Shown one piece after another: positions 1-64,000 of a stretch of 64,000 nt of DNA. Below the pieces are notes generated by a model, which had not been told where the DNA came from, did not search any database, and saw nothing but the letters and a program-made list of their open reading frames with translations. Made by a program: the position numbers and the translations under genes. Every line of letters starts with the position of its first letter. Positions within the stretch are counted from its first letter, which is position 1. The DNA is taken from positions 1 to 64,000 of the forward strand of contig JABLUY010000004.1 in the NCBI GenBank assembly GCA_013306675.1, in the 5' to 3' direction. This DNA comes from Thraustochytrium sp. TN22 (Eukaryota; Sar; Bigyra; Thraustochytrida; Thraustochytriidae).

Positions 1-41
1 AGACTCGAACTCCGCTCCGCTCGCGCGGCGCCATGGAGCGC

Positions 42-72
<31 letters not shown>

Positions 73-393
73 TTGGCTTGCTCGCTGGCTACGGCGCGGC
101 GCGGCTGCCGCTGGAGCCCGCGCACAGCGAGGCCTGCGACGAGCGAGCGTGCTCGCTGCCCGCCGCGCACGGCCGCGCGGGCGCGGGCGGGCGGACGCGC
201 GGCGAGCGCGCGGCCTCGCCGCAGCCCCGCTGGAGCGCGCGAGGGGGCGCGCCGGAGGCGGCGGCGGTGGGCGCGTTTTCAAAAAGAGGCAGGGACGAGG
301 CGAGCTGGTCGAAGTCGTTAGCGCCGCGGAGACAGCGCGCGCGCGCAGGAGGGCGCGGCGCGCGGGGCCTTGGAGGCGCTCGTGGCGTGCGGG
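1..393 (+). other. 5' flank/leader of the RAMA-PHD gene
   Basis: No supported gene. The stretch is very G/C-rich with a (GGC)n run at about 46-75. An ATG at 33 opens a different frame that runs to 629 over the start of the next gene, giving a Gly/Ala/Arg-rich product typical of random reading through GC-rich DNA. It could act as an overlapping upstream frame if the mRNA starts this far upstream. Confidence 0.4.
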
Positions 394-3300
394 ATGACGG
401 GGCGCACCGGCGAGGAGGAGGAGGCCGGCAAGGCGCCGCAGGAGCTGGGCCAGGAGCAGAAGAAGACTCAGGGGCAGGAGCAGGGCAAGGGCAGCCCTGG
501 CGCGGGCGAGCCCAAGGGCGGCGCCCAGAGCGAGCGCGAGCGCGAGGGCGGTGGCGTGGGCGTGGGCGAGCGCGAGCGCACGCTGCTGCCGAGGCAGTCG
601 AGCCGCGAGCTCGGCGCGGAGCTCATTGACGCGCTCGGGCCGAGGGAGGGCGACAGCGAGATGGGCCAGCCGGACTCCCTGCGCAGGCAGACCACGGACG
701 CAGACGCGGATGTGGGCGACGCCGCAGACGACAAGGCCGCCGCCGCAACGAAGGATGGCGGAGCGGATGACGGCAAGGCCAAGGCAGGCCAGGCCAAGCA
801 GACCGGGGTTGCGGCTGCCAACAAGCCTAAGCCTGCCCCCATGAAGGAGGACGTCGATGATGATGATGACGACGACGACCAAGATGACGACGACTACGAT
901 GACGACGACGATGACGACGAAGACATGGACGAAGGCATGGACGACCACATGGACGCGGACGGCGGCAAAGGCAAGAGCAGCAAGGGGCAGAAAGCTGGCA
1001 CCACACAAGGTCCGTCAACAGGAGCAGCAGACGCGGAGGCCGCAGCAGCAGCAGACACAGCCTCTGGGAAGAAAGCCATGTCGGTGAAAGAGGAGAAGGA
1101 GCCGCAGGAGGTAGCCGCGGACGGCGAGGGCGTGGGCGCCAAGGCCGACCGCGAGGCGAACGGCGCGGCGGCGCGGCAGGTCAAGGCGGAGGACCTTGGC
1201 GCGCCGGCGGCGGAGGAGGGATGGATCCTATACAAGCCGGGCGCGGACGAGCGCGTGCTACGCACGATCCCAATGGGGTCGAGGCAGTTTCTCGGGCGCG
1301 ACTTCCCGGACATGACCATGCCGGCGCTGAGCGTGGTGGACATGAAGGTGAGCCGACAGCAGGTTGAGGCGTTCGCGACGGCGCAGGGCTTGGAGTGCAT
1401 TTGCAACGGGCGTAACGCCATGGCGTACATCCCAGACGCGAGCAAGCCGCAGCAGCGCAAGAAGATCAAGCACATGGAGAGCTTCTTGTGGAAGCCGCAC
1501 GGCATGGTGGAGCTGCACTTCAAGAACGCGGGCAACAGCCAGCTGCGCATCCGATCGTCGCTTCCCGCGGTCACGGACGACGGCGCGGCCGCCTCGCTGG
1601 AGCGCGTCTCGAGCGCACAGTGGGCCATTGATGGCACGACCGTCAAGCAACACCGCGCGCGCGAGGACGCCGTCTCGCCCAACAGCGCGCGCATGCTGCT
1701 GGGCGGGTCGCCGCGCATCTGGGGCGGGTCGCCGCGCGCGCGACGGCACTCGGCGACGCGCGGCGGCGGCGCGAGCGCCAGCGGCGGCAGCGAGGCCGGC
1801 AAGGCTGTGGAGCCGCTCTTCACGTGGACCGCCGCGGCGAACCCGGAGTCCTCGCCGCGGCGCAGCGAGGACGGCTCCAGCATGCACGGCGAGCTGCTGA
1901 CCGGGTCGCGCTCACAGTCGCCCGTCTTCGACGCCGGCCCGCCCACGAGCGACACGGTGCGCACTGCGAACGAGTGCCCGTTTCCGCGCGACTCGGCCGC
2001 GCGCAAGCCGAACGGCGGTGCGTCCATCTTCGCCAGCGACAAGCACCACCCGCACGCGCTTTCGCCGCGCGTGCCCAAGCGCAAGCGGTCCACGGATAGC
2101 GCGGGCGGCGACCCGGCCGCGGGCGTTGCCCTGGGCGGCTCCGGCGGCGCCGGCTCGGTCGATGGCGCGCGCTCCGACGGCGGCGCCCTGCTCGAGGGCG
2201 GCGCTCTGGAGGGCGGCGACGGCAAGCGGCGGCGGCGTGGCAGCCGTTCTAGCAAGGACAAGGACGACCTGGACGGGGACGACCTGGACGAGGCGGCCGG
2301 CCCGGCGCGTCGGGCCGCCGGAGGGGCGGCGGGCAACGCCGACGAGGAGGGCCGTGGCGACGCCGCGGACGCCGCGGGCGCCGGCCTGGCGCTGGCCAAG
2401 GCCAAGGACGCGGACGGCGATGTGGCCATGGGCGGCGCGGGCGTGGGCGGCGCCGCGCCCAAGGACACGGGCACGATCTTGCCGCAGGGCCCCGGCGCGC
2501 GCGTCGGCACCGACTACCAGGTGGAGGTGCCGGCGATGCTGCGCAAGGTCAAGGACCTTCGGCACTTCGGCAAGGGCAAGGGCAGCATCGGGGCGTGGAA
2601 CAAGCTCATGCACAACGAGCCGCTGCCGCTGCCCATGGACGCGGACGACCGAGCCGACACCACGCTGGAGTGGACACCGGCGGAGAAGCGCGCCTTCAAC
2701 AAGGGCATGTACGATTCTCTCAAGGACTTCGTGTCGATCTACCGGAACGACCCCATCTTCCGCAAACACGGCAAGTCCCCGCACGACCTCGTCGCCTACT
2801 ACTACAAGCAGTACAAGGACACGAGCGACTACACGCGCTGGAAGTCCTTCGTGTCCGAGGGCAACAGCGCCGCCCCGCCGCCCGACGCCTACGGCGGCTA
2901 TGGCGAGGACGACGCTCACATCAACGGCGAGCTCTCGCCTCGTGCGGCTGCCGATCCGGCCGCCGCTGAGGCCTCGGCGGCGGCCGCGCTGGCCGGCGTC
3001 GCCGGCGCGAGCTCCTCCAGCTCGCTGTCCTCGTCCTCCTCGACCGGGTCCTCGTCGGCGGCTCCGGCTGCCATCGCGCAGCCGCCGAGCGGCGGCGCCG
3101 GCCTGGTGACGTCCAACGCGGCCAAGTCGCCCAACCACGTACCGGGCATCTTGCTCGACATGATCCGGCTCGGGTTCCTGGAGCCTGGCACGGATGTGCT
3201 GCAGGTGGACTACCAGGGGCGCACGACCAAGGGCTCGCTCACCAGCGACGGCTTCATCGTGTGCGAGAACTCCCGCTTTGACTCGGTCTCGCGCTTCAGC

Positions 3301-5370
3301 GTGTACTGCAAGCGCAAGACAAACCCCAAGTTGAGCGGCGACAACGGCTGGCACTCGGTCATTTTCAAGGGCCAGACGCTGTTCGCGCTGCGCGAGCGCT
3401 ACACGCAGCGCAAGGCGGCCATCGAGTCGGCCGAGCAGGCCGCGGCGCGCCTGCAGGAGCGCAAACAGCAGCTCCAGCTTGGCGGCGAGGACCTGCCCAT
3501 GGCGGAGGCCGCCGCGGCCAAGCCCATCACCGCCGGCGGCGGTGGCCTGGGCCGCGCCACGCGCCGGTCCTCGGTCGCTAGCAGCACCGCGCCCAGCGCC
3601 TCCGGCGGAGACGCGCTCGAGCGCGCCGACAGTGTGTGCTCCACCTCGCTGCCCGCCAACTTCGGCGCGCGCACACGCAGCAGCGTGGCCAACCTGGGCG
3701 GCACGCTCGGCCTTGGGCCTGCCACCACAACCAGCCCGTGGTCCACCACGGGGGAGACCACGACGCGGCGCGGCGCCGGCCGCATCTCGACCCGCCAGCA
3801 GGCGACGCGGCGCCAGGGCTTCTTTGACCTGCAGATCGAGAGTGACAGCGATCTTTCGGACGAGGAGACCGCGCGGCCGGGCGAGGCCGGCGCCCCCCAG
3901 TCGCTGCTGCCGCGGGCCAAGCGCGACGAGTCCATGAAGCAGCTCATCGATGCCGAGGTGCTGCGCCCGGGCAAGCGCGTCCTTCGCGTGCGCTACAAGG
4001 GCCGCGAGTTCTGGGCCGACCTGCGCACGGACGGCATGATCATCGACTGCAACACGGAGAACGAGTATCGCAGCCCGTCGCTCTGGTCCATCGAGCTCAA
4101 GCGCAGCGTCAACCCCAACGTGCGCTCCGACTCGGGCTGGTACTCGATCTTCTACATCCCGCCCGGGTCCGCTGCGGCTGCCACTGACACGGGCAGCGGC
4201 AACGGCAACGGAAACGACAACGACGACCAGGCCAGTGGCAGCGACGCGCGCAAGGACGACCCCGACAACAACGACGACGACGATGAGGAGGACGACAGCC
4301 GCAGCGGCATCGACGAGGAAGCGGAGGAGGGCACCTTTGAGAACCTTCACGCCTACCGCAAGCGGTACCGCGCCGTGCGCGACCAGCGCCGCCAGGAGAA
4401 ACTCAAGGAGAGCTTCTCGCTCCTGGCTGAGATCAGGACGCTGCGCGCCAAGAAACCTGCGCCGCCCGCGGTCGCGGCCCGCGAGCCCGAGCTCGCCACG
4501 CACCGCTACGCCGAGGCGGAGCGCCTGCAGTGGCGCCCGCAGACGCCGTCTGCCGATGCGGCTGGCTCTGCTACGCCCTCTGCCGCGCCCGAGACGCCCG
4601 CCGATGCGGCGGATGAGGACGACAACAAGAGCGTCGGTAGCCGCGCTGGCCCCGGTCGCAAGCGCCGCAAGCGCCGCCGCCTCGCGGGCCGCGGCGTGGC
4701 CGCCGCGGCAGCCGCCGCGGTCAGCAGCGGCAATGGCACCTCGGCGGGCGCCGCTGCCGCCTCGGCTGCCGCCGCGCAGAAGCCCAAGCCGAAGCTGTAC
4801 TGCATCTGCCAGCGCCGCAGCGGCGAGGACGACGACCAGGTGGCCAGCGAGTCAGAGCCGGACGAGAGCGAGCCGGACGAGGACCTTGGTTGGTACCTGC
4901 AGTGCTCGAAGGCAAGCGGCGCGTGCAACGGCTGGGTGCACCCGCGCTGCTTTGACTTTGACATCACGCAGCGCGACGGCGAGAAGATGAAAGAGTTCAT
5001 CTGCCCGCTGTGCTCCGGCGACGGCATTGAGTTGCACCTCGTCAAGAGCGAGCGTAACATCAAGGACCGTGCCGCCACCTACGCCGTGGGCACCCTCGTC
5101 ATGTCGCGCATCGAGTACCCGGCTGGTTTCCCGCTCGGCTGGTTCCCGGCCAAGATCGACGAGGTCGACTTCGCCAACCACGCGGACACCCCATACCACA
5201 TCGTCTACGCCTTCAACCCGCTCCTCACCGAGTGGATCTCTCTCGGTCCCAACGACCCGACGCGCATGCTCGCCGTCGACTGGGCCAAGTCTGCCTGTTA
5301 CGCCGACCAGGATGCGCGCTGGCGTGAGAATGCCGCCAAATATGCCGCGCTCTGGGAGGCCAACAAGTGA
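394..5370 (+). CDS. FHA-like/ELM2-SANT/double RAMA/PHD/Tudor-like chromatin reader
   Basis: A nuclear chromatin regulator of 1,658 residues. The first ATG in frame is at 394; a TTG at 370 is also open but unlikely. Seen in order: a long acidic, low-complexity N-terminus with a poly-Asp run near residues 150-180; an FHA-like segment at about 276-390 (QFLGRDFP, then MKVSRQQVEA); an ELM2 start at about 701 (RVGTDYQVEVPAML); a SANT domain at about 760-818 (WTPAEKRAFNKGMYDSLKDF); two RAMA domains at about 913-995 and 1181-1258 (GFLEPG / VLRPGK, each ending in a G-W hydrophobic core); a C4HC3 PHD finger at about 1468-1545 (LYCICQRR to FICPLC); and a Tudor/PWWP-like barrel at about 1565-1630. ELM2-SANT modules recruit class I histone deacetylases. 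RAMA domains are linked to N6-methyladenine in DNA, with MPND as the known reader. The inferred role is a corepressor that reads 6mA and histone marks. Confidence 0.88.
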   Translation: MTGRTGEEEEAGKAPQELGQEQKKTQGQEQGKGSPGAGEPKGGAQSEREREGGGVGVGERERTLLPRQSSRELGAELIDALGPREGDSEMGQPDSLRRQTTDADADVGDAADDKAAAATKDGGADDGKAKAGQAKQTGVAAANKPKPAPMKEDVDDDDDDDDQDDDDYDDDDDDDEDMDEGMDDHMDADGGKGKSSKGQKAGTTQGPSTGAADAEAAAAADTASGKKAMSVKEEKEPQEVAADGEGVGAKADREANGAAARQVKAEDLGAPAAEEGWILYKPGADERVLRTIPMGSRQFLGRDFPDMTMPALSVVDMKVSRQQVEAFATAQGLECICNGRNAMAYIPDASKPQQRKKIKHMESFLWKPHGMVELHFKNAGNSQLRIRSSLPAVTDDGAAASLERVSSAQWAIDGTTVKQHRAREDAVSPNSARMLLGGSPRIWGGSPRARRHSATRGGGASASGGSEAGKAVEPLFTWTAAANPESSPRRSEDGSSMHGELLTGSRSQSPVFDAGPPTSDTVRTANECPFPRDSAARKPNGGASIFASDKHHPHALSPRVPKRKRSTDSAGGDPAAGVALGGSGGAGSVDGARSDGGALLEGGALEGGDGKRRRRGSRSSKDKDDLDGDDLDEAAGPARRAAGGAAGNADEEGRGDAADAAGAGLALAKAKDADGDVAMGGAGVGGAAPKDTGTILPQGPGARVGTDYQVEVPAMLRKVKDLRHFGKGKGSIGAWNKLMHNEPLPLPMDADDRADTTLEWTPAEKRAFNKGMYDSLKDFVSIYRNDPIFRKHGKSPHDLVAYYYKQYKDTSDYTRWKSFVSEGNSAAPPPDAYGGYGEDDAHINGELSPRAAADPAAAEASAAAALAGVAGASSSSSLSSSSSTGSSSAAPAAIAQPPSGGAGLVTSNAAKSPNHVPGILLDMIRLGFLEPGTDVLQVDYQGRTTKGSLTSDGFIVCENSRFDSVSRFSVYCKRKTNPKLSGDNGWHSVIFKGQTLFALRERYTQRKAAIESAEQAAARLQERKQQLQLGGEDLPMAEAAAAKPITAGGGGLGRATRRSSVASSTAPSASGGDALERADSVCSTSLPANFGARTRSSVANLGGTLGLGPATTTSPWSTTGETTTRRGAGRISTRQQATRRQGFFDLQIESDSDLSDEETARPGEAGAPQSLLPRAKRDESMKQLIDAEVLRPGKRVLRVRYKGREFWADLRTDGMIIDCNTENEYRSPSLWSIELKRSVNPNVRSDSGWYSIFYIPPGSAAAATDTGSGNGNGNDNDDQASGSDARKDDPDNNDDDDEEDDSRSGIDEEAEEGTFENLHAYRKRYRAVRDQRRQEKLKESFSLLAEIRTLRAKKPAPPAVAAREPELATHRYAEAERLQWRPQTPSADAAGSATPSAAPETPADAADEDDNKSVGSRAGPGRKRRKRRRLAGRGVAAAAAAAVSSGNGTSAGAAAASAAAAQKPKPKLYCICQRRSGEDDDQVASESEPDESEPDEDLGWYLQCSKASGACNGWVHPRCFDFDITQRDGEKMKEFICPLCSGDGIELHLVKSERNIKDRAATYAVGTLVMSRIEYPAGFPLGWFPAKIDEVDFANHADTPYHIVYAFNPLLTEWISLGPNDPTRMLAVDWAKSACYADQDARWRENAAKYAALWEANK
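3130..3374 (+). other. RAMA domain 1 (coding sub-region)
   Basis: Encodes about residues 913-995 of the chromatin reader. It shows the RAMA pattern: a hydrophobic helix, L-x-P-G (GFLEPGTDVL), a strand with a small basic turn (YQGRTTKGSL), DGFIVCE, then DNGWHSVIFKG at the end. A second copy follows at 3934-4164 with the same layout (VLRPGKRVLRVRYKGREF, then DSGWYSIFYIPP). The two copies are diverged, so the duplication is old. Confidence 0.75.
4795..5025 (+). other. PHD finger (coding sub-region)
   Basis: Encodes about residues 1468-1545 of the chromatin reader. Cys/His ligands are visible: CIC, a long acidic insert, then LQCSKASGACNGWVHPRC and FICPLC. The acidic insert between the first and second Cys pairs lengthens the first loop. 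The tryptophan of the usual W-x-H core is present (GWVH). Confidence 0.8.
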
Positions 5371-5894
5371 GAGCTTTCGCCCAAGGCGAAGCAAAAGCGA
5401 GTGGAATGGACTGTAAGGCGGCTCGCTGCAGCCAGCCGGACCCGGGCCCAACAGCGTGCGCGGAGCAGCGAGCCAGCCAAGCCCTCTCGGTCTCCCAAGG
5501 GAAGAGGAGACTGGCGCGCGCAGGACGCCGCCGACTCGCCAAGAAGAAAGGACAAAAAGACCACAACACAAGAAGACCACGAACCACATCCTCTCGGGGA
5601 TGACGCGCTCCCTTCACGTTAGTACGTAGATCCATCTGCGCTTCCTTCCCACCTTTCAGGCCCGCTCGCCTTGTACTCCGCGTCACTTGATCGTCATCAT
5701 CAGCAGAGAGAGAACTTGAAGATCGTCTGACACGACGTTATTGATTCGCCAGACACTTCGTGGCAAGCTCGTACACGACATTGACGTAAAAACGATCCTG
5801 CCAAGTGACCCACCAACCTAAAGCTGGCCTTTGGCCCACGGCGTTGTCCTTCATCGAGTTTCGGCAGTTGCACAGCAACAGCGTGACGACGACG
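5371..5894. other. Intergenic: 3' UTR of the chromatin gene and promoter of the next gene
   Basis: No supported gene. It is less GC-rich than the coding flanks from about 5,550 on. It ends in a (gatgat)n run that supplies four tandem ATG codons at 5895, 5898, 5901 and 5904 for the next frame. The frame is also open upstream to a GTG at 5805. Confidence 0.5.
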
Positions 5895-7358
5895 ATGATG
5901 ATGATGGTCGCCGAGGTGGTGGAGGAGGCAGGCCACACCACAGAGCACAACAGCTCAGACAGACCAGCCCGCAAACGGCAACGCGACGCGAGGATGCGCG
6001 CGCGGTGGCGGCTGCGCGGGGCGCGCGCCGCGCACGAGGGCCAGCAGGGCGCGCCCGGCGAGCAGGCGGTAGGTTCTGGCGGTCAGGGCCTTTCGGCCAA
6101 GCCTGCAGGCCATGGTTGGCGGGCTCATCGTGACGAGGACGACGAGGACGACAGGGAAGAGGGAACTGACGAGGGCCGCGCGGGTGCTTGCTTGCTTACG
6201 CGCGCGCGCGACACGCAGCAGGAGGCGAAGGGCGTCGAGGAGCGCGCGGAACGGCGCCTCCGGCTGCGCCAGGAGCGCAAGGAGAAGTTTGAAACCTTTT
6301 ATGACGAGTACACGCCCGAGCCCGAGGGCGGCTGCAGCCCCGGCAAGCGCGTGCTGCTTTACCGGCGCGACGCGACAACCGCGGACGTGATCCCTCGTCC
6401 GCGCAGCGTGAGCGACCATGCGGACACCACCACCGGTACCGCTCCGGTTAACCCGTGGGACGTGCAGACCGCCACCAAACTTTACACCTTCGAGCTGCAC
6501 CCTGGCGATCTTCCGGGCCGCCCGCGTTGTACGCCGCTGCCTCGCTTCCACATCCGCACGGGTCGCTTCCCGCCGGAGCCTGTCGCCGCACAGCCGCTGC
6601 GCAAGTTTCTCGTGTGGCCGCAAAGCTTCCCTCATGATGCTGTGGAGACGTCCGCTCTCGACGGCATCGGCAAGTTCAGGTTGAATCCGAGCCGCTTCCC
6701 GTCGGCGCCTTCTGCGGCGAATCCATCCCCGCAATCCACGCAAGCCGCCTCGGCTGCCTTACACGAGGCCAAACGCCAAGGTGGTGCAGATGTTCATCAT
6801 CAAAGCCAGCATCAACGAAAGCACCCACATCAGCATCCACAACAGCGTCAACAACAGCAAACATCATCCTCAGCAGCCGCCGCTGCCGCTACCCCGCTGG
6901 CTGCGCCGCTTCGGCGTTTCAAAGTGCACCCTGGGGCTTGTCCTCCGGCGCCCGAGCGCTCCTCGTCATCGCAACTCGCCCCATTGGGCGTTGACCCGAA
7001 GTCCTTTCCGGCGTCCCCGTTCTCATCGTCTTCCGCTGGGCGCCTCGGCCCTTTGGGCGTGGATCCGAAGTCCTTCCCTGCGTCTGCTTCTTCGTCGGCA
7101 TTTCCTGCTGCGCGCCTCGGCCCCTTGGGTGTCGACCCGAACCGGTTCCCAACGTCATCGTCGTCGTCGTCGTCGTCGGAATCGACATCATCGCTCGCGG
7201 CGCCGGCTGTTGACCCGCGGCGCTTTCCCCCCGAAAGCGCCACGTCGTCGCAAACCAAGCTCGAGCTCTTCGCCGTGGAGCCAGGGCGCTTCCCTGCAGA
7301 AAGGCTCGAGCGCTTTCGCGCGCCACCGCAGCGGTTTCCCGTGGAGGCGGCGAGCTAG
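5895..7358 (+). CDS. Repeat protein with an array of Phe-Pro motifs, unknown function
   Basis: Not a family I recognise. About 487 residues from the first ATG at 5895; ATG 5994 is an alternative start. The N-terminal third is charged and Arg/Glu-rich (RLRLRQERKEKFETFYDEY). From about nt 6,489 to the end there are about eleven copies of a degenerate unit close to [F/L]-x-V-x-P-x-x-F-P-x-x. Examples are FELHPGDLP, FHIRTGRFPP, FLVWPQSFPH, FRLNPSRFPS, LGVDPKSFPAS (twice), LGVDPNRFPTS, AVDPRRFPPE, FAVEPGRFPAE and FRAPPQRFPVE. Units lie about 20-23 residues apart, joined by Ser/Ala-rich linkers, with a His/Gln-rich insert in the middle. Keeping Val-x-Pro and Phe-Pro while the linkers and codons differ argues that the frame is translated and selected. 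It ends 83 nt before the stop of the converging gene. Possibly a disordered scaffold carrying many identical docking peptides. Confidence 0.7.
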   Translation: MMMMVAEVVEEAGHTTEHNSSDRPARKRQRDARMRARWRLRGARAAHEGQQGAPGEQAVGSGGQGLSAKPAGHGWRAHRDEDDEDDREEGTDEGRAGACLLTRARDTQQEAKGVEERAERRLRLRQERKEKFETFYDEYTPEPEGGCSPGKRVLLYRRDATTADVIPRPRSVSDHADTTTGTAPVNPWDVQTATKLYTFELHPGDLPGRPRCTPLPRFHIRTGRFPPEPVAAQPLRKFLVWPQSFPHDAVETSALDGIGKFRLNPSRFPSAPSAANPSPQSTQAASAALHEAKRQGGADVHHQSQHQRKHPHQHPQQRQQQQTSSSAAAAAATPLAAPLRRFKVHPGACPPAPERSSSSQLAPLGVDPKSFPASPFSSSSAGRLGPLGVDPKSFPASASSSAFPAARLGPLGVDPNRFPTSSSSSSSSESTSSLAAPAVDPRRFPPESATSSQTKLELFAVEPGRFPAERLERFRAPPQRFPVEAAS

Positions 7359-7441
7359 TTCTGCCACGCCACACCACGCCCACGCGCACGCGCACGCGCA
7401 CGCCACGCCATGGCACCAAGCCCCAGATTCACAGCAGCTGC

Positions 7442-10400
7442 TCAGTCATCGTACATTTCCCTGGCCTCGTACTCAAAGAGCCGCATGCGGGCCTCCGAGA
7501 TCTCCTTGGCGAACTTCTTGGCGTTCTCCACGAGCTGCTCCTCGAGCGCCTCAATGCGCTCGTCGCGCTCGTCCGGCGCGCCAACCTCGCGAGCGGATGA
7601 TGCGCGCGACCCTGGCCCGGCGCCGTCGCTGCCTGCGCGCGTGGTCTCGAGCTCTGCTTCGAGCTCCGCGATGCGGTCTTGCAGGCCCTGGCTGCCTAGG
7701 AGGTCGCCATGCAAGATTTTGTCCTCGAGCTCGAGGTTGCGCGCGCGCAAGCGGTCCATTTCCCGCATCACGTCGGCATTACCGCCCAGAGCACCGGCGG
7801 CGCCCTGTTCACGCAACTTGGACTCGAGCAGGTCCTCGAGCTTGACGATGACCTTCTCCTGCGTTTTGATGGTGGTCTGGAAGAGCTGCATTTGCGCGTT
7901 CTCCTCCTGTAGATCCTGAATGACCCGCGCCTGCGCCTGGTGCGCGCGCTCGAGGTCGTCAAGCTGCTGCACGACAGCACGATGATCATCCACCACCTCC
8001 TGCACGCGATCGAGGCGCGCCATCATGCTCTGGTTGCGCTGGCGCTCGTTGGCGTACTTGCGCGCGAGTAGCACGATGCGGCGACGCAGGTCGTCCACGT
8101 CCGAAAGGTCGTCCACGTCACTGGCGAGTGCCGCGGCCTCGCGCCCGTGCTCCGCCTCAAGCGCGTTGAGTCTGGCCTCGACCGCGTCCTTGGCGCGCGC
8201 CAGGCTCTCGTTGGCCTTGCGCAGGTCAACGATCTCCGAACCGCACACACGAATCGCCTCGGACCGCTTGTCAATATCCTGCAGCAACTTGTCGATGAGC
8301 TGCTGCTTGTTGTTGGCGTCACTCGTGACCACAGCCACGCGCTCTTCCAAGGCTGCCACGTGTCGCTCCAGGTCCGAGACCACCGCGCTCGCCTTGCCCT
8401 CCTGCCCGAGCGCCACGCCGTCCGGGAGCACAGTGGAGGACCTGCGCCGCGTCGCCGGGCTCGCACTCGGCGGCGCGGCGCGCAGCGGAGTGCCCACAGG
8501 CTGCGGCGACGGCGAGGCGCCCATGGACGGCGTGCTGTCGCGCGAAGGCACCGGCGTTAGCTCCGGTGTTGGAGCCTCGCGCACGCTCAAGGCCGTGGGC
8601 CGGTCCTCGAGCCGGCCCGAGGGCGGCGGCACGGAGTCGCGCGAGGACGGCGCGTCCTCCTTCCCCTCACCGCGGCCCGACGGTGCTGAAAGCGGAAGCC
8701 GAGGCACGGCCGGCAGCGGCTGCTCGGACGGACCGCCCGCGTCCTGGTGCAGCTCCAGGTCGCTCCACTCGGACGTACGCACCGTCGCGCACACGCTCCC
8801 GGTCGGGCGCTCCTCCAGCGTCTCGTCCAGGTGCTCGAGAAAGGCTTGGACGCCCCAGATGCGCAGGTTTAGGTCGCAAGTTGGCGCACTGCCTTGGTGG
8901 CTCGCAGCTGGGTCTCCAGGGCTCGCCGGGTTCGCCGCTTCCTCGCCGCTGCCAAAGCTCGCCTCGTCCTTGTCCTCGCCCATCCTCTCCTTGCCCTTGT
9001 CCTTGTCCTTGTCCTCGACCTTGGTCTCCTCGGCCAGCGACTCCAGCAGACGCAGTGGGACGCCCTCAAAGTGGTGGACAGTCCCGTCGCGCGAGAGCCC
9101 GTGCACATTGACGGTGGCCTCGGCGAACTTGGTCGCGTCTGCCCGGAAGAACTCGAGGCGCACACAGTCCGCAAAGGCGTCGCCTTGCGCGTTGAAGACC
9201 AGCATGGAGTCCCACTGCGGGCTGCGCGTGGGTCGCGGCCCAGTGCGCGCGGTGAGCTTGCAGGGCTCCGCTACCGGGTACGCCTCGAGGTCGACGCGCG
9301 CCTCCTTGAGCGGGCCGCCGGCATTGGGGGACTGCAGGGGCGCACAGACGAAGAAGGGGTTGGCGGGCAGCACCTCGGCGGGCGGGCGCGAGGTGCCGGA
9401 GACGCGCACGAAGGCGTCCGTGACCGGATGCGGCAGGGCTTTTCGGAGCCCGACCACGTGTACGTGCACGCGGCGCAGCGTGGACTGCGCGTTGCCGCGC
9501 TGCGCCGCAAAGAGCTGCCAGTTCTCGTTGAAGGAGGCCTGGAGCTCGAGCGAGACCTCCAGGCTGAGTGCCGGAGAGAAGTTCAGGCGCAAGTTGTACT
9601 GCTGCAGGCGCCGCAGGTAGCCGAGCGCTAGCGTGGCGCCGCCCTGGCTGTCCCAGGCCGACTTGTCGCCGAAACGCGGCGCGCGGCCAGACGGCGAGGC
9701 GTACTCGTCGGGTGCGACGAGGTCCACGAGGTCGAGGCGGATGCCCTTGTTGGATTCCAGCATGCGCGGTTCTATCCTAAAGACGTCGCTCTCGTCCCAG
9801 TCATACTGGTCCCAGTCCTCGTCATCGCCGCCGTCGCTCTGGTCATTCTGGTGGCCGCGTGCCGGCCCGTGGCCCGCGCCCTTGCGCTTGCGCCGGCGCG
9901 AGAGTCCGAGCGGCGCGCTCTCCCAGGCGGCGCGCGGCCAGACCTTGGTCCACGGCACGCGCTGCGCAGGATCCTCGCGCAACGCCATCATGTGCGCGTG
10001 CGCCTGCTCCGAGACGACGCGCGCCTCGACGCGCAGACAGTGGTTTGCGTCAAGGGGGGGCTGCAAGCCCGACTCGGCCTTGGCCAGCGCGCGGTGCACG
10101 GTCAGGTTGCACAGCTGCGCGTCCGGATGGAGCGCCGGAGCGGTGGCCGCTGCGGGCCCCGCGCCCGCCTCTGTACCTGCCCCTGCCCCTTCCCTTGCAC
10201 CTGCACCTGCACCTGCGTCGGCGGCGTCTGGGCTTGCCAAGTCTGCGCCTCGGTCCTCGGGCGAGCCCGCGCGCGCCGTGAAGCTGTCCACGGCGCGGAT
10301 GCTGAGCTGCACCTTGCCGACGACGATCTCGGTGTTGGGGTTCTTCTTGGAGCGCCGCCGCAGCGGCACGTCGTCGCAGAGCACGGCCTTGCCGCCCTCC

Positions 10401-10690
10401 AGCTGGCGGCGCAGCGGCATCAGGTCGACCTCGCCGGTGCCGAGCAGCGACGGCTGCGCCTTGGCCTCGCCATCCCTGCGCAGCGTGAGGAACCCTCCAA
10501 TCCTCAGCGTGACCGCGTCCTCGCCTGCGCCCACGCGCAGCCTGAAGGTGCTGTTCTTGAACTCGGGCTTGTCGCTGGCGTCCGCCACCTCGGTGCGCAG
10601 CTTCTCCCCCTCGTTCAGCTGCAGCGACAGGAAGTAGTTGAGCGCCTTGGCGAACGTGCACTTGCGCACGCTCACCTCCACGCCGCGCAT
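7442..10690 (-). CDS. C2-domain protein with long C-terminal coiled coil
   Basis: 1,082 residues. The ATG at 10,690 starts a clear domain; the frame is open further upstream (to 12,757) but runs antisense through the next gene and is not protein-like. Residues 1-135 read as an N-terminal C2-like beta-sandwich of the EEIG1/EHBP1 type (KCTFAKALNYFLSLQLNEGE, FRLRVGAGEDAVTLRIGGF, KNPNTEIVVGKVQLSIRAVD). A second C2-like segment lies around residues 400-540 (VHVHVVGLRKALPHPVTDAF, QWDSMLVFNAQG). An acidic/Ser-Pro-rich linker follows, then about 300 residues of heptad-rich coiled coil to the end. This plan (membrane-binding C2 plus coiled-coil tether) is typical of scaffolds for membranes, basal bodies or Rab pathways; the exact role is unknown. 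It shares a 558-bp promoter region with the LPMO-like gene. Confidence 0.85.
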   Translation of the reverse strand: MRGVEVSVRKCTFAKALNYFLSLQLNEGEKLRTEVADASDKPEFKNSTFRLRVGAGEDAVTLRIGGFLTLRRDGEAKAQPSLLGTGEVDLMPLRRQLEGGKAVLCDDVPLRRRSKKNPNTEIVVGKVQLSIRAVDSFTARAGSPEDRGADLASPDAADAGAGAGAREGAGAGTEAGAGPAAATAPALHPDAQLCNLTVHRALAKAESGLQPPLDANHCLRVEARVVSEQAHAHMMALREDPAQRVPWTKVWPRAAWESAPLGLSRRRKRKGAGHGPARGHQNDQSDGGDDEDWDQYDWDESDVFRIEPRMLESNKGIRLDLVDLVAPDEYASPSGRAPRFGDKSAWDSQGGATLALGYLRRLQQYNLRLNFSPALSLEVSLELQASFNENWQLFAAQRGNAQSTLRRVHVHVVGLRKALPHPVTDAFVRVSGTSRPPAEVLPANPFFVCAPLQSPNAGGPLKEARVDLEAYPVAEPCKLTARTGPRPTRSPQWDSMLVFNAQGDAFADCVRLEFFRADATKFAEATVNVHGLSRDGTVHHFEGVPLRLLESLAEETKVEDKDKDKGKERMGEDKDEASFGSGEEAANPASPGDPAASHQGSAPTCDLNLRIWGVQAFLEHLDETLEERPTGSVCATVRTSEWSDLELHQDAGGPSEQPLPAVPRLPLSAPSGRGEGKEDAPSSRDSVPPPSGRLEDRPTALSVREAPTPELTPVPSRDSTPSMGASPSPQPVGTPLRAAPPSASPATRRRSSTVLPDGVALGQEGKASAVVSDLERHVAALEERVAVVTSDANNKQQLIDKLLQDIDKRSEAIRVCGSEIVDLRKANESLARAKDAVEARLNALEAEHGREAAALASDVDDLSDVDDLRRRIVLLARKYANERQRNQSMMARLDRVQEVVDDHRAVVQQLDDLERAHQAQARVIQDLQEENAQMQLFQTTIKTQEKVIVKLEDLLESKLREQGAAGALGGNADVMREMDRLRARNLELEDKILHGDLLGSQGLQDRIAELEAELETTRAGSDGAGPGSRASSAREVGAPDERDERIEALEEQLVENAKKFAKEISEARMRLFEYEAREMYDD

Positions 10691-11248
10691 CGCCCCGCGT
10701 CGCCGCCTGCGCCTCGCGCGCGGCCTCGCTTGGCCTCCGCTGCGCCGGCGCGGGGCCCGAGAGGCGTTGACTCGAGCCCGCCGCCGCCGCGTTCCAGCGC
10801 TCCAGCGGTTCCAGCGGCGCCGGCGGCGCCCGCGTTCCAGCGGTGCCGGCGTGCCGGCGGCTCCAGCGGCGCCGGCGTGCCGGCGTGCCAGCGGGTACGT
10901 ACGAGCCCGAGCGAGCAGAGCAAAGCAAAGCAAACCAAAACAGAGCAAACCTCGAAGCCGCGCCGCTCGAGCGAGCGCCGAGCAAGTCGGCGCGCGCGCG
11001 CGACGCAAGCCCGCGCCGCGCCGCGCCCCGGCCGGACCCGGGCCGAGCCCCAGCCGCGACCGGAGCCGCGCAGGCGCGCCAGGACCCGGCGGCGGAGCCC
11101 GCGGCGAGGGCGAGCGCGCGCGCGGCGGCCAGGAGGTCAAGAGCGCGCGGAAAGGCGAGCCGCGCGCAGTCAAGGGCAGACCGGAGCCAGTCGCGCGCGG
11201 CCGGCAGAAGAGCAGCGCGGAGCAGCAGCGCGCAAGCTGCGAGCGGCC
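10691..11248. promoter_or_regulatory. Head-to-head promoter region
   Basis: A 558-bp gap between two divergent starts (10,690 minus and 11,249 plus). It is very GC-rich, with a short repeat of gcc/ggc-rich units (about 10,790-10,890, variants of ttccagcggcgccggcg). No TATA-like box was seen. It probably holds both core promoters and both leaders. Confidence 0.5.
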
Positions 11249-12562
11249 ATGGGCAAGGCGCAGGCGGCGCTGGCGCTGGCGCTGGCGGCCGCAGCGACGC
11301 AGGCGCCAGAGGCGAGCGGCAAGGCGTTCCTGCAGACGCCAGCGGCGCGCAACGTGGTGGCCTTTGGCGCGTACAAGGCGCCGTGGGAGGTGGATAGCTT
11401 CGACGGGGGAGGCGCAAGCGTGGACCAGGCGCAGGGACATGGCGTCTGCGGCGACCTGGCCGACGCGACCGTGCGCCACGTGCTGGAGAGCGGACCGTGG
11501 GCGGGCGAGCCGCGCACGACCGTCACGGCGGGCGAGACCATTGAGGTGGAGGTCATCGTCACCGAGCACAACGGCGGCCACATGGAGATGCGCCTGTGCA
11601 ACCTGGACGCGGCGGCGCTCGGCGTGACGACGCAGGACTGCCTCAACGAGCACGTGCTCGAGTTTGACGAGGCCGTCACCGCCGCCTCGTACACGACGGA
11701 CATGCCCGAGGGCGTCTCGTCGCCGGCCGACTACGCCAGCCTGCCCTCCGAGGAGCAGTGCTCCAGCCTCCTGGGCCAGGGCCCCGCCGGGCTCTGCTGC
11801 AACGCGGGCGGCTCCTGCTCCAGCGAGGCATCCAACCTGCACCGCTGGGTGCTCCCGAACCCGAACGGCCTCGCCCTCGGCGGCGCCTCCATCTACCGCA
11901 GCACTTGGGTCGTCCCCGAGGACGTGAGCTGCGACCGCTGCGTGCTGCAGATGGCCATCGTGGACCGCGGCAGCGCCTCGGTCTTCCCGGCCGCCACCTA
12001 CAACTGCGCCGACATCCGAGTCGCCGCCGCGCCCGCGCCTGCGCCCTCCAGCCCCCTTGGAGACGTGGACCCGGTCATTGTCGGCAGCGCCGCGGGAGGC
12101 TCCGCCGCGGTTGTCCTGCTGTTCCTGCTCGTCTGGTGGCGGAGGAGGAACCGTGCCGACGACGACGACGACCTCTTCACCTTCACCATGCGCAGCGGTT
12201 TCACGCAGTCCCACACGACGACTCCCGGCGGCTCTGTCCGCGACGGCACCATGCCGCGGGCCGTGGGCCCGGTCCAGGGCCCGCCCAGCCCGCGCATGGC
12301 GCCCAGCCCGACGCCGCCCTCCATCATCAGCCGTTTCTCCATGGGCGGCGCCGCCTGGGCCGGCAAGGCTCCGACCTGGCGCGCCCCCAGCATGCGGGTA
12401 CCGTCCTTCTTGCAGCGCTCGGCCTCGCCGCCGCCGCCGCCGCCTCCCGGCCTCGCCCCGCGGGTCCCCTCGCCGCCCCCTAGCCCGGCCTCGCCCACCC
12501 ACCTTGGCGGCAGGGTGCCTGCCAAGAAGGACCGCTATTCGCTCGACTCCAATGAGGTCTGA
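11249..12562 (+). CDS. Secreted, membrane-anchored LPMO-like (AA15/chitin-binding type-4-like) protein
   Basis: 437 residues from the ATG at 11,249. A hydrophobic Ala/Leu signal peptide covers residues 1-22. The ectodomain (about 25-265) follows the AA15/LPMO pattern: a start like x-L-x-x-P-x-x-R-N (KAFLQTPAARN), VCGD, an extended strand ending in VTEHNGGHMEMRLC, CLNEHVLEF, paired cysteines, CDRCVLQMAIVD, and a terminal ATYNCADIRV that matches the usual FRACADI end. A transmembrane helix follows at about 275-299 (AVVLLFLLVWW then RRRNR), with a Pro/Ser-rich cytosolic tail. LPMOs cleave chitin or cellulose with copper held by an N-terminal His and an internal His. Here the N-terminal position reads Lys and the internal one reads Asn by my alignment, so the copper site looks lost. 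It may be a carbohydrate-binding receptor rather than an enzyme. Confidence 0.7.
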   Translation: MGKAQAALALALAAAATQAPEASGKAFLQTPAARNVVAFGAYKAPWEVDSFDGGGASVDQAQGHGVCGDLADATVRHVLESGPWAGEPRTTVTAGETIEVEVIVTEHNGGHMEMRLCNLDAAALGVTTQDCLNEHVLEFDEAVTAASYTTDMPEGVSSPADYASLPSEEQCSSLLGQGPAGLCCNAGGSCSSEASNLHRWVLPNPNGLALGGASIYRSTWVVPEDVSCDRCVLQMAIVDRGSASVFPAATYNCADIRVAAAPAPAPSSPLGDVDPVIVGSAAGGSAAVVLLFLLVWWRRRNRADDDDDLFTFTMRSGFTQSHTTTPGGSVRDGTMPRAVGPVQGPPSPRMAPSPTPPSIISRFSMGGAAWAGKAPTWRAPSMRVPSFLQRSASPPPPPPPGLAPRVPSPPPSPASPTHLGGRVPAKKDRYSLDSNEV

Positions 12563-13150
12563 GCGTCCATGTTCTTCGCTCGTGATGTCTCTCGTGCCTG
12601 CCACGGCCTCACTTCGACTCCTCGACGCCTCGACTCTTCTACGGCTTCTCCGTTCCAGTCGACCTCGAACAGCAAGCACCATGTGTACGCTTGCTCGTCC
12701 TCTCCAGTGCGCGCCCTGACTCTCACTCCTTCGTGTCCCGTGTCTCCTTTTCCACAATATTTCCTATCTTATGTGTCCACTCGAAGCATGCGAGCGAACG
12801 GAGGCTTCATCTCGCTTTCGGGCTTTGATGAGATGGCAACATCTTCGTCTTGCGCTCGTGCCCTCACATCAACGGGAGGGGAGAGCCGTGGCATGCGGAA
12901 TGCAACCAAGACTGCATCACGTTTCGTGCCGCGGCCTCCCCTGTTCGACGTATCCTTCTTCCGCCTTGCTAGCGAGCTGCAGTCACGGTGGCGGCGCTCT
13001 TGTTTTACATAGTCGATGGTCTCCTCATGGTCAACGGCGGTCGCGACGGGCCACGCGCGCCGCGCCGTGACACGCACGAAAGCCAAGGCAATTCGCGAGC
13101 GCACGGAGCCGCGCGCATGAGCTGGCGGCACTGGGGCAGACGCGGGCGGC
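12563..13150. other. Intergenic: 3' UTR and promoter
   Basis: No supported gene. GC is moderate here. Short frames on both strands do not resemble proteins. The region separates two plus-strand genes and so should hold the 3' end of the LPMO-like mRNA and the promoter of the next gene. Confidence 0.5.
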
Positions 13151-14422
13151 ATGCGGAGACGGCCATGGCTGTGCCGCGCGATGGCCACGCTCGTCCTGGC
13201 TTCGGCAGCGGTGCTGCTCATGGAGTCTCGCATGCTCGCCACGCTGCAGCCGGGGAACGAACACCTGCGGCGCGAGCAGGCCCACAGACAAGCGCAAGAC
13301 GAAGTCAACGCGCAGACACAGACGCGAGACGCGCCTCCAAAGATCCCAGAGGCGCGGCGAGGTGCTGACGCCACAGTGGAGCTTCAGGACAAGAAGGAGA
13401 ACGCACAGCACCAGGAGCACCAGGAGCACCAAGCGCCAAAAGACAGAAGCAGACGAAAGATCAAGCGTGAGCGGCTCGTTAAAGCAGAGAGCGACGGCCC
13501 GCAGGTTCGACTGGCCCTCAGCATGCTCCCCAGTGCTGAGGACGACAGCACGGACAACCTCGCGTTTCAGACGCTCACGTCGTGGCCCGCGCTGCCCCTG
13601 CACCGAGGCTTCGTAGAGCGCGCGCTGCTCATGCCATTGCTGCCAGGGCGCTCCACGCGGCGACCCGAAGCTGGGGCCGAGCGCGTCGTCCTCATCTTCG
13701 AGTACGACGTCCTTGAAGGCGCCAAAGGCCTGGCGGTGCCTGCGAGGACGCCCGATCGGGGCCCGCAACGAGCAGAGTCTGCAGCGGACGTGCGTGCAGA
13801 AGCCCAGCGCGCTCGTGTGGACCAAGCGCTGGACCTTGCGTGGGCGCAGGCCCGTGTCCCGCAGGCGTGGAAGGGCGACGCTTCGCCGCGCGAGGGGCTC
13901 ACGCAGGTCGGTGCCGAAGTCCTGCACGGCGGTGCCAGCGAGCGCTGGTTCCTTGTCACAAGCAACTCCGCCGAGAGCCGCGACGCGGCACGAAGCTGGG
14001 CACGATCATTGCGGTTCGCCGAGGCAAAGGTGCTTGGCGATGTTTTGCTCCTGACCGCCCTCAAGGGAGCCTACCTGGTGGAGTTCATTCTCACTTTCGC
14101 GGAAACGGTTGGCCCGACGCGCCTCTTCCTCGGCCACATGGAATGGGGTTACGGTCAGCTAGAGCAAGAGGTTCAGTTTGGCCATTGGTGGCCGTGCGAA
14201 AAGGTAGAGCGCTATCTGGTGGATGCCTCTCACCGGCCCGATGGCCTCTATGCGCTCTTCATGGCGCAGCCACACGTGCCCGTCAATGGTCACTTTGACC
14301 TCGACACGTGTCGCCTCGGGATTCGTCGCGCTGTTCTCGAGCGTGCTCTCATTGGCGAGCATGACTATGACGACCTCGTCGCCGAGGCCGAAGCCCATGA
14401 TGGGGCGGATGCCAGTGTGTAG
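13151..14422 (+). CDS. Predicted type II membrane protein, unknown
   Basis: 423 residues from the ATG at 13,151. I do not recognise the family. A short basic start (MRRRPW) is followed by one hydrophobic segment (about 9-24, AMATLVLASAAVLLM), then a charged Gln/Glu/His/Lys-rich stalk (about 35-120) and a globular C-terminal half. That half has mixed alpha/beta character, with strands RVVLIFEYDVL, RWFLVTSNS and VLGDVLLLTALKGAYLVEFI. The topology (short cytosolic tail, signal anchor, stalk, lumenal domain) is that of Golgi glycosyltransferases and sulfotransferases, but no DxD or sulfonucleotide motif is visible. It is the third plus-strand gene in a row and ends tail-to-tail with the BEACH gene. 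Confidence 0.7.
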   Translation: MRRRPWLCRAMATLVLASAAVLLMESRMLATLQPGNEHLRREQAHRQAQDEVNAQTQTRDAPPKIPEARRGADATVELQDKKENAQHQEHQEHQAPKDRSRRKIKRERLVKAESDGPQVRLALSMLPSAEDDSTDNLAFQTLTSWPALPLHRGFVERALLMPLLPGRSTRRPEAGAERVVLIFEYDVLEGAKGLAVPARTPDRGPQRAESAADVRAEAQRARVDQALDLAWAQARVPQAWKGDASPREGLTQVGAEVLHGGASERWFLVTSNSAESRDAARSWARSLRFAEAKVLGDVLLLTALKGAYLVEFILTFAETVGPTRLFLGHMEWGYGQLEQEVQFGHWWPCEKVERYLVDASHRPDGLYALFMAQPHVPVNGHFDLDTCRLGIRRAVLERALIGEHDYDDLVAEAEAHDGADASV

Positions 14423-14903
14423 TAGCCCAACACAGCTTTCCCAAAGAAGGCTGCGTAGTACCATGGTATTGCTTTACTCACTTGCGAGGCTCGTGCGGTG
14501 GCAAAGATAGATGCGCAGACCTGGACTGAGGCTCGCTCGCGGACAAATACATATCACTGACTCGGGCCGTCTAGCTAGCTAGTGTTCGGCGGGGTCGTCG
14601 CGGGGCAAACCAGACGCTGACCGGGCCGGGCTCACTATATTCAAATACCTCGCCGGTACTTTGAAGTAGCGAGCAAGCCAAGCACTGCCCACCTCAGCCT
14701 TGCGCCCACTGAAAAGAATGGGTGGAGTTGCCAGCCCTGCTCAGCCCGTCCAGCCCTTCGCTGCTCTTTTTACGAGTTTTAACTTGTACCCTCCGCTCAC
14801 TGCCCTCCCAACGTCGTCATCACCATTTTCAATGTCATCCTCTTTGTTCTTCTTCTTCCTCCTCCTCCTCCTCTTCTTCTCAACCTTGTGCTCGCTCGCT
14901 TGA
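14423..14903. other. Intergenic between converging genes
   Basis: 481 bp between two stop codons. It contains a short (ctag)n run near 14,573 and a pyrimidine-rich (ttc/cct)n microsatellite at about 14,850-14,882. No gene is supported. It should hold the 3' ends of both converging mRNAs. Confidence 0.5.
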
Positions 14904-17900
14904 TCAGGGGGTGGGGATGTTGTCGCAAGCGGCGCGCACGACGGCAATCTGGCCATCCTCCGTGCCCACGTAAATGGAGGCCTGGGACGGAGCCACGTCG
15001 ATCGTGCGGACAGCGGCATCGCTGCCAAGGTAGATGCGGTCGCGCAGTGGCTGCAGCGAGCTGAGCTGCAGAAAGGACAGATGGCCGTCGGAAGAGCCGA
15101 CCAGGAGAACCTCCATGCCGAAACCTTGAAGATAGGCAACCGTGAGCGCGGAGGCGTCCACGAGGTCGGTGCGGCGGGCCAGCACAGTGCCATTGATGGA
15201 GAAGCTCTGGCAGGTGGCGCAGGCTGCTGCATGCGCCACGACGTTGCCCGTAAGCTTGCCAATGAGAATGCGCGTGATGGGCGCATGGATCGGGTCCAGC
15301 ACGCTGCGCACAAAGGCACCGTCACTGAGCGTATGCAGGAGCACCTGGCCGCGCTCAGAGCCGCTCACAACAATGGACAGCCCGCTCGAGACGGCGACTG
15401 CCGTCACGGCCGTGCAATGGCCCAACAGCGCGCCCTGTGCGAGGAGGAGGCCGTCAGGCGCGGCCCCACCCGCAGCCGACGCGGGCGCGCCGGCGAGGCC
15501 ATCACGGACGCCGTCCGCAAGCGAAATGGCGGGCGGGCGCACAACGGAGCCGCCCGCGGCGCCCGTGCCTGAAGCGCCCACAGCGCCCACCTTGGAGGCG
15601 GCGGCCTTGGCGAGCTCGGGGGCGCCAAAGAGATCCATCATCTCCTCGCGAATATCCTGCGCGCCCCCGAGGCGCCACACCACGACGCGGCAGTCCATAC
15701 CGCCCGTGACAAGGACCTCCTCCTTCTCGCAAATGGCCACGCACAGCACGCGTCCGCGATGCGCCACGACGGCGCCGTCGACGCGATAGTTGTCCGCATT
15801 CTGCGCGCGCAGCGACCAGTCCAGGTAGTTGGCGGTCACGGCGAGCTTGCCTTGCTTTGCGATAGCCACCGACTCGGCGCCGATGCGCATCGCCTCGTCG
15901 CCCACGCCCTCCTGCCCAGCCGCGAAGAGCAGATCGCGGTCCGAGGGCCGCGCCCAGGTTGCCAGGGAGAGCGGCGCGCTAGATAGCACGCGCACCGAGG
16001 TGGTCTTGGGGGCGCCGCTCTTGGACGACACCCGATGCACCGCGAGGCTGAGGTCCTCGTACACCGCCACCACGCGGTCCGCGTACGCGGTGAGCGAGAT
16101 CACGGGTGGCGTGCCGGCGATCGGCCCGCCTGCGAGGGCCGAGCCCGTGCTGGTGGTCGACGAAAAGGACGCGGTGTTCGAGACGGGGAGGTCCGCCTGC
16201 AGCGTTGAGTCGGCGGTTCCCGCGGCGGCCAACCCATCTGCCGTCGCCGTTGCTGCGGTCGCCTCGTCGCGCGCGGACCCGCGCATGGACTTGAAGAAGG
16301 TGCCCCACGGCGAGCGCGCCGGCTTGGAGGTCGAGGCGGCGGCGGTGGCCGCGCTACCGGCAGCTGCAGCGGCTCGCGTCCCGGGCGAGCGCGGGCTGAG
16401 CGCCGGCATGAGCGAGGCGGAGTTGGTGGGCTCGGTCCAGACCGCGTGGCGCGTGGTCTCAAGCGCAGCCGGCGCGGCGCTCGCCACCGTGGCGTCCGAC
16501 AGCGCGAGCGAGGCGGGCGCCCGGTCGCGCGCAGGGTGTGGCTGCGTGAGCAGTTGCGCGGGCGTCTGGCCAAAGTGCGCAATCTGCGTTTCGATCGAGC
16601 GCCGCAGGACCGGGTCAACGATGGCGTCCAAGTCGACGGCGCCCTCGTAGGTGAGGTAGTAGAAGACGTTGTGCGCCTCCTCGGCGGCCTCGCCGAGCTG
16701 CTTGTAGCCGAAGACCAGGTCGATCCACTCATGCAGGTGCGCCGAAACATGCTCGGACTCGAGCGCCTCGCGCTGGATGCGAACGAACTCGTGCGCCGAG
16801 CCCTTGGCCCAGGGCGGCAGCACGACGTCGTCCACCGTCATCTGGTCGTCCTGGCGCACACCGAGCGGCAGCTCGTTGGAGTTAAGAAGCATCTCCGGCA
16901 GGTAGTAAAACTCCGGGATGAGCTCCTTGACATCCGACATGGACTCCATGCTGCTGAGCCAGCAGTCCTGGATGGAAAAGAAGAGGCGGTCCGGGCAGTC
17001 AAAGCGGCCACCCTGCAGGTCGATGCCCAGCGTGGAGAAGGGCTCTACCCGCAGCAAGTAGTGCAGCACGATGCCGGCGTTGGAGTAGTGGCTGCCGTAG
17101 TGAAAGGGCGGGATGTCCATGCCCGCGTCGCAAAAGCTCTCATAGCGCTCCACAAAGTCGTGCAGGCGCACCTCATTGAGCGCGCCAATGGGCTTGGACA
17201 GGTCGCGGAAGACAGCCGGATCACTCAGGTCGATGGTGTCGGACTCGTAGTCCGCCAGCACCCAGGGGAAGATGGGGTACTGTGTGATATCGTTGTAGCT
17301 GCGGCCCGCCATGGTGTTGAGCTGCATGATGTACTCGAAGTTGGAGATCTCGCGCCGGCGCCAGCGCTCCATGAGCCCGGAGCGCTGGAAGACCAGGTTC
17401 GGCTTGAGGCTCTCCTTGAAGGTACGCGCCAGCTTGGGCGTCGGTTGGCGCAGCATGGCCTTGAAGAAGTCCGTGCGGGCGCGCGCCGTCGGGAAGCACA
17501 GAAAGATGTTGGTCATGTCGGAGAAGAAGAGCTCCAGCGCCGTCGACCGCAGCAGGTAACGGCGCCCGTGCACCTCGGTGAGCTCCGCCAGACTCCAGCG
17601 CATCATGTCCTTGCTCACAAGTTGCAGGCGCCGGCGCCGGTTCGAGCTCGTCTCGCTGCCCGTGTCGCGGCCGAGCGAGGCGACCCCATTGACGCCGCCG
17701 GCGCCGGCGCCGGCCCCGGCACCAGCTCCGTACGGGCCGTCCGCTAGGTTGAGGTCGTTAACCCAGGCGGCCTCACCGTCGGCGCCCCCCGCGCCGGCGC
17801 CCGCGCCGGCCTCGTCCAGCTGCGTCTGGCTTGGGTTGTCCGCGTAAAAGAAGAGATGCTCCGAGGAGAGCTCCAGGCGGCCGCGCGTGACCTCGAGCGG

Positions 17901-20900
17901 CGTGATCCACTGCGCGTTGGAGCATACGTGCACGAGCTGCTCGCCCTTGCCCAGCGCGAACTGCTCGCGGCGGGCGTTCTCCCATCCGCGCACGGCCCAC
18001 TCATCCACCTCGTTCAGCAGAGAGCTTGTCGGGAAGCGCGGCGTGTTCGGCGAGCGCGGCGTGGTCCCACGCGAGCGCAGCGGCGGCGTGGGCGGCTTTG
18101 TGGCGATCATCCCGAAGGCGTGCGTACTGGGCCCGGCGCCGCGCGGGCTCAGAGGGTTCTGCATTGGGCTCAGCGGCGAGCCGAGCGGGCTCATGGGTCG
18201 CGCCGCTAGCGGGCTGTTGAAGCCCGTGCGAATTACCATGCCGGCGCCGGGGTTGCGCGGCGACGTGTTGCGCGGCGACCCGAGAGGCGAGACGAGGGGC
18301 GACATGGGCGACCCGAGTGGCGAATACATCATCTCGCCGGGGCCGCCCACCAGCACGGGGGCCAGCGGGGGCGGCGGCGGCGGGACGCTCGTGTTGAGCG
18401 CCGGTAAGCTCCCGGCGGACCCGGCCCGCGACTTGAGCAGGTGGTGCGCTCCGAATGGGTTCCGCAGGCTGTTTCGCTTACGGAAGTACTGGTGGTGGTG
18501 GTGGTTGACCCACGACACAGGCCGCGGCGGCCCGCTCGTCTTGCCGCCCAGCCAAATGAACCACTCCAGGTTCGCCTCGCCCTCCAGACGGCCGCCGAGC
18601 CAGCGCCAGGACTCCAGCAACTCGAGCGCCTCTTCGTGAGCAGCAGTTCCGGATGCGCCTGTCGGCCCCGCCCCGGCGTCCTCGTCAAAGGAGCGCCGCT
18701 GTGACCCCACGCGGCGACGGGCGAGCACCGTCGGGATGGACTGGTTGTGGCCGTGGCCGTGGCCGTGGCCGTGGCCGTGGCCGTGGCTCGCCCAGCCGCT
18801 GCTGCTCCCGGCGAGGGAGTCCACCTCGGCATCCCAGACGTCGGCCTCGTTGCTGTACGAGGTGGGCGAAACGGCGAGAGCGCCGCCATCCGAAAGGCCG
18901 TGCAGGTCTGGCGTGCCAGGGCGGCTGCCGGGGCTCAGCTGCGCAGCGGCCAGGACGGCGGCGTCCGCGGCGTTGCGCACCTCGGCGAGGGCGGCGCTCT
19001 GGTCGTCCTTGGCGCCGACTTCGTGATAGATGGCGTCCGTGTGATCGTCGAAGAAGTAGTTGCGGCACAAGAGGCGGCGGCAGCGCAGGCGGTCCTCGCG
19101 GCCCGAGAGCATCCACTGCACGCGCTGGCGCGCCTCGTCCGGATCCTCGACCTGCCAGATGGAGTCCTCGTGCGCTGCCTCGATGGTGAGCTGGCGCCAG
19201 AGCTCCACGAGGCCGCGTTCGCGCTCCGCCTCGGCCGCCCCCCACGCCTCAACGCGGCCGCTCTCCATGGCCGTCAGACGCTGCGCAAAGCCGTGCGCGA
19301 GCACCTCGCGCTTGGAGCGCACCTCAGTGTTGGCGAAGCGCGTCTCGGCCTCCCCGTGCTCTGCCCATCGCGCGCGCAGGCGCGCTTCGACAATGGCCTG
19401 CATGCCGTGGCGCGCCTCGTTGAGGGCGAAGAGCGCCGCCGGGATGCCGACCAGGGACTCACCGGTCGCGGTGGCCTCATCCGCGGCGGGGGGCTCCACA
19501 AAGGGCGACTGCGTGATGACCGACGTGAAGATCCACTCAGGCCCGTGCTGGCCGTCGCTGTTGAGCGCGGCGATCTTGCGCGCAAAAAACTCGTCCTCGC
19601 ACGTGATGGCCAGGAGGTCGTTGTGCGTGCCGGCCAGCGACCGGATGAGCTCCAGCAGGTAGTCCAGGTTGTGCGCCACGGCGCCATCCTCGTGGCGGCC
19701 CGAGTCGGCGATGCGACGCACCATGGAAAAGGTGTCAACGAGCGCGCGCACCACGAGCGCGCTCTTCTCGCCCTTGACCTTGTTGTGGCGCAGCGTCGCC
19801 CAACGCACCACCGACTTCATGTGCGGGATGCGTCGCAGAAATCCGCACACGCGCGTCACGCGCCGCGCGTGCTTGCGCAGCGCCGGCGACTCCACCGCGC
19901 ACGCAAGCATCGCCGAGAGCGAAAGCGTGATGACCGCGAAGGCGGCCGGTCCGCGCAGTTTGTCCAGCTCGTCCTGCTGCCGAGGATCGACGGGCCAGCA
20001 GAACTCACGCCACAGATCGATGGCGCGCGGGTCCGCGGACGCTGCCGTGGACGACGGGTCTGCCTCGAGCAGGAGCGCGGCCGGAGAGACGGCCGTGACC
20101 AGATCCACGGCGTCCAGCAGGCGGTCCACGGCCAGCGCGACCTGTGGGTCGTCGCGCGGCAGCGTGCCGTGCAGCATGTCGAGAAGGAGCACCATGCGCC
20201 GCAGGCTCTTCCACAGCACGGTGAGGCGCACTGGGTCTGACGGCAGGTCGGTGCGCAGCTCGCGCAGCGTGCCGTCCAGGACCTGCGCCAGCATGCTGCG
20301 CACGATCTCGTCGCCGCGCACCAGCAGCGGCCGCAGACTGAGCATGGTTTCAACCTCCTCCCAGCCGTCAACGCGCTCCACGAGAACGTCCTGGAGGACC
20401 AGCACGTAGAGCTTGACGCCGAGGTCGAAGCAGACCTGGGCGCCAGACGACGTCAACCCTTGGTGGTCCAGGGCGCCCAGCATGCCGAGAAAAGACGCCT
20501 GCCAGCCGGGAACCTCGCAAAAGTACAGCCTGTTCACCGGCTGGAACTTGAGCAGCAAGAAGAGGTCCTGACAGATGCGTTGTTGCAAAAAGAGGTCGAG
20601 CCGTGGCAGCAGCTTGAGGATGACCATGAGCGCGTGCGGGTTGTAAATCACCTGCGTATCGTCCAGGACCGGGCCCAGGTCCGACTGGTCGGCAAAAATG
20701 TCGGCGACCACCTCCGCAGACTCCTCAATGTCGACGGCCAGCGAGGTGAGCCGATGCAGCCGGAAGGATGAGGAAGCGACCGAGGCGGCACCCCAGGTGG
20801 CCGATCCATAGCTCCGCAGGCGACGCGGCGTCGCGGTGCTGCCAAAGCTGCCGCGGTGCCGCGGGTGCCGCACGGACGGCGACGGCCCATCTTTGCCGTC

Positions 20901-23613
20901 CGGGGCTGGGCGTGCGATCATCATCTCCAGAAGTGCCGTGTAGGTGGCGTTGAGGTTCGATGCATCATCGTCCGCGAGCGGGATAGCGGTGGAAATCGCC
21001 GTGGCGGGCTCGTTGCCAGCTTCGTCACCACCGCCGCCGCTCTCGTTTTGCTCCCGCGCCGACGTGAGGATCTGTGCCAGCGCGTGCACCAAAAAGCTGT
21101 AGCCGCCGGCGTCTGCGAAGGCCTTGATGCCCTGGGGCACCTGCTGCGTGGTCTCTAGGCCACCGGCCGGGTTGCCGGCGGCGGCGGTGATCGAGGCGGA
21201 CGTAAGCGCGATAGAGGCAGGCGACAGCGAGGAGGCTGGCGCGGAGGTGCCCGGCGCCGACCCCGAGAGCAGGCGCAGCGAAGGCGCAAAGAAGCCCTCT
21301 AGCTGCGGCACGCTATGCTCGACGCGCAGCAAAAAGTCCATCACGCAGCGCAGAGCGAGGGCGCGCAAGGCGTCACTGATGTGCGGCGCAGCCACGACAT
21401 TGAAGGCCAGCACGGACGCGAGCCCGCTCCGGTTGTCGAGCTTGGTGCACAGGTCGAAGAGGTTCTTGGGCGCCGGCGAGGACCGCAACAGAACGGCGAG
21501 CAGGCGTATGGCGTCGCGCGCCAGGTAGAGATCGACCACGGTCCAGGCGTCCGGCATCATCGAGGCGCCGTCTCCGCCGCCGACGTCCGCAGGCGTGCGC
21601 GGCGATGGATCGCCAATGGAGCGCGGGGCGAAGCGGACACTGTCGGAGAGGTACGGCAAGCCGAGCACAGAGCTGAAGATGGGCGAGTGCGGCTCCGCGG
21701 GCGATCCCGGCGTGGTTGGCGGCCGATGAACCTTGGCGCCTTGGCCCGCAGCGATGGCGGCCGCCACAACCACCTGAAGCTCCTCCTCGGAGATCTCCTC
21801 GCAGAGAAGCGCAGCGGCGATGCGGACCCACTGAGAGGCAACGTAATCGACCATGTCCTTTGTGGCCGGTGCGTCGAGGTCGATGGCATCGATGCGGTTG
21901 ACGAAGATGTCCTCATAAAAGACGCGAAGGCGGTCGATCCACTGCTGGATACCGAGCACGCGACGGAAGAGGTGCGGCGCCTTGGCCACGCGCGCATGCG
22001 CCTCGTCGAACCACTGGACCTGGGTCCAGCTGCGCGAGCCGTCGTGGTGGGCGCAGCGCGCGATCACGTTTAGGTTGAAGGTGAGCGCCAGGTCCAGCTC
22101 CTTCTCCAGCGTGTTGTATTTGAACTTGCTCATGGCCGCTGCGCCGTTAGCGGCAGCGGCGGTGGTCGCGGCGCTGCCGCCGACAGCAGGATCTTGAACG
22201 CCCGCACCGCGCGGTGTGGGCGGCGCATCGATCGGTGTGCTGAAGTCTTCCTCGTGCACGAGCGACGGGAAGCCAGCGGCCGCGCGGAGCAGGGCAGCCA
22301 CCATGGCGAAGAGCGGCGCGTCGACGAAGTCGTCGGGCGGTAGCGTTGCCACGTCGCCGTCCGCGGGGCTCTCGCCCACGACATCCTCGGCGACGAGCAG
22401 GCGGTCACTCGCGGCGCTCGCGAGGATCTGACGCGGCAAGCGCTCCAGAGCGGAGGCAATCAGGCTGGGGCCTTGAAGGTCCATGAAGGCGGCCTGATTG
22501 CTCGGGTGGCCGCGGATCGTGCGCGCGAAGAGCCCGAGGATCTGTACGATGCAACAGCCTGCGGGTAACAGGTCGCGTGCCGAGATGTCTATTGGCGCAG
22601 CGGGGGACCCGGTCGACGTGGCGGCCGAGCTGGACATGGTGCCCGCGTCAACGGCGGCGGCGGTAGCAGCAGCAGCAGCAGCAGTGTCGTCAGAGTGCCC
22701 AGCATTCTCGTTGGCCTTGTCCTCGGTGGTCGTCGCATCCTCCCGCGAGCCGTCTGTCTCAGGCTCGCCAGCAGAGAGTTTCTTCCATAAGAAGGGAAGA
22801 AGCGCAGGAACGCCGCCTACGACGCCGAGAAGATTACGCAGATTGTCTAGGTTCCATACGGCGGAGTCCTGGCCGAGGCGACCATGGCGTCCGCCGTAGG
22901 CTTCGACGCAGCGGCCCTGCACGACAAGGGCGGGGTCGTAGCAAAAGTAGACACGCGACTCGAGGCCGTTGCGTTCCAGCGCGCTTGCCAGCAAGCCAGA
23001 GCCAGCAACCACGGAGACGGCCGTGTTATGCGAGACCTTGGCACGGCCCAGGTGCAGCTTGAGCAGACTGGTGGAGGCGGTCAGCGAAAGGCCCTCTCGA
23101 AGCAGGTAGGCGGCGCCGGTCTGGCCGTCAAAGTCCTCAAAGACGGCCACATCGCAGAGCGGGCCCTGCACGCGCGAGGGGAACGGGAGCGAGAAGTTGT
23201 ACCCGTTCGATTGCTTGATCTCCACGTTGTCGACGAGCACCCGAAGCACACTGGACCCGAGCAGACGCGAGTAGTGGTGCACAGTGACCTGGTGCCAGGT
23301 GCGCGAGGTCAGGCGATCGGGTGGGATGCCAACGCGCACGGAGCCCGAGGAGCGCTCGTCAGCGCTTGAGCAGGTGATGGAGTAGCCGATAACGTCGTCG
23401 CCACCCAGTTCGATGGTAATACCATGCCCCTGGGCGTCGCGCATCTTGAGGAGATTGCCACGGCCGCACTCCTCCTCGATTCGAATCCACATCCAGAAGC
23501 AGTACTCGCGCGCAAAGGGCCAAGCAGCACCGGCGGCGCCGAGCTCCATAAAGATCCCGGAGCCTGGCCCACCGAAGCTGAAGAAGGCGGGCGCGGGTCC
23601 CGGCACCGTGCGA

Positions 23614-23647
<34 letters not shown>

Positions 23648-24542
23648 AAGCGGCAGCCTCCCCGGGCCGCTCCAGAGCGTCTTCATCACGAGATTGGGCC
23701 TCCCAGTTCTGAAGCGCGTGCGGCCTGCGGTCGCCAGGCCGCAGCGCGAAAGCCACCGTGACGTCGATGCCGCGGTCGTCCGGCGCGCCCTCCTGAGCGA
23801 TGCGCAGCGCCAGGTCCAGGGCGTGCAGGAAGCGGAGTTGTGTGCGCGAGTCGCGTGCCACGAGCGCGTGCGCGCTGCGCTGCAACAGCTCGTGCACGTT
23901 TTTGGCGACGGTCCCGGCCGAGAGAATCTTGCTCAAGAGCTCGAGCGCCGCGTCGCCGGCCTCGCCAGCCGCAGTCGCGGCCTCAGAGGGCGAGGGCGCC
24001 TTGTTGGCCTCGTCGCTCTGCTCACTGTCCTCCTCTCGATGAGCGTGCCCTTCGCTGTCGCTTTCGGGGCTTTCCTCGCCGGGCCGCCGCTCCAGACGCG
24101 CGAGGCCGTCGAAGATGCGCAGGAGCGCGCCAAAGATGCGTTCGTGGCCGCGGAGCGCCACGACGCCGCCAACGTCCGTGTGGATGGCGATGGCCGGGTC
24201 GTGCTCGGAGTGCGGCGCGAGAAGCTCCGCGGCATTGGGCGGGGCCTCGAGCAGGAGGAAGCGCGCCACGTCATAGCGAGTGCGCAGCGCTGCCGTTGTG
24301 GCCCTGAGCAGGTCGATCTGCCACGCCGCGGGCTGCGCCAAGAAGCCCTCCGTGTCTTCGAGCAGCGCTCGCACGCCGCCGGGCTGTCGCACGGTCTGGT
24401 GCTGCCTCTTCTCCGAGTTGAAGAGCTCGTGCAGGATCGCGTCCACGGTGGGCGGCGGGGTATTGTGCTCGGCCTCGGGCTGTCGCCGCGGGCTTGGGCT
24501 CGGGCCCGGCCCGGGCTCCGCGGCCTCAGAGCGCCGCCCCAT
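14904..24542 (-). CDS. BEACH-domain giant protein (neurobeachin/LYST class)
   Basis: 3,212 residues. The ATG at 24,542 is chosen because the frame upstream (to 25,490) is Arg/Ala low complexity and lies antisense to the DUS3 leader. In order: an N-terminal helical region; a concanavalin-like/LamG sandwich at about 318-500 (YCFWMWIRIEE, WHQVTVHHY); an armadillo-type/DUF4704-like middle; a disordered stretch with a (His-Gly) run; a PH-BEACH domain at about 2200-2365; a BEACH domain at about 2370-2665 (ISNFEYIMQLNTMAGRSYND, PIFPWVLADYES, PPFHYGSHYSNAGIVLHYLL, VKELIPEFYYLPEML); and C-terminal WD40 repeats to the end. BEACH proteins act in membrane traffic, lysosome size control and selective autophagy in the cytosol. 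The domain order and length match the family with no breaks. A poly-Gln run sits near residue 310. Confidence 0.95.
18747..18790 (-). repeat. (GGCCGT)n in-frame hexanucleotide run
   Basis: About seven copies of a 6-bp unit inside the BEACH gene, read on the minus strand as alternating His-Gly. The unit length keeps the frame, so copy-number change would be tolerated. A CTG/CAG run at about 23,613-23,641 in the same gene encodes poly-Gln. Confidence 0.85.
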
Positions 24543-25341
24543 GGCTGCCTGCCAAGCTGCTGGCTGGTCCGAGCTCGCGCCGCGCGCCGCGCCGCGCCGC
24601 GTCGCGCCGCGTCGCGCCGCGCTGCGCCGCCAGCAGGCAGGCGGAGGCCGCGCGCGCGCGGGGAGCCGAGGTCGGTGGGCCCGCTGGCGCCCTTGGCTTG
24701 CTTGCTGGCTTGCTGGCTTGCTGTGGAGCGGCTCGCGGGCTGCGCCGCCGACAGCTGGGCAGCGGCGGCCGAGCACGCGCGCGCGCGCGACTCCCGCGCC
24801 GAGCGCCGCGCCCCGCGCTTCGCGAGGCCAGCCGCGTGGCGTGTTTGAACGCGCCGCTGCTGATCGATCCACGAGCTCGGGCCGTCGTCCCTCTGGCTGT
24901 GACCGGACCTCCGTCGCTCGCGCGCGAGCGAGCCGTGAGCGTACCCGCCTCTCGGCCAGGGCCGGCCTGCCTGACCTCTCCGAGGCTGCCCGCGCAGGGC
25001 GAAGCGCGGGCGCACAGCGCGAGACGGCCCGGAGCGAGGCGCAGCGGGGCGGGGCCGGCTCGGAGCAGATGCCGAGAGCGAAAGGCTGAGCGAGCGCGGC
25101 GCAGCAGCGCTCGGCCGCGAAGCGAAGCGAGGCGGGCGGCTCGCTGGCGCGCGAGCGAGCCTTCGCGCGGCCACGAGCGCCACCACCAGACCGGCATACC
25201 TGGAGATCCCGCGCGCGCGCGCGGCCGTGCGGCGGGGGAGGACGCGGCCGGCGAAGAAGAAGAAGAAGAAGACCTCGCAGCTGGAGCAGCGGCGGCGGCT
25301 GCAGTACGAGCAGCAGCACTTGCTGCGCCCCTGCCAGCAGC
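24543..25341. promoter_or_regulatory. Head-to-head promoter region, BEACH/DUS3
   Basis: 799 bp between divergent starts. It is extremely GC-rich, with degenerate cgccgcgccg runs (about 24,575-24,635) and a (gcttgctg)n stretch (about 24,690-24,722). Long frames cross it on both strands but give only Arg/Ala/Pro-rich low-complexity products. No extra gene is supported. Confidence 0.5.
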
Positions 25342-27531
25342 ATGGCGACCGAGGGCCCCGCCGAGGCGGCGACGGCCACGGCCACGGCCACGGTGGAGGA
25401 GCCCAAGGCGACGCAGACGACGAGCGGGGGCTTCTGGGAGCGGCTGCAGGCGCGCATGGAGCAGCCAGAGCGCGTGCGCGGCTTTGCCAAGGTGAAGCGC
25501 GAGTTCTACAAGTCGTGGGAGGGCCCCGAGCCGGATGCGTCCAACAAAGAGGGCCGCGACGCGGCGGCCAAGGCCGAGGAGGAGGAGAAGCCGACGCCGG
25601 CGGAGGAGGACGCGGCCGCCGAGGACGCGAACGAGGATGCGCGCAACAAGAACCGCAAGCGCACCAAGCAGCAGGACCGCATGGAGGCGTACAAGAAGCA
25701 AAAGGCAGAAGCGAAGAAGAAGCGCGGGCACCAGGACCGTCCCGAGTGGGACAGCCTGTGCCGCGCCGTAGAGCGCGGGGAGACGTGCACCTTCATGGAG
25801 ACCAAGGGCAAGTGCAGCTACTCGCATGACACGGCGGCGTACGTGCGCAACAAACCGCTGCGCAAGGGGTGGGCGTGCCCGGTGTACGAGGCGCACAAGT
25901 TCTGCCCCTCCGGCATCCGGTGCCTGTTTGGCGAGAACCACACGGTGGTGGAGGGCGAGGCGGGCAGCGAAACGGCCCGCAGCGTGGACTCGCGTTCCGC
26001 GGAGGAGCAGGACGCGGCGAAGGCGCGCGCCGCGGCCAAGGCCGGCTACGGGCGCGACAATGGGTACGACGAGATCGGCGAGTGTAACTACCTGGACGGC
26101 GACCGACAGCGGCAGCTACGCAAGCGCACGTATAAGTTCGGCAAGGCCTCTGGGCCTGCGGACGCAAAGCCGCGGCCGCGCCGCACGGCGGCCGACTTTG
26201 CCGGCAAGATCTACGTGGCGCCGCTGACCACCGTGGGCAACCTGCCGTTCCGGCGCGTGGTCAAGGACTTTGGCGCTGACATCACCTGCGGCGAGATGGC
26301 GCTCGGCAAGGAGGTGTCTTCGGGCCTGAGCTCTGAGTGGGCGCTGCTGCGCCGGCACAAGTGCGAGGACTTTTTTGGCGTGCAGATTGCCGACGGCGGG
26401 CCCAAGTTCATGGAGCAGGCGTTGACACTGCTGGACCGGGAGACGACGGTGGACTTTGTGGACCTGAACCTTGGCTGTCCGATCGACCTCGTCACGGATC
26501 AGGGTGCTGGATCGGCGCTTTTGAACCGCGTCACCAGGCTTCGCAAGATCGTGGAGGTGGTCACGGACGCCACGCAGGGCCGCATGCCGATCGGCCTCAA
26601 GATGCGCGCCGGCTGGTCCTCGAACAAGTTCACAGCCGCCTCGCTGGTCTCGGAGGTCCAGGGCTGGCGCCACCTCATGCCGTACGGGTCCTCGGTTGCC
26701 TACGTCGCAGTGCACGGCCGCTCGCGCCAGGCGCGGTACACCAGCACCGCGGACTGGGACTACATCCAGACGGTGGCCGCGCGCCCGCTCGCGACCGAGT
26801 ACGTCTTCCGTAAGAGCCGCTTCGTGGGTCACAAGCCCCTGGCGCCCGTGCCGGTCTTCGGCAATGGCGACATTCTCAGCTACACGGACTGGCAGGAGCA
26901 CATGGACCGCGTCTCCGACTGGCGTGCTCATATCGACGACGTGCTGCAAGACTGCAGCGAGCCGGCGAGCCGCATGAGCCAGCTCCTGAATCAGGGCAAG
27001 CTGCACGAGTCGGCGCCGGCGCTCGCCAAGGAGACCACCGAGGAAGGCTACGACGAGGCGGCCGCCATGGCCGACCTGGACGCGCTGCAGGCGCGTCTCA
27101 CCACCTGCATGATTGGCCGGTCGGCGCTCATCAAGCCCTGGATCAGCACCGAGATCAAGGAGCAGCGTCACTGGGACATCTCCGGTGCTGAGCGCCTCGA
27201 CATGGTGCGCTCGTACGCCAACTACGGCCTCGAGCACTGGGGCTCGGACCTGTCCGGCGTCAACAAGACGCGCCGCTTCCTGCTCGAGTGGCTCAGCTAC
27301 ACGTGCCGCTACATCCCCGTCGGCCTGCTGGACCCGCTCTATGTGCCGCAGCATATCAATGACCGCCCCCCGGCCTACGTGGGCCGCGACGACAAGGAGA
27401 CGCTCCTTGGCTCCACGGATGTCAAGGACTGGATCCGGATCTCCGAGATGTTTCTCGGGCCGGCACCCGATGACTTTGAGTTCGAGCCCAAGCACAAGTC
27501 CAACTCCTACAGCCTCAACTTTGAGGGCTAA
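25342..27531 (+). CDS. DUS3L: tRNA-dihydrouridine synthase 3 (DUS3-like)
   Basis: 729 residues. The enzyme reduces uridine to dihydrouridine in the variable loop (position 47) of cytosolic tRNAs using FMN and NADPH. N-terminal Ala/Thr and Glu/Lys-rich segments lead to two CCCH zinc fingers at about 139-165 (LCRAVERGETC, GKCSYSHD) and 176-203 (ACPVYEAHKFCPSGIRC), as in eukaryotic DUS3. The TIM-barrel catalytic domain starts at about 287 (KIYVAPLTTVGNLPFRRV). It shows GADITCGEMAL, the catalytic Cys at 379 in NLGCPIDLV, GAGSALLNR, KMRAGW, VHGRSRQARYT, and the FMN-phosphate site VFGNGDIL. A longer-than-usual insert sits between the GNGDI motif and the C-terminal helical domain (about 525-590). 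The ATG at 25,342 is the first in frame. It ends only 37 nt from the stop of the converging C2 giant. Confidence 0.95.
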   Translation: MATEGPAEAATATATATVEEPKATQTTSGGFWERLQARMEQPERVRGFAKVKREFYKSWEGPEPDASNKEGRDAAAKAEEEEKPTPAEEDAAAEDANEDARNKNRKRTKQQDRMEAYKKQKAEAKKKRGHQDRPEWDSLCRAVERGETCTFMETKGKCSYSHDTAAYVRNKPLRKGWACPVYEAHKFCPSGIRCLFGENHTVVEGEAGSETARSVDSRSAEEQDAAKARAAAKAGYGRDNGYDEIGECNYLDGDRQRQLRKRTYKFGKASGPADAKPRPRRTAADFAGKIYVAPLTTVGNLPFRRVVKDFGADITCGEMALGKEVSSGLSSEWALLRRHKCEDFFGVQIADGGPKFMEQALTLLDRETTVDFVDLNLGCPIDLVTDQGAGSALLNRVTRLRKIVEVVTDATQGRMPIGLKMRAGWSSNKFTAASLVSEVQGWRHLMPYGSSVAYVAVHGRSRQARYTSTADWDYIQTVAARPLATEYVFRKSRFVGHKPLAPVPVFGNGDILSYTDWQEHMDRVSDWRAHIDDVLQDCSEPASRMSQLLNQGKLHESAPALAKETTEEGYDEAAAMADLDALQARLTTCMIGRSALIKPWISTEIKEQRHWDISGAERLDMVRSYANYGLEHWGSDLSGVNKTRRFLLEWLSYTCRYIPVGLLDPLYVPQHINDRPPAYVGRDDKETLLGSTDVKDWIRISEMFLGPAPDDFEFEPKHKSNSYSLNFEG

Positions 27532-27568
27532 GCGTTATTACCAAGACAAAAAAGAGATGGGTTCTCTC

Positions 27569-30500
27569 TTACAAATCATAGTTGTCGGCAAGAAAGGCAA
27601 CCTCTTCGTTGAGGTCCTTGGTGGTGGGCGCCGTCCTTGGCACGCGCGCCCTCGCGCGCGTCGTCGTCGCTGTCGGACGCGTCATCGATGAGGATGGTTG
27701 CGCAGCCTTGGCAAGGCGATCGCTCAAGTCGCTCGGGCGCTCGCGAACACGACGGCGGGCCGCACGCACGGCCTCGAGCGCAGGCCCGCGCGGCGAGCTT
27801 ACATCGTCCAACTCGTCAAAGGTAGTAGACGCGTGCGACGTATCCTCGAGCCTGGCGTGACGGAGAACCGCAGCAAGCGCGCCGGGCATCCTGGAGCGCG
27901 GCGCGCGGTGGCGAGCGCCGTGGCCGAAGGAGCGCTCCACGACGGCTTCTGCGCGGTTCATGAGACGCTCCAGGTCCCGCAGACGCACACGCGTCCCATC
28001 GGGCAGCACGGCCCGAGAGGAGGGGCGCGCGCGGTGCGCGGACTCATGGAGCGCGTCGAGCCATTGCGCAAAGACGAGCAGCCAAAAGTCGAGGAACTCG
28101 CTGAGCGAGATGCGGCTGTCACGCTCGTGAGCATCCATGGTCCTCAGCAGGTCGTAGATCTGCTGCTTGGTGAGGTTCGGCGACAACCTCCGCATCATGG
28201 ATACAAACTCGGCTGCCGACACGGAGCCTGAGGAGTTGCGATCAAAGCTGCGAAAGGCCTCCTGGAGGGAGAGATCTGCCTCCACGATGGCTTCGCAGAC
28301 CGCGAAGAGCGCCGTGCGCAGACCAGGGTCCTGCGCTCCGCGCGAAGTTGCCGAAAACCCCAAGCCCTCGCCCTCGCCCTCCCTCGCCCGCGTCTCCGAC
28401 GCTGCGTCCGCATTCATGTCCGCTTCGTACTGGTTGCTGGCCCGGGGGTCGTGCTCGAAAACCCTGGACACGAGCCGCTCGCGGACCTGCGACATGGCGA
28501 GGCGAAAGGATTCCTCGTCATCGGACTCCGCGTCGTCGTCCAAGGGGGAGGCAGGGGCCTTGACGGGCTCGATGGCCGTTTTGATCGGGGGCCTGCTCCG
28601 CTTGGGCGTGCGGGGCCGCGGCTCGGGCTTCTTGACCGGGGAGAGCTGCGGTCTGCGCGTGGCGACGGAAGACCCGGTGCCGGGACGCTTGGCCGAGGTG
28701 GGACGCTGTTGGCCGTGCTGCTGTTCGTGCAGCAGCTCGTTGTGGAGCTCAAAGAGGCGCGCAGCACGCAAGAGCACCTTGCGGCGGTGCAGAGGGTCGA
28801 CGACGCCGAGCTGGCCGGCGAGATCCTCATCGGTGAGCGCAACGAGCAGCGGGCCATCAACGGCAGCCTCGACAAAGGCGGCCGAGTACACCGGGAGCTC
28901 GAGGTCCTCCGCGAGCCACTCGACGACGTCGCGCGTGCGCCAGAGCATGACGTCACGCGGGCGCTTGCGCTGCACACGGTCCGCGCGTTTCTGTGAGCGG
29001 CGCTTGCGCTCGGCCTCGGCCTTGTGCAGGCGCTGCGCCTCGGCCTCCAGGCGCGCGAGCTCCTCCTGCGCACGACGCTCGGCCTCGCGCGCGCGCTGCT
29101 CCTCGCGCTCCCTGCGCTTGCGCTCGTGCTCCTTGCGCTCCTCGGCGCGGCGGCGCGCAGCCTCGTCGGCCTCAAGCTGGCGCTTCTCCTCCAGGTCTCG
29201 CTGCGCAGCCTCGGCGCGCTCGCGCTCCAAGTCGCGCAGCCGCTTGAGCTGCGCGGCGTGCGCGTCGCGCTCGCGCTGGCGGTCCTGCTCGGCTCGAAGT
29301 TTGCGCTCGCGGTCGCGCGCCGGCTTGGATTCGATGAAGGCGCGGAACTCGTCAAAGTCCACGACATCGTCATCGTTGGTGTTCATGTGCGCGAAGAGGT
29401 CGTCGATGGCGCGATCCGAGGCGCCGCTGGCCACGGCGTCCGCCGCGAAGACGGCGGGGTCCACGCCGAGGAAGGCTGCGCAGCCCGGCACGGACGCGAA
29501 GCCCTGGACGAGCTCATCGCGCGTGAGGCGGCCGTCGCTGTTGGCGTCCAGCACGTTCCACATTCGCTTGAGCTCCATCATCTGCTTGCTCTCCTGTTTG
29601 CGCTGGCGCTCGAAGATGTCCGCGTCGGGAAAGAACTGCAGCCCGAGATGGATCTCGCCGGCGCCCTTGTCGAGGGAGAAGCCGCGCACCTCGCGCCGCA
29701 CCACGGCGTCCGGCCCGCCGCGGACTGCCTCCACCAGCAAGTCCAGGAGCGGAATGCGCACCGACCCGCACAGGTCATTTGCCGTCAGGGTGTCGATATC
29801 CAGGACGCGCACCATGAGCTCGGCCGGTTGCGTCTCGGCCGCGTTCGTATACAGCAGCGAGAGGTCCTCATTCCAGGTTGCTGCCGCGCCGGCCTTGTTC
29901 TTGGTGGTGGTCCGCTCTGGCATCATGGACTTGTCGCCGTTGCTGACCACGACCTCGACGCAGAGGTCGTTGGCGCCGCCGAACATCTCCTGGGACTTGA
30001 CGCCCGACACGTGGTCCACGCGCACGCGCAGCTGGCCGGCCACGCGCGGTAGGTAGTACACCTGCGCTTCGAGCTTGCCCAGCACGGGACCTCCCGCTGT
30101 GGACGTGGGCTTGAGCGGAATGGCCAGCGGCGACGGCGCCTCCTGCACGCCGGCTTGGACCAGCTTGGCGACCTTGGGCACCAATCCCTCGGCCACGAGC
30201 GTGGCGCGCTTGCCACGTAGGGTCCACTGGCGCTCGTACACGCCGAGCGACACGCACGCCTGGGCGGACTGGAGCGGGACGACGAGAATCTCGTCCAAGA
30301 AGTGCACCTCGCCACGCTCCGCCTTGGTCGGGCGGCCGTTCACCGTCACAGCGGCGCTCTGTCCGTCGAGCGAGCTCGTCGCACGCACGAAGGGCTGCGC
30401 CGGGACCTTGCCGCTAGCATCGCTAAAGTTGCGAAGCGCCTGCAGGGTCACGTAGAGGCGCCCGACGGCGCCGGCGCCTCCTGTGCCGCTGGCCTCCCCT

Positions 30501-33500
30501 TCCTCCAGGTCGCCCGGAAAGGGCCCGCGCTTGAGGATGAGCTGCAGCTCGCCGCGCGAGTGTTCGCCGGTCTTGTCAAGGAGCTCGAACCACTGCTGCA
30601 GCGGCTTGGGGTCGACACCGTGCAGGCCCATGAGCTGCTGCGAGAGCGGGATCTCGCATCTCCCGATGAACTCGTCAGCGCCTACGTCGTCATCATCAAC
30701 CACGGTGCAGACCAGGTGCGGCAGACTGCCGTCCGGGTTGGGCATGCAGCCCTTGAGGCGAAGGCGCTCCTCAAAGACCGGCTCGGTGCCCTGGTCGCGG
30801 GCAACAGCCGTGCTAACGACGTGATCCTGGCCGACGAAGTTGAGCATCACCCGCGGGTCCTGCGCGCCGCTGCCCAAGATGCCGTCGCCAGCGTTGTACA
30901 GATTGCGACCGCGCAGTACGACGACGTTGAGCGTGTTCTCCGGGCGCTCGGATGGGAGCTCGCGCTTGGCCTCGCCCTGGCGGCGAAACTGGAGGCCGAG
31001 GTGAATCTCGCCCATCTTGCGGCCGGACGCACCGGTGAGCGGGAACCAGGCGTCCGCGACCTGACCGCCATCCAGAATGAGCGGGAAGACCGGCAGGAGC
31101 ACCGTGCCAATGAGGTCGTCGCCGAGCGTCTTGACGGTGTTGGCGTTCCAGACCTCGACCAACAGGACAGGTGTTGATCCGTGGCCCTCCTCGATGCCGA
31201 GGTCTGCCTCGACGTACGGAAGCAGGAGGTCCTCGTCCCAGTCTGGATGGCTGCCGGCGTTCTGAATCGTGGCAGTCTTGGCCGTGGCAAAGCGCAAGGC
31301 TGCATCGCCGCGGCCGCCGCCCGCCACGAGCGTGAGCTTCACGTACGGGTCCTGCTTGCCGAGCGTCTGCACGTCGACCAGGTGCCGCGCGCCGAGCACC
31401 TGAACATGCACGTCGCCGGCGCGCGGGCCGAGGTCGTGCGTGGCGATGGCGCGCAGCACACCGCGGGAGAAGGGCCCGATGGGCTTGCCCGGGAAGGCGG
31501 CGCGTGGAATGAACTGCATGTCAATCTGCATGGCGCCGTGCTTGGGCTTGTGCTCGTGCGGGCCGCCCTTGGCGCCGCCACCGTAGGTTGGAAGCCACAT
31601 GCTTGCGACCTGGCCGGGTGCCAGCAGCCAGGGCGCCAGGTTGATTTGGGTGGCGAAGATGGTCGCGTCGCTCATCATGTTACGATCTCTGATGCGGAGC
31701 GCCAGCGAAGGCACCTTCTTGTCGGCCGGGCCCCACTCAAGCTGCGCGGAGGTAGAGAAGGCGAATCTCGGGGCGCTGCCGCCATTCTCGTCGGGCTGTG
31801 ACTTGGCCTTGAAGGGCTTGCGCCAATCGACGCCCTCGAGCTCCACGTAGGGGTCCTGTGTGGACATTTTGCTGACGCTGCGCAGGTCGACGGCGCGGTG
31901 CACGAGAATGTGCAGGTCGCCCGGCCCGCGCACGAATTTGAGCGCCGCGCCCTCGGTGCCGCGGACCGCGAGCGCGGCGCTTTCGTCCTCGTCGCGCTCG
32001 AGCGCAACGCCGATTTGGATTTCACCGACGCGCTCGACGGGCGACTTTTTCTTGCCACCGCCACGCACGAGCGGGAGCCAGACCTGCGTCGGCTCGCCAT
32101 CAGCTGTTGCGCGCAGCGCGTTGCAGAGCGGAACCTGCGCCGCGCCGATGGTGGTGCGGCCCGTGGACACCGAGACGTCCAGAAGCGCGAAGAGCACGTC
32201 CTCCGTGTCCATGGTGAGCGTCTCGTTCCAGGTGGGCGTCTTGTCGGCGTTGCGTGCCTCCTGCGTACGCGCGGTCTCGTTGGTGGGCCACAGTCGCAGC
32301 GAAGCGACCGGGTCCATCTTGCCGACCCACTGGACGTCCTTGAGGCCGCGTGCGCCGTAGACGCGGAGCACGAGGCGGCCGCCGGAGGGCGGCGGGCCTG
32401 GCGCGGCCTCGTGCTTGCGAGCGCTGCCGGCCCCTTCTTCGGGCTCCTCCGCCGCATCGTCCGGCTCGTCCGGCGCGAACTGCAACCTCACGAAGAGTGT
32501 CCCGGCGCGCGTCGTGGCGCCCTTGGCCGTGTTGATGAGCGGGAGCGCGCGATCAAAGAGAACGCCTGGGTGGAGTGCAAGCGGCAAGAGCGGGACGCGC
32601 GTCTCGCCAATGTTGTCGGAGCCAAAGGTGTCCTTGTCGCGCGCCTGCAGCACAAGCGTGGGCGTCTGGCCATAGGCCTCGGCATCGAGCGCGAGCGCGG
32701 GCGAGTACTCGAGCGTAAGCTGCTCGCCCCACGCCGCCTCCTTGCCAGCTGACTTGCAGACGCGCGTCTGCAGCGGCTGGATGGCGTTGCCGGCGGCGCC
32801 TGCGTTCCACTTGACCGTCACGTAGGGGTCCTGGCTGCCGAAGAAGTCCTTGTCGGTGAGAAAGGTCGCGCGGTCCACGTGCACGAGCACCTTGCCGGCG
32901 AGGAGGAGCTCGCGCGGCGCCTGGCGCGGCGGCGGCGCCCAGTCCTCGGTGAAGTCGAGCGCGAGCTCCACGAAGCCGCACGGGCGACCGCTCTTGTTGC
33001 GCAGCGCCCACCAGACGCGTTGCTCCGTGGACGCCGAGGCAGTCTCGTCGGTCTCGGCCAGGGAAGCGTCCTCGGGGCCTGGCTCAAAGCGGCCCTGCGC
33101 GAGGCTCTCGTTCAGCAAGTGCGCGGTGCAGGCCCTGGCAATCTCCTGCTTGGCGGTGGCGTCCAGCGCGCGGTCCGCGAAGGCGGCCGTGAGCGAGCGT
33201 GCTAAGCTCCGCTGGTCGAGCGCCGCGGCGTCGAGATGAAAGTCGGGAAAGCTGTCTGCGAGGGCAGCGGCGAGCTTGGAGAGCGCACGCGCCACGAGCG
33301 GGCCCAGGGTCTCGGCTGGGTCCTGCGGCGAGGCCGGCTCGGCCTGCCAGCATCTGTCTGGGCAGGCCTCGCCCGGGCGGAAGCGCGCGTACAGTTTGGT
33401 GAAGAGCTCGCGGTTGGCGTCCTCGGTGTCGGGGTGCTTGGCGTGGAGCTTGTCGACCTTGGCGTCAATGTCTGCGGAGTCCTGCACGCTGAGCAGGCCG

Positions 33501-36500
33501 TCCTCGACGAGGCCCGTGTAAAAGGCGCGGAGCCGCGAGCGGCGGTCAGGAACCGCGCCGTCTGCACCCACTTCGCGCCACGCGTCTGCCGTGCAGGTCG
33601 CCCACTTGGATGTGGCAAAGAGACGCGTGGCGGCGGAGGCGAGACCCGGATCCTGGTGCTCGTCGGGGCTGAAGAACCAGGACCCGCTCGCCGCCTTGGG
33701 TGCTGCGGCTCGCTTGGCGCGGGCGGCGAGGGCCAGGGGGCGGAGCGGAATGGCGACGGAGCCGATCAAGTCCTTGCCGAGGTCGTCCTGGTCGTAGCAG
33801 GCCAGATCGAGGCGGGCTGCGTCGGCGTCCGGGACGAGCAGCACGTGCGAGTTGTTCATGGCGGATGTCCACTTGGGCTGCTTCCCGCCGTCCATGCAGG
33901 TGGCCGTCTGAAAGGCCGTGCCGCCAGGCGCCAGGACGCCGCGCACGAAGGGGTCCTGCTGGCCGAAGGTGTCCATGCTGACGAGGTCGCGGCCGCGCAG
34001 GACGCGCACGTGCAGGCGGCCGGGAAGCGCCTGGCGCACGGGGGGTGGCTTGCTTCCGCGCCGGCCGCGCCCCTGAGAGGCTGGCGCCACGGCGGGCAAC
34101 GTCATGGATGCGAGTACAGCAGCTTGCGGGCGGTGATCGCGGGCCGCGTAGATGCCGACGAGGCGCAGCGTCCTAAAGGTGTCCTCAAAGCTGGTCGCGT
34201 GCACGACTGGCAGGACCTTTTCGACGGAGGGGACGGTCTGCGACGCGGTCGGCAGAAAGGCGTGCAGCGGGACCTCGCAGATGCCGAGCGCGTGGTTGCG
34301 GCCGAGCGCGCGGCCGGAGCTGGCCGAGAGCTCGATCCGCAGCGTGGGGATTTCCATGAGCGGCTCGGTGTCAGGGTTGAGCCGGTCCGGGGTCCACTCG
34401 ATCTCGGTCAAGAAGTTCCAGATGGCCTTGCCGTCGTTGGTGCGGGACGTCGCGGTGAGCTTGCCGACTTGCTTGCCGTGCAGCAGGACGCGGCCGGAGA
34501 CCTTGTTGGCCGAGGCGGCCTTGGCGGCCCCGAGCCCATCGAGGTCAGCGACGAGCAGGTGCAAGGTGCCGGGCGGGACGTAGGCGAACTCGTTGCGCAT
34601 CGCGACGGCCTCCTGCGGCGGGCCAGGCGCAAAGTCAATGGCGAGGCGGACCTGGCCGGCGGCCTTGCCCTTGGCGTCCAGCACGGTGACCCAGACGTCG
34701 TCCCCGTCGCGGTCTTGGGCGGCGCGCAGCAGGTTGGCGAGGTCGAGCGTGCAGGTGCCAATGAGGGTGTCGCCGAGGACCGCCGGGTTTTCGTCGAGCA
34801 CGGCGACGTGCAAGAAGCCCGGATTCTGGCCCGAGGCCATGAAGGCGACGTCGGCGGCGGCGTGCGGGATGTCGAGCGCAGCGTTCCAGACGCAGCGCGT
34901 GCCGGCGTCGTCGGCGGCGGCGCAGCGCTGGTCCTTTGGCCAGGACTTGGGTGGGCCGGGGTCCGGGCGGCCGGGGCGCTGGAGCGCGACGCGCATGTAC
35001 GGGTCCTGCTTGCGGTCGGTGATTCCGTTGGCGACATTCTTGAGGTCCCTCGCCTCGAGCGCCCAGATGCGGAGCGCGCCGGGGCCCGACTGCATCTGCT
35101 TGACGAGGGCGGCGGCGCGCGCGGCGGAGGGCGCGAAGCGCAGCTTGGCGTAGACGACGCCGACCTGGCGCTTGCCCTTGCGGTCATAGAGCGTGATCTG
35201 CCGCGGGATGGACGGGTCGTAGGCGTCTGGCCCGAGGAAGACCTCCGCGAGGTCGACGGTGCCGGTCCCCAGGCAGTCATCCGCAGTGAGCGTGTCGCGG
35301 TCCATGACGTGGACGCGCAGCTTGGGCTGGGTCTCGGCCGGCCCCAGGCCGGCGGACCCGCAGTCAAAGAAGGGCAGCTCGAGGTCCTCGTCGAGCGTGG
35401 CGGCGAGGCCGGCGTTCTGAAGGACAGCGGATTGCACGGGGCGACGCGAGGCCACGGCGGGCTCGATGGCCAGGCGCACGTACGGGTCGGACCCGCTGAA
35501 CCAGTCGCCACGGGACTTCGTGGAGACCTCCTGCAGCGAGACGTGGAGCACGCCGGCGCGTGTCTGGGTGCGCACGCGGCGCGGCGCGGCGTGGACGTCG
35601 AGCACGAGCGTGCCGGCGTCCTTGGGGCCGAGCTTGACCTCGACGTCTGTGAGCCGGTCTTTCTCGGCGCGCAAAAAGAAGGTGGAAGCCAGGACGCGCT
35701 CGCCGATGAGGCGGTCGCCGCCGAGCTGATGATCGAAGACCTGTACCAGGAGCGAGGGGAACTCGTTCGGCTGCGCGCCAGGGTACTTGAGTTGCAGGCT
35801 GCTGTTGTGACTCGCGGTCCAAGTGACATTGGTGCCCGCGTCGGCGACCCACTGCGTCTTGTCCTCGACGCCATATGGTTGCAGCGTGAGCTTGACGTAG
35901 GGGTCCTGCTTGCCGATGCCCATAAAGGCGCGGTTGCGGAGGTCGAGGCCGCGCTTGGCCGTGACGAAGATCGTGTGCGGGGCGGTCTCGTCGATCGGCT
36001 CTTTGCGCACCGGGCCCTGCAGCGCGTCTGGCTGCGCGGTCTCGGCGGGCGGCGCGCCGGGCGCGAAGCGGAGGACGACCTCGCAGGTCCCGCAGGCGAC
36101 GCGCGGCTTGCCGCGCTTCTTCTCGTACGAGAGGTCCACGGTGGCGCGCACCTCGTCGCCGCGCTGGAGCGCGGCCAGGTGCGCGGTGAGGTCGAGCGAG
36201 CCCTCGCCGATGACGCGCGAGCGCGAAGCCTTGCCGTCCTTTTTGCGGCCAAAGATGGCGGCGCGCATTTCGTCGTCGATATCCTTGACGGAGACGGCGA
36301 GGCGGACCGTGTCGCCAGCGGGCGGCGTGCCGGGCAGGTAGACCTGCATGGCGGCATCGTGTTCCGTGGGTGACCAGGCCACCTCGAGACCGGCCTCCAT
36401 GACGGGCTTGGTGTGCGCCTTTTGGAGGTCCTCGGCCCACGGCAGCAGGGTGATCTCCATGAAGGGGTCCTGCTTGGACATGAACTCGACGTTGCGCTTG

Positions 36501-38134
36501 AGTGACGCAGACACGGCCGTCACGGTCAGCATGCCGCTGGGCACCTCGCGTGGCGGCGCTTGAGGCGTGGACGTGGTCGCGGTGGCCGCCGGCTCGCGCG
36601 CTTTGAAGTCGAAGCGGCAGCGCAGCTTGCCGGCGTCGCGGTACTTTTTATCTTGGAGCTCGAGGTCAGTTTGCAGGCCGTTTACCACGGCACGCGAGAT
36701 GACGTCGGCGAGCGAGAAGGTGGCGCGGCCAATGAAGCGGTGCTCCTTGCCGAGGAGCTTGGAGAGCATCTCTTCGTCAAAGACCTCGACCTTGAGCTCC
36801 GGGACCTGGCCGTCCGCCACGGGCCCGGGGATCTCAAAGACGAGCTCGTTGCCGGTGGTCCACTTCGGGTTGCGGCCCGACATGGTCTTGGTCTTGTCGG
36901 ACTTGATTTCCCACGGCAGAAGCTCCGCCACGACGAAGGGGTCCTGTTCACCGGCGCGCTGGACCTTTTTCAGGTTGATGCCCTCCAGCACCGTCATGGT
37001 GAGCGTCCCTGCGCGCACCTCAGCAGCCTTGGCCGCGCGTTTGTTGACGTCCCCGTCCCCTTCGCCGTCTGCCTGCTTGATCTCCTCTTCGTCATTCTCA
37101 CTTTCGATTTCGTCCGCGCCGGGGCGAGCGTCGACGTGCTGCTTGACCCCCTCAAGCTGCTCGCCGCGGTCACCCTTTGCGCTGGCGCGCAGGTCGGCGG
37201 ACATGCGCCCTTGCATGTGCAGCGTGCCGGCCGGGTTGCCGTCGGTGTCGAGGAGGGCGACGGAGAACTCGGCGTCCGTCTCGCCGGTGAGCTTGGCGCG
37301 CAGGTCGGAGAAGGGAAGCGTGGCGCTGCCGATGATGCGGTCGGAGCGCAGGCGCTCCGCCTCGAAGACCTGGAAGACGACCTGCGCCGGCGCGCCGGCG
37401 ACCATGAGCTCCATGCGGTTCTCGGGCTTGTTGCCCCACTCCGGATTGGTGCCGCTGGCCTCTTGCGAGCGTGCCGAGACCTCCTCGGCGCATTGGCCGC
37501 CGCTGGCCACGACACGCACGTACGGGTTCTGCGCGAGAAAGTATTGGAGATTCTTGAGCTTGACGGCGCGCAATGCCGCAAGCTCGATTCGCGAGGACGA
37601 GGCGGGCGCCGCCCGCGCTTTCGGCGTTGAGGGCGTCTCGTCTCCGGCGCTGGTGCTGCTCGTGCCTTTGGTGCCATTGGGCGTCTGCTTGGTCTTCTTG
37701 CTGGTGGTCTTCTTCTTCGTCTTGGCTGGCGGGTCTGCCGGCGTGAACGTCGCGTGCAGAGTCAGCTTGCCGGCGGGCTTGCCCTTGTTGAGCAGCTGCA
37801 GCTCAATATTGCCCGAGGCCAGGAGGTCTGCGACGGGCACATCGGCCTCGCCGATGAGCTTGTGCGCGCGCTTGGCGCCCTTGTCGTGCATGACGCGCAC
37901 CTGAAGTTTGTGCGCGTTCGCGTCCGTGCTAGCCAGGTTGAAGCGCACGTGTCGATGCAGGCCCTCATTGGCCCAGCGCGGCTCCGCGCTTGCGTTCTGG
38001 TGCGTCGCCGTGCGCTGCTCCTGCTCGCCGTCGAGCTGGAACACCACGTACGGGTCCTGCTTCCACAGGATGCCGCTCTCCAGCTTCTTGAGCTTGGTCG
38101 CCGACACCGCCTCGACCTCCAGCACGCCGGCCAT
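27569..38134 (-). CDS. Giant multi-C2 (about 16) protein with EF-hands, coiled coil and SAM domain
   Basis: 3,521 residues from the ATG at 38,134; the open frame upstream is not protein-like and is antisense to the next gene. Residues 1 to about 2,840 are about 16 tandem C2 domains, each marked by a variant of K-Q-D-P-Y-V. Examples are LWKQDPYVVFQL, GEQDPFVVAEL, SKQDPFMEITL, GKQDPYVKLTL (twice), SGSDPYVRLAI, FGQQDPFVRGVL, FGSQDPYVTVKW, WVGKMDPVASLRL and MSTQDPYVELEG. Then come an EF-hand pair at about 2851-2935 (LDANSDGRLTRDEL, MNTNDDDVVDFDEF), an Arg/Glu coiled coil to about 3045, a SAM domain at about 3061-3131 (TRDVVEWLAEDLELPVY, LTDEDLAGQLGV), and a second EF-hand pair at about 3281-3351 (FDRNSSGSVSAAEF). 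No transmembrane segment was found, so it is not a ferlin, MCTP or synaptotagmin. It is probably a calcium-regulated peripheral membrane scaffold. I know of no described protein with this architecture. Confidence 0.92.
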   Translation of the reverse strand: MAGVLEVEAVSATKLKKLESGILWKQDPYVVFQLDGEQEQRTATHQNASAEPRWANEGLHRHVRFNLASTDANAHKLQVRVMHDKGAKRAHKLIGEADVPVADLLASGNIELQLLNKGKPAGKLTLHATFTPADPPAKTKKKTTSKKTKQTPNGTKGTSSTSAGDETPSTPKARAAPASSSRIELAALRAVKLKNLQYFLAQNPYVRVVASGGQCAEEVSARSQEASGTNPEWGNKPENRMELMVAGAPAQVVFQVFEAERLRSDRIIGSATLPFSDLRAKLTGETDAEFSVALLDTDGNPAGTLHMQGRMSADLRASAKGDRGEQLEGVKQHVDARPGADEIESENDEEEIKQADGEGDGDVNKRAAKAAEVRAGTLTMTVLEGINLKKVQRAGEQDPFVVAELLPWEIKSDKTKTMSGRNPKWTTGNELVFEIPGPVADGQVPELKVEVFDEEMLSKLLGKEHRFIGRATFSLADVISRAVVNGLQTDLELQDKKYRDAGKLRCRFDFKAREPAATATTSTPQAPPREVPSGMLTVTAVSASLKRNVEFMSKQDPFMEITLLPWAEDLQKAHTKPVMEAGLEVAWSPTEHDAAMQVYLPGTPPAGDTVRLAVSVKDIDDEMRAAIFGRKKDGKASRSRVIGEGSLDLTAHLAALQRGDEVRATVDLSYEKKRGKPRVACGTCEVVLRFAPGAPPAETAQPDALQGPVRKEPIDETAPHTIFVTAKRGLDLRNRAFMGIGKQDPYVKLTLQPYGVEDKTQWVADAGTNVTWTASHNSSLQLKYPGAQPNEFPSLLVQVFDHQLGGDRLIGERVLASTFFLRAEKDRLTDVEVKLGPKDAGTLVLDVHAAPRRVRTQTRAGVLHVSLQEVSTKSRGDWFSGSDPYVRLAIEPAVASRRPVQSAVLQNAGLAATLDEDLELPFFDCGSAGLGPAETQPKLRVHVMDRDTLTADDCLGTGTVDLAEVFLGPDAYDPSIPRQITLYDRKGKRQVGVVYAKLRFAPSAARAAALVKQMQSGPGALRIWALEARDLKNVANGITDRKQDPYMRVALQRPGRPDPGPPKSWPKDQRCAAADDAGTRCVWNAALDIPHAAADVAFMASGQNPGFLHVAVLDENPAVLGDTLIGTCTLDLANLLRAAQDRDGDDVWVTVLDAKGKAAGQVRLAIDFAPGPPQEAVAMRNEFAYVPPGTLHLLVADLDGLGAAKAASANKVSGRVLLHGKQVGKLTATSRTNDGKAIWNFLTEIEWTPDRLNPDTEPLMEIPTLRIELSASSGRALGRNHALGICEVPLHAFLPTASQTVPSVEKVLPVVHATSFEDTFRTLRLVGIYAARDHRPQAAVLASMTLPAVAPASQGRGRRGSKPPPVRQALPGRLHVRVLRGRDLVSMDTFGQQDPFVRGVLAPGGTAFQTATCMDGGKQPKWTSAMNNSHVLLVPDADAARLDLACYDQDDLGKDLIGSVAIPLRPLALAARAKRAAAPKAASGSWFFSPDEHQDPGLASAATRLFATSKWATCTADAWREVGADGAVPDRRSRLRAFYTGLVEDGLLSVQDSADIDAKVDKLHAKHPDTEDANRELFTKLYARFRPGEACPDRCWQAEPASPQDPAETLGPLVARALSKLAAALADSFPDFHLDAAALDQRSLARSLTAAFADRALDATAKQEIARACTAHLLNESLAQGRFEPGPEDASLAETDETASASTEQRVWWALRNKSGRPCGFVELALDFTEDWAPPPRQAPRELLLAGKVLVHVDRATFLTDKDFFGSQDPYVTVKWNAGAAGNAIQPLQTRVCKSAGKEAAWGEQLTLEYSPALALDAEAYGQTPTLVLQARDKDTFGSDNIGETRVPLLPLALHPGVLFDRALPLINTAKGATTRAGTLFVRLQFAPDEPDDAAEEPEEGAGSARKHEAAPGPPPSGGRLVLRVYGARGLKDVQWVGKMDPVASLRLWPTNETARTQEARNADKTPTWNETLTMDTEDVLFALLDVSVSTGRTTIGAAQVPLCNALRATADGEPTQVWLPLVRGGGKKKSPVERVGEIQIGVALERDEDESAALAVRGTEGAALKFVRGPGDLHILVHRAVDLRSVSKMSTQDPYVELEGVDWRKPFKAKSQPDENGGSAPRFAFSTSAQLEWGPADKKVPSLALRIRDRNMMSDATIFATQINLAPWLLAPGQVASMWLPTYGGGAKGGPHEHKPKHGAMQIDMQFIPRAAFPGKPIGPFSRGVLRAIATHDLGPRAGDVHVQVLGARHLVDVQTLGKQDPYVKLTLVAGGGRGDAALRFATAKTATIQNAGSHPDWDEDLLLPYVEADLGIEEGHGSTPVLLVEVWNANTVKTLGDDLIGTVLLPVFPLILDGGQVADAWFPLTGASGRKMGEIHLGLQFRRQGEAKRELPSERPENTLNVVVLRGRNLYNAGDGILGSGAQDPRVMLNFVGQDHVVSTAVARDQGTEPVFEERLRLKGCMPNPDGSLPHLVCTVVDDDDVGADEFIGRCEIPLSQQLMGLHGVDPKPLQQWFELLDKTGEHSRGELQLILKRGPFPGDLEEGEASGTGGAGAVGRLYVTLQALRNFSDASGKVPAQPFVRATSSLDGQSAAVTVNGRPTKAERGEVHFLDEILVVPLQSAQACVSLGVYERQWTLRGKRATLVAEGLVPKVAKLVQAGVQEAPSPLAIPLKPTSTAGGPVLGKLEAQVYYLPRVAGQLRVRVDHVSGVKSQEMFGGANDLCVEVVVSNGDKSMMPERTTTKNKAGAAATWNEDLSLLYTNAAETQPAELMVRVLDIDTLTANDLCGSVRIPLLDLLVEAVRGGPDAVVRREVRGFSLDKGAGEIHLGLQFFPDADIFERQRKQESKQMMELKRMWNVLDANSDGRLTRDELVQGFASVPGCAAFLGVDPAVFAADAVASGASDRAIDDLFAHMNTNDDDVVDFDEFRAFIESKPARDRERKLRAEQDRQRERDAHAAQLKRLRDLERERAEAAQRDLEEKRQLEADEAARRRAEERKEHERKRREREEQRAREAERRAQEELARLEAEAQRLHKAEAERKRRSQKRADRVQRKRPRDVMLWRTRDVVEWLAEDLELPVYSAAFVEAAVDGPLLVALTDEDLAGQLGVVDPLHRRKVLLRAARLFELHNELLHEQQHGQQRPTSAKRPGTGSSVATRRPQLSPVKKPEPRPRTPKRSRPPIKTAIEPVKAPASPLDDDAESDDEESFRLAMSQVRERLVSRVFEHDPRASNQYEADMNADAASETRAREGEGEGLGFSATSRGAQDPGLRTALFAVCEAIVEADLSLQEAFRSFDRNSSGSVSAAEFVSMMRRLSPNLTKQQIYDLLRTMDAHERDSRISLSEFLDFWLLVFAQWLDALHESAHRARPSSRAVLPDGTRVRLRDLERLMNRAEAVVERSFGHGARHRAPRSRMPGALAAVLRHARLEDTSHASTTFDELDDVSSPRGPALEAVRAARRRVRERPSDLSDRLAKAAQPSSSMTRPTATTTRARARVPRTAPTTKDLNEEVAFLADNYDL

Positions 38135-38689
38135 CCTGCCCGCCCCGCCGCGCAGTCGAGGCGCCGCAGCGGCCGTAGACCTGCAATGCTTGGCGGCCGG
38201 CGCCCGGGTCCGAGTCACGGTCGCCCGCGCCCGCGCCCAGGCCGGCCTGGCCCAAGGGTGCGTTACGTTACGTGGCCCCTGGGGGGCGCGAGCGGGCGCG
38301 ACAGGAAAAGGAAGAGCGCCGCCGCACAGAAGAGACAGAGAGAGAGAGAGAGTCAGAGTCAGAGTCAGAGTCAGAGTCACCAGAGTCGGAGTCAGAGCTA
38401 GGATCACGTCGCAGTGCATTACATCGCATGTGCTCGTGGAGATGACTGTGAACAAGATGGACTGCACTCGGGCGTGGGCTCGGACTCTCTTGAAGGCGCG
38501 GCCGCCCTTTGCTGCCCGACGTGGCGTGGCAATCGATGGACAGATTGACGAGGAGCCTGTGAAGAAGTGCTCGAAGAAGAGCTCGAAGAAGAAGAAGAAG
38601 AAGGAGGAGGAGGCAAGGCACTGGTGCTGGCGCGTCCTGGCCTCCACGTTCATCAAGGTCACAGCAGAAGCGCAACGCGCGGCGAGAGG
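38135..38689. promoter_or_regulatory. Head-to-head promoter region with (agagtc)n microsatellite
   Basis: 555 bp between divergent starts. It contains (ag)n followed by (agagtc)n at about 38,333-38,380, then a less GC-rich stretch, then a (gaagaa)n run near 38,565-38,605 close to the plus-strand start. No gene is supported inside. Confidence 0.5.
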
Positions 38690-39124
38690 ATGCTGCGCGT
38701 GGCGGCGGCGCGCGGAGCAGCGGGCGGGTGGGCGTGGCGCGCGGCGGCGGCGCGCGGCGGCGCGGCGCGAGGGCTGACGAGCGGCGCGGGCAGCGGCGGC
38801 GGCGCGGAGGAGTGGCTGGAGCGGCGCAATGCGCAGGGCAGGGTCTTCTACGAGCACACGGCGAGCGGGCGGCGCAGCTGGGAGCGGCCAGACGTCAAGA
38901 GCGGCGCGGTGGTGCGCAGCGCCAGCGAGGTAGAGGCGATGCAAAAGGCCAAGGAGAGGCTGGAGCAGAGCATGCTCAAGAAGACCAGCAGCCGCGACCC
39001 GCTCATGATCCGCCTCGTGGACAACTTCTGGTGGTTTGCGGACCTGGCGCGCCGCGGCTACTGGGTCGGCATCGTCGCGGCCGCCTTCTTTGTGGTCAGC
39101 GAGCTCTACAAGGACTATGCATGA
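38690..39124 (+). CDS. Small WW-like, C-terminally membrane-anchored protein, possibly mitochondrial
   Basis: 144 residues from the ATG at 38,690. The first 38 residues are Ala/Arg/Gly-rich with no acidic residue, like a mitochondrial targeting peptide. Residues about 41-68 resemble a WW domain (EEWLERRNAQGRVFYEHT then GRRSWERPD), with Trp, Tyr and Trp at near-WW spacing. A charged helix follows (SEVEAMQKAKERLEQSMLKK), then an aromatic patch (NFWWFADLARRGY), a single membrane helix (WVGIVAAAFFVVSELYK) and five residues. This places the WW-like domain on one side of a membrane with the tail in it. Function is unknown. It is small and intronless, and its stop lies 154 nt from the stop of the converging BAR gene. 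Confidence 0.75.
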   Translation: MLRVAAARGAAGGWAWRAAAARGGAARGLTSGAGSGGGAEEWLERRNAQGRVFYEHTASGRRSWERPDVKSGAVVRSASEVEAMQKAKERLEQSMLKKTSSRDPLMIRLVDNFWWFADLARRGYWVGIVAAAFFVVSELYKDYA

Positions 39125-39278
39125 TGAACACATGATGGACCCAGCGACCAGCGAGCAGGCGCCGCTGGCTGACAGCCTGCGTCAGCCTCAGGAGACAGGA
39201 AGAAATACCAGTACACAGACACACAGACACACAGACACACAGGCAGCCTGAGTGAGTAAGACACACAGACAGAGACGA

Positions 39279-40090
39279 TCAGTTCGCACGCTTGGACTCG
39301 AGCTGGAGGTGTGCATTGGTCGGCGCGGAGGGCAAGGGCATGTGGAGGTCGCTGCAAAGCTGATCGAGGCCGTGGAGCGGGTCCACGCGGTGCACGCTCT
39401 TGAGCGCGGCGGAGAGCGTCTCGATGGCGCGGCAGTGGTAGAGCAGCTGCGCCTTGATGAGGTCCTCGAAGACATCTTTGCACTCGTGCACGCGCTTCTC
39501 TTCGTAGCGCAGGAGGTTGTCGCGCAGGCCCTTGTCGATGGTGAACATGCGCTTCTCCTCATCGCGCAGCTGTGCGCGCTTCTTTTCCAGTTTGGCCTGG
39601 CTCGTGGACGGCTTGTTGGCCATGGCGCTGAACTGCTCCTTGAACTTGATGGAGCTCTTGACCGACCGGTTGCGGTCGCGCAGCAGGAGCTCCGTGGGCG
39701 CGTTGCACGACTCGTCCAGGTCGTGCAGTTTCTGTACGAGTGAGCTCTGCAGGCGGTCGACCACGAGCGCCTCACGCTGGCCCTCCACCTCACTTAGCGC
39801 GTCCGCCACGGCCATGATGGCCTGCTTCAGGTTACGGTTGCTCTCGCCACGCGCCATGCGCATCAGGCTCTCGGCGAGCGCCACGTTGTGCCGCGACGCT
39901 GCCGACTCGCCCTTGAGCGCTGCGCCTGCCTTGCCCTGCACCTGCGCGCAGTTCCTGCGGAAGCCGTGCACCCGGTCCTGCGTTCGTTCGTGGGGTCCGT
40001 CCGTGAGTGAGTGACAGAGAGCGGGTCAACGCGCCAGAGAGACACACTCACGCTCATGACAGCTGCGCGCTCCCCATTGCGCGGGTCCAT
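39279..40090 (-). CDS. FAM92/CIBAR-like BAR-domain protein, two exons
   Basis: Exon 1 is 40,090-40,052 (13 codons, MDPRNGERAAVMS) and exon 2 is 39,977-39,279. Together they give 245 residues, near the usual FAM92 length (about 290). The open frame of exon 2 has no ATG near its 5' end (it would start at a GTG), which led to the intron. The protein is almost all helix, with the BAR pattern of FAM92: NLKQAIMAVADALSEVEGQR, LHDLDESCNAPTELLL, RVHECKDVFEDLIKAQLLYH, CRAIETLSAALKSV. FAM92/CIBAR proteins bind membranes at the basal body and help cilium assembly, so the cell probably has a flagellated stage. It converges on the WW gene and diverges from the glycosidase-like gene. Confidence 0.82.
39978..40051 (-). 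other. Spliceosomal intron (74 nt)
   Basis: On the minus strand the intron begins GTGAGT at 40,051 and ends ...CAG at 39,978. Splicing joins ATG AGC to GAC CGG in phase 0. It is the only intron I can support in the window. The donor is a perfect GTGAGT. A CTCAC/CTGAC-like branch site may lie in the gtcactcactcacgg stretch. Confidence 0.75.
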
Positions 40091-41544
40091 GTCGGCCCTC
40101 ACGCAGTGGTCGTCTATGTTCTCCACGCCGAGGTCTTCGACTTTTGTCGAGGCGCCGCGGCGCCGCGGCGCTGCGCTGTCTGTGCCGGTTCTCAACGGCC
40201 TCAAGACAGGGTCAAAGTCACGACGGTCACGGTCTCACGCTCAGTCAGGCTGTGCCGCTCCGTGAACAAAGTTGCCGGCCGTGGGATGCGCACAGCGAGG
40301 CGGAGCAGAGCGCGACGGGATCTCGTCGTCATGCACAAGGCAAGCCAAGCTGCCACGGCACTGCCTCGTGCAGGAGGGAAAGGCTGCAGTCTGTCTACGA
40401 AGGACAGCAAGACGCGGGTCGAGATGGACGATCCCAGCAACTCGCGGGTCTTTTCGCGCGCGGTGCTGGCAGCCGTCTGAGCCGTGGCAGCGCGCACTGC
40501 ACGTGACACCGTGACGGCCCTGCACGCGCTCGCAGCCGGGGGCGCCACCTCGCCGACCACGCCGACCTCGCCGCACCTGGCCTCTTGAAACAAGAAGGTT
40601 CGAGGCGCGCGGCCGAGAGCGCACGGGTCCGAGGCCGGCACGCGGCTCGTCACGACCTTGGACCCCGGCCCGCGGGCTGGGCACAGGGCGGCTCAGGCTG
40701 GCTGGCTCAGCCTGGCTGGCTGGCTGGTGGGCGTCGGGCGGCCACGGCTGGCCATGACAGTGCCAGGCCAGTGCGTGTTCTGGTCGGCTCCGTGGCCGCC
40801 GCGCTGCAACGCAGCTGCAGTGCTGCAGTGCCAGCAGTGGCGGCCCGGCCGCAGCGGGCTCGGCCGGGCTCGGGCCGGGCCGGCCGCCACCGCCAGCCAG
40901 GTTGTTCTCGGTCACCAATGCTCATCAATCTAGCTAGCTAGCTCTTAGGCCTGTGGCGACCTGTGGCGGCCTGTGGCGGCCTGTGGCGGCCTGTGACAGT
41001 CTCGTTCGTTCCTGGCTGCGCTGTGCTCATTGAGTCAGCCGAGATGTGGTCAGCCGAGCACTTGGGTGGACGGGGCCAGCCACAGCCAGCCTGGCCGTCG
41101 CCTGGCCGCGTGGGCTTTCAAGGTTGAAGCAAGTGGCGCCGCATGCAGCCCTGCAGCCAGCTGTAAGTTACGTAAGTTACCAAAGATCCACGTAACAAAT
41201 TTTGGTACACTTCGCCTCGTGCGGTGCGATCATAATGCCAACCAGCGTGGCTCGCGCTTGACTGCCAATCCCGGCACCGTGGCGCAGCCGAGGCCGGCGG
41301 CGCACGCAGCAGCAAAATCGCTAGCGGGCGAGCCTGAGCCTGCGGCGGGCAAGCTCCTCGGCGCCGGCAAGCAGCAGGCTCGTCGGCGTCTGCGACCCGC
41401 TCGTAGACGCGCTCGCCATCTGACACTCGTTGTGACTGCAGTGGGGAGGCGGCATCGTCTGGAGAGGGACTTGAGGTGGCGTTCTTGGCGCCTGACTGTG
41501 TGCAGTGAGTGAGCCCGAGCGACGCCGACGGTCCCGCCGCGAAG
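40091..41544. promoter_or_regulatory. Long head-to-head intergenic region with minisatellite
   Basis: 1,454 bp between divergent starts. It holds (ggct)n-like runs at about 40,694-40,730, a (ctag)n run at about 40,929-40,943, and a 10-bp tandem repeat (ctgtggcggc, about 5 copies) at 40,951-41,000. A less GC-rich stretch at about 41,160-41,235 (two gtaagttac copies) could be the core promoter of the glycosidase-like gene. A 225-codon antisense frame (40,918-40,241) has no protein-like features and is not called. Confidence 0.5.
40951..41000. repeat. 10-bp tandem repeat, about 5 copies
   Basis: Unit ctgtggcggc; the first and last copies carry substitutions and the middle three are identical. 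It lies in noncoding DNA. Confidence 0.9.
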
Positions 41545-44328
41545 ATGAAGGCGCTGGCCGTGGTGGCGGCGGTGGCCGCGACGGTGCTGGCGACGCAGGC
41601 CGGCGAGGCGAAGGCGTGGCGCGGACACCGAGAGCTGGGCTCGTCGTCGAGCGATGACGTGCGCACGGTCTGTGCGGCGCCGACAAGGGTGGCGAGCCGC
41701 AAGAGCGCGCGCGGCAAGCTCGGGGACGGCCAGACGGCGGCGAACCTGGAGGGCGACCTGACGGACCCGCTGAGCGGGCAGCAAGAAGGCCTGTTTGCGA
41801 CGGACTACGTGGAGTTCATCCCGACCAAGAAGGGCGCCTCGTTCGAGATTGCAATCGACTTTAGCGAGGTGGACGCAGCGGTGGCGCTCCAGGACGCCAC
41901 GGCGCTGAGCGTGCGGTGGAACTTCCGCGGCGAGGCAGCCGTGCGGCAGCTGTGGAAGCTTTGCGCTGTGCAGAAGAACGGCTCGTGCAAGACGGTAGCG
42001 ACGAACGAGGACGCCGCGGACTGGAGGTGGACCGACGCAGAGGTGGACGCCGCGAGCGGCGCGCTCAAGCTCAAGTCCGGCACGACGCTCCTGCTGCGGC
42101 TCGAGCCGAGCAGCCCACTGGACGCCTTCCAGGTGGACTTCGTGCAGGCGTGCGTGACGGTGCCCGGGAGCGAGGGGGGCTCGACGCCGACGCCATCGCC
42201 GACGCGCGCCTCGGCGACGGCGTCGCCCACGACGCGCTCGGACGGCGAGGAGGGCGCGGCCGGCGCCGGCGCCTTCTCGTACACGTGCCCGGCGCCGACT
42301 CGCACGGATTTTGGTGCCTGGGCCTACAAGAGCACCATCTGCGCGGTGTACGTGGAGGAGGAGCTGAGCGCGTCTGCGCGCCAGAAGCTCATCAAGAGCA
42401 AGAAGGACGACGGCTGCAATACGATCCTGTACGACTCGCCCATGTCCAGCTATTACCTGCCAGACGCGGAGTTCGAGCGCGAGGCCGGGTGGATCGAAGA
42501 CTTCGCGGCGGACGCCGAGGACATGGGCGTCAAGACGATGATTTACTACCCGTCGCTGGAGATCATCACCAAGAACGGCCTCAACCTGGACGACACGGCC
42601 GGCAAGACGCACCCGGAGTGGCTGCAGTATCGGCTGGACGGGTCGGCAAACCTGTTCTACGGCTCGCAGGCCTTTTGGCTCGACAAAAAGGACGAGTCCG
42701 CCTGGATGTCGCCAACCAGTGCCGGCTACCTAGCCTATTTGCTGGCGCGCCTGCAGCGCCTGGCGGCGACCGGTGCGGCGGGCTGCGTGCTGGACGTACC
42801 CGTGCTGCAGGGCTTCGCGAGCCCGTGGATCCTCGGCAGCGACGACGACGCCGCGGCTTTCCGCGTCTGGTCCAAGAAGCGCGGCCTGTGCGGCAGCAAG
42901 GGCTGCTCGCTGCCCGCAATGCCCAAGGACTGGACCTCGAACGCGGCTGAGTTCAAGTACTGGCTCGTCTGGCGCCACGACGCGCTGGGCAGCTTCCTGG
43001 CCAGCGTGCGCGACAGCTTGCCCGCGAGCTTTGTCATCCAGGTCGAGCAGTACCCGGCGGATTACGACGGCACGCTGGCCGGCCTCGAGGGCGGCCTCAT
43101 GGACTCCTACGGGGCGCGCGGCATGGGTCACATCTGGGAGATCGACTCCGTCAGCGTCGACACCGCCATGCGCTACGCCTCGCGCCAGGACTTCGGCAAC
43201 CAGCTTACCATGCGCAAGTTCGCGCGCGGCTGCGACCGCGACCGCCCCACCTGGGCCTTCACCATTGGGGACACCGTGGCCGACGCAGGCATCGTCATGG
43301 CTGGCGCGCTCGCCGTAGGCACGCAGCCCTTCGAGCACAAGGCGCCCTATCTGAGTGACTCCGTCGGCTCCTCTTTTCGCTCCAAGTGGTTCTCCTTCGC
43401 CTCCGGGGTGGCCTGCGAGCTCTTCCAGGTCCCTCGCATGGCCCAGGTCGCCGTCCTGCACAGCTCCAGCTCGCGCGACCTCTACGATCTCTACCACGAC
43501 TGCGGCTACGGCATCTTCGTCGACTGGAAGCGGCCCAACAAGAAGATCGAATGGTGGGCCGAGAGCGCGTGGGACTCGGCGCTCAAGTGCAAGCACCTCG
43601 CTGCCTACCGTGGCGCCTCCTACGCGCTCCAACTCCTCCACGTGCCCTTCAAGGTTGTCCCGGAGGCGAGCCTCACGGCCGACGACCTCGACGGCGTGCG
43701 CTTCCTCTGGCTCGCCACCGTGCCGGCGCTCAGCGAAGACGCGGCCGACGTCATCTCCGCTTGGGTCAAGAGTGGCGGCGTCCTGCTTGCTTCCGGCCAG
43801 CCCCTGCCGGCCTCCATTTCCGCCTACGGCACCTCCGTCTCCACAAGCAAGAACCCGCTGCGTACTGCGCTCGGCGGTTTTGCGGACGAGCCCGCCTCCT
43901 TCGGCTCTGGCACCGGCATCTACGCCAAGTCCCTTGAGCCGGATGACGTCTTTCGTACCACGTCGGCGCGCAAGAAGGTGATCGCCAAGGTCTCCGACAT
44001 CCTCTTCGACTATGTCTCGGAGACCGTTCGCGTCGAGAATGCTGATTATGTCTACGTCGACGCCTCCGTCGTCTACGACAATGACCGCATCCAGCACCTC
44101 TATCTGGCGAACTACCTTGGCCTCAAGCAGCCTGCGCGCCAAACCTCGCAGACGCTCCGCCTCCAGGTGAAGTCCATGCACCCGGACGGCCTGCCCATCA
44201 AGGCCGCCACGCTCTCTGCCCCTGGCACTTCTCGCCAGGTTAGCGTCACCTCCCTCAAGGATGGCTGGTACCAGCTCCGCTTTTCCATGAGCGAGTTCAT
44301 GCTCGTCACCCTCGAGTACGGCGAGTAG
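41545..44328 (+). CDS. Secreted glycoside-hydrolase-like protein with beta-galactosidase-trimerisation-like domain
   Basis: 927 residues from the ATG at 41,545, which begins a signal peptide (MKALAVVAAVAATVLATQ). Residues about 75-205 form a beta-rich, carbohydrate-binding-like domain. A Thr/Ser/Pro linker (about 211-235, GSTPTPSPTRASATASPT) leads to a TIM-barrel-like region at about 253-640 (VYVEEELSASARQKLIKSKK, ILYDSPMSSYYLP, VKTMIYYPSLEI, WMSPTSAGYLAYLLARLQRL, CVLDVPVLQGF, VIQVEQYPADYDG, GLMDSYGARGMGHIWEID). Then comes a Rossmann-like domain at about 643-772 (VAVLHSSSSRDLYDLYHD, ALQLLHVPFKVVPE, VISAWVKSGGVLLASGQP), as in the trimerisation domain of GH42-type enzymes and relatives, and a C-terminal beta domain. 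The GH family and catalytic pair are not certain. It is probably an extracellular or wall-directed carbohydrate enzyme. Confidence 0.78.
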   Translation: MKALAVVAAVAATVLATQAGEAKAWRGHRELGSSSSDDVRTVCAAPTRVASRKSARGKLGDGQTAANLEGDLTDPLSGQQEGLFATDYVEFIPTKKGASFEIAIDFSEVDAAVALQDATALSVRWNFRGEAAVRQLWKLCAVQKNGSCKTVATNEDAADWRWTDAEVDAASGALKLKSGTTLLLRLEPSSPLDAFQVDFVQACVTVPGSEGGSTPTPSPTRASATASPTTRSDGEEGAAGAGAFSYTCPAPTRTDFGAWAYKSTICAVYVEEELSASARQKLIKSKKDDGCNTILYDSPMSSYYLPDAEFEREAGWIEDFAADAEDMGVKTMIYYPSLEIITKNGLNLDDTAGKTHPEWLQYRLDGSANLFYGSQAFWLDKKDESAWMSPTSAGYLAYLLARLQRLAATGAAGCVLDVPVLQGFASPWILGSDDDAAAFRVWSKKRGLCGSKGCSLPAMPKDWTSNAAEFKYWLVWRHDALGSFLASVRDSLPASFVIQVEQYPADYDGTLAGLEGGLMDSYGARGMGHIWEIDSVSVDTAMRYASRQDFGNQLTMRKFARGCDRDRPTWAFTIGDTVADAGIVMAGALAVGTQPFEHKAPYLSDSVGSSFRSKWFSFASGVACELFQVPRMAQVAVLHSSSSRDLYDLYHDCGYGIFVDWKRPNKKIEWWAESAWDSALKCKHLAAYRGASYALQLLHVPFKVVPEASLTADDLDGVRFLWLATVPALSEDAADVISAWVKSGGVLLASGQPLPASISAYGTSVSTSKNPLRTALGGFADEPASFGSGTGIYAKSLEPDDVFRTTSARKKVIAKVSDILFDYVSETVRVENADYVYVDASVVYDNDRIQHLYLANYLGLKQPARQTSQTLRLQVKSMHPDGLPIKAATLSAPGTSRQVSVTSLKDGWYQLRFSMSEFMLVTLEYGE

Positions 44329-44603
44329 AGAGAGGGTCACAAGCATGACCTTGCCCGTAAAGTAAAGTTAGTTCTGTTTTGATGATGCCATCGCGCCATC
44401 GCCGACACCGGCGGCCCCCCTTTCAAGGTGTTGCTCACAACAACACGAAACGGCCAAGTCGCTTGCATGGGACTCGGTCACGGTGCTGCCATGCAGCAGC
44501 AGCCCAAGTCGTCGCGACTCCGCTGCTGGCGGGCAGCAGCTGACGGCGGGCGCGCTGCGCCGCCGCCGCGCCGCCGCCGCCGCCGCGCCGCCGCCGCCGT
44601 GCG

Positions 44604-47369
44604 ATGCAGCGTCAACGGGCCGACAACCACGACCGAGGACAAGATGGTCACGGCCACGACCGAGATGACCTCAGCACGGACCAGGACGAGCACCTGCGTG
44701 GCCAGGAGACATTGCAGGCAGCCGAGCGCGTGAGCGATGCGCTTGTGGCTGACTATCTGGCACGTCGAGGCCACATGGAGGCGCTACGCGAGCTGGAGCG
44801 CGACCAGGGACGCGATCTGGCCTTTGGAGGCCACCTCGGCGAGGAGCTCGACTTCGTACGCGAGCTGGTGCTGGAGGCACGCTTTGCCGATGTCGAACGC
44901 AGCCTGGCAGCCCTCGGCGCCCTCGGCTCGCTCTGCGACGGGGCCACGGCGCTCTACCTGGTGCGCAAGCAGCAGCTGCTCGAGCTCGTAGGCCGTGAGC
45001 CACCGCCCAGCGCCAAGGCCCTGCGCCACGCCTATGCGGCAGTACGTGACCTTGGCGTCGCCACTGCCGCGGAGCTCAACGTCCTGCACTCCGTGGTCAC
45101 AAACATGGCCGTGCCGCAGGGCTGGGCGCCACTGCGGGGCCGCTACGAGTGCTTTGACTCGCTCTTGCACGAGTGCGGCTTCTATCAGCTCGCTGCGGAT
45201 CCTGCGTCCTGCGCGCGCCTGCGCAGTGCCCTGCGCAGTCCGCCCGCGCTCCTCTCGCTTGTACACGCGAATCTGGCGGATTTCGAGGACCCAGGCCCGT
45301 CTGGCGAACCCAGCGAGCGCCCGCGGCAGTGCTTGCCGCGCCTCTCGGCCGTCGCGAGCCGTCACCCCCGCGGGGCTTCGCCCGCGCCGGCGGAGCGCTA
45401 CAACTTTCAGGGCATGGCCTTTGACGTGCTCGTGGATGAGACTGCGGGCAAGCGTCTCTCGCGCGAGGCGCCGCGCGCGGTGCAGGAGGCCGCCGCCAGC
45501 TCGCCCGTCAAGGCCGACGGTAGGAAGAACATGGAGCGCAGCGGTGCCTGGTCCACCCCACCAGCGGCCCGTGCGAGTCGAGCTTCAGCGAGCGGCTCGA
45601 GCCCAGTCACCGTGGCGGTCACAGATGGCGGTCTGCAGAGCCCGGCCTCGACAGCAGCCTCCGCGACCGTGCGGAATGCCTCTCTCGCAGCCCAGGTCGA
45701 CGCCCTGTCCATGGAGATGCAGCGCCTCCGAGCTCAACTCTCGGAGGGCCCACAACAGGGGCAGCAGCTAGTAGAGACAAAGGACAATGAGGGCATGCTG
45801 GCCAATGCGGCCCGGCGAAGGAGCTCACCAGCGGCGGATGCCGTGTCGGCCGATCCGGCGCCCCATTCTGCAGCATTCGGCGACAGTGGAGGCGGCGACG
45901 AGAGCATGCCGGCACCGAACTTGATTGGCGGTGGCGACGAGAGCATGCCAACCTCGGATGACGTGGAAGACGCGCACAGTCGCCCGGTCCCAAGTCGCCG
46001 TGGCTCGCTGCAGGGGCAGCGAGCGACGGCTGGCTCCGAGTCGTGGACCGTGCAGCTCGATAGGGAATCGACAACGACGACGACGACGACGACGGCGACG
46101 ACGACAGCTCGCGTTCCGAAATCCTTGCCGATGCCCAAGCACCAGCGGTCGCCAATTCCCGCGTCGTCCCCGGACCCGGCAGGCGTTCCCTACAGCAGCA
46201 GCAACAACAACAACAACAACCCCGCGCACAGTCCCGCACGCGCAGGCTGGCACGAGGATGCACAGGCGTTGCGGCCGTGCCTGTGCCTGCTGGAGGAAAG
46301 CGGGCAGCCGATTCGCGCGCTCGCGGTGGAGGGCCGGCACGTGGGGTTTGGGACAAACGGCCACACCTTGGCGCTCACGCAGATTCCGTCCATGGCGCGG
46401 TGCCAGTCCCTGGCACAAGACGCCGAGGAGCTCGCGATTGAGCGTCACGTGCACTCCACGGTCACGGCGCAAGGCCACACGCAGGAGACCGCCTTTCCGC
46501 AACTCGCGTACGTGAGCGGCACGCCCGAGTTGCGCCTCCAGCGCACGTATGTGCGCAAGCACGGCGTGCACCATGGTAGCGTCTATTGTCTGGACTGGCG
46601 TGGAGACCTCCTCGTCTCTGGGTCCAATGACAAGGCAGTCAAGCTCTGGCGCTACACCGCAGATCGCGACGCGCCCCAGGTCGATGCGCTCCAGAGCTTG
46701 TCTGGCCACCGCGGCACGGTGCGCGCGGTTCGTTTCCTCGCGGGCCCTCCCGGCGGCGGGGCACCTTTGCTCGCCTCCGCGGGCGGGGGCGATAACGCCA
46801 TTCGCATCTGGGACCTGCCCACCGGCCAGGTGCGCGCGCTGCTACGTGGCCACAGTGGCGCCATTTTCGCGCTCGACGCTGCCGCGGCGCACGGCGCCCA
46901 CGCCCACCTTGTATCGGGCGCCGGCGATGGCACGGTGCGCACCTGGGACGCGCGCGCAACCTCGGCCAGCACCACGTCTGCGCCCGGGCTCACTCTGCGC
47001 GACCCGGCGGCACAGGGTCCGGTGCACGCCGTGAGCTGCAGCCCCTCGTCCCCGTGGATCGTGGCCTCCGGCCACGCCGACGGCTCCTGCCGCGTCTGGG
47101 ATTTACGCTCGCAGCGCCAACTGTTTCTCTCGCGCCCGCACGATGACGAGGTCCGCGCGCTCTCCTTCGCCGCGGGCGGTCGCTGGCTCCTCTCTGGTTC
47201 CTTTGACGGCTTCGTTGCGCTCCTCGACACCGACGCTTTCTCCTGCGACGTTGTTGCACGCTACACTGGACATGACGACAAGGTGCTCCAAGTCGCGTGG
47301 CTCCCCGACTCATCCGGCTTTGTATCCACCAGCGCCGATGCCACAGCCAAGCTATGGCAGTGCCCTTGA
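44604..47369 (+). CDS. WDR47 (nemitin)-like LisH/CTLH/WD40 protein
   Basis: 921 residues from the ATG at 44,604. Residues about 45-75 form a LisH-like helix pair (VSDALVADYLARRGHMEALR), and about 80-115 a CTLH-like segment (ELDFVRELVLEARFADVERSL). This is followed by a helical region, a long disordered Ser/Thr/Ala-rich linker with a poly-Thr run (46,072-46,105) and a poly-Asn run (46,200-46,220), and a C-terminal WD40 propeller from about residue 610. The propeller strings (HHGSVYCLDWRGDLLVSGSN, GHRGTVRAVRFLAGPPGGGA, ALLRGHSGAIFALDAA, FVSTSADATAKLWQCP) match the order seen in WDR47, including the unusual long turn in the second blade. WDR47 binds microtubules and stabilises CAMSAP-capped minus ends and the central pair of motile cilia. 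That fits a flagellated cell together with the FAM92-like neighbour. Confidence 0.82.
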   Translation: MQRQRADNHDRGQDGHGHDRDDLSTDQDEHLRGQETLQAAERVSDALVADYLARRGHMEALRELERDQGRDLAFGGHLGEELDFVRELVLEARFADVERSLAALGALGSLCDGATALYLVRKQQLLELVGREPPPSAKALRHAYAAVRDLGVATAAELNVLHSVVTNMAVPQGWAPLRGRYECFDSLLHECGFYQLAADPASCARLRSALRSPPALLSLVHANLADFEDPGPSGEPSERPRQCLPRLSAVASRHPRGASPAPAERYNFQGMAFDVLVDETAGKRLSREAPRAVQEAAASSPVKADGRKNMERSGAWSTPPAARASRASASGSSPVTVAVTDGGLQSPASTAASATVRNASLAAQVDALSMEMQRLRAQLSEGPQQGQQLVETKDNEGMLANAARRRSSPAADAVSADPAPHSAAFGDSGGGDESMPAPNLIGGGDESMPTSDDVEDAHSRPVPSRRGSLQGQRATAGSESWTVQLDRESTTTTTTTTATTTARVPKSLPMPKHQRSPIPASSPDPAGVPYSSSNNNNNNPAHSPARAGWHEDAQALRPCLCLLEESGQPIRALAVEGRHVGFGTNGHTLALTQIPSMARCQSLAQDAEELAIERHVHSTVTAQGHTQETAFPQLAYVSGTPELRLQRTYVRKHGVHHGSVYCLDWRGDLLVSGSNDKAVKLWRYTADRDAPQVDALQSLSGHRGTVRAVRFLAGPPGGGAPLLASAGGGDNAIRIWDLPTGQVRALLRGHSGAIFALDAAAAHGAHAHLVSGAGDGTVRTWDARATSASTTSAPGLTLRDPAAQGPVHAVSCSPSSPWIVASGHADGSCRVWDLRSQRQLFLSRPHDDEVRALSFAAGGRWLLSGSFDGFVALLDTDAFSCDVVARYTGHDDKVLQVAWLPDSSGFVSTSADATAKLWQCP

Positions 47370-48836
47370 CTTGCTTGATCGAGACAAAAAAGCTCTGACT
47401 TCTCAGATGGATACATCATGTGCATACCACTCTGCCAGCCAGTGACTGAACTGACTCTGACTGCACGAGGAGGAAACATTTGCCTCCGATGGAGAAGGAG
47501 CGAGCGAGCGAGAGAGAGAGAGAGAGAGAGAGAAAAAGAGAAAGAAGAGCGAAACAGAAGGGGAGCCAGCCCTCAGTCGCCGACACGCTCAGGCTTGGCT
47601 GCTGCCGACCGAGCGTGCAGAAGAACAGAGAGAGGATGCATGACACAGTGAGAAGACACCGAGTCACTTGGGTTTTCTTCTTCTTCTTCATCGCTCGCTC
47701 TTGATAAAAAGAGATGACCGACCGTACGTACGTGGTGTGACAGCTCGTGGAAAGACTTTGGTTGACGGGAAGCAAGATGCTCGATTTGCCAGGGCTTTTG
47801 TGGAGCCGGGCCGAAGCCCCGAATCCCTTGTAATGATCAAAACTGATGCAGGAGTACCCTCAAATGCCGTTCTGATGCGCTGGCAAGCTTGAACATTGCT
47901 CAACTTGAGTGGAGCTCGAGATATTTAGCTTAAACGTTACTTTCAAATTTGCAAGCATTTCGGAATTGGCTGATCACAGATGATTTTTAATACATAAAAA
48001 TCTTGAAAACATATTTAAAAAATAATATATTTGAACAATTGTCAAAATTGATAAAATTGATAAAATTGTTTGTGTTTAAAAGGGAACATAAAATAGTTGT
48101 GTTTGAAGCAATATTTTACTGCTTCAAGGTGAGGTTCTAGAATTGTCTCATTAGCAAACAAGAATTTGTCAACCAATCTCTTAGAACAGAGCAAAATCCA
48201 GATCTAGCAATTGAACCTGTGCAGCGACAGTGTTTTACACCTATGGAGCGTCACGGACAAGCTTTAGAGCTCTCATGTAGCCTGTCAGACCCTCCGGCTC
48301 GAGGTCAGCCCTCTCGCAGTCAATGTCTCGAACTGGCTTCAAACATGTGTTTGGAACCATCATTTCAAGCCCAAGATAGTCTGAAGGACGTAGCAGATCA
48401 GAAGCAGCCGTTCTGTGCCCCGTTGGATCAGCTGAATCCAGAAAATGCCACGTGACCAACTCTTGCTCAGGACGCCGTTCAACGTAAAGACCTGCCTGGC
48501 CCATGCATCGCAAAAATCCTGCACATGCACTCCTCCTCTCCGTGTATCGTGTAGTGCATGCTCTGAGGTGTTTGAAGTGGCTCTGCGCCTCCAAAGTTTG
48601 AGGTAAACAACCTTGCCACCGGTGACTTTTGCGAAGGCGGCCGGCTCTAGCACGAGGTCCCAGACGACCAGACGAGACTCGGCATCCAGCTAGCCGGAGG
48701 CAGCAAGCACTCGGCACCCAGCTAGCCGGAGGCAGCAAGCACTCTCAAGAGATAGATGCCAAGAGGCTTCGGCAAGCACTCGCAAGAGGTCTCCGACATG
48801 AATCGGAGCATCACTAAAACATACATCATTGATATA
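47370..48836. other. Composition break: intergenic region with AT-rich patch and 32-bp duplication
   Basis: 1,467 bp between converging genes. It holds a (ga)n run at about 47,506-47,535 and an AT-rich patch at about 47,890-48,210 (aataatatatttg, three gataaaattg-type repeats), in sharp contrast to the GC-rich surroundings. A 32-bp tandem duplication lies at 48,681-48,744. Short frames (for example minus 48,653-48,360) have mixed hydrophobic/charged content but no recognised match. It may be a decayed insertion. Confidence 0.55.
48681..48744. repeat. 32-bp tandem duplication (31/32 identical)
   Basis: Two adjacent copies, 48,681-48,712 and 48,713-48,744, begin ggca(t/c)ccagctagccgg and end caagcactc. 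They differ at one base. A partial third echo (gcaagcactcgcaagag) appears near 48,773. Confidence 0.9.
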
Positions 48837-51800
48837 TTACTCATCAAGGGCCGCATTTGCGCGGCACTGGCGGAGGATACGCGCGATGCAGAGATCAATC
48901 TCCGCATAGTTGCGGCGCATGGGAAGGGAGCCGTGGTCGAGGAGAAGCTTGGCGACGTCCTCGGGCGCGGCGAGCACGTAGGCGCCGAGCAGGGCAAAGG
49001 TTGGGCGGTTCGTGTCGGCGTCGTGGACCAAAAGGAGGCGCTTGCCAGCATTGATGGCGGTGCGCAGTTCCTCGAGGACCTGGCGGCTCTGAAAGACGCC
49101 ATTGGTGAGGACGAGGATGAGAAAGGTGGACGCGAGGACGGCATCCGAGACGCCGCCGGCTTCCGAAGGCGGAGCGGCGTCGGCCGAGAGGGCGCAGGCG
49201 ATACCACGGCGCGCGAGCTTGCGGGCGAGCAGGGCCGCAAGGTCGTCGGCGGGCGCAGATCGAGCATGGCAGACAAAAGGGTGCAGGCCGTCTTGGTCAT
49301 CGTCGCCCGAGGGGACGTCTTCGAGGGCGGCAGCGGGCTCGTCGTCGCCGTCGAGAGGGCCAATGGGCTCGGCAAAGAAGGGGTCGAACTCGCTCACAGA
49401 CACCTTGCCGCCCTGGGAGACGCGAACGCGGACCTTGCTGGCCGGAGTCCAGCGCTTGGCGACCTTGCCGTAGGGCATAGCGATGCCGGAGTCCGGGCTG
49501 AGGAGCACGAGATCCCAGGGTAGCCTGGGCGCATGCAGGGCGTGTTGCGCGCGAAACATGGCGACGACGAGCTTGATGAGGCGCGCGGGGTGGGCGGCGG
49601 AGGCGCTGACGCAGATGCGGAGAAGGTTGATCTCGGCTTCGAGGATGAAGGCGTCGGCACCGAGGTAGAGCAGGGCGCGGTCGCCGCCGAGGATGGGGCT
49701 GTCGGGCGTGACGGCGGCGTAGGGCCCGGCCTCGTCCTCCTCGTCGGCAACGCGCAGCGCATAGGTGACACACTGTGCGACGAGGCGCGGAAAGACGCCG
49801 TCGGGGAAGAAGGTGGCGGAGAAGTCGAGCTCGCAGGTGAGGCCCGGTTCGAAGCCGACGTAGGGGTCGAAGACCTCGTCCTGGCCGGAGGCGGCGAGCT
49901 CGAGCAGGGACGGGAGCAGGTAGGCGCGGTCGGCAGAAGCGGGCGCGTGCTCGTCGTTGGCGTCGCCGTCGCCATCATCGCCGCCAGCACCAAAGGGCCA
50001 GGGCGCGAGGAGCTGGTTGTCCCGGAGAAAGGCGGAGAAGAAGTCGGCATCGGCATCGCTGTTCCAGAGCGCGCGCAAGAGGCGGTCCGAGGCGACGGCG
50101 CTGGCGCAGAGGCGGGCGTAATCGCGACGCAGGTCCGGGTCGGCGTCGACGACGGGCGAGGAACTGGGCGCGTCCACGGCGGGCAGGACGGCCGCGATCT
50201 TTGCGCAGAGCCACTGCGGGTCGAGCACGACGACGAGAGCGAGGTCCTCGGAGGCGTGGGAGTGCAAGAGCACGCCGATGCGATGCAGGTGCGCGAGCAT
50301 GGCGTCGACGTCGGCACGCTCGCGGCCATAGGTCTGCGCGACGTCAATGACGGTCTCGTAGAGCACGAGGGGCTCGTTGCGCTTGAGCAGGTCATCGTGG
50401 ATCTTGAGCCACGCCAGGGGCAGCTCCTGGCGGACGTGCGGCTGGGCGCGCGCCGTGGCGGCGAGCGCGGCGCGCAGCGAGGCGGCGCGATCGCTGGCGG
50501 GCTGGGTGTTGTCAATGTGGAAGAAGGTGAAGTTGTTGGCGGGGCGGACGAGGTTGACAAAGGCCGTGTGCGGGATGTGCTCGCGCAGCACGGCGTCCAC
50601 GAGGCGCAGGTCGCGCACGTAGTCGTAAAAGGTGCCAATGAGGACGATGGGGGCGTCGGGCGCGCGCAACTGCAGCGTGTCGAGCCAGGTGCGGACCTCG
50701 TGCAGCGCGGCGGCCTGGCGACCGGCGTGCACGACCTCGCGCATGTCGAAGACGATGGCGAAGAGGCTGAGGTCAGAGATGAGGACGTCGTGCACGGTGC
50801 GGTGCGCGAAGGCGCCGCTAAAGTCCCAGATGGAGAAGCTGACGTCGACGTCGAGCTCGTCGTCGGGCTTGACGGAGGCGCGGCGCAGGCGCGCCTGGTC
50901 GACGTCGCGAAGCACGAAGCGGTGCGGGGTCTCGCCGTCGGCGAGCGAGCGCGAGGAGAGCGCAGAGAGCCCGGACAAGGCGGAGCGCGCGTCGTCGTTG
51001 TCGTCGTCCTCGGCGTCGTCGTTGTCGACATGGCGGCGGGCGACGGCCTCGTCGGGGTCGTCGAAGGCGCCGGCGGCGCTGCCGTTGTCCTCGATGTCGC
51101 TGCTCCGGTCAAGCTCGGCGTCCGAGCCGACCTCGTGGCTGTACGCGGCGCGATGCAGACGACGGTGCGAGTTGCTCGCTTTCTTCCGCAGGCCACCGTT
51201 GTGGTGCGCGCGGCGCGGCAGCGAGCGCTGCACGGCGCCGGCGACCCAGCGCGAGAGGCTCTTGTGGCGGCCGGCGCCACCGGCCGCGGCGAGGCGACGC
51301 AGCGCGGCGCGGCGCACCTGGTCGTCGAACTGGCCGTCGTCGCTCTCGAGCGCGTGCCAGTCGCGGCCGCGCAGGCGGCAGACAGCAGCAATGTCGGTGG
51401 GCATGTAGGCCGAGGTGGGCGGGAGGCCCATGAGCGAGCGCATGGTAGCGGACTTGCCGGAGGCGGTCTGGCCGAGAACCGTGAGCTTGGTGCGCCCCCA
51501 GGCGGTCTTCTCGTCCTCGTCCAGCACCGCCTGCACGGCGCCGAGCCAGCGCTCGCCGTCGAGGGGCTCCGGCGCGAGGCGGCGGTTGTTCTCGAGACTG
51601 CGCTCGATCTTGCGCAGCACCGCGATCCTGGCGATGGGGTTGAAGCGCAGCTCGAGCTCGACGAGCGTGCGGTTGCGCGTGAGCGCGCCGGCGAAGGCGC
51701 GCGCGCCGTCGTCGCCGATGGCGTTGCCCTCGAGCTCGAGCGAGGCCAGCCCGGTGTTGACCTTGATCGCCTCGGCCAGCTCGAAGGCGCCCACGTCGTG

Positions 51801-52310
51801 CACGCGGTTCGCCTGCAGGTCCAGCACGCGCAGCGTCGAGTTGCGGCGCAACGAGCCGGCCAGCGCCGCGGCGCCCTCGTCGGCCACCCAGTTCTGGCCC
51901 AGGCGGAGCTCCACGAGCGTCGCGTTGCTCAGGAGCGCGCGCGAGAGCGCGCGCGCGCCCTTGACGCCGATGCTGCTCTCGCGCAGCCGCAGCGACGTCA
52001 GCGAGGCGTTCGCCAGGAGCGCGTCTGCCAGCGCCAGCGCGCCCTCGTCGCCGATGAAGTTCCCGTTCAGCCGCAGGTCCACCAGCGTCACGTTCACGCG
52101 CAGCGCCTGCGCCATGGCCTCGGCGCCCTCGGGGCAGATGCTGTTCCCGCCCAGGTCCAGCTTGGTCAGCGCCGTGTTGCGCTCCAGCTCCTCGGCCATC
52201 GCGCGCGCCACCTCGTCGTCCACGCCGCACCTCGTCAGCGTCACGCCCTTGACGTGGTTCTCGCGCAGCACTGCCAGCGCGGCCTCCACGCGGTCGCCGG
52301 AGTCCGACAT
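48837..52310 (-). CDS. LRR-Roc-COR (ROCO) protein with C-terminal TIR-like domain
   Basis: 1,157 residues from the ATG at 52,310. Residues 1 to about 265 are eight or nine leucine-rich repeats of the ribonuclease-inhibitor type with a 28-residue period (LDLGGNSICPEGAEAMAQAL, LRLNGNFIGDEGALALADAL). The Roc GTPase follows: P-loop LGQTASGKS at about 277-285, a long disordered acidic insert, switch motif WDFSG at about 493, and VLIGTFYDYV at the base-recognition position. A COR-like region spans about 640-1000 (YETVIDVAQTYGRERADVDA, VVVLDPQWLCAKIAAVLP). The last about 150 residues (from 1,008) read as a TIR domain: HPFVCHARSAPADDLAALLA, ASTFLILVLTNGVF, QVLEELRTAINAGKRLLLVH. ROCO proteins are GTP-regulated scaffolds, and TIR domains signal in immunity or cleave NAD+. 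The plan is that of an intracellular receptor. Confidence 0.85.
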   Translation of the reverse strand: MSDSGDRVEAALAVLRENHVKGVTLTRCGVDDEVARAMAEELERNTALTKLDLGGNSICPEGAEAMAQALRVNVTLVDLRLNGNFIGDEGALALADALLANASLTSLRLRESSIGVKGARALSRALLSNATLVELRLGQNWVADEGAAALAGSLRRNSTLRVLDLQANRVHDVGAFELAEAIKVNTGLASLELEGNAIGDDGARAFAGALTRNRTLVELELRFNPIARIAVLRKIERSLENNRRLAPEPLDGERWLGAVQAVLDEDEKTAWGRTKLTVLGQTASGKSATMRSLMGLPPTSAYMPTDIAAVCRLRGRDWHALESDDGQFDDQVRRAALRRLAAAGGAGRHKSLSRWVAGAVQRSLPRRAHHNGGLRKKASNSHRRLHRAAYSHEVGSDAELDRSSDIEDNGSAAGAFDDPDEAVARRHVDNDDAEDDDNDDARSALSGLSALSSRSLADGETPHRFVLRDVDQARLRRASVKPDDELDVDVSFSIWDFSGAFAHRTVHDVLISDLSLFAIVFDMREVVHAGRQAAALHEVRTWLDTLQLRAPDAPIVLIGTFYDYVRDLRLVDAVLREHIPHTAFVNLVRPANNFTFFHIDNTQPASDRAASLRAALAATARAQPHVRQELPLAWLKIHDDLLKRNEPLVLYETVIDVAQTYGRERADVDAMLAHLHRIGVLLHSHASEDLALVVVLDPQWLCAKIAAVLPAVDAPSSSPVVDADPDLRRDYARLCASAVASDRLLRALWNSDADADFFSAFLRDNQLLAPWPFGAGGDDGDGDANDEHAPASADRAYLLPSLLELAASGQDEVFDPYVGFEPGLTCELDFSATFFPDGVFPRLVAQCVTYALRVADEEDEAGPYAAVTPDSPILGGDRALLYLGADAFILEAEINLLRICVSASAAHPARLIKLVVAMFRAQHALHAPRLPWDLVLLSPDSGIAMPYGKVAKRWTPASKVRVRVSQGGKVSVSEFDPFFAEPIGPLDGDDEPAAALEDVPSGDDDQDGLHPFVCHARSAPADDLAALLARKLARRGIACALSADAAPPSEAGGVSDAVLASTFLILVLTNGVFQSRQVLEELRTAINAGKRLLLVHDADTNRPTFALLGAYVLAAPEDVAKLLLDHGSLPMRRNYAEIDLCIARILRQCRANAALDE

Positions 52311-53133
52311 GGCGCTCCGAGCGCTGCGCCGCCGCTCCGCTGCCTGCGCCGCTCCGCTCCGCTGCCTGCGCCGCTCCGCTCCGCGCGCGCCCCTGCGCGG
52401 CGCCTGCGCCGCGCCGCGCCGGGCCGCGCCGGGCCGGCCGCGCCCACTTCCGGGTCTGCCGGGCCGCGCGCTCAGCTGCCTCGCCAAGCCTGGCCCGCGC
52501 TCGGGCTGCGCGCGTCAAGACCGGCCTGGCCACGCCCGCCCGCGCGAAAGCACAGCCTTCGAGCTGGCCCGCGCCCCGCCAGCTGCCCGAGGCGTCGTCC
52601 GCGGCCGCCGAGTTGCCCGACCGCGCCTGGCGGCGCTGCCAGGCGCCGCGCGGGTGGGTGGGTCTGCGCGCGGCGTGGCGTGTCGAGGCGAGGCGTGGCG
52701 TGGCGTGGCGTGGCGTGGCGTGGCGTGGCGTCGCGTAGCGTCGGCGCGGCGCGGCGCGGGCACTGGCCCAGGGCCCGGGGCCCAGGCCCGGCGGGAGGAA
52801 GGCCGAGCTGGGGCTGTAAGTTAGGTTTGAAGCTGGTCTGTCTCAGGCTGTCTGTCGTCTGTTTCCTTTCCTTTCCGGCCGCCCTCTGTCTTTCCGTCTG
52901 TCTGGGTCTGTCTGTCTGTCTGGGTCTGTCTGTCTGTCTGTCTGTCTGCCTATCTGTCTGTCTGTGAGATGATGATGCCTTGACAGAATGACAGAGTGTC
53001 CGCGGCAGCCGAAGTGTGGAGAGTGTCGTGAGCGCGCGCGTGCAGCCTGGCCCGAAACGGCGCTGTCCCCAGTACGCGCGGCGGCGGCCACTCGGGGCGG
53101 CGCCCGGCGCTCGTGGTCAGCGCGGCCTCGCGA
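52311..53133. other. Intergenic with (ggcgt)n and (tctg)n repeats
   Basis: Upstream region of the LRR-Roc gene and left flank of the transposon. It holds a 5-bp repeat (ggcgt)n at about 52,695-52,733 and a (tctg)n microsatellite at about 52,883-52,967. Frames through it are low complexity, so no gene is called. The promoter of the minus-strand LRR-Roc gene must lie at its left end. Confidence 0.5.
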
Positions 53134-53135
53134 TA

Positions 53136-53147
53136 GATGAGATGCGC
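53136..53147 (+). repeat. Left terminal inverted repeat of the transposon
   Basis: GATGAGATGCGC, preceded by TA at 53,134-53,135. Identical in inverse orientation to 58,499-58,510. Beyond 12 bp the two ends diverge. Confidence 0.85.
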
Positions 53148-53503
53148 TGGGCGAAAATCCAAAAAAACGCCTCCAGCCTACCCCCCCCCCCGCCTGCCCG
53201 GGCGCCGGCCGAAAGTCAGGGCGGACAGAAGTGGCGCTTCAGCGCCTCTTGCGCCTTGCCAGAGACATAACGAAGGGCGGAGGACTCACGCGCGCGGGCT
53301 GCAGCGCACGCTGCGTGGCGGGCGCGCAGCGCGGGCAGAGGCGTGGGCGCGGGGGGGAGGGAGGTCGTGTTAGGCTCAAGCCCTGCGGTTGGCCCTGGCG
53401 CGCTCGTAGCCGGTCAGGCAAGAGACCGGAGGGAGCCCTGGACGCACGTGGTCGTTAGGTTGACGCCAAGCCGAAGACCTCGCTCAAGACACGCCTGGAT
53501 GAC

Positions 53504-55729
53504 ATGGCGCGCACTCCAAGCATCTGCGTGGTGACCTCGGATGCTGGGCTCAGCCCGGACAAGGTCTTAGAGCCTGCCGGAGCACAGGCGTCGCCACCGG
53601 CGTCACGGTGCACGTGCGAGTTGGCGTGGTGCCAAGCGAAAGACGGTATCTTCCGCACGAGCCAGATCTACAGGAAACGACGTTTTCGCGGGGTGGTCTC
53701 GAAGAACGCGGAGACGGACTCTGACAAGCAGGATCAGCGTGCGCGAGACCGAATCTTCACCCAGCTGCGGCCGAAGTCTCAAGCCGAGCTGTCGCCCAAC
53801 ACGAGGGCGCGATTCCGGTGGCACCACTTCCGCCCAGAGTCCTTTCGCTTCGACGAGAAGAAGGGCGACTGGGTTTTGAAGACGAGCTCGATCACTCAGG
53901 TGATAGCGATGGAGACCATGATGACACCGCCACCAACTCGCGAACCAGCCGTGTGGAACTCGAGCAGGTGGGTTCTTCAACACGAGAGTGCCACGCCGAC
54001 TTCAACGGCGGAGCGAAGACTCGCGAGTCAAGTTGCGTCTCCGGAACGCAAGGCTCTTGGGCGCCGCGCTCATTCGGCCGCTCGTGCAGCCGAAAGTGAT
54101 CGGGAGCACGCGCAGCAGCAGCTGGAGAAGAAGAGAAAGGCCGAGACTGCCCTCGCGCTGCGACGAGCAACGGAGGCCGAGGCGAAGCTGTCACGCCAAG
54201 TTCACGAAGCTAGCGTCGCAGAGTCTAGAATCAGGGCAAACTCGGAGCTGACAGTGGCGGCTTCTGTATCCCGCCAGATGCTGAAATTCAAGGAGATGAT
54301 GAAGGCGAGGAATGCTGCCAAGGGTTCTCAGCGTTCGGCAGAAAAGGCCACCTTCGACGCGATCGTCCTGGACCTGAAAGCCGACAAGGCAAAGCTTAAA
54401 GCCGACAAGGCAAAGCTAGAGCACGACAAGGCGAAGCTGCAGGCCGACAAGGCGAAGCTGCAGGCCGACAAGGCGAAGCTGGAGGCCGACATGGCCTTGT
54501 TTCAGTCGATGTTAGCTTGCGCCGACACCGAGAAAGAGAAGATCAGGGCGAGCACGGTTGATGCCGAGGCACGGATCAAAGCTCTGCAGACGGAACTCTC
54601 CCACTCAAAGGCGGCCAACGAAGAGAACGAGCAGGTGATCAAGATTCTCAGTGCGACTCGCACTGAGGCAGACCCTCTTCGGTGGAACGTGTTCAAGTCA
54701 ACACGGCGCTTCGCCGACAAGATCAAGTTCTATACTGGGGTGTCAAGTGTCAAATGCTTCGAAAAATTGGTTTCGCTCGCTCGCGTCGCTGGTGGAGACG
54801 ACGCCCTGCAGCGCCCTGCAAGCACCGCGGCCTGGAAGGCTTTCAAGGAGGGCAATAGGGACTTAAAGCCCCAGTACGTGAGCACCAGAATGACGTCCAA
54901 GTCCGCCTCAACCAGCGCGTCGTGCCGGAGTAGCGCAGCCCGCCTCGTGCTCGAAGATCGCCTTCTCATGACGCTGATGATCCTGCGCCTGAACCTGAGC
55001 CAGGTAGTAATCGGATCGCTGTTCGGCGTGAACCAGGGCACAGTCTCGCGCAACTTCGAGTTCGGGATCCAGACGCTGTACGAGGTCTTCAGCCATGGCT
55101 TGGAGACACCTGACTCAGAGATGCTGAAAGCGTCCTGCCCCGACAAGGTCAAGAAAAAGTTCGGGAATCACATGATCAGCTGGCTCCTCGACGCGACGGA
55201 GCTCGAGATTCAGGTCCCCGATAACCCTCTAGCGCAGAGTGCGACCTGGAGCGAGTATAAGTCGCGCAACACTGCGAAGCTGCTCTTAGGTTTGACTCCT
55301 AGCGGCTACGTTGGTTGGGCTTCCCAGGCCTACCCGGGCAGGATCTCCGATCCTGTGATCACGGAGCGCTCGGGGTTCTACTCGGAGTGTGTGCACCCAA
55401 CTCAAACCATCATGGCGGACAAGGGCTTCATGTTGCATGCGCCGCTGGCCAGCCGTGGTGCGCAGCTCTACGTTCCGCCCAAGCGATTCAAGGGTCAAAA
55501 GGTGCTGTCTCAAAGCGAGGCAAACGATACCCGCAAGATTGCCAACTTTCGCATTCACGTGGAGCGAGCAATTAACCGTGTCAAGGACTTCCATTGGCTC
55601 ACGAGTAAGGTTGCACTCCACCAAGCTGACCTGATTACACCTGCCTTCAAGGTCGCTTGCTACATCACTGCACTATGCGGCCCTCCAATCACCGCACCTT
55701 CAAACACCGCATCAAGCGGAAAAAAATGA
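53504..55729 (+). CDS. Transposase: THAP-like finger, coiled coil, DDE (DDE_Tnp_4/HARBI1-like)
   Basis: 741 residues from the ATG at 53,504. The N-terminus has a THAP-like zinc-binding pattern: CTCELAWC at about 33-40 and RWHHFRPESF at about 105-114, where THAP domains end in C/H-x-x-H-F. Residues about 289-333 are heptads of the ADKAKL type repeated six times (a 21-bp tandem repeat), giving a coiled coil. A helix-turn-helix follows (LSQVVIGSLFGVNQGTVSRN). The DDE core has Asp563 (LLDATELEI), Asp639 (IMADKGF) and Glu687 (HVERAINRVKDF), the standard Harbinger/IS5-type triad, with the RxKxF tail after the Glu. All catalytic residues are present. Its stop lies 3 nt from the stop of the converging SWIM gene. 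Confidence 0.9.
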   Translation: MARTPSICVVTSDAGLSPDKVLEPAGAQASPPASRCTCELAWCQAKDGIFRTSQIYRKRRFRGVVSKNAETDSDKQDQRARDRIFTQLRPKSQAELSPNTRARFRWHHFRPESFRFDEKKGDWVLKTSSITQVIAMETMMTPPPTREPAVWNSSRWVLQHESATPTSTAERRLASQVASPERKALGRRAHSAARAAESDREHAQQQLEKKRKAETALALRRATEAEAKLSRQVHEASVAESRIRANSELTVAASVSRQMLKFKEMMKARNAAKGSQRSAEKATFDAIVLDLKADKAKLKADKAKLEHDKAKLQADKAKLQADKAKLEADMALFQSMLACADTEKEKIRASTVDAEARIKALQTELSHSKAANEENEQVIKILSATRTEADPLRWNVFKSTRRFADKIKFYTGVSSVKCFEKLVSLARVAGGDDALQRPASTAAWKAFKEGNRDLKPQYVSTRMTSKSASTSASCRSSAARLVLEDRLLMTLMILRLNLSQVVIGSLFGVNQGTVSRNFEFGIQTLYEVFSHGLETPDSEMLKASCPDKVKKKFGNHMISWLLDATELEIQVPDNPLAQSATWSEYKSRNTAKLLLGLTPSGYVGWASQAYPGRISDPVITERSGFYSECVHPTQTIMADKGFMLHAPLASRGAQLYVPPKRFKGQKVLSQSEANDTRKIANFRIHVERAINRVKDFHWLTSKVALHQADLITPAFKVACYITALCGPPITAPSNTASSGKK

Positions 55730-55732
55730 TCT

Positions 55733-56935
55733 TTACCACATGTCAGGACTCTCGTCAGAGTGCTCGTCGAAGATGGGATCGAGGGCCAACTCGGTGGATT
55801 CGTCGATGGGGAGCTGGTCGAGGCCGGTTCTGCGTAGCTCCGCAGCAGCACGGTCCTTCCAGAAATTCTTGGACACGAAACCGTTCAGCACCGGCGTAAA
55901 CATTTGCGAGGCGGCAGACTCCCCACCTGGGCATGTCTCTGCGCCCGCCGCGATGCACTCAGCTAATGCTTTCACGTAGTTGCTGTTGCGGCCCCTCTCG
56001 GCGATGTCGCGCAGTGTTGCAGCATGGACCTCGGGAGGAAACGGGTTGTACTCGAGTCGGCCAAGAGTGTTCTGCCGGCAGACGGGTTCGCCGTATCGCC
56101 TTTTCTTCGCACGAGGGGTTCGCTGGGCTCGCTCGAAGATGAGGTAGGCGAGGGGGTTATTTACCAGGTCCTCGTCTGCCTCTTGCCTCGGCCGGTTCCA
56201 CTCGCACCTCCTGTCGGTGGCAGGGCCGTCTTCACAATGGTCACGTTTGAGGTTTTGGACGGCCTGCAGCAGTGCGCTCACATGCACACAGCCGCTGTCG
56301 GCACGCGCCGCGGGACACTCGCACATTTGGTCCTTGATCTTGGTGATGACCGGGGGCCGGGTGTGTGGGCGCCACTGGACCTCGCATTTGGCGTAGACCT
56401 GATACACGCCGTTGACCATTGACCTCGGGCAGAGAAGCCTGAGCCAGCAGGTGTCAGGGAAGCGATCGCCATTGCTCGGGTAGTAGGCGCCGAATCCGCG
56501 CAGGTGTGTGCGGAAGCAGATGCGCTTGTAGCCCTTCTCAAGCACCCCGTCCTTCGTGCATACGTCCTTGAAGTGCGCTTGCAAGACCGTCTCGGAGAGA
56601 ACTGGCGCGCGCTCTTGCATCTCACCGATGTTCGAGATCCAGTCCTCTTCCTGAATGCCCTTGAGCATCGTGCTGACCTCGGCGTTGTCGATGAGTGGAA
56701 GCTCGTGGGTTCTGCGCCCGTTATTGCGCAAGATCTGGAGAGCGCTCAGGCCTTCTGGGCAGCGTAAGTTGGTGAGCGCTTTGTTCTCCTTGCGTGCCTC
56801 CTCCTCAACGCGCAGCTGCATTCGAACATCAGCGCGGAGCTCAGCCACCTTTCTGTTGCCCGGAAACTGACCGCGAGTGCGAAGCCAGCGAGCCAGCTGC
56901 GCTTGCTTCGCCGTATCTACCTCGCTTTCAGCCAT
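55733..56935 (-). CDS. Transposon-borne SWIM zinc-finger protein
   Basis: 400 residues from the ATG at 56,935. A helical start (TAKQAQLARWLRTRGQFPG, with a SAP-like feel) leads to a SWIM finger with the C-x-C-xn-C-x-H pattern (CECPAARADSGCVHVSALLQ), preceded by a beta-rich segment (VYQVYAKCEVQWRPHTRPPV). The C-terminal half is charged and of unknown fold. SWIM fingers bind DNA or protein and, from memory, occur in the second gene of ISL2EU-type transposons next to a YqaJ-type nuclease. Here the nuclease partner is the XPG-like gene upstream, whose stop overlaps this start by 8 nt (ATGGCTGA). It probably acts with the transposase. Confidence 0.82.
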   Translation of the reverse strand: MAESEVDTAKQAQLARWLRTRGQFPGNRKVAELRADVRMQLRVEEEARKENKALTNLRCPEGLSALQILRNNGRRTHELPLIDNAEVSTMLKGIQEEDWISNIGEMQERAPVLSETVLQAHFKDVCTKDGVLEKGYKRICFRTHLRGFGAYYPSNGDRFPDTCWLRLLCPRSMVNGVYQVYAKCEVQWRPHTRPPVITKIKDQMCECPAARADSGCVHVSALLQAVQNLKRDHCEDGPATDRRCEWNRPRQEADEDLVNNPLAYLIFERAQRTPRAKKRRYGEPVCRQNTLGRLEYNPFPPEVHAATLRDIAERGRNSNYVKALAECIAAGAETCPGGESAASQMFTPVLNGFVSKNFWKDRAAAELRRTGLDQLPIDESTELALDPIFDEHSDESPDMW

Positions 56936-58229
56936 CTTGGCCCTCGGTGAGATCGACAGTCTCAAAACCATCCTGCGGTTGCACTTTGGTGACCCCGTCA
57001 CCCACGTCGTGTTGCTTGGACGCACGGCCGTCGCACTCACACGTCCCGCGGAGGCCGTTGCACTCGCAGTCACACGTCTCGCGGAGGCCGTTGCACTCAC
57101 ACCTCTCGCGGAGGCAAAGTAGCCCCAGCGCGATGAGGTCAACGTGATCCTTGTCAAAGCCCGTCTTGCCGACGAGCGCCGACACGTCGGTCTCGGCCAG
57201 CACGTCCTGATCCAGCGAGTCGACCTTCCCCGAGGCGAGGAAGAGCCCAACGCCGGCGAGAAGACCGCCCTTTGCCGTCTTCATCCGCAAGCAGACTTCC
57301 TCCTTCAGCGCCCGGGGCCAACCCATGTGCGCGATGAGCTTGCCGGCGAGCTTCTCGGGCTTGAGCCACTCCGTTACGTCCACCTGCTCATCAAGAAGCT
57401 TGTCGAGGACGCGGAGCGCCGTCAAAGGCCCAACGCCCCTGATGTCGTGGTAGTCAGTCTTGACGAGCAGTGCGTACGCCAAGCACACGGCAGCCGCCGC
57501 AACCTGGGGCTCGCAGTCTTTCTCATCTGCGAGCTCGTCGATGATGTGTCCAAGGTCACGTTGACACGCTTCCCCGGACTCTTCGTCCAGAGGCGCTGTA
57601 GGTCCGGCAGGCTCGAAGAGGGTTCCCATGCCGGCATGCCAGTCTCCAGAAGGTACGACGAGGAGGTTGCCTCCTTCGTGCACGAGCATGTCCGAGTCGA
57701 CCGAGATGATGTATTGAATGGTCTGTTCGCGAAGCATCGCCACGAGAGTGTGGTCTGCCTCGTAAGGCGCCACCACGTACGCGAATCCACCCTCGCGCAG
57801 CCGCCGAATGACAGCATAGACGAGCTCACGCGAGACGCCGGCGTTGACCTTGGAGAGCTTCTCCAAAAGATCGGGAGGAGGCTCTTCACCCTTTGCAGCG
57901 TGCTCCTGAAGCTGACTTGCTAGGGCGTCGGCCTTGTCCTTGCGCTTCTTGCTTCTCGCCGAGTTTGTACGACACTTCATCGGAGTTGGCGCCCCATCAA
58001 AGGCAACGATGGGCCTCGCACCCATTCTTTTGAGCTCCGTGAGCCGACTGACAAAGCTCTCCACGGTCTTGGTGAAGTTCTTCTTCGTGATGTCCTCGTG
58101 CATGACACTCACGTACATGTGGAGCCAGACAGAGGCGTCCACGCCGACGTCCTTGTCGGACAAGAGCTCGCAGAGCTTGACCTCGCGCGACTTGGATGCC
58201 AGAAGCCGCCGAAGGCCAGTAACGCCCAT
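56928..58229 (-). CDS. Transposon-borne XPG/FEN1-family structure-specific nuclease
   Basis: 433 residues from the ATG at 58,229. The start MGVTGLRRLL is typical of the family. The N region has GVDASVWLH (Asp31) and FDGAPTPMKCRTN. The I region has APYEADHTLVAML and SVDSDMLVHEG, giving the acidic metal-binding cluster. A helix-hairpin-helix follows (TDYHDIRGVGPLTALRVL). All key acidic residues appear present. The C-terminus has a Cys-rich direct repeat (ECNGLRxTCxC, two copies, nt about 57,040-57,115) and no PCNA-binding box that I can see. XPG-family enzymes cut DNA flaps and junctions, so the protein may process transposition intermediates. It lies inside the inverted repeats, so it belongs to the element and not to the host repair set. 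Confidence 0.88.
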   Translation of the reverse strand: MGVTGLRRLLASKSREVKLCELLSDKDVGVDASVWLHMYVSVMHEDITKKNFTKTVESFVSRLTELKRMGARPIVAFDGAPTPMKCRTNSARSKKRKDKADALASQLQEHAAKGEEPPPDLLEKLSKVNAGVSRELVYAVIRRLREGGFAYVVAPYEADHTLVAMLREQTIQYIISVDSDMLVHEGGNLLVVPSGDWHAGMGTLFEPAGPTAPLDEESGEACQRDLGHIIDELADEKDCEPQVAAAAVCLAYALLVKTDYHDIRGVGPLTALRVLDKLLDEQVDVTEWLKPEKLAGKLIAHMGWPRALKEEVCLRMKTAKGGLLAGVGLFLASGKVDSLDQDVLAETDVSALVGKTGFDKDHVDLIALGLLCLRERCECNGLRETCDCECNGLRGTCECDGRASKQHDVGDGVTKVQPQDGFETVDLTEGQDG

Positions 58230-58498
58230 CCTGGCTGAGAAGCAAGAGGCGCGAACGCAGGCGCGCTGCCCAGCTCTCCCGGCCCACCCCTGCCGCGCTG
58301 CCGCCTTGCTCCGCGCCTCCGCGTCAGCGTCCGCCGCGGCGACTCGAGGCTACAGTTATGTTGGCTCGCGCGTCGCTCGCGCTGCTCAGAGCCTGAAGCG
58401 CCACGCGAGAGGTGAACAAAAAAGGAAAATGCGTTGCGGAAGCCGCAAAGGGGTAGCGGACGAGTCTCCTCGGCGCTCCCTCCTTGGCGCGGAGGGCG

Positions 58499-58510
58499 GC
58501 GCATCTCATC
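58499..58510 (-). repeat. Right terminal inverted repeat of the transposon
   Basis: The complement of GATGAGATGCGC, followed by TA at 58,511-58,512. It matches the left end exactly. Confidence 0.85.
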
Positions 58511-58512
58511 TA

Positions 58513-60451
58513 TTGCAGCCCGCGCGCAGCAGCTTGCAGATGGAACAGCCTGGGCCTGGCAGGCAGCGGCAGGCAGCAGCTGGGCGGCCTCAGGCTGGGC
58601 AGCAGCTAGCTGGGCAGCCAGGCGCAGCCAGGCGCAGCCAGGCGCAGCCAGGCGCAGCGAAGTGAGAGGCACGTTGAGATGGGGCGCAGCGTCGCGGAGG
58701 GCAAAGGCGCGATCTGGCGAGGCAACGACCTGGTGCACCGTGCACCTTGCGGGCTCGTCAACGCGCTCAACGCGGAAGGTGCTGGCGGCCCGCGCCGCGG
58801 CGGCCTTCTCTTCCTCGCTGTCAGTCACAGGACTTCCTCCGAACAAACGGTTGCAACAGCCGCATCGCGTCACGATCATGCAGCCTGCGTGGCCTGACAT
58901 GATGTCATGAGAGCTGGCTGACACGGGGCGGAGCACTCAAAACACAGGTGGGCGAGGAGCGCCGGAGCTGGCTGGTAGAGCGGATGGCGCGGACGGTGGC
59001 CAGGCCACCGACGCACGCAACTGGTGATGGCATCGCTCATCAAGCCCGGCCTCGAGCTGCTGGCCAAGTGCCAGACGGCGGACGCCGCGCATGGCAAGCG
59101 ATGGCAAGCGATGGCAATCGATGGCAATCGATGGCAAGCGTTGGCAAGCGATGGCAAGCGCTGGCAAGCGATAGCAACCCAGGGCAACGCAGGAACGGGG
59201 ACGCCCCAGCGAACCGTCCACCACCCAACGCGTCGCAACGCGTCGCGCGTCCCTCGCCTTGGGAGGAGCCTGAGGGCAGGCCACGCATCACGCTGCTCGC
59301 CGCTCCTTGCCGCTCCGCGCGGCTCCTTGCCGCTCCGAGTTCTCGATAAGTTAGCACGACAGTTCTCCGAGTCCTCACGAAGCAACAGCAGCGGTTGAAC
59401 AGCCGCCGCCGCAGGAGCAGCAGCCCGGGCCAGCAGCAGTGCAGCAGCTGAGCAGCAGCAACGCAACAGAAGGGGTCCTCACCTGCTCTGGCCGCTCACC
59501 CGCCACCCGGTTGCAGTGGGAGGAGGCCAGACTCCAGTGTGAGCGAGGAGCGCGCTACGCGGCGACAAAGACCCGTGCGATGCGGCCAAGTTCTCTGGCT
59601 CCTTCCAGGTCCTCTGCCTCGGCCAGGCTGCCACGGCTCGGCTGCCACGGCTCCTCCTCGCCTCCTTCTCTGATTGTCCCTGCGTGCCACCGTGGTTGGC
59701 AAGCGGCCCCAACATCATCAGCGCCGGCGCCTTTGGCGCCAAAGGCGCAGGCGCCAAAGGTGCCAACTCGAAGATCGGGTCTAAAAAGAGGATTATCAGA
59801 AGTCGCGATGGCAAAAAAACATTCAACACCGGGGCTTCGCATGCAGTCCCCTATCATACTACTAGCCCGGCCCTACGTGACTTTACTTCTCAGTGCGAAT
59901 GAGATGAGGTGTTGCCCACGTGGTATGATCGAATGTGATGCACTGAGTCGGGCGAGTCTACTTGAACAACCGGGGCAGGGAGCCCGCATTGTGGGCCGAA
60001 AGTATCGCCCTGTTGCGGCTTCGTTCCTCTTCGCTCTCAGACGCTGACGAACTCAATGGGAAGATGAAGAAGCGGAGATCCCAGTGTGCGACTTGCGCGT
60101 GCCTTTAACTTCGACAATGTGCCTTCTACAACGGAAGGAGCGGAGACATGCGAGAGCCGAAGGAAACACCACTGCAACGCAACACAGCAACTCGCTTCGT
60201 CCTGACATGGCTGCTTCGGTAGACGATCCTTGAGTGTTGCCCCGTACCTCCGGCCGCAGGCACTTGAACCTGTGCTAGCTCAGGAGCACGAGCTCGTGTT
60301 TGCTCGCGGCGACTCCCCTCTCAAGTCCAACCGGCCGCTCCACCCTCTCATGTCCAACCAGCCGGCCTTCTCCGGCCGCTGCTCAGGTCAGCGGCTCCTC
60401 CACCGCCGCACTCTTCAAATCATCTTTTAAAAACTAGCTGCAGCAACCAAA
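58513..60451. other. Minisatellite-rich spacer between transposon and NACHT-WD40 gene
   Basis: About 1.9 kb with no supported gene. It contains an 11-bp repeat (gcgcagccagg, about 4 copies at 58,620-58,660), a 10-bp repeat around gcgatggcaa (about 8 degenerate copies at 59,093-59,172), and a dyad built from ggcgcctttggcgccaaaggcgc near 59,727-59,762. Frames up to about 200 codons cross it but are low complexity or made by the repeats. The last 400 bp are less GC-rich and hold the 3' end of the minus-strand gene. Confidence 0.55.
59093..59172. repeat. Degenerate 10-bp minisatellite
   Basis: About eight copies of gcgatggcaa and variants (aatcgatggc, gcgttggcaa). Noncoding. Confidence 0.8.
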
Positions 60452-63400
60452 CTAACGGTCGACCCCGTCGGCAGCGTCCGTCATTATCTTGAGAATGTGC
60501 ACCATGCCGGACCGATCACCAACAACGATGGTGGCATTATAACGCATGCAAGCCTGTATGGAATGATCCGTCGTGAAGCCCACCCGGCCATCGACAGACA
60601 GGATCTGGACTCCATTCGTCACCGCAACCGGAAGGGCGCGATGCGCGGCGTTCGGACGCGCCAGCGCGGCTTGCGCGCCCACTTGCGCACCGGTCTGCAG
60701 GTCCCAGTGCAGCACAGTGCCTTTCCAGTCCTTGCTGATGATGATGCCGCCGTCCAGAGCCACGCTGTCGACAGACCGAGTGTGCCCCTCGAGCACGTGC
60801 AGCATTTGGCCGGTGTGAGCGTCCCACACGCGCACCGTCTTGTCGTCAGACCCAGACACGATCCGGTCGCCGTCCAAAGCCACGCTGTTGACAGACCAAG
60901 TGTGCCCCTCGAGCACGTGCAGCATTTGGCCGGTGTGAGCGTCCCACACGCGCACCGTCTTGTCGTAAGACCCAGACACGATCCGGTCGCCGTCCAAAGC
61001 CACGCTGTTGACAGACCGAGTGTGCCCCTCGAGCACGTGCAGCATTTGGCCGGTGTGAGCGTCCCACACGCGCATCGTCTTGTCCCAAGACCCAGACACG
61101 ATCCGGTCGCCGTCCAAAGCCACGCTGTTGACAGACCGAGTGTGCCCCTCGAGCACGTGCAGCATTTGGCCGGTGTGAGCGTCCCACACGCGCACCGTCT
61201 TGTCGTGCGACCCAGACACGACCCGGTCGCCGTCCAGAGCCACGCTGTTGACGTATGACGTGTGTCCATCACTCTCGCGGAGTTGGTCGCCGGTGCGAGG
61301 GTCCCACACGCACACCGTGTTGTCCGAAGGAGGAGAAAAAGCAAACGGAAGGCCAGACCCAGACACGATCCGGTCGCCGTCCAAAGCCACGCAGTTGACT
61401 CTGGACGTGTGCCCCTTGAACACGTGCAGCATCTGGCCGGTGTGAGCGTCCCACACGCGCACCGTCTGGTCGTTCGACCCGGACACGATCCGCTCGCTGT
61501 CCAAAGCCACGCTGGAGACTCTTGACGTGTGCCCCTCGAGTACGCGCAGCTGATCACCGGCGTGAGCATCCCACAAGCGCACCGTGTTGTCGTCAGACCC
61601 AGACACGATCCGGTCGCCGTCCATGGCCACGCTGTATACGGCAGACGTGTGCTCCTTGAGCACCTGCAGCTGGTCGCCAGTGTAGGCGTCCCACACGCGC
61701 ACCGTAGAGTCGTGAGACCCAGAAACGATCCGGTCGCCGTCCAAAGCCACGCTGTGGACCCTTGACGTGTGCCCCTCGAGCACATGCTGCTGGTCGCCGG
61801 CGTGAGCGGCCCACACGCGCACCGTGCCGTCGGAGGACCCAGACACGATCCGGTCGCCGTCCGAAGCCACGCTGTAGACAAAAGACGTGTGCCCCTCGAG
61901 TACATGCAACTGGTCGCCGGTGTGAGCGTCCCACACGCGCACGGTCTGGTCTGAAGACCCAGACACGATTCGGTCGCCGTCCGAAGCCACGCAGTGGACT
62001 CTTGACGTGTGCCCCTCGAGCAACAGGAGCTGCTCCCCGGTGTAAGCGTCCCACACGCGCACCGTCTTGTCGTCAGACCCCGACACGATCCGATCGCCTT
62101 GCAGAGCCACGCCTTGAACGGTGTCCTCATGGCCCCTGAGCAAGTGCAGGAGCGGACCGCACGGCGGAGCGAGAGATTGCTTGACGGGGCAGAGCCACGG
62201 GTGTTGCGGCGGTTGGAGCGTGCGTCGCAGGGGGTGATCGGGGGCTGTGGTGCGCGCGAGGACCTGGCTGGCGAGCTGGTCTGGGTCTGTGATGACGGCG
62301 TCCAAAGCCTTGCGGAGGAGTCGCGGCGTGTCGCTCTCAACATCGAGCCTGACCCGCTGCGCATCGTGGAGAACGCCGCCGAAAAAGGCGTGGCGCTTTG
62401 CGGGCGACGACGGGGCTAGTAGGAGCTCACGGACCCAGTCGAAGTTGTTGAGCAGCTCGCGCGCCTCCTCGGGCTCGCCTGCCTCTGTGAGGTGAAAGAT
62501 AACGTGCCTAAACGCGAAAGCGGTGCCAGTGCAGTCGTTGAGGAGAGCCTTGGCGAGCGTGGCGTGGCCTTGGCTGTGGCAAACCAGGAGCCTTTTGCCA
62601 GCCCGGCTTTTGTCCGTGAGGAAGTCGGGCATGGTCATGTGAATGAAGCGCACGGTGGAGGCATCCACTTCGAGGAGCTGCGCAGCCTCAGCGAGCAGGA
62701 CCTGGGTGTCGGCAAGGTCGCACTCGAAAATCTGCGCCACCACGCTGAGCGGGAGTGCGTCGCGCGCGGCGCACATGGCGCCGAGCAGGTTGGCGTAGAC
62801 GTCCTTGTCGCCCCGCAGCGGCCCGTCGAGCAGCCTCCCAAAGAGCTCCACGTACATGGCGTCGAGGCCGGAGGGGGAAAGGTCAACCAGCTGGGCGGCC
62901 GTCAGGTCGCTCATGCCATCCTCCATGAGCTTGCCGCGGAGCAGGGCGACGTACAAGAAGAGGCCCTGCGCGTCCTCCTCGAGCTGCGGCAGGGCAGCTT
63001 CGAGCTCCGCGTCGCTGGCCATGAAGCCCTTGAGCTTGGCGCGAAGGAGGCCAGCGATGTCGGCCTTGTTGCGCTCGTCGTCGAGCTCAAGGATGAGCGG
63101 GTCGTAGTGGGCCAGGCGCTCGCGGATCTCGTCCTCGGGCCTCGAGGCGACGAGGAGGCCGAGCCAGTCGGGCGTGCTGCGGCTCCACTCCTGGCGAATG
63201 ATGCGGAGGAGCGCGTCGCGCTGCTCGGGGTCGGCCTCGTCCAGCGCATCCAGCGCCACGATGACGCGCGTCGCGGGCGCAGCGACCTTGGAGCACGGCT
63301 CGGCGATGATGCGCTTGAACAGCGTGAGCGGGTCCTTGAGGTTGGATACGACGCCGCGGAGCTCCGGCGTGTATTGGTCGCGCAGGCCCGGGACGACCGC

Positions 63401-63970
63401 GGCGAGCTGGTTGGCGATGCTGAGCAGGCAAACGAGCACGTCCTTCGCCTGCACGTCATGGTAGCGGAAGAAGTGGGCGGCGCCGATGATGTAGGGCTGC
63501 GAGCGGGACAGGCGCTGCGAGACACGGGCCGTGATGGACCGCCGGGGCATCTCGGGCGCCGCTAGACCGAGCAGAACGGCGCAGATGGTGGCGATGGTGA
63601 CGGATTTGCCAAAGCCGGCAGGGCCGAGCATGGCCATGATGCGCGAGCCCCAGCCGGACTTTCTGGCCCAGTCGTCGAACTCACGGAGGATCCAGAGCCG
63701 GGTCCCGGTCTGGTACTCGCTCGCCTTGCCGCGGCCTTCGACGGCAAAGTCGTAGCCAAGCTTGAAGAGGGGCGGTGGCAGCGCCTGGGTCGCTCCCTCC
63801 TCGAGCGATTCGACGCCGGCCTTGGTGCGGATCATGCCGGCGAGCCTGTGCATGGCCTCGTCAAACTGAGCGTCCTCGTCGCCGCCGGACAGGTCCATGT
63901 AGAGATCTCTTTGAAAGATCATGCCGACGGCACCGGTCCAGTCATTTTGGCGAGGAATGGACGACTCCAT
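60452..63970 (-). CDS. NACHT-WD40 (STAND) protein, probably TIR-NACHT-WD40; 5' end beyond window
   Basis: 1,172 residues from the ATG at 63,970, but the frame stays open to the window edge and reads LKPKRRLAVV before that Met, so the real start is probably outside. Residues 1-50 (AVVMESSIPR, WTGAVGMIFQRDLYMDLSG) match the C-terminal end of TIR domains of the type ending in W-x-G-x-x-G ... LYxDLSG. The NACHT-type NTPase follows: Walker A GPAGFGKS at about 115-122, Walker B VIVALDALDEAD at about 233-244, then helical STAND regions. From about residue 611 there are 12 WD40 repeats of 40 residues, ending in a degenerate blade. Repeats 8-11 are nearly identical in DNA. One repeat (61,261-61,404) has an 8-residue insert. 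The family senses ligands through the WD40 part and oligomerises through NACHT to trigger the N-terminal effector. Confidence 0.88.
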   Translation of the reverse strand: MESSIPRQNDWTGAVGMIFQRDLYMDLSGGDEDAQFDEAMHRLAGMIRTKAGVESLEEGATQALPPPLFKLGYDFAVEGRGKASEYQTGTRLWILREFDDWARKSGWGSRIMAMLGPAGFGKSVTIATICAVLLGLAAPEMPRRSITARVSQRLSRSQPYIIGAAHFFRYHDVQAKDVLVCLLSIANQLAAVVPGLRDQYTPELRGVVSNLKDPLTLFKRIIAEPCSKVAAPATRVIVALDALDEADPEQRDALLRIIRQEWSRSTPDWLGLLVASRPEDEIRERLAHYDPLILELDDERNKADIAGLLRAKLKGFMASDAELEAALPQLEEDAQGLFLYVALLRGKLMEDGMSDLTAAQLVDLSPSGLDAMYVELFGRLLDGPLRGDKDVYANLLGAMCAARDALPLSVVAQIFECDLADTQVLLAEAAQLLEVDASTVRFIHMTMPDFLTDKSRAGKRLLVCHSQGHATLAKALLNDCTGTAFAFRHVIFHLTEAGEPEEARELLNNFDWVRELLLAPSSPAKRHAFFGGVLHDAQRVRLDVESDTPRLLRKALDAVITDPDQLASQVLARTTAPDHPLRRTLQPPQHPWLCPVKQSLAPPCGPLLHLLRGHEDTVQGVALQGDRIVSGSDDKTVRVWDAYTGEQLLLLEGHTSRVHCVASDGDRIVSGSSDQTVRVWDAHTGDQLHVLEGHTSFVYSVASDGDRIVSGSSDGTVRVWAAHAGDQQHVLEGHTSRVHSVALDGDRIVSGSHDSTVRVWDAYTGDQLQVLKEHTSAVYSVAMDGDRIVSGSDDNTVRLWDAHAGDQLRVLEGHTSRVSSVALDSERIVSGSNDQTVRVWDAHTGQMLHVFKGHTSRVNCVALDGDRIVSGSGLPFAFSPPSDNTVCVWDPRTGDQLRESDGHTSYVNSVALDGDRVVSGSHDKTVRVWDAHTGQMLHVLEGHTRSVNSVALDGDRIVSGSWDKTMRVWDAHTGQMLHVLEGHTRSVNSVALDGDRIVSGSYDKTVRVWDAHTGQMLHVLEGHTWSVNSVALDGDRIVSGSDDKTVRVWDAHTGQMLHVLEGHTRSVDSVALDGGIIISKDWKGTVLHWDLQTGAQVGAQAALARPNAAHRALPVAVTNGVQILSVDGRVGFTTDHSIQACMRYNATIVVGDRSGMVHILKIMTDAADGVDR
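60781..62124 (-). repeat. Tandem 120-bp coding repeats (WD40), high internal identity
   Basis: Eleven consecutive units of 120 bp (one of 144 bp) encode the WD40 blades. The three units 60,781-60,900, 60,901-61,020 and 61,021-61,140 differ from each other at only 2-5 positions in 120. Older units toward 62,124 are more diverged. This gradient points to recent tandem expansion or gene conversion at the 3' end of the gene. Confidence 0.9.
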
Positions 63971-64000
63971 GACAACCGCAAGCCTGCGCTTGGGCTTGAG

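Follow-up and report, generated by a model that had tools for sequence, protein, structure and literature searches.

A TIR-NACHT-WD40 gene of Thraustochytrium sp. TN22 whose WD40 sensor probably diversifies in the manner of fungal HNWD proteins

At one end of a 64,000-nucleotide stretch of the Thraustochytrium sp. TN22 genome (positions 1 to 64,000 of contig JABLUY010000004.1, assembly GCA_013306675.1; hereafter the window) lies a gene whose C-terminal WD40 units are close to identical, and an earlier note on this DNA had read the few differences among the youngest of them as the mark of diversifying selection, by comparison with the fungal HNWD proteins. The locus raises a question: does selection renew particular residues of these repeats, or do the differences reflect drift, a mutational process or the assembly itself? 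The evidence gathered here suggests that the gene probably belongs to a family of TIR-NACHT-WD40 (NLR-like STAND) proteins with a WD40 sensor that diversifies as that of fungal HNWD proteins does.

Domain layout and gene family

By Pfam profiles the window gene has the domain order TIR–NACHT(NPHP3_N)–WD40, and its parts are placed as follows.

60452..64000, minus strand: open frame of the TIR-NACHT-WD40 gene, running on past the window to C398:64297 (1281 codons)
63857..64000, minus strand: the part of the TIR_2 domain within the window (full match C398:63857-64270, E 2.3e-12)
63140..63706, minus strand: NPHP3_N (NACHT-type) NTPase domain, residues 198-386, E 2.4e-16
63602..63625, minus strand: Walker A motif, GPAGFGKS
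60671..62137, minus strand: WD40 array of 12 units, 11 of them ungapped and 40 codons long and one with a nine-residue insertion
60455..60670, minus strand: C-terminal tail, perhaps two degenerate blades (by eye, compared with the HET-E model)

The NTPase domain scores 60.8 bits with NPHP3_N (cut-off 24.8) and 15 with the Pfam NACHT model, below the 26.7 cut-off of the latter, and a Walker B motif (RVIVALDALDE) is also found. The TIR domain carries a C-x-x-E-F motif, present in most paralogues too, whose Glu we take to be the catalytic one. The description of the gene as an NLR of HNWD type stands as far as the NACHT-type NTPase and the WD40 units go, but the N-terminal part is a TIR and not a HET domain: HET is absent among the six Pfam families that match the gene at E <= 1, so that it is HNWD-like in working and not an HNWD member by the HET criterion. 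Tandem Repeats Finder assigns the array a period of 120 with scores of 798 and 940, so the array itself is not a product of chance, and framework identity across the 11 units is 0.805. At the other end of the gene, the frame ahead of the TIR domain is without an ATG and is closed by a stop a short way upstream, so that either an unseen first exon is needed or this copy is damaged; some paralogues (e.g. C243, C216, C12) do have an in-frame Met before the TIR. On either side of the region immediately 5' of the frame (~C398:64300-65800; L039) are two apparent inverted copies of each other, seen by eye (around CCCCTTTTGGGG / CCCCAAAAGGGG), possibly marking a mobile element at the 5' end.

Relatives outside the genome were found with the whole protein, which has at least 102 matches (8000 candidates scored). 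Residues 1-600 gave no protein homologue at E <= 1e-3, a comparison of the TIR with PDB sequences retrieved no TIR, NCBIfam profiles gave no match, PADLOC returned bSEFIR alone (E 0.009), and a search of plasmid DNA gave no match. The nearest named relatives among the 8000 scored candidates are HET-E-1-like proteins of Durusdinium trenchii, at most 40% identical over 84% of the query and carrying PF24883 and WD40; in the D. trenchii proteins P0002-P0004 and P0008 the units are far less alike than those of the window gene.

Within the genome itself (37.9 Mb, 453 contigs) the window protein has at least 94 matches, a lower bound since 39 of 287 candidates were scored. The Pfam NACHT model finds eight places in the same genome, none of which coincides with those of the family. 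The frames of at least 600 residues that show a C-x-x-E motif or a Walker A motif number 25 (frames with neither are uncounted); 20 of these have the TIR C-x-x-E motif, 21 Walker A and 22 Walker B. For the repeats, 363 unit hits were reduced to 296 ungapped units of 40 codons, grouped by 34 gene labels, after dropping 33 with indels, 31 that were short, one at an edge and two that overlapped. One label stands for a lone unit, read in a frame of C12 on the opposite strand; C77, C149 and C422 each pool two frames; and the set is without the contig-end parts of C283, C451, C215 and C216. Clade A holds 245 unique units, including the 11 of the window gene, and clade B holds 26 (C61, C277, C428).

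Other TIR-bearing and receptor-like genes occur in the genome. TIR_2 has 123 matches at E <= 0.001, 114 of them above the Pfam cut-off, across the 37.9 Mb. At G000:C160:1247-4627, four TIR matches 1043 bases apart, with a TGA inside each, are a tandem array of a TIR-coding unit, and two receptor-like genes (G000:C442:53788-59295 and G000:C409:317418-319925), 98.3% identical over ~3.57 kb before they diverge, are partial duplicates or haplotypes. In the window, a 1216-residue frame at 48837-52487 (minus strand) with LRR_6 repeats, ROC, COR-A and a weak TIR_2 match (25.3 bits, cut-off 28) is, judged by its domains, a second receptor-like gene. A DDE_Tnp_4 transposase with HTH_Tnp_4 (53504-55729, plus strand) lies a few kb from the receptor gene, and an XPG/FEN-like frame (56928-58229, minus strand; XPG_N and a partial XPG_I) lies downstream of it. 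Further off are a 3854-residue frame with 11 C2 stretches, EF-hands and a SAM domain (27569-39133, minus strand), a 1666-residue frame with RAMA domains (370-5370, plus strand) and a 3528-residue neurobeachin-type BEACH protein (14904-25490, minus strand). In a one-gene tree of 31 rows the BEACH protein falls, with support of 98/95, in a group of 13 rows with a brown alga and a diatom, and on this one tree the lineage is called stramenopile-like and no more.

Variable positions and tests for selection

The youngest units set the question out most simply. A recount agrees with the earlier note in finding 2 differences in 120 bases between 60781-60900 and 60901-61020 and 3 between 60901-61020 and 61021-61140, and a re-reading returns the same residues on the minus strand: Asp, Tyr, Trp and His at the codons at 60845, 60965, 61085 and 61205, and Trp (60898) or Arg (61018) at the site after G-H-T. 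In the phase used in this analysis these features are as follows.

60791..61150, minus strand: the three youngest units (the same repeats as 60781-61140 in the other phase)
60845..60847, minus strand: unit position 22 (Asp), equal to HNWD codon 25 and WD40 hotspot D-1
60965-60967, 61085-61087 and 61205-61207, minus strand: unit position 22 in the sister units (Tyr, Trp and His, respectively)
60896..60898, minus strand: unit position 5 (Trp; Arg in both neighbours), among the seven high-dN/dS HNWD positions and outside the strong four

That all changes replace a residue is correct for these three units, where five bases in four codons differ (Asp/Tyr, Trp/Arg, Val/Met, Tyr/Trp), but only for them: 61021-61140 and 61141-61260 differ at 13 bases, and three of their codon changes (Ser, Leu, Thr) are silent; the claim of no silent change is thus limited to the three youngest. 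Nor are the five changes proof of selection by themselves, since neutral change in these units would be replacing in a share of 0.74 or 0.78, depending on which of two mutation models is used, and five of five would thus arise by chance with a probability of ~0.23-0.29. As a sign of selection they are too few, and Val/Met lies in the framework; it is the data pooled over paralogues that show a replacing excess.

Which positions vary can be asked of the pooled units directly. By amino-acid entropy, the top four of the 40 positions are 6, 8, 22 and 24, and this holds in clade A, in clade B and in the window gene alone. Strong positive selection has been described at HNWD unit codons 7, 9, 25 and 27, which flank the conserved codons 8 and 26 (PMC1805685). 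A second source sorts HNWD repeats by positions 10, 11, 12, 14, 30, 32 and 39, and also prints one repeat of HET-E (PMC12222747); reading its numbering onto that printed repeat is an assumption, one that agrees with the flanking rule, and it makes 12, 14, 30 and 32 equal to unit positions 6, 8, 22 and 24, and 11 equal to unit position 5. Aligned in this way, the four most variable positions correspond to the four codons under diversifying selection in HET-D/HET-E. Of the two variable sites that the earlier note singled out, the Asp/Tyr/Trp/His site is among the strong four, and the Trp/Arg site is only in the wider seven. The 296 units hold 259 distinct four-residue combinations; the fungal HNWD count was 55 in 69 (PMC1805685). 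The same ranking in six other proteins gave exactly these four on top only in P0007, a fungal protein (Athelia) with 11 units; P0012 and P0006 (8 units each) rank some of the four high but not all, and P0017, P0021 and P0015, with 2-4 units each, have too few for an entropy ranking.

Where these positions would lie bears on what they do. By a published sequence rule, unit positions 6, 8 and 22 are R1-2, R1 and D-1, the usual top-face contacts in WD40 proteins (PMC3419727), which would put three of the four sites on that face. Taken with the fungal models, the rule suggests that all four are at the surface. A face of this kind could also serve propellers that bind many normal cell partners, in which case the proteins would not be immune or self-recognition receptors: highly repetitive WD40 proteins generally vary at interaction hotspots (PMC5587647). 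We think this very unlikely, since the order TIR, NTPase, repeats and the genome's 123 TIR_2 matches are, by analogy, like expansions of receptors.

For the test of selection, unique units were joined by a minimum spanning tree of 270 edges, and the 55 edges with at most 12 differences were used. On these edges, one-base codon changes at the four sites were 67 replacing to 1 silent, and at the other 36 positions 64 to 56. The 67:1 departs from the neutral share whether this is taken from mutation only (0.78; p 1.2e-6) or weighted by base use at 4-fold sites (0.82; p 2.7e-5). A C422 unit with masked letters was left out of the rebuilt tree and of the likelihood tests below; on the rebuilt tree the four sites have 74 replacing changes to 1 silent, and p stays <= 1.7e-4 whichever single gene is omitted. 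Counting each kind of event once gives 42:1 at the four sites and 53:43 elsewhere, and the multi-base codon changes at the four sites replace the residue in 30 of 30 cases. The rate ratio by path averaging (at most 12 differences) is 2.4-3.1 at the four sites and 0.47-0.58 elsewhere; for the four sites it is 3.0-3.9 on edges with at most 5 differences and 1.2-1.6 on edges with at most 24. By counting, the per-codon test on pooled repeats that the earlier note had suggested comes out in its favour, with the four HNWD codons varying most and replacing changes exceeding silent ones.

A custom site-by-site likelihood model, fitted on a grid, gives a more divided picture. In clade B, positions 5, 6, 22 and 24 reach p < 0.05 and position 8 does not, and at three cut-offs the four sites pooled give p 0.027, 0.0037 and 0.00026. 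Pooled in the same way, the sites fall short of significance in clade A (p 0.10, 0.19, 0.21), and in the 116-unit set of that clade position 22 alone is at p < 0.05; we attribute the high silent rate at those codons in clade A to multi-base changes. The TIR, NOD and helical regions have dN/dS values of 0.28-0.68 in 30 comparisons with ten paralogues and are thus constrained. Two close pairs of genes lack the pattern: a tandem pair on C397, 96% identical, shows 2 replacing changes among the 32 codons of the four sites vs 20 among 288 in the framework, which is no excess, and in the C442/C409 pair the 10 four-site codons compared are unchanged. The replacing excess is a property of arrays with near-identical units and not of all genes.

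Some of these observations would also fit relaxed constraint, in which positions 6, 8, 22 and 24 are unimportant loop residues that drift while the framework is conserved. The four are non-framework positions in any WD40 repeat, the likelihood ratios of clade A are compatible with drift, and the C397 pair is without the excess. Drift, however, expects ~78-82% of changes to be replacing, whereas 67 of 68 were observed (74 of 75 on the rebuilt tree), and equal rates are rejected in clade B; relaxed constraint is on balance unlikely. Selection could also be replaced in the argument by hypermutation targeted to the four codons, of a retroelement-like or repeat-induced kind, and both the focus of change on these codons and the frequency of multi-base changes there (30 codons) are in keeping with it. 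The silent changes, however, show no matching rise, at 1 of 68. The known bacterial hypermutation system has an adenine bias; here the six base exchanges are similar in number (17-28 each) and without that bias. No hypermutation signature was seen in the unit changes, and we regard this source as extremely improbable. Selection for new residues at the four positions is the reading carried forward.

Exchange of repeats between loci and the assembly

The search for paralogues sharing repeats, another suggestion of the earlier note, turned up identical repeat DNA between otherwise diverged genes. Two blocks of the window gene are identical to stretches of paralogues.

60779..60967, minus strand: 189 bp identical to the C422 paralogue, over the youngest units
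63496..63673, minus strand: 178 bp identical to the C77 paralogue, in the NTPase region

The NOD of the window gene and that of the C422 gene differ by 19% over all bases and by 22% at 4-fold sites. Unit frameworks are more alike within genes (identity 0.755) than between genes (0.666). Shared blocks together with likeness within genes appear to be the expected trace of gene conversion or unequal exchange, and misassembly is a possible source of a shared block too.

If the assembly had set units in the wrong order or number, or mixed near-identical units between loci, part of this pattern would be an artefact: misjoining can shuffle units and could make the shared 189 bp. Short reads do not recover HNWD arrays (PMC12222747), in C428, C331 and C216 the array breaks off at a contig end, and 13 of 34 tabulated places are no more than 10 kb from such an end where 7.7 are expected, an excess that could come from a subtelomeric location or from assembly breaks at repeats. 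Misjoining does not, however, explain why the same four positions differ by replacing changes alone in two clades, and the window array is 60 kb in from the end of its 378-kb contig; an artefact as the whole explanation is highly improbable.

Working model and comparison with known systems

The family would work, on the preferred reading of a diversifying sensor, in several steps. Near-identical 40-codon units would be duplicated and exchanged within and between loci, keeping the framework uniform and making a pool of interchangeable blades, and at unit positions 6, 8, 22 and 24, which would lie on the binding face, selection would favour a change of residue; for both of these steps there is support in the sequence. 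The tail after the last unit may add two degenerate blades, for a predicted 14 in all, which by analogy with the fungal model would form two seven-bladed rings. Going by the domain families, a ligand on the propeller would release the NACHT switch, and the TIR domains would then gather and give a TIR-based death or defence signal. The ligand could come from a pathogen or could mark another individual. An enzymatic output of the TIR, and a role in defence or self-recognition, are likewise putative.

The closest known system is the HNWD family of Podospora anserina (HET-D, HET-E, HET-R; PMC1805685, PMC2873952, PMC12222747). The two share a NACHT-type NTPase with C-terminal WD40 units of high identity, the same four variable codons with a replacing excess, and repeat DNA shared between loci (with misassembly an alternative source here). 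The number of units could also give 14 blades, as in HET-E, which has been modelled as two seven-bladed rings of 14 blades (PMC12222747). They differ in that the window gene has a TIR_2 domain where HNWD proteins have the TIR-related HET domain, its unit is 40 residues long rather than 42, and it belongs to a distant lineage; HNWD proteins are tied to incompatibility and to polymorphism of repeat number among strains, whereas here one genome was read. The interpretation of the earlier note is, with the corrections given above, supported.

Other systems are alike in part. Fungal NLRs whose WD, ANK and TPR repeats are highly conserved internally also have the binding face of those repeats under positive selection, but these are from fungi and include other effector domains and repeat types (PMC4986451). 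The candidate immune receptors of the ROCO type in brown algae are shuffled in a stramenopile too; they are GTPases that vary by exon shuffling and splicing, in contrast to the one-frame WD40 array here (PMC11378527). In bacteria, fungi and some protists there are highly repetitive WD40 proteins with near-identical units and diversity at predicted interaction hotspots, and the 2017 survey that describes them had already recorded this hotspot diversity with protist groups included (PMC5587647). That work is a survey of all WD40 proteins without a family-level test, and in its text neither "positive selection" nor NACHT appears. Among the matches listed from open-licence PubMed Central papers there was no earlier report of diversifying WD40 NLRs in non-fungal eukaryotes.

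A wider claim can be set beside the narrower one: that about thirty TIR-NACHT-WD40 loci share a pool of interchangeable blades, that selection on the four HNWD positions was reached independently, and that together they form a large innate repertoire in a single-celled, stramenopile-like protist with more than 100 TIR domains. To this we give about an even chance. The same mode of diversification is known for fungi, where it serves self/non-self recognition, and the likeness between a protist sensor built of near-identical blocks and the fungal self-recognition proteins suggests a shared way to many receptor specificities. If this is true, WD40 propellers would be a general scaffold for evolvable recognition across distant lineages, and the protist would offer a single-celled system for asking what such receptors bind.
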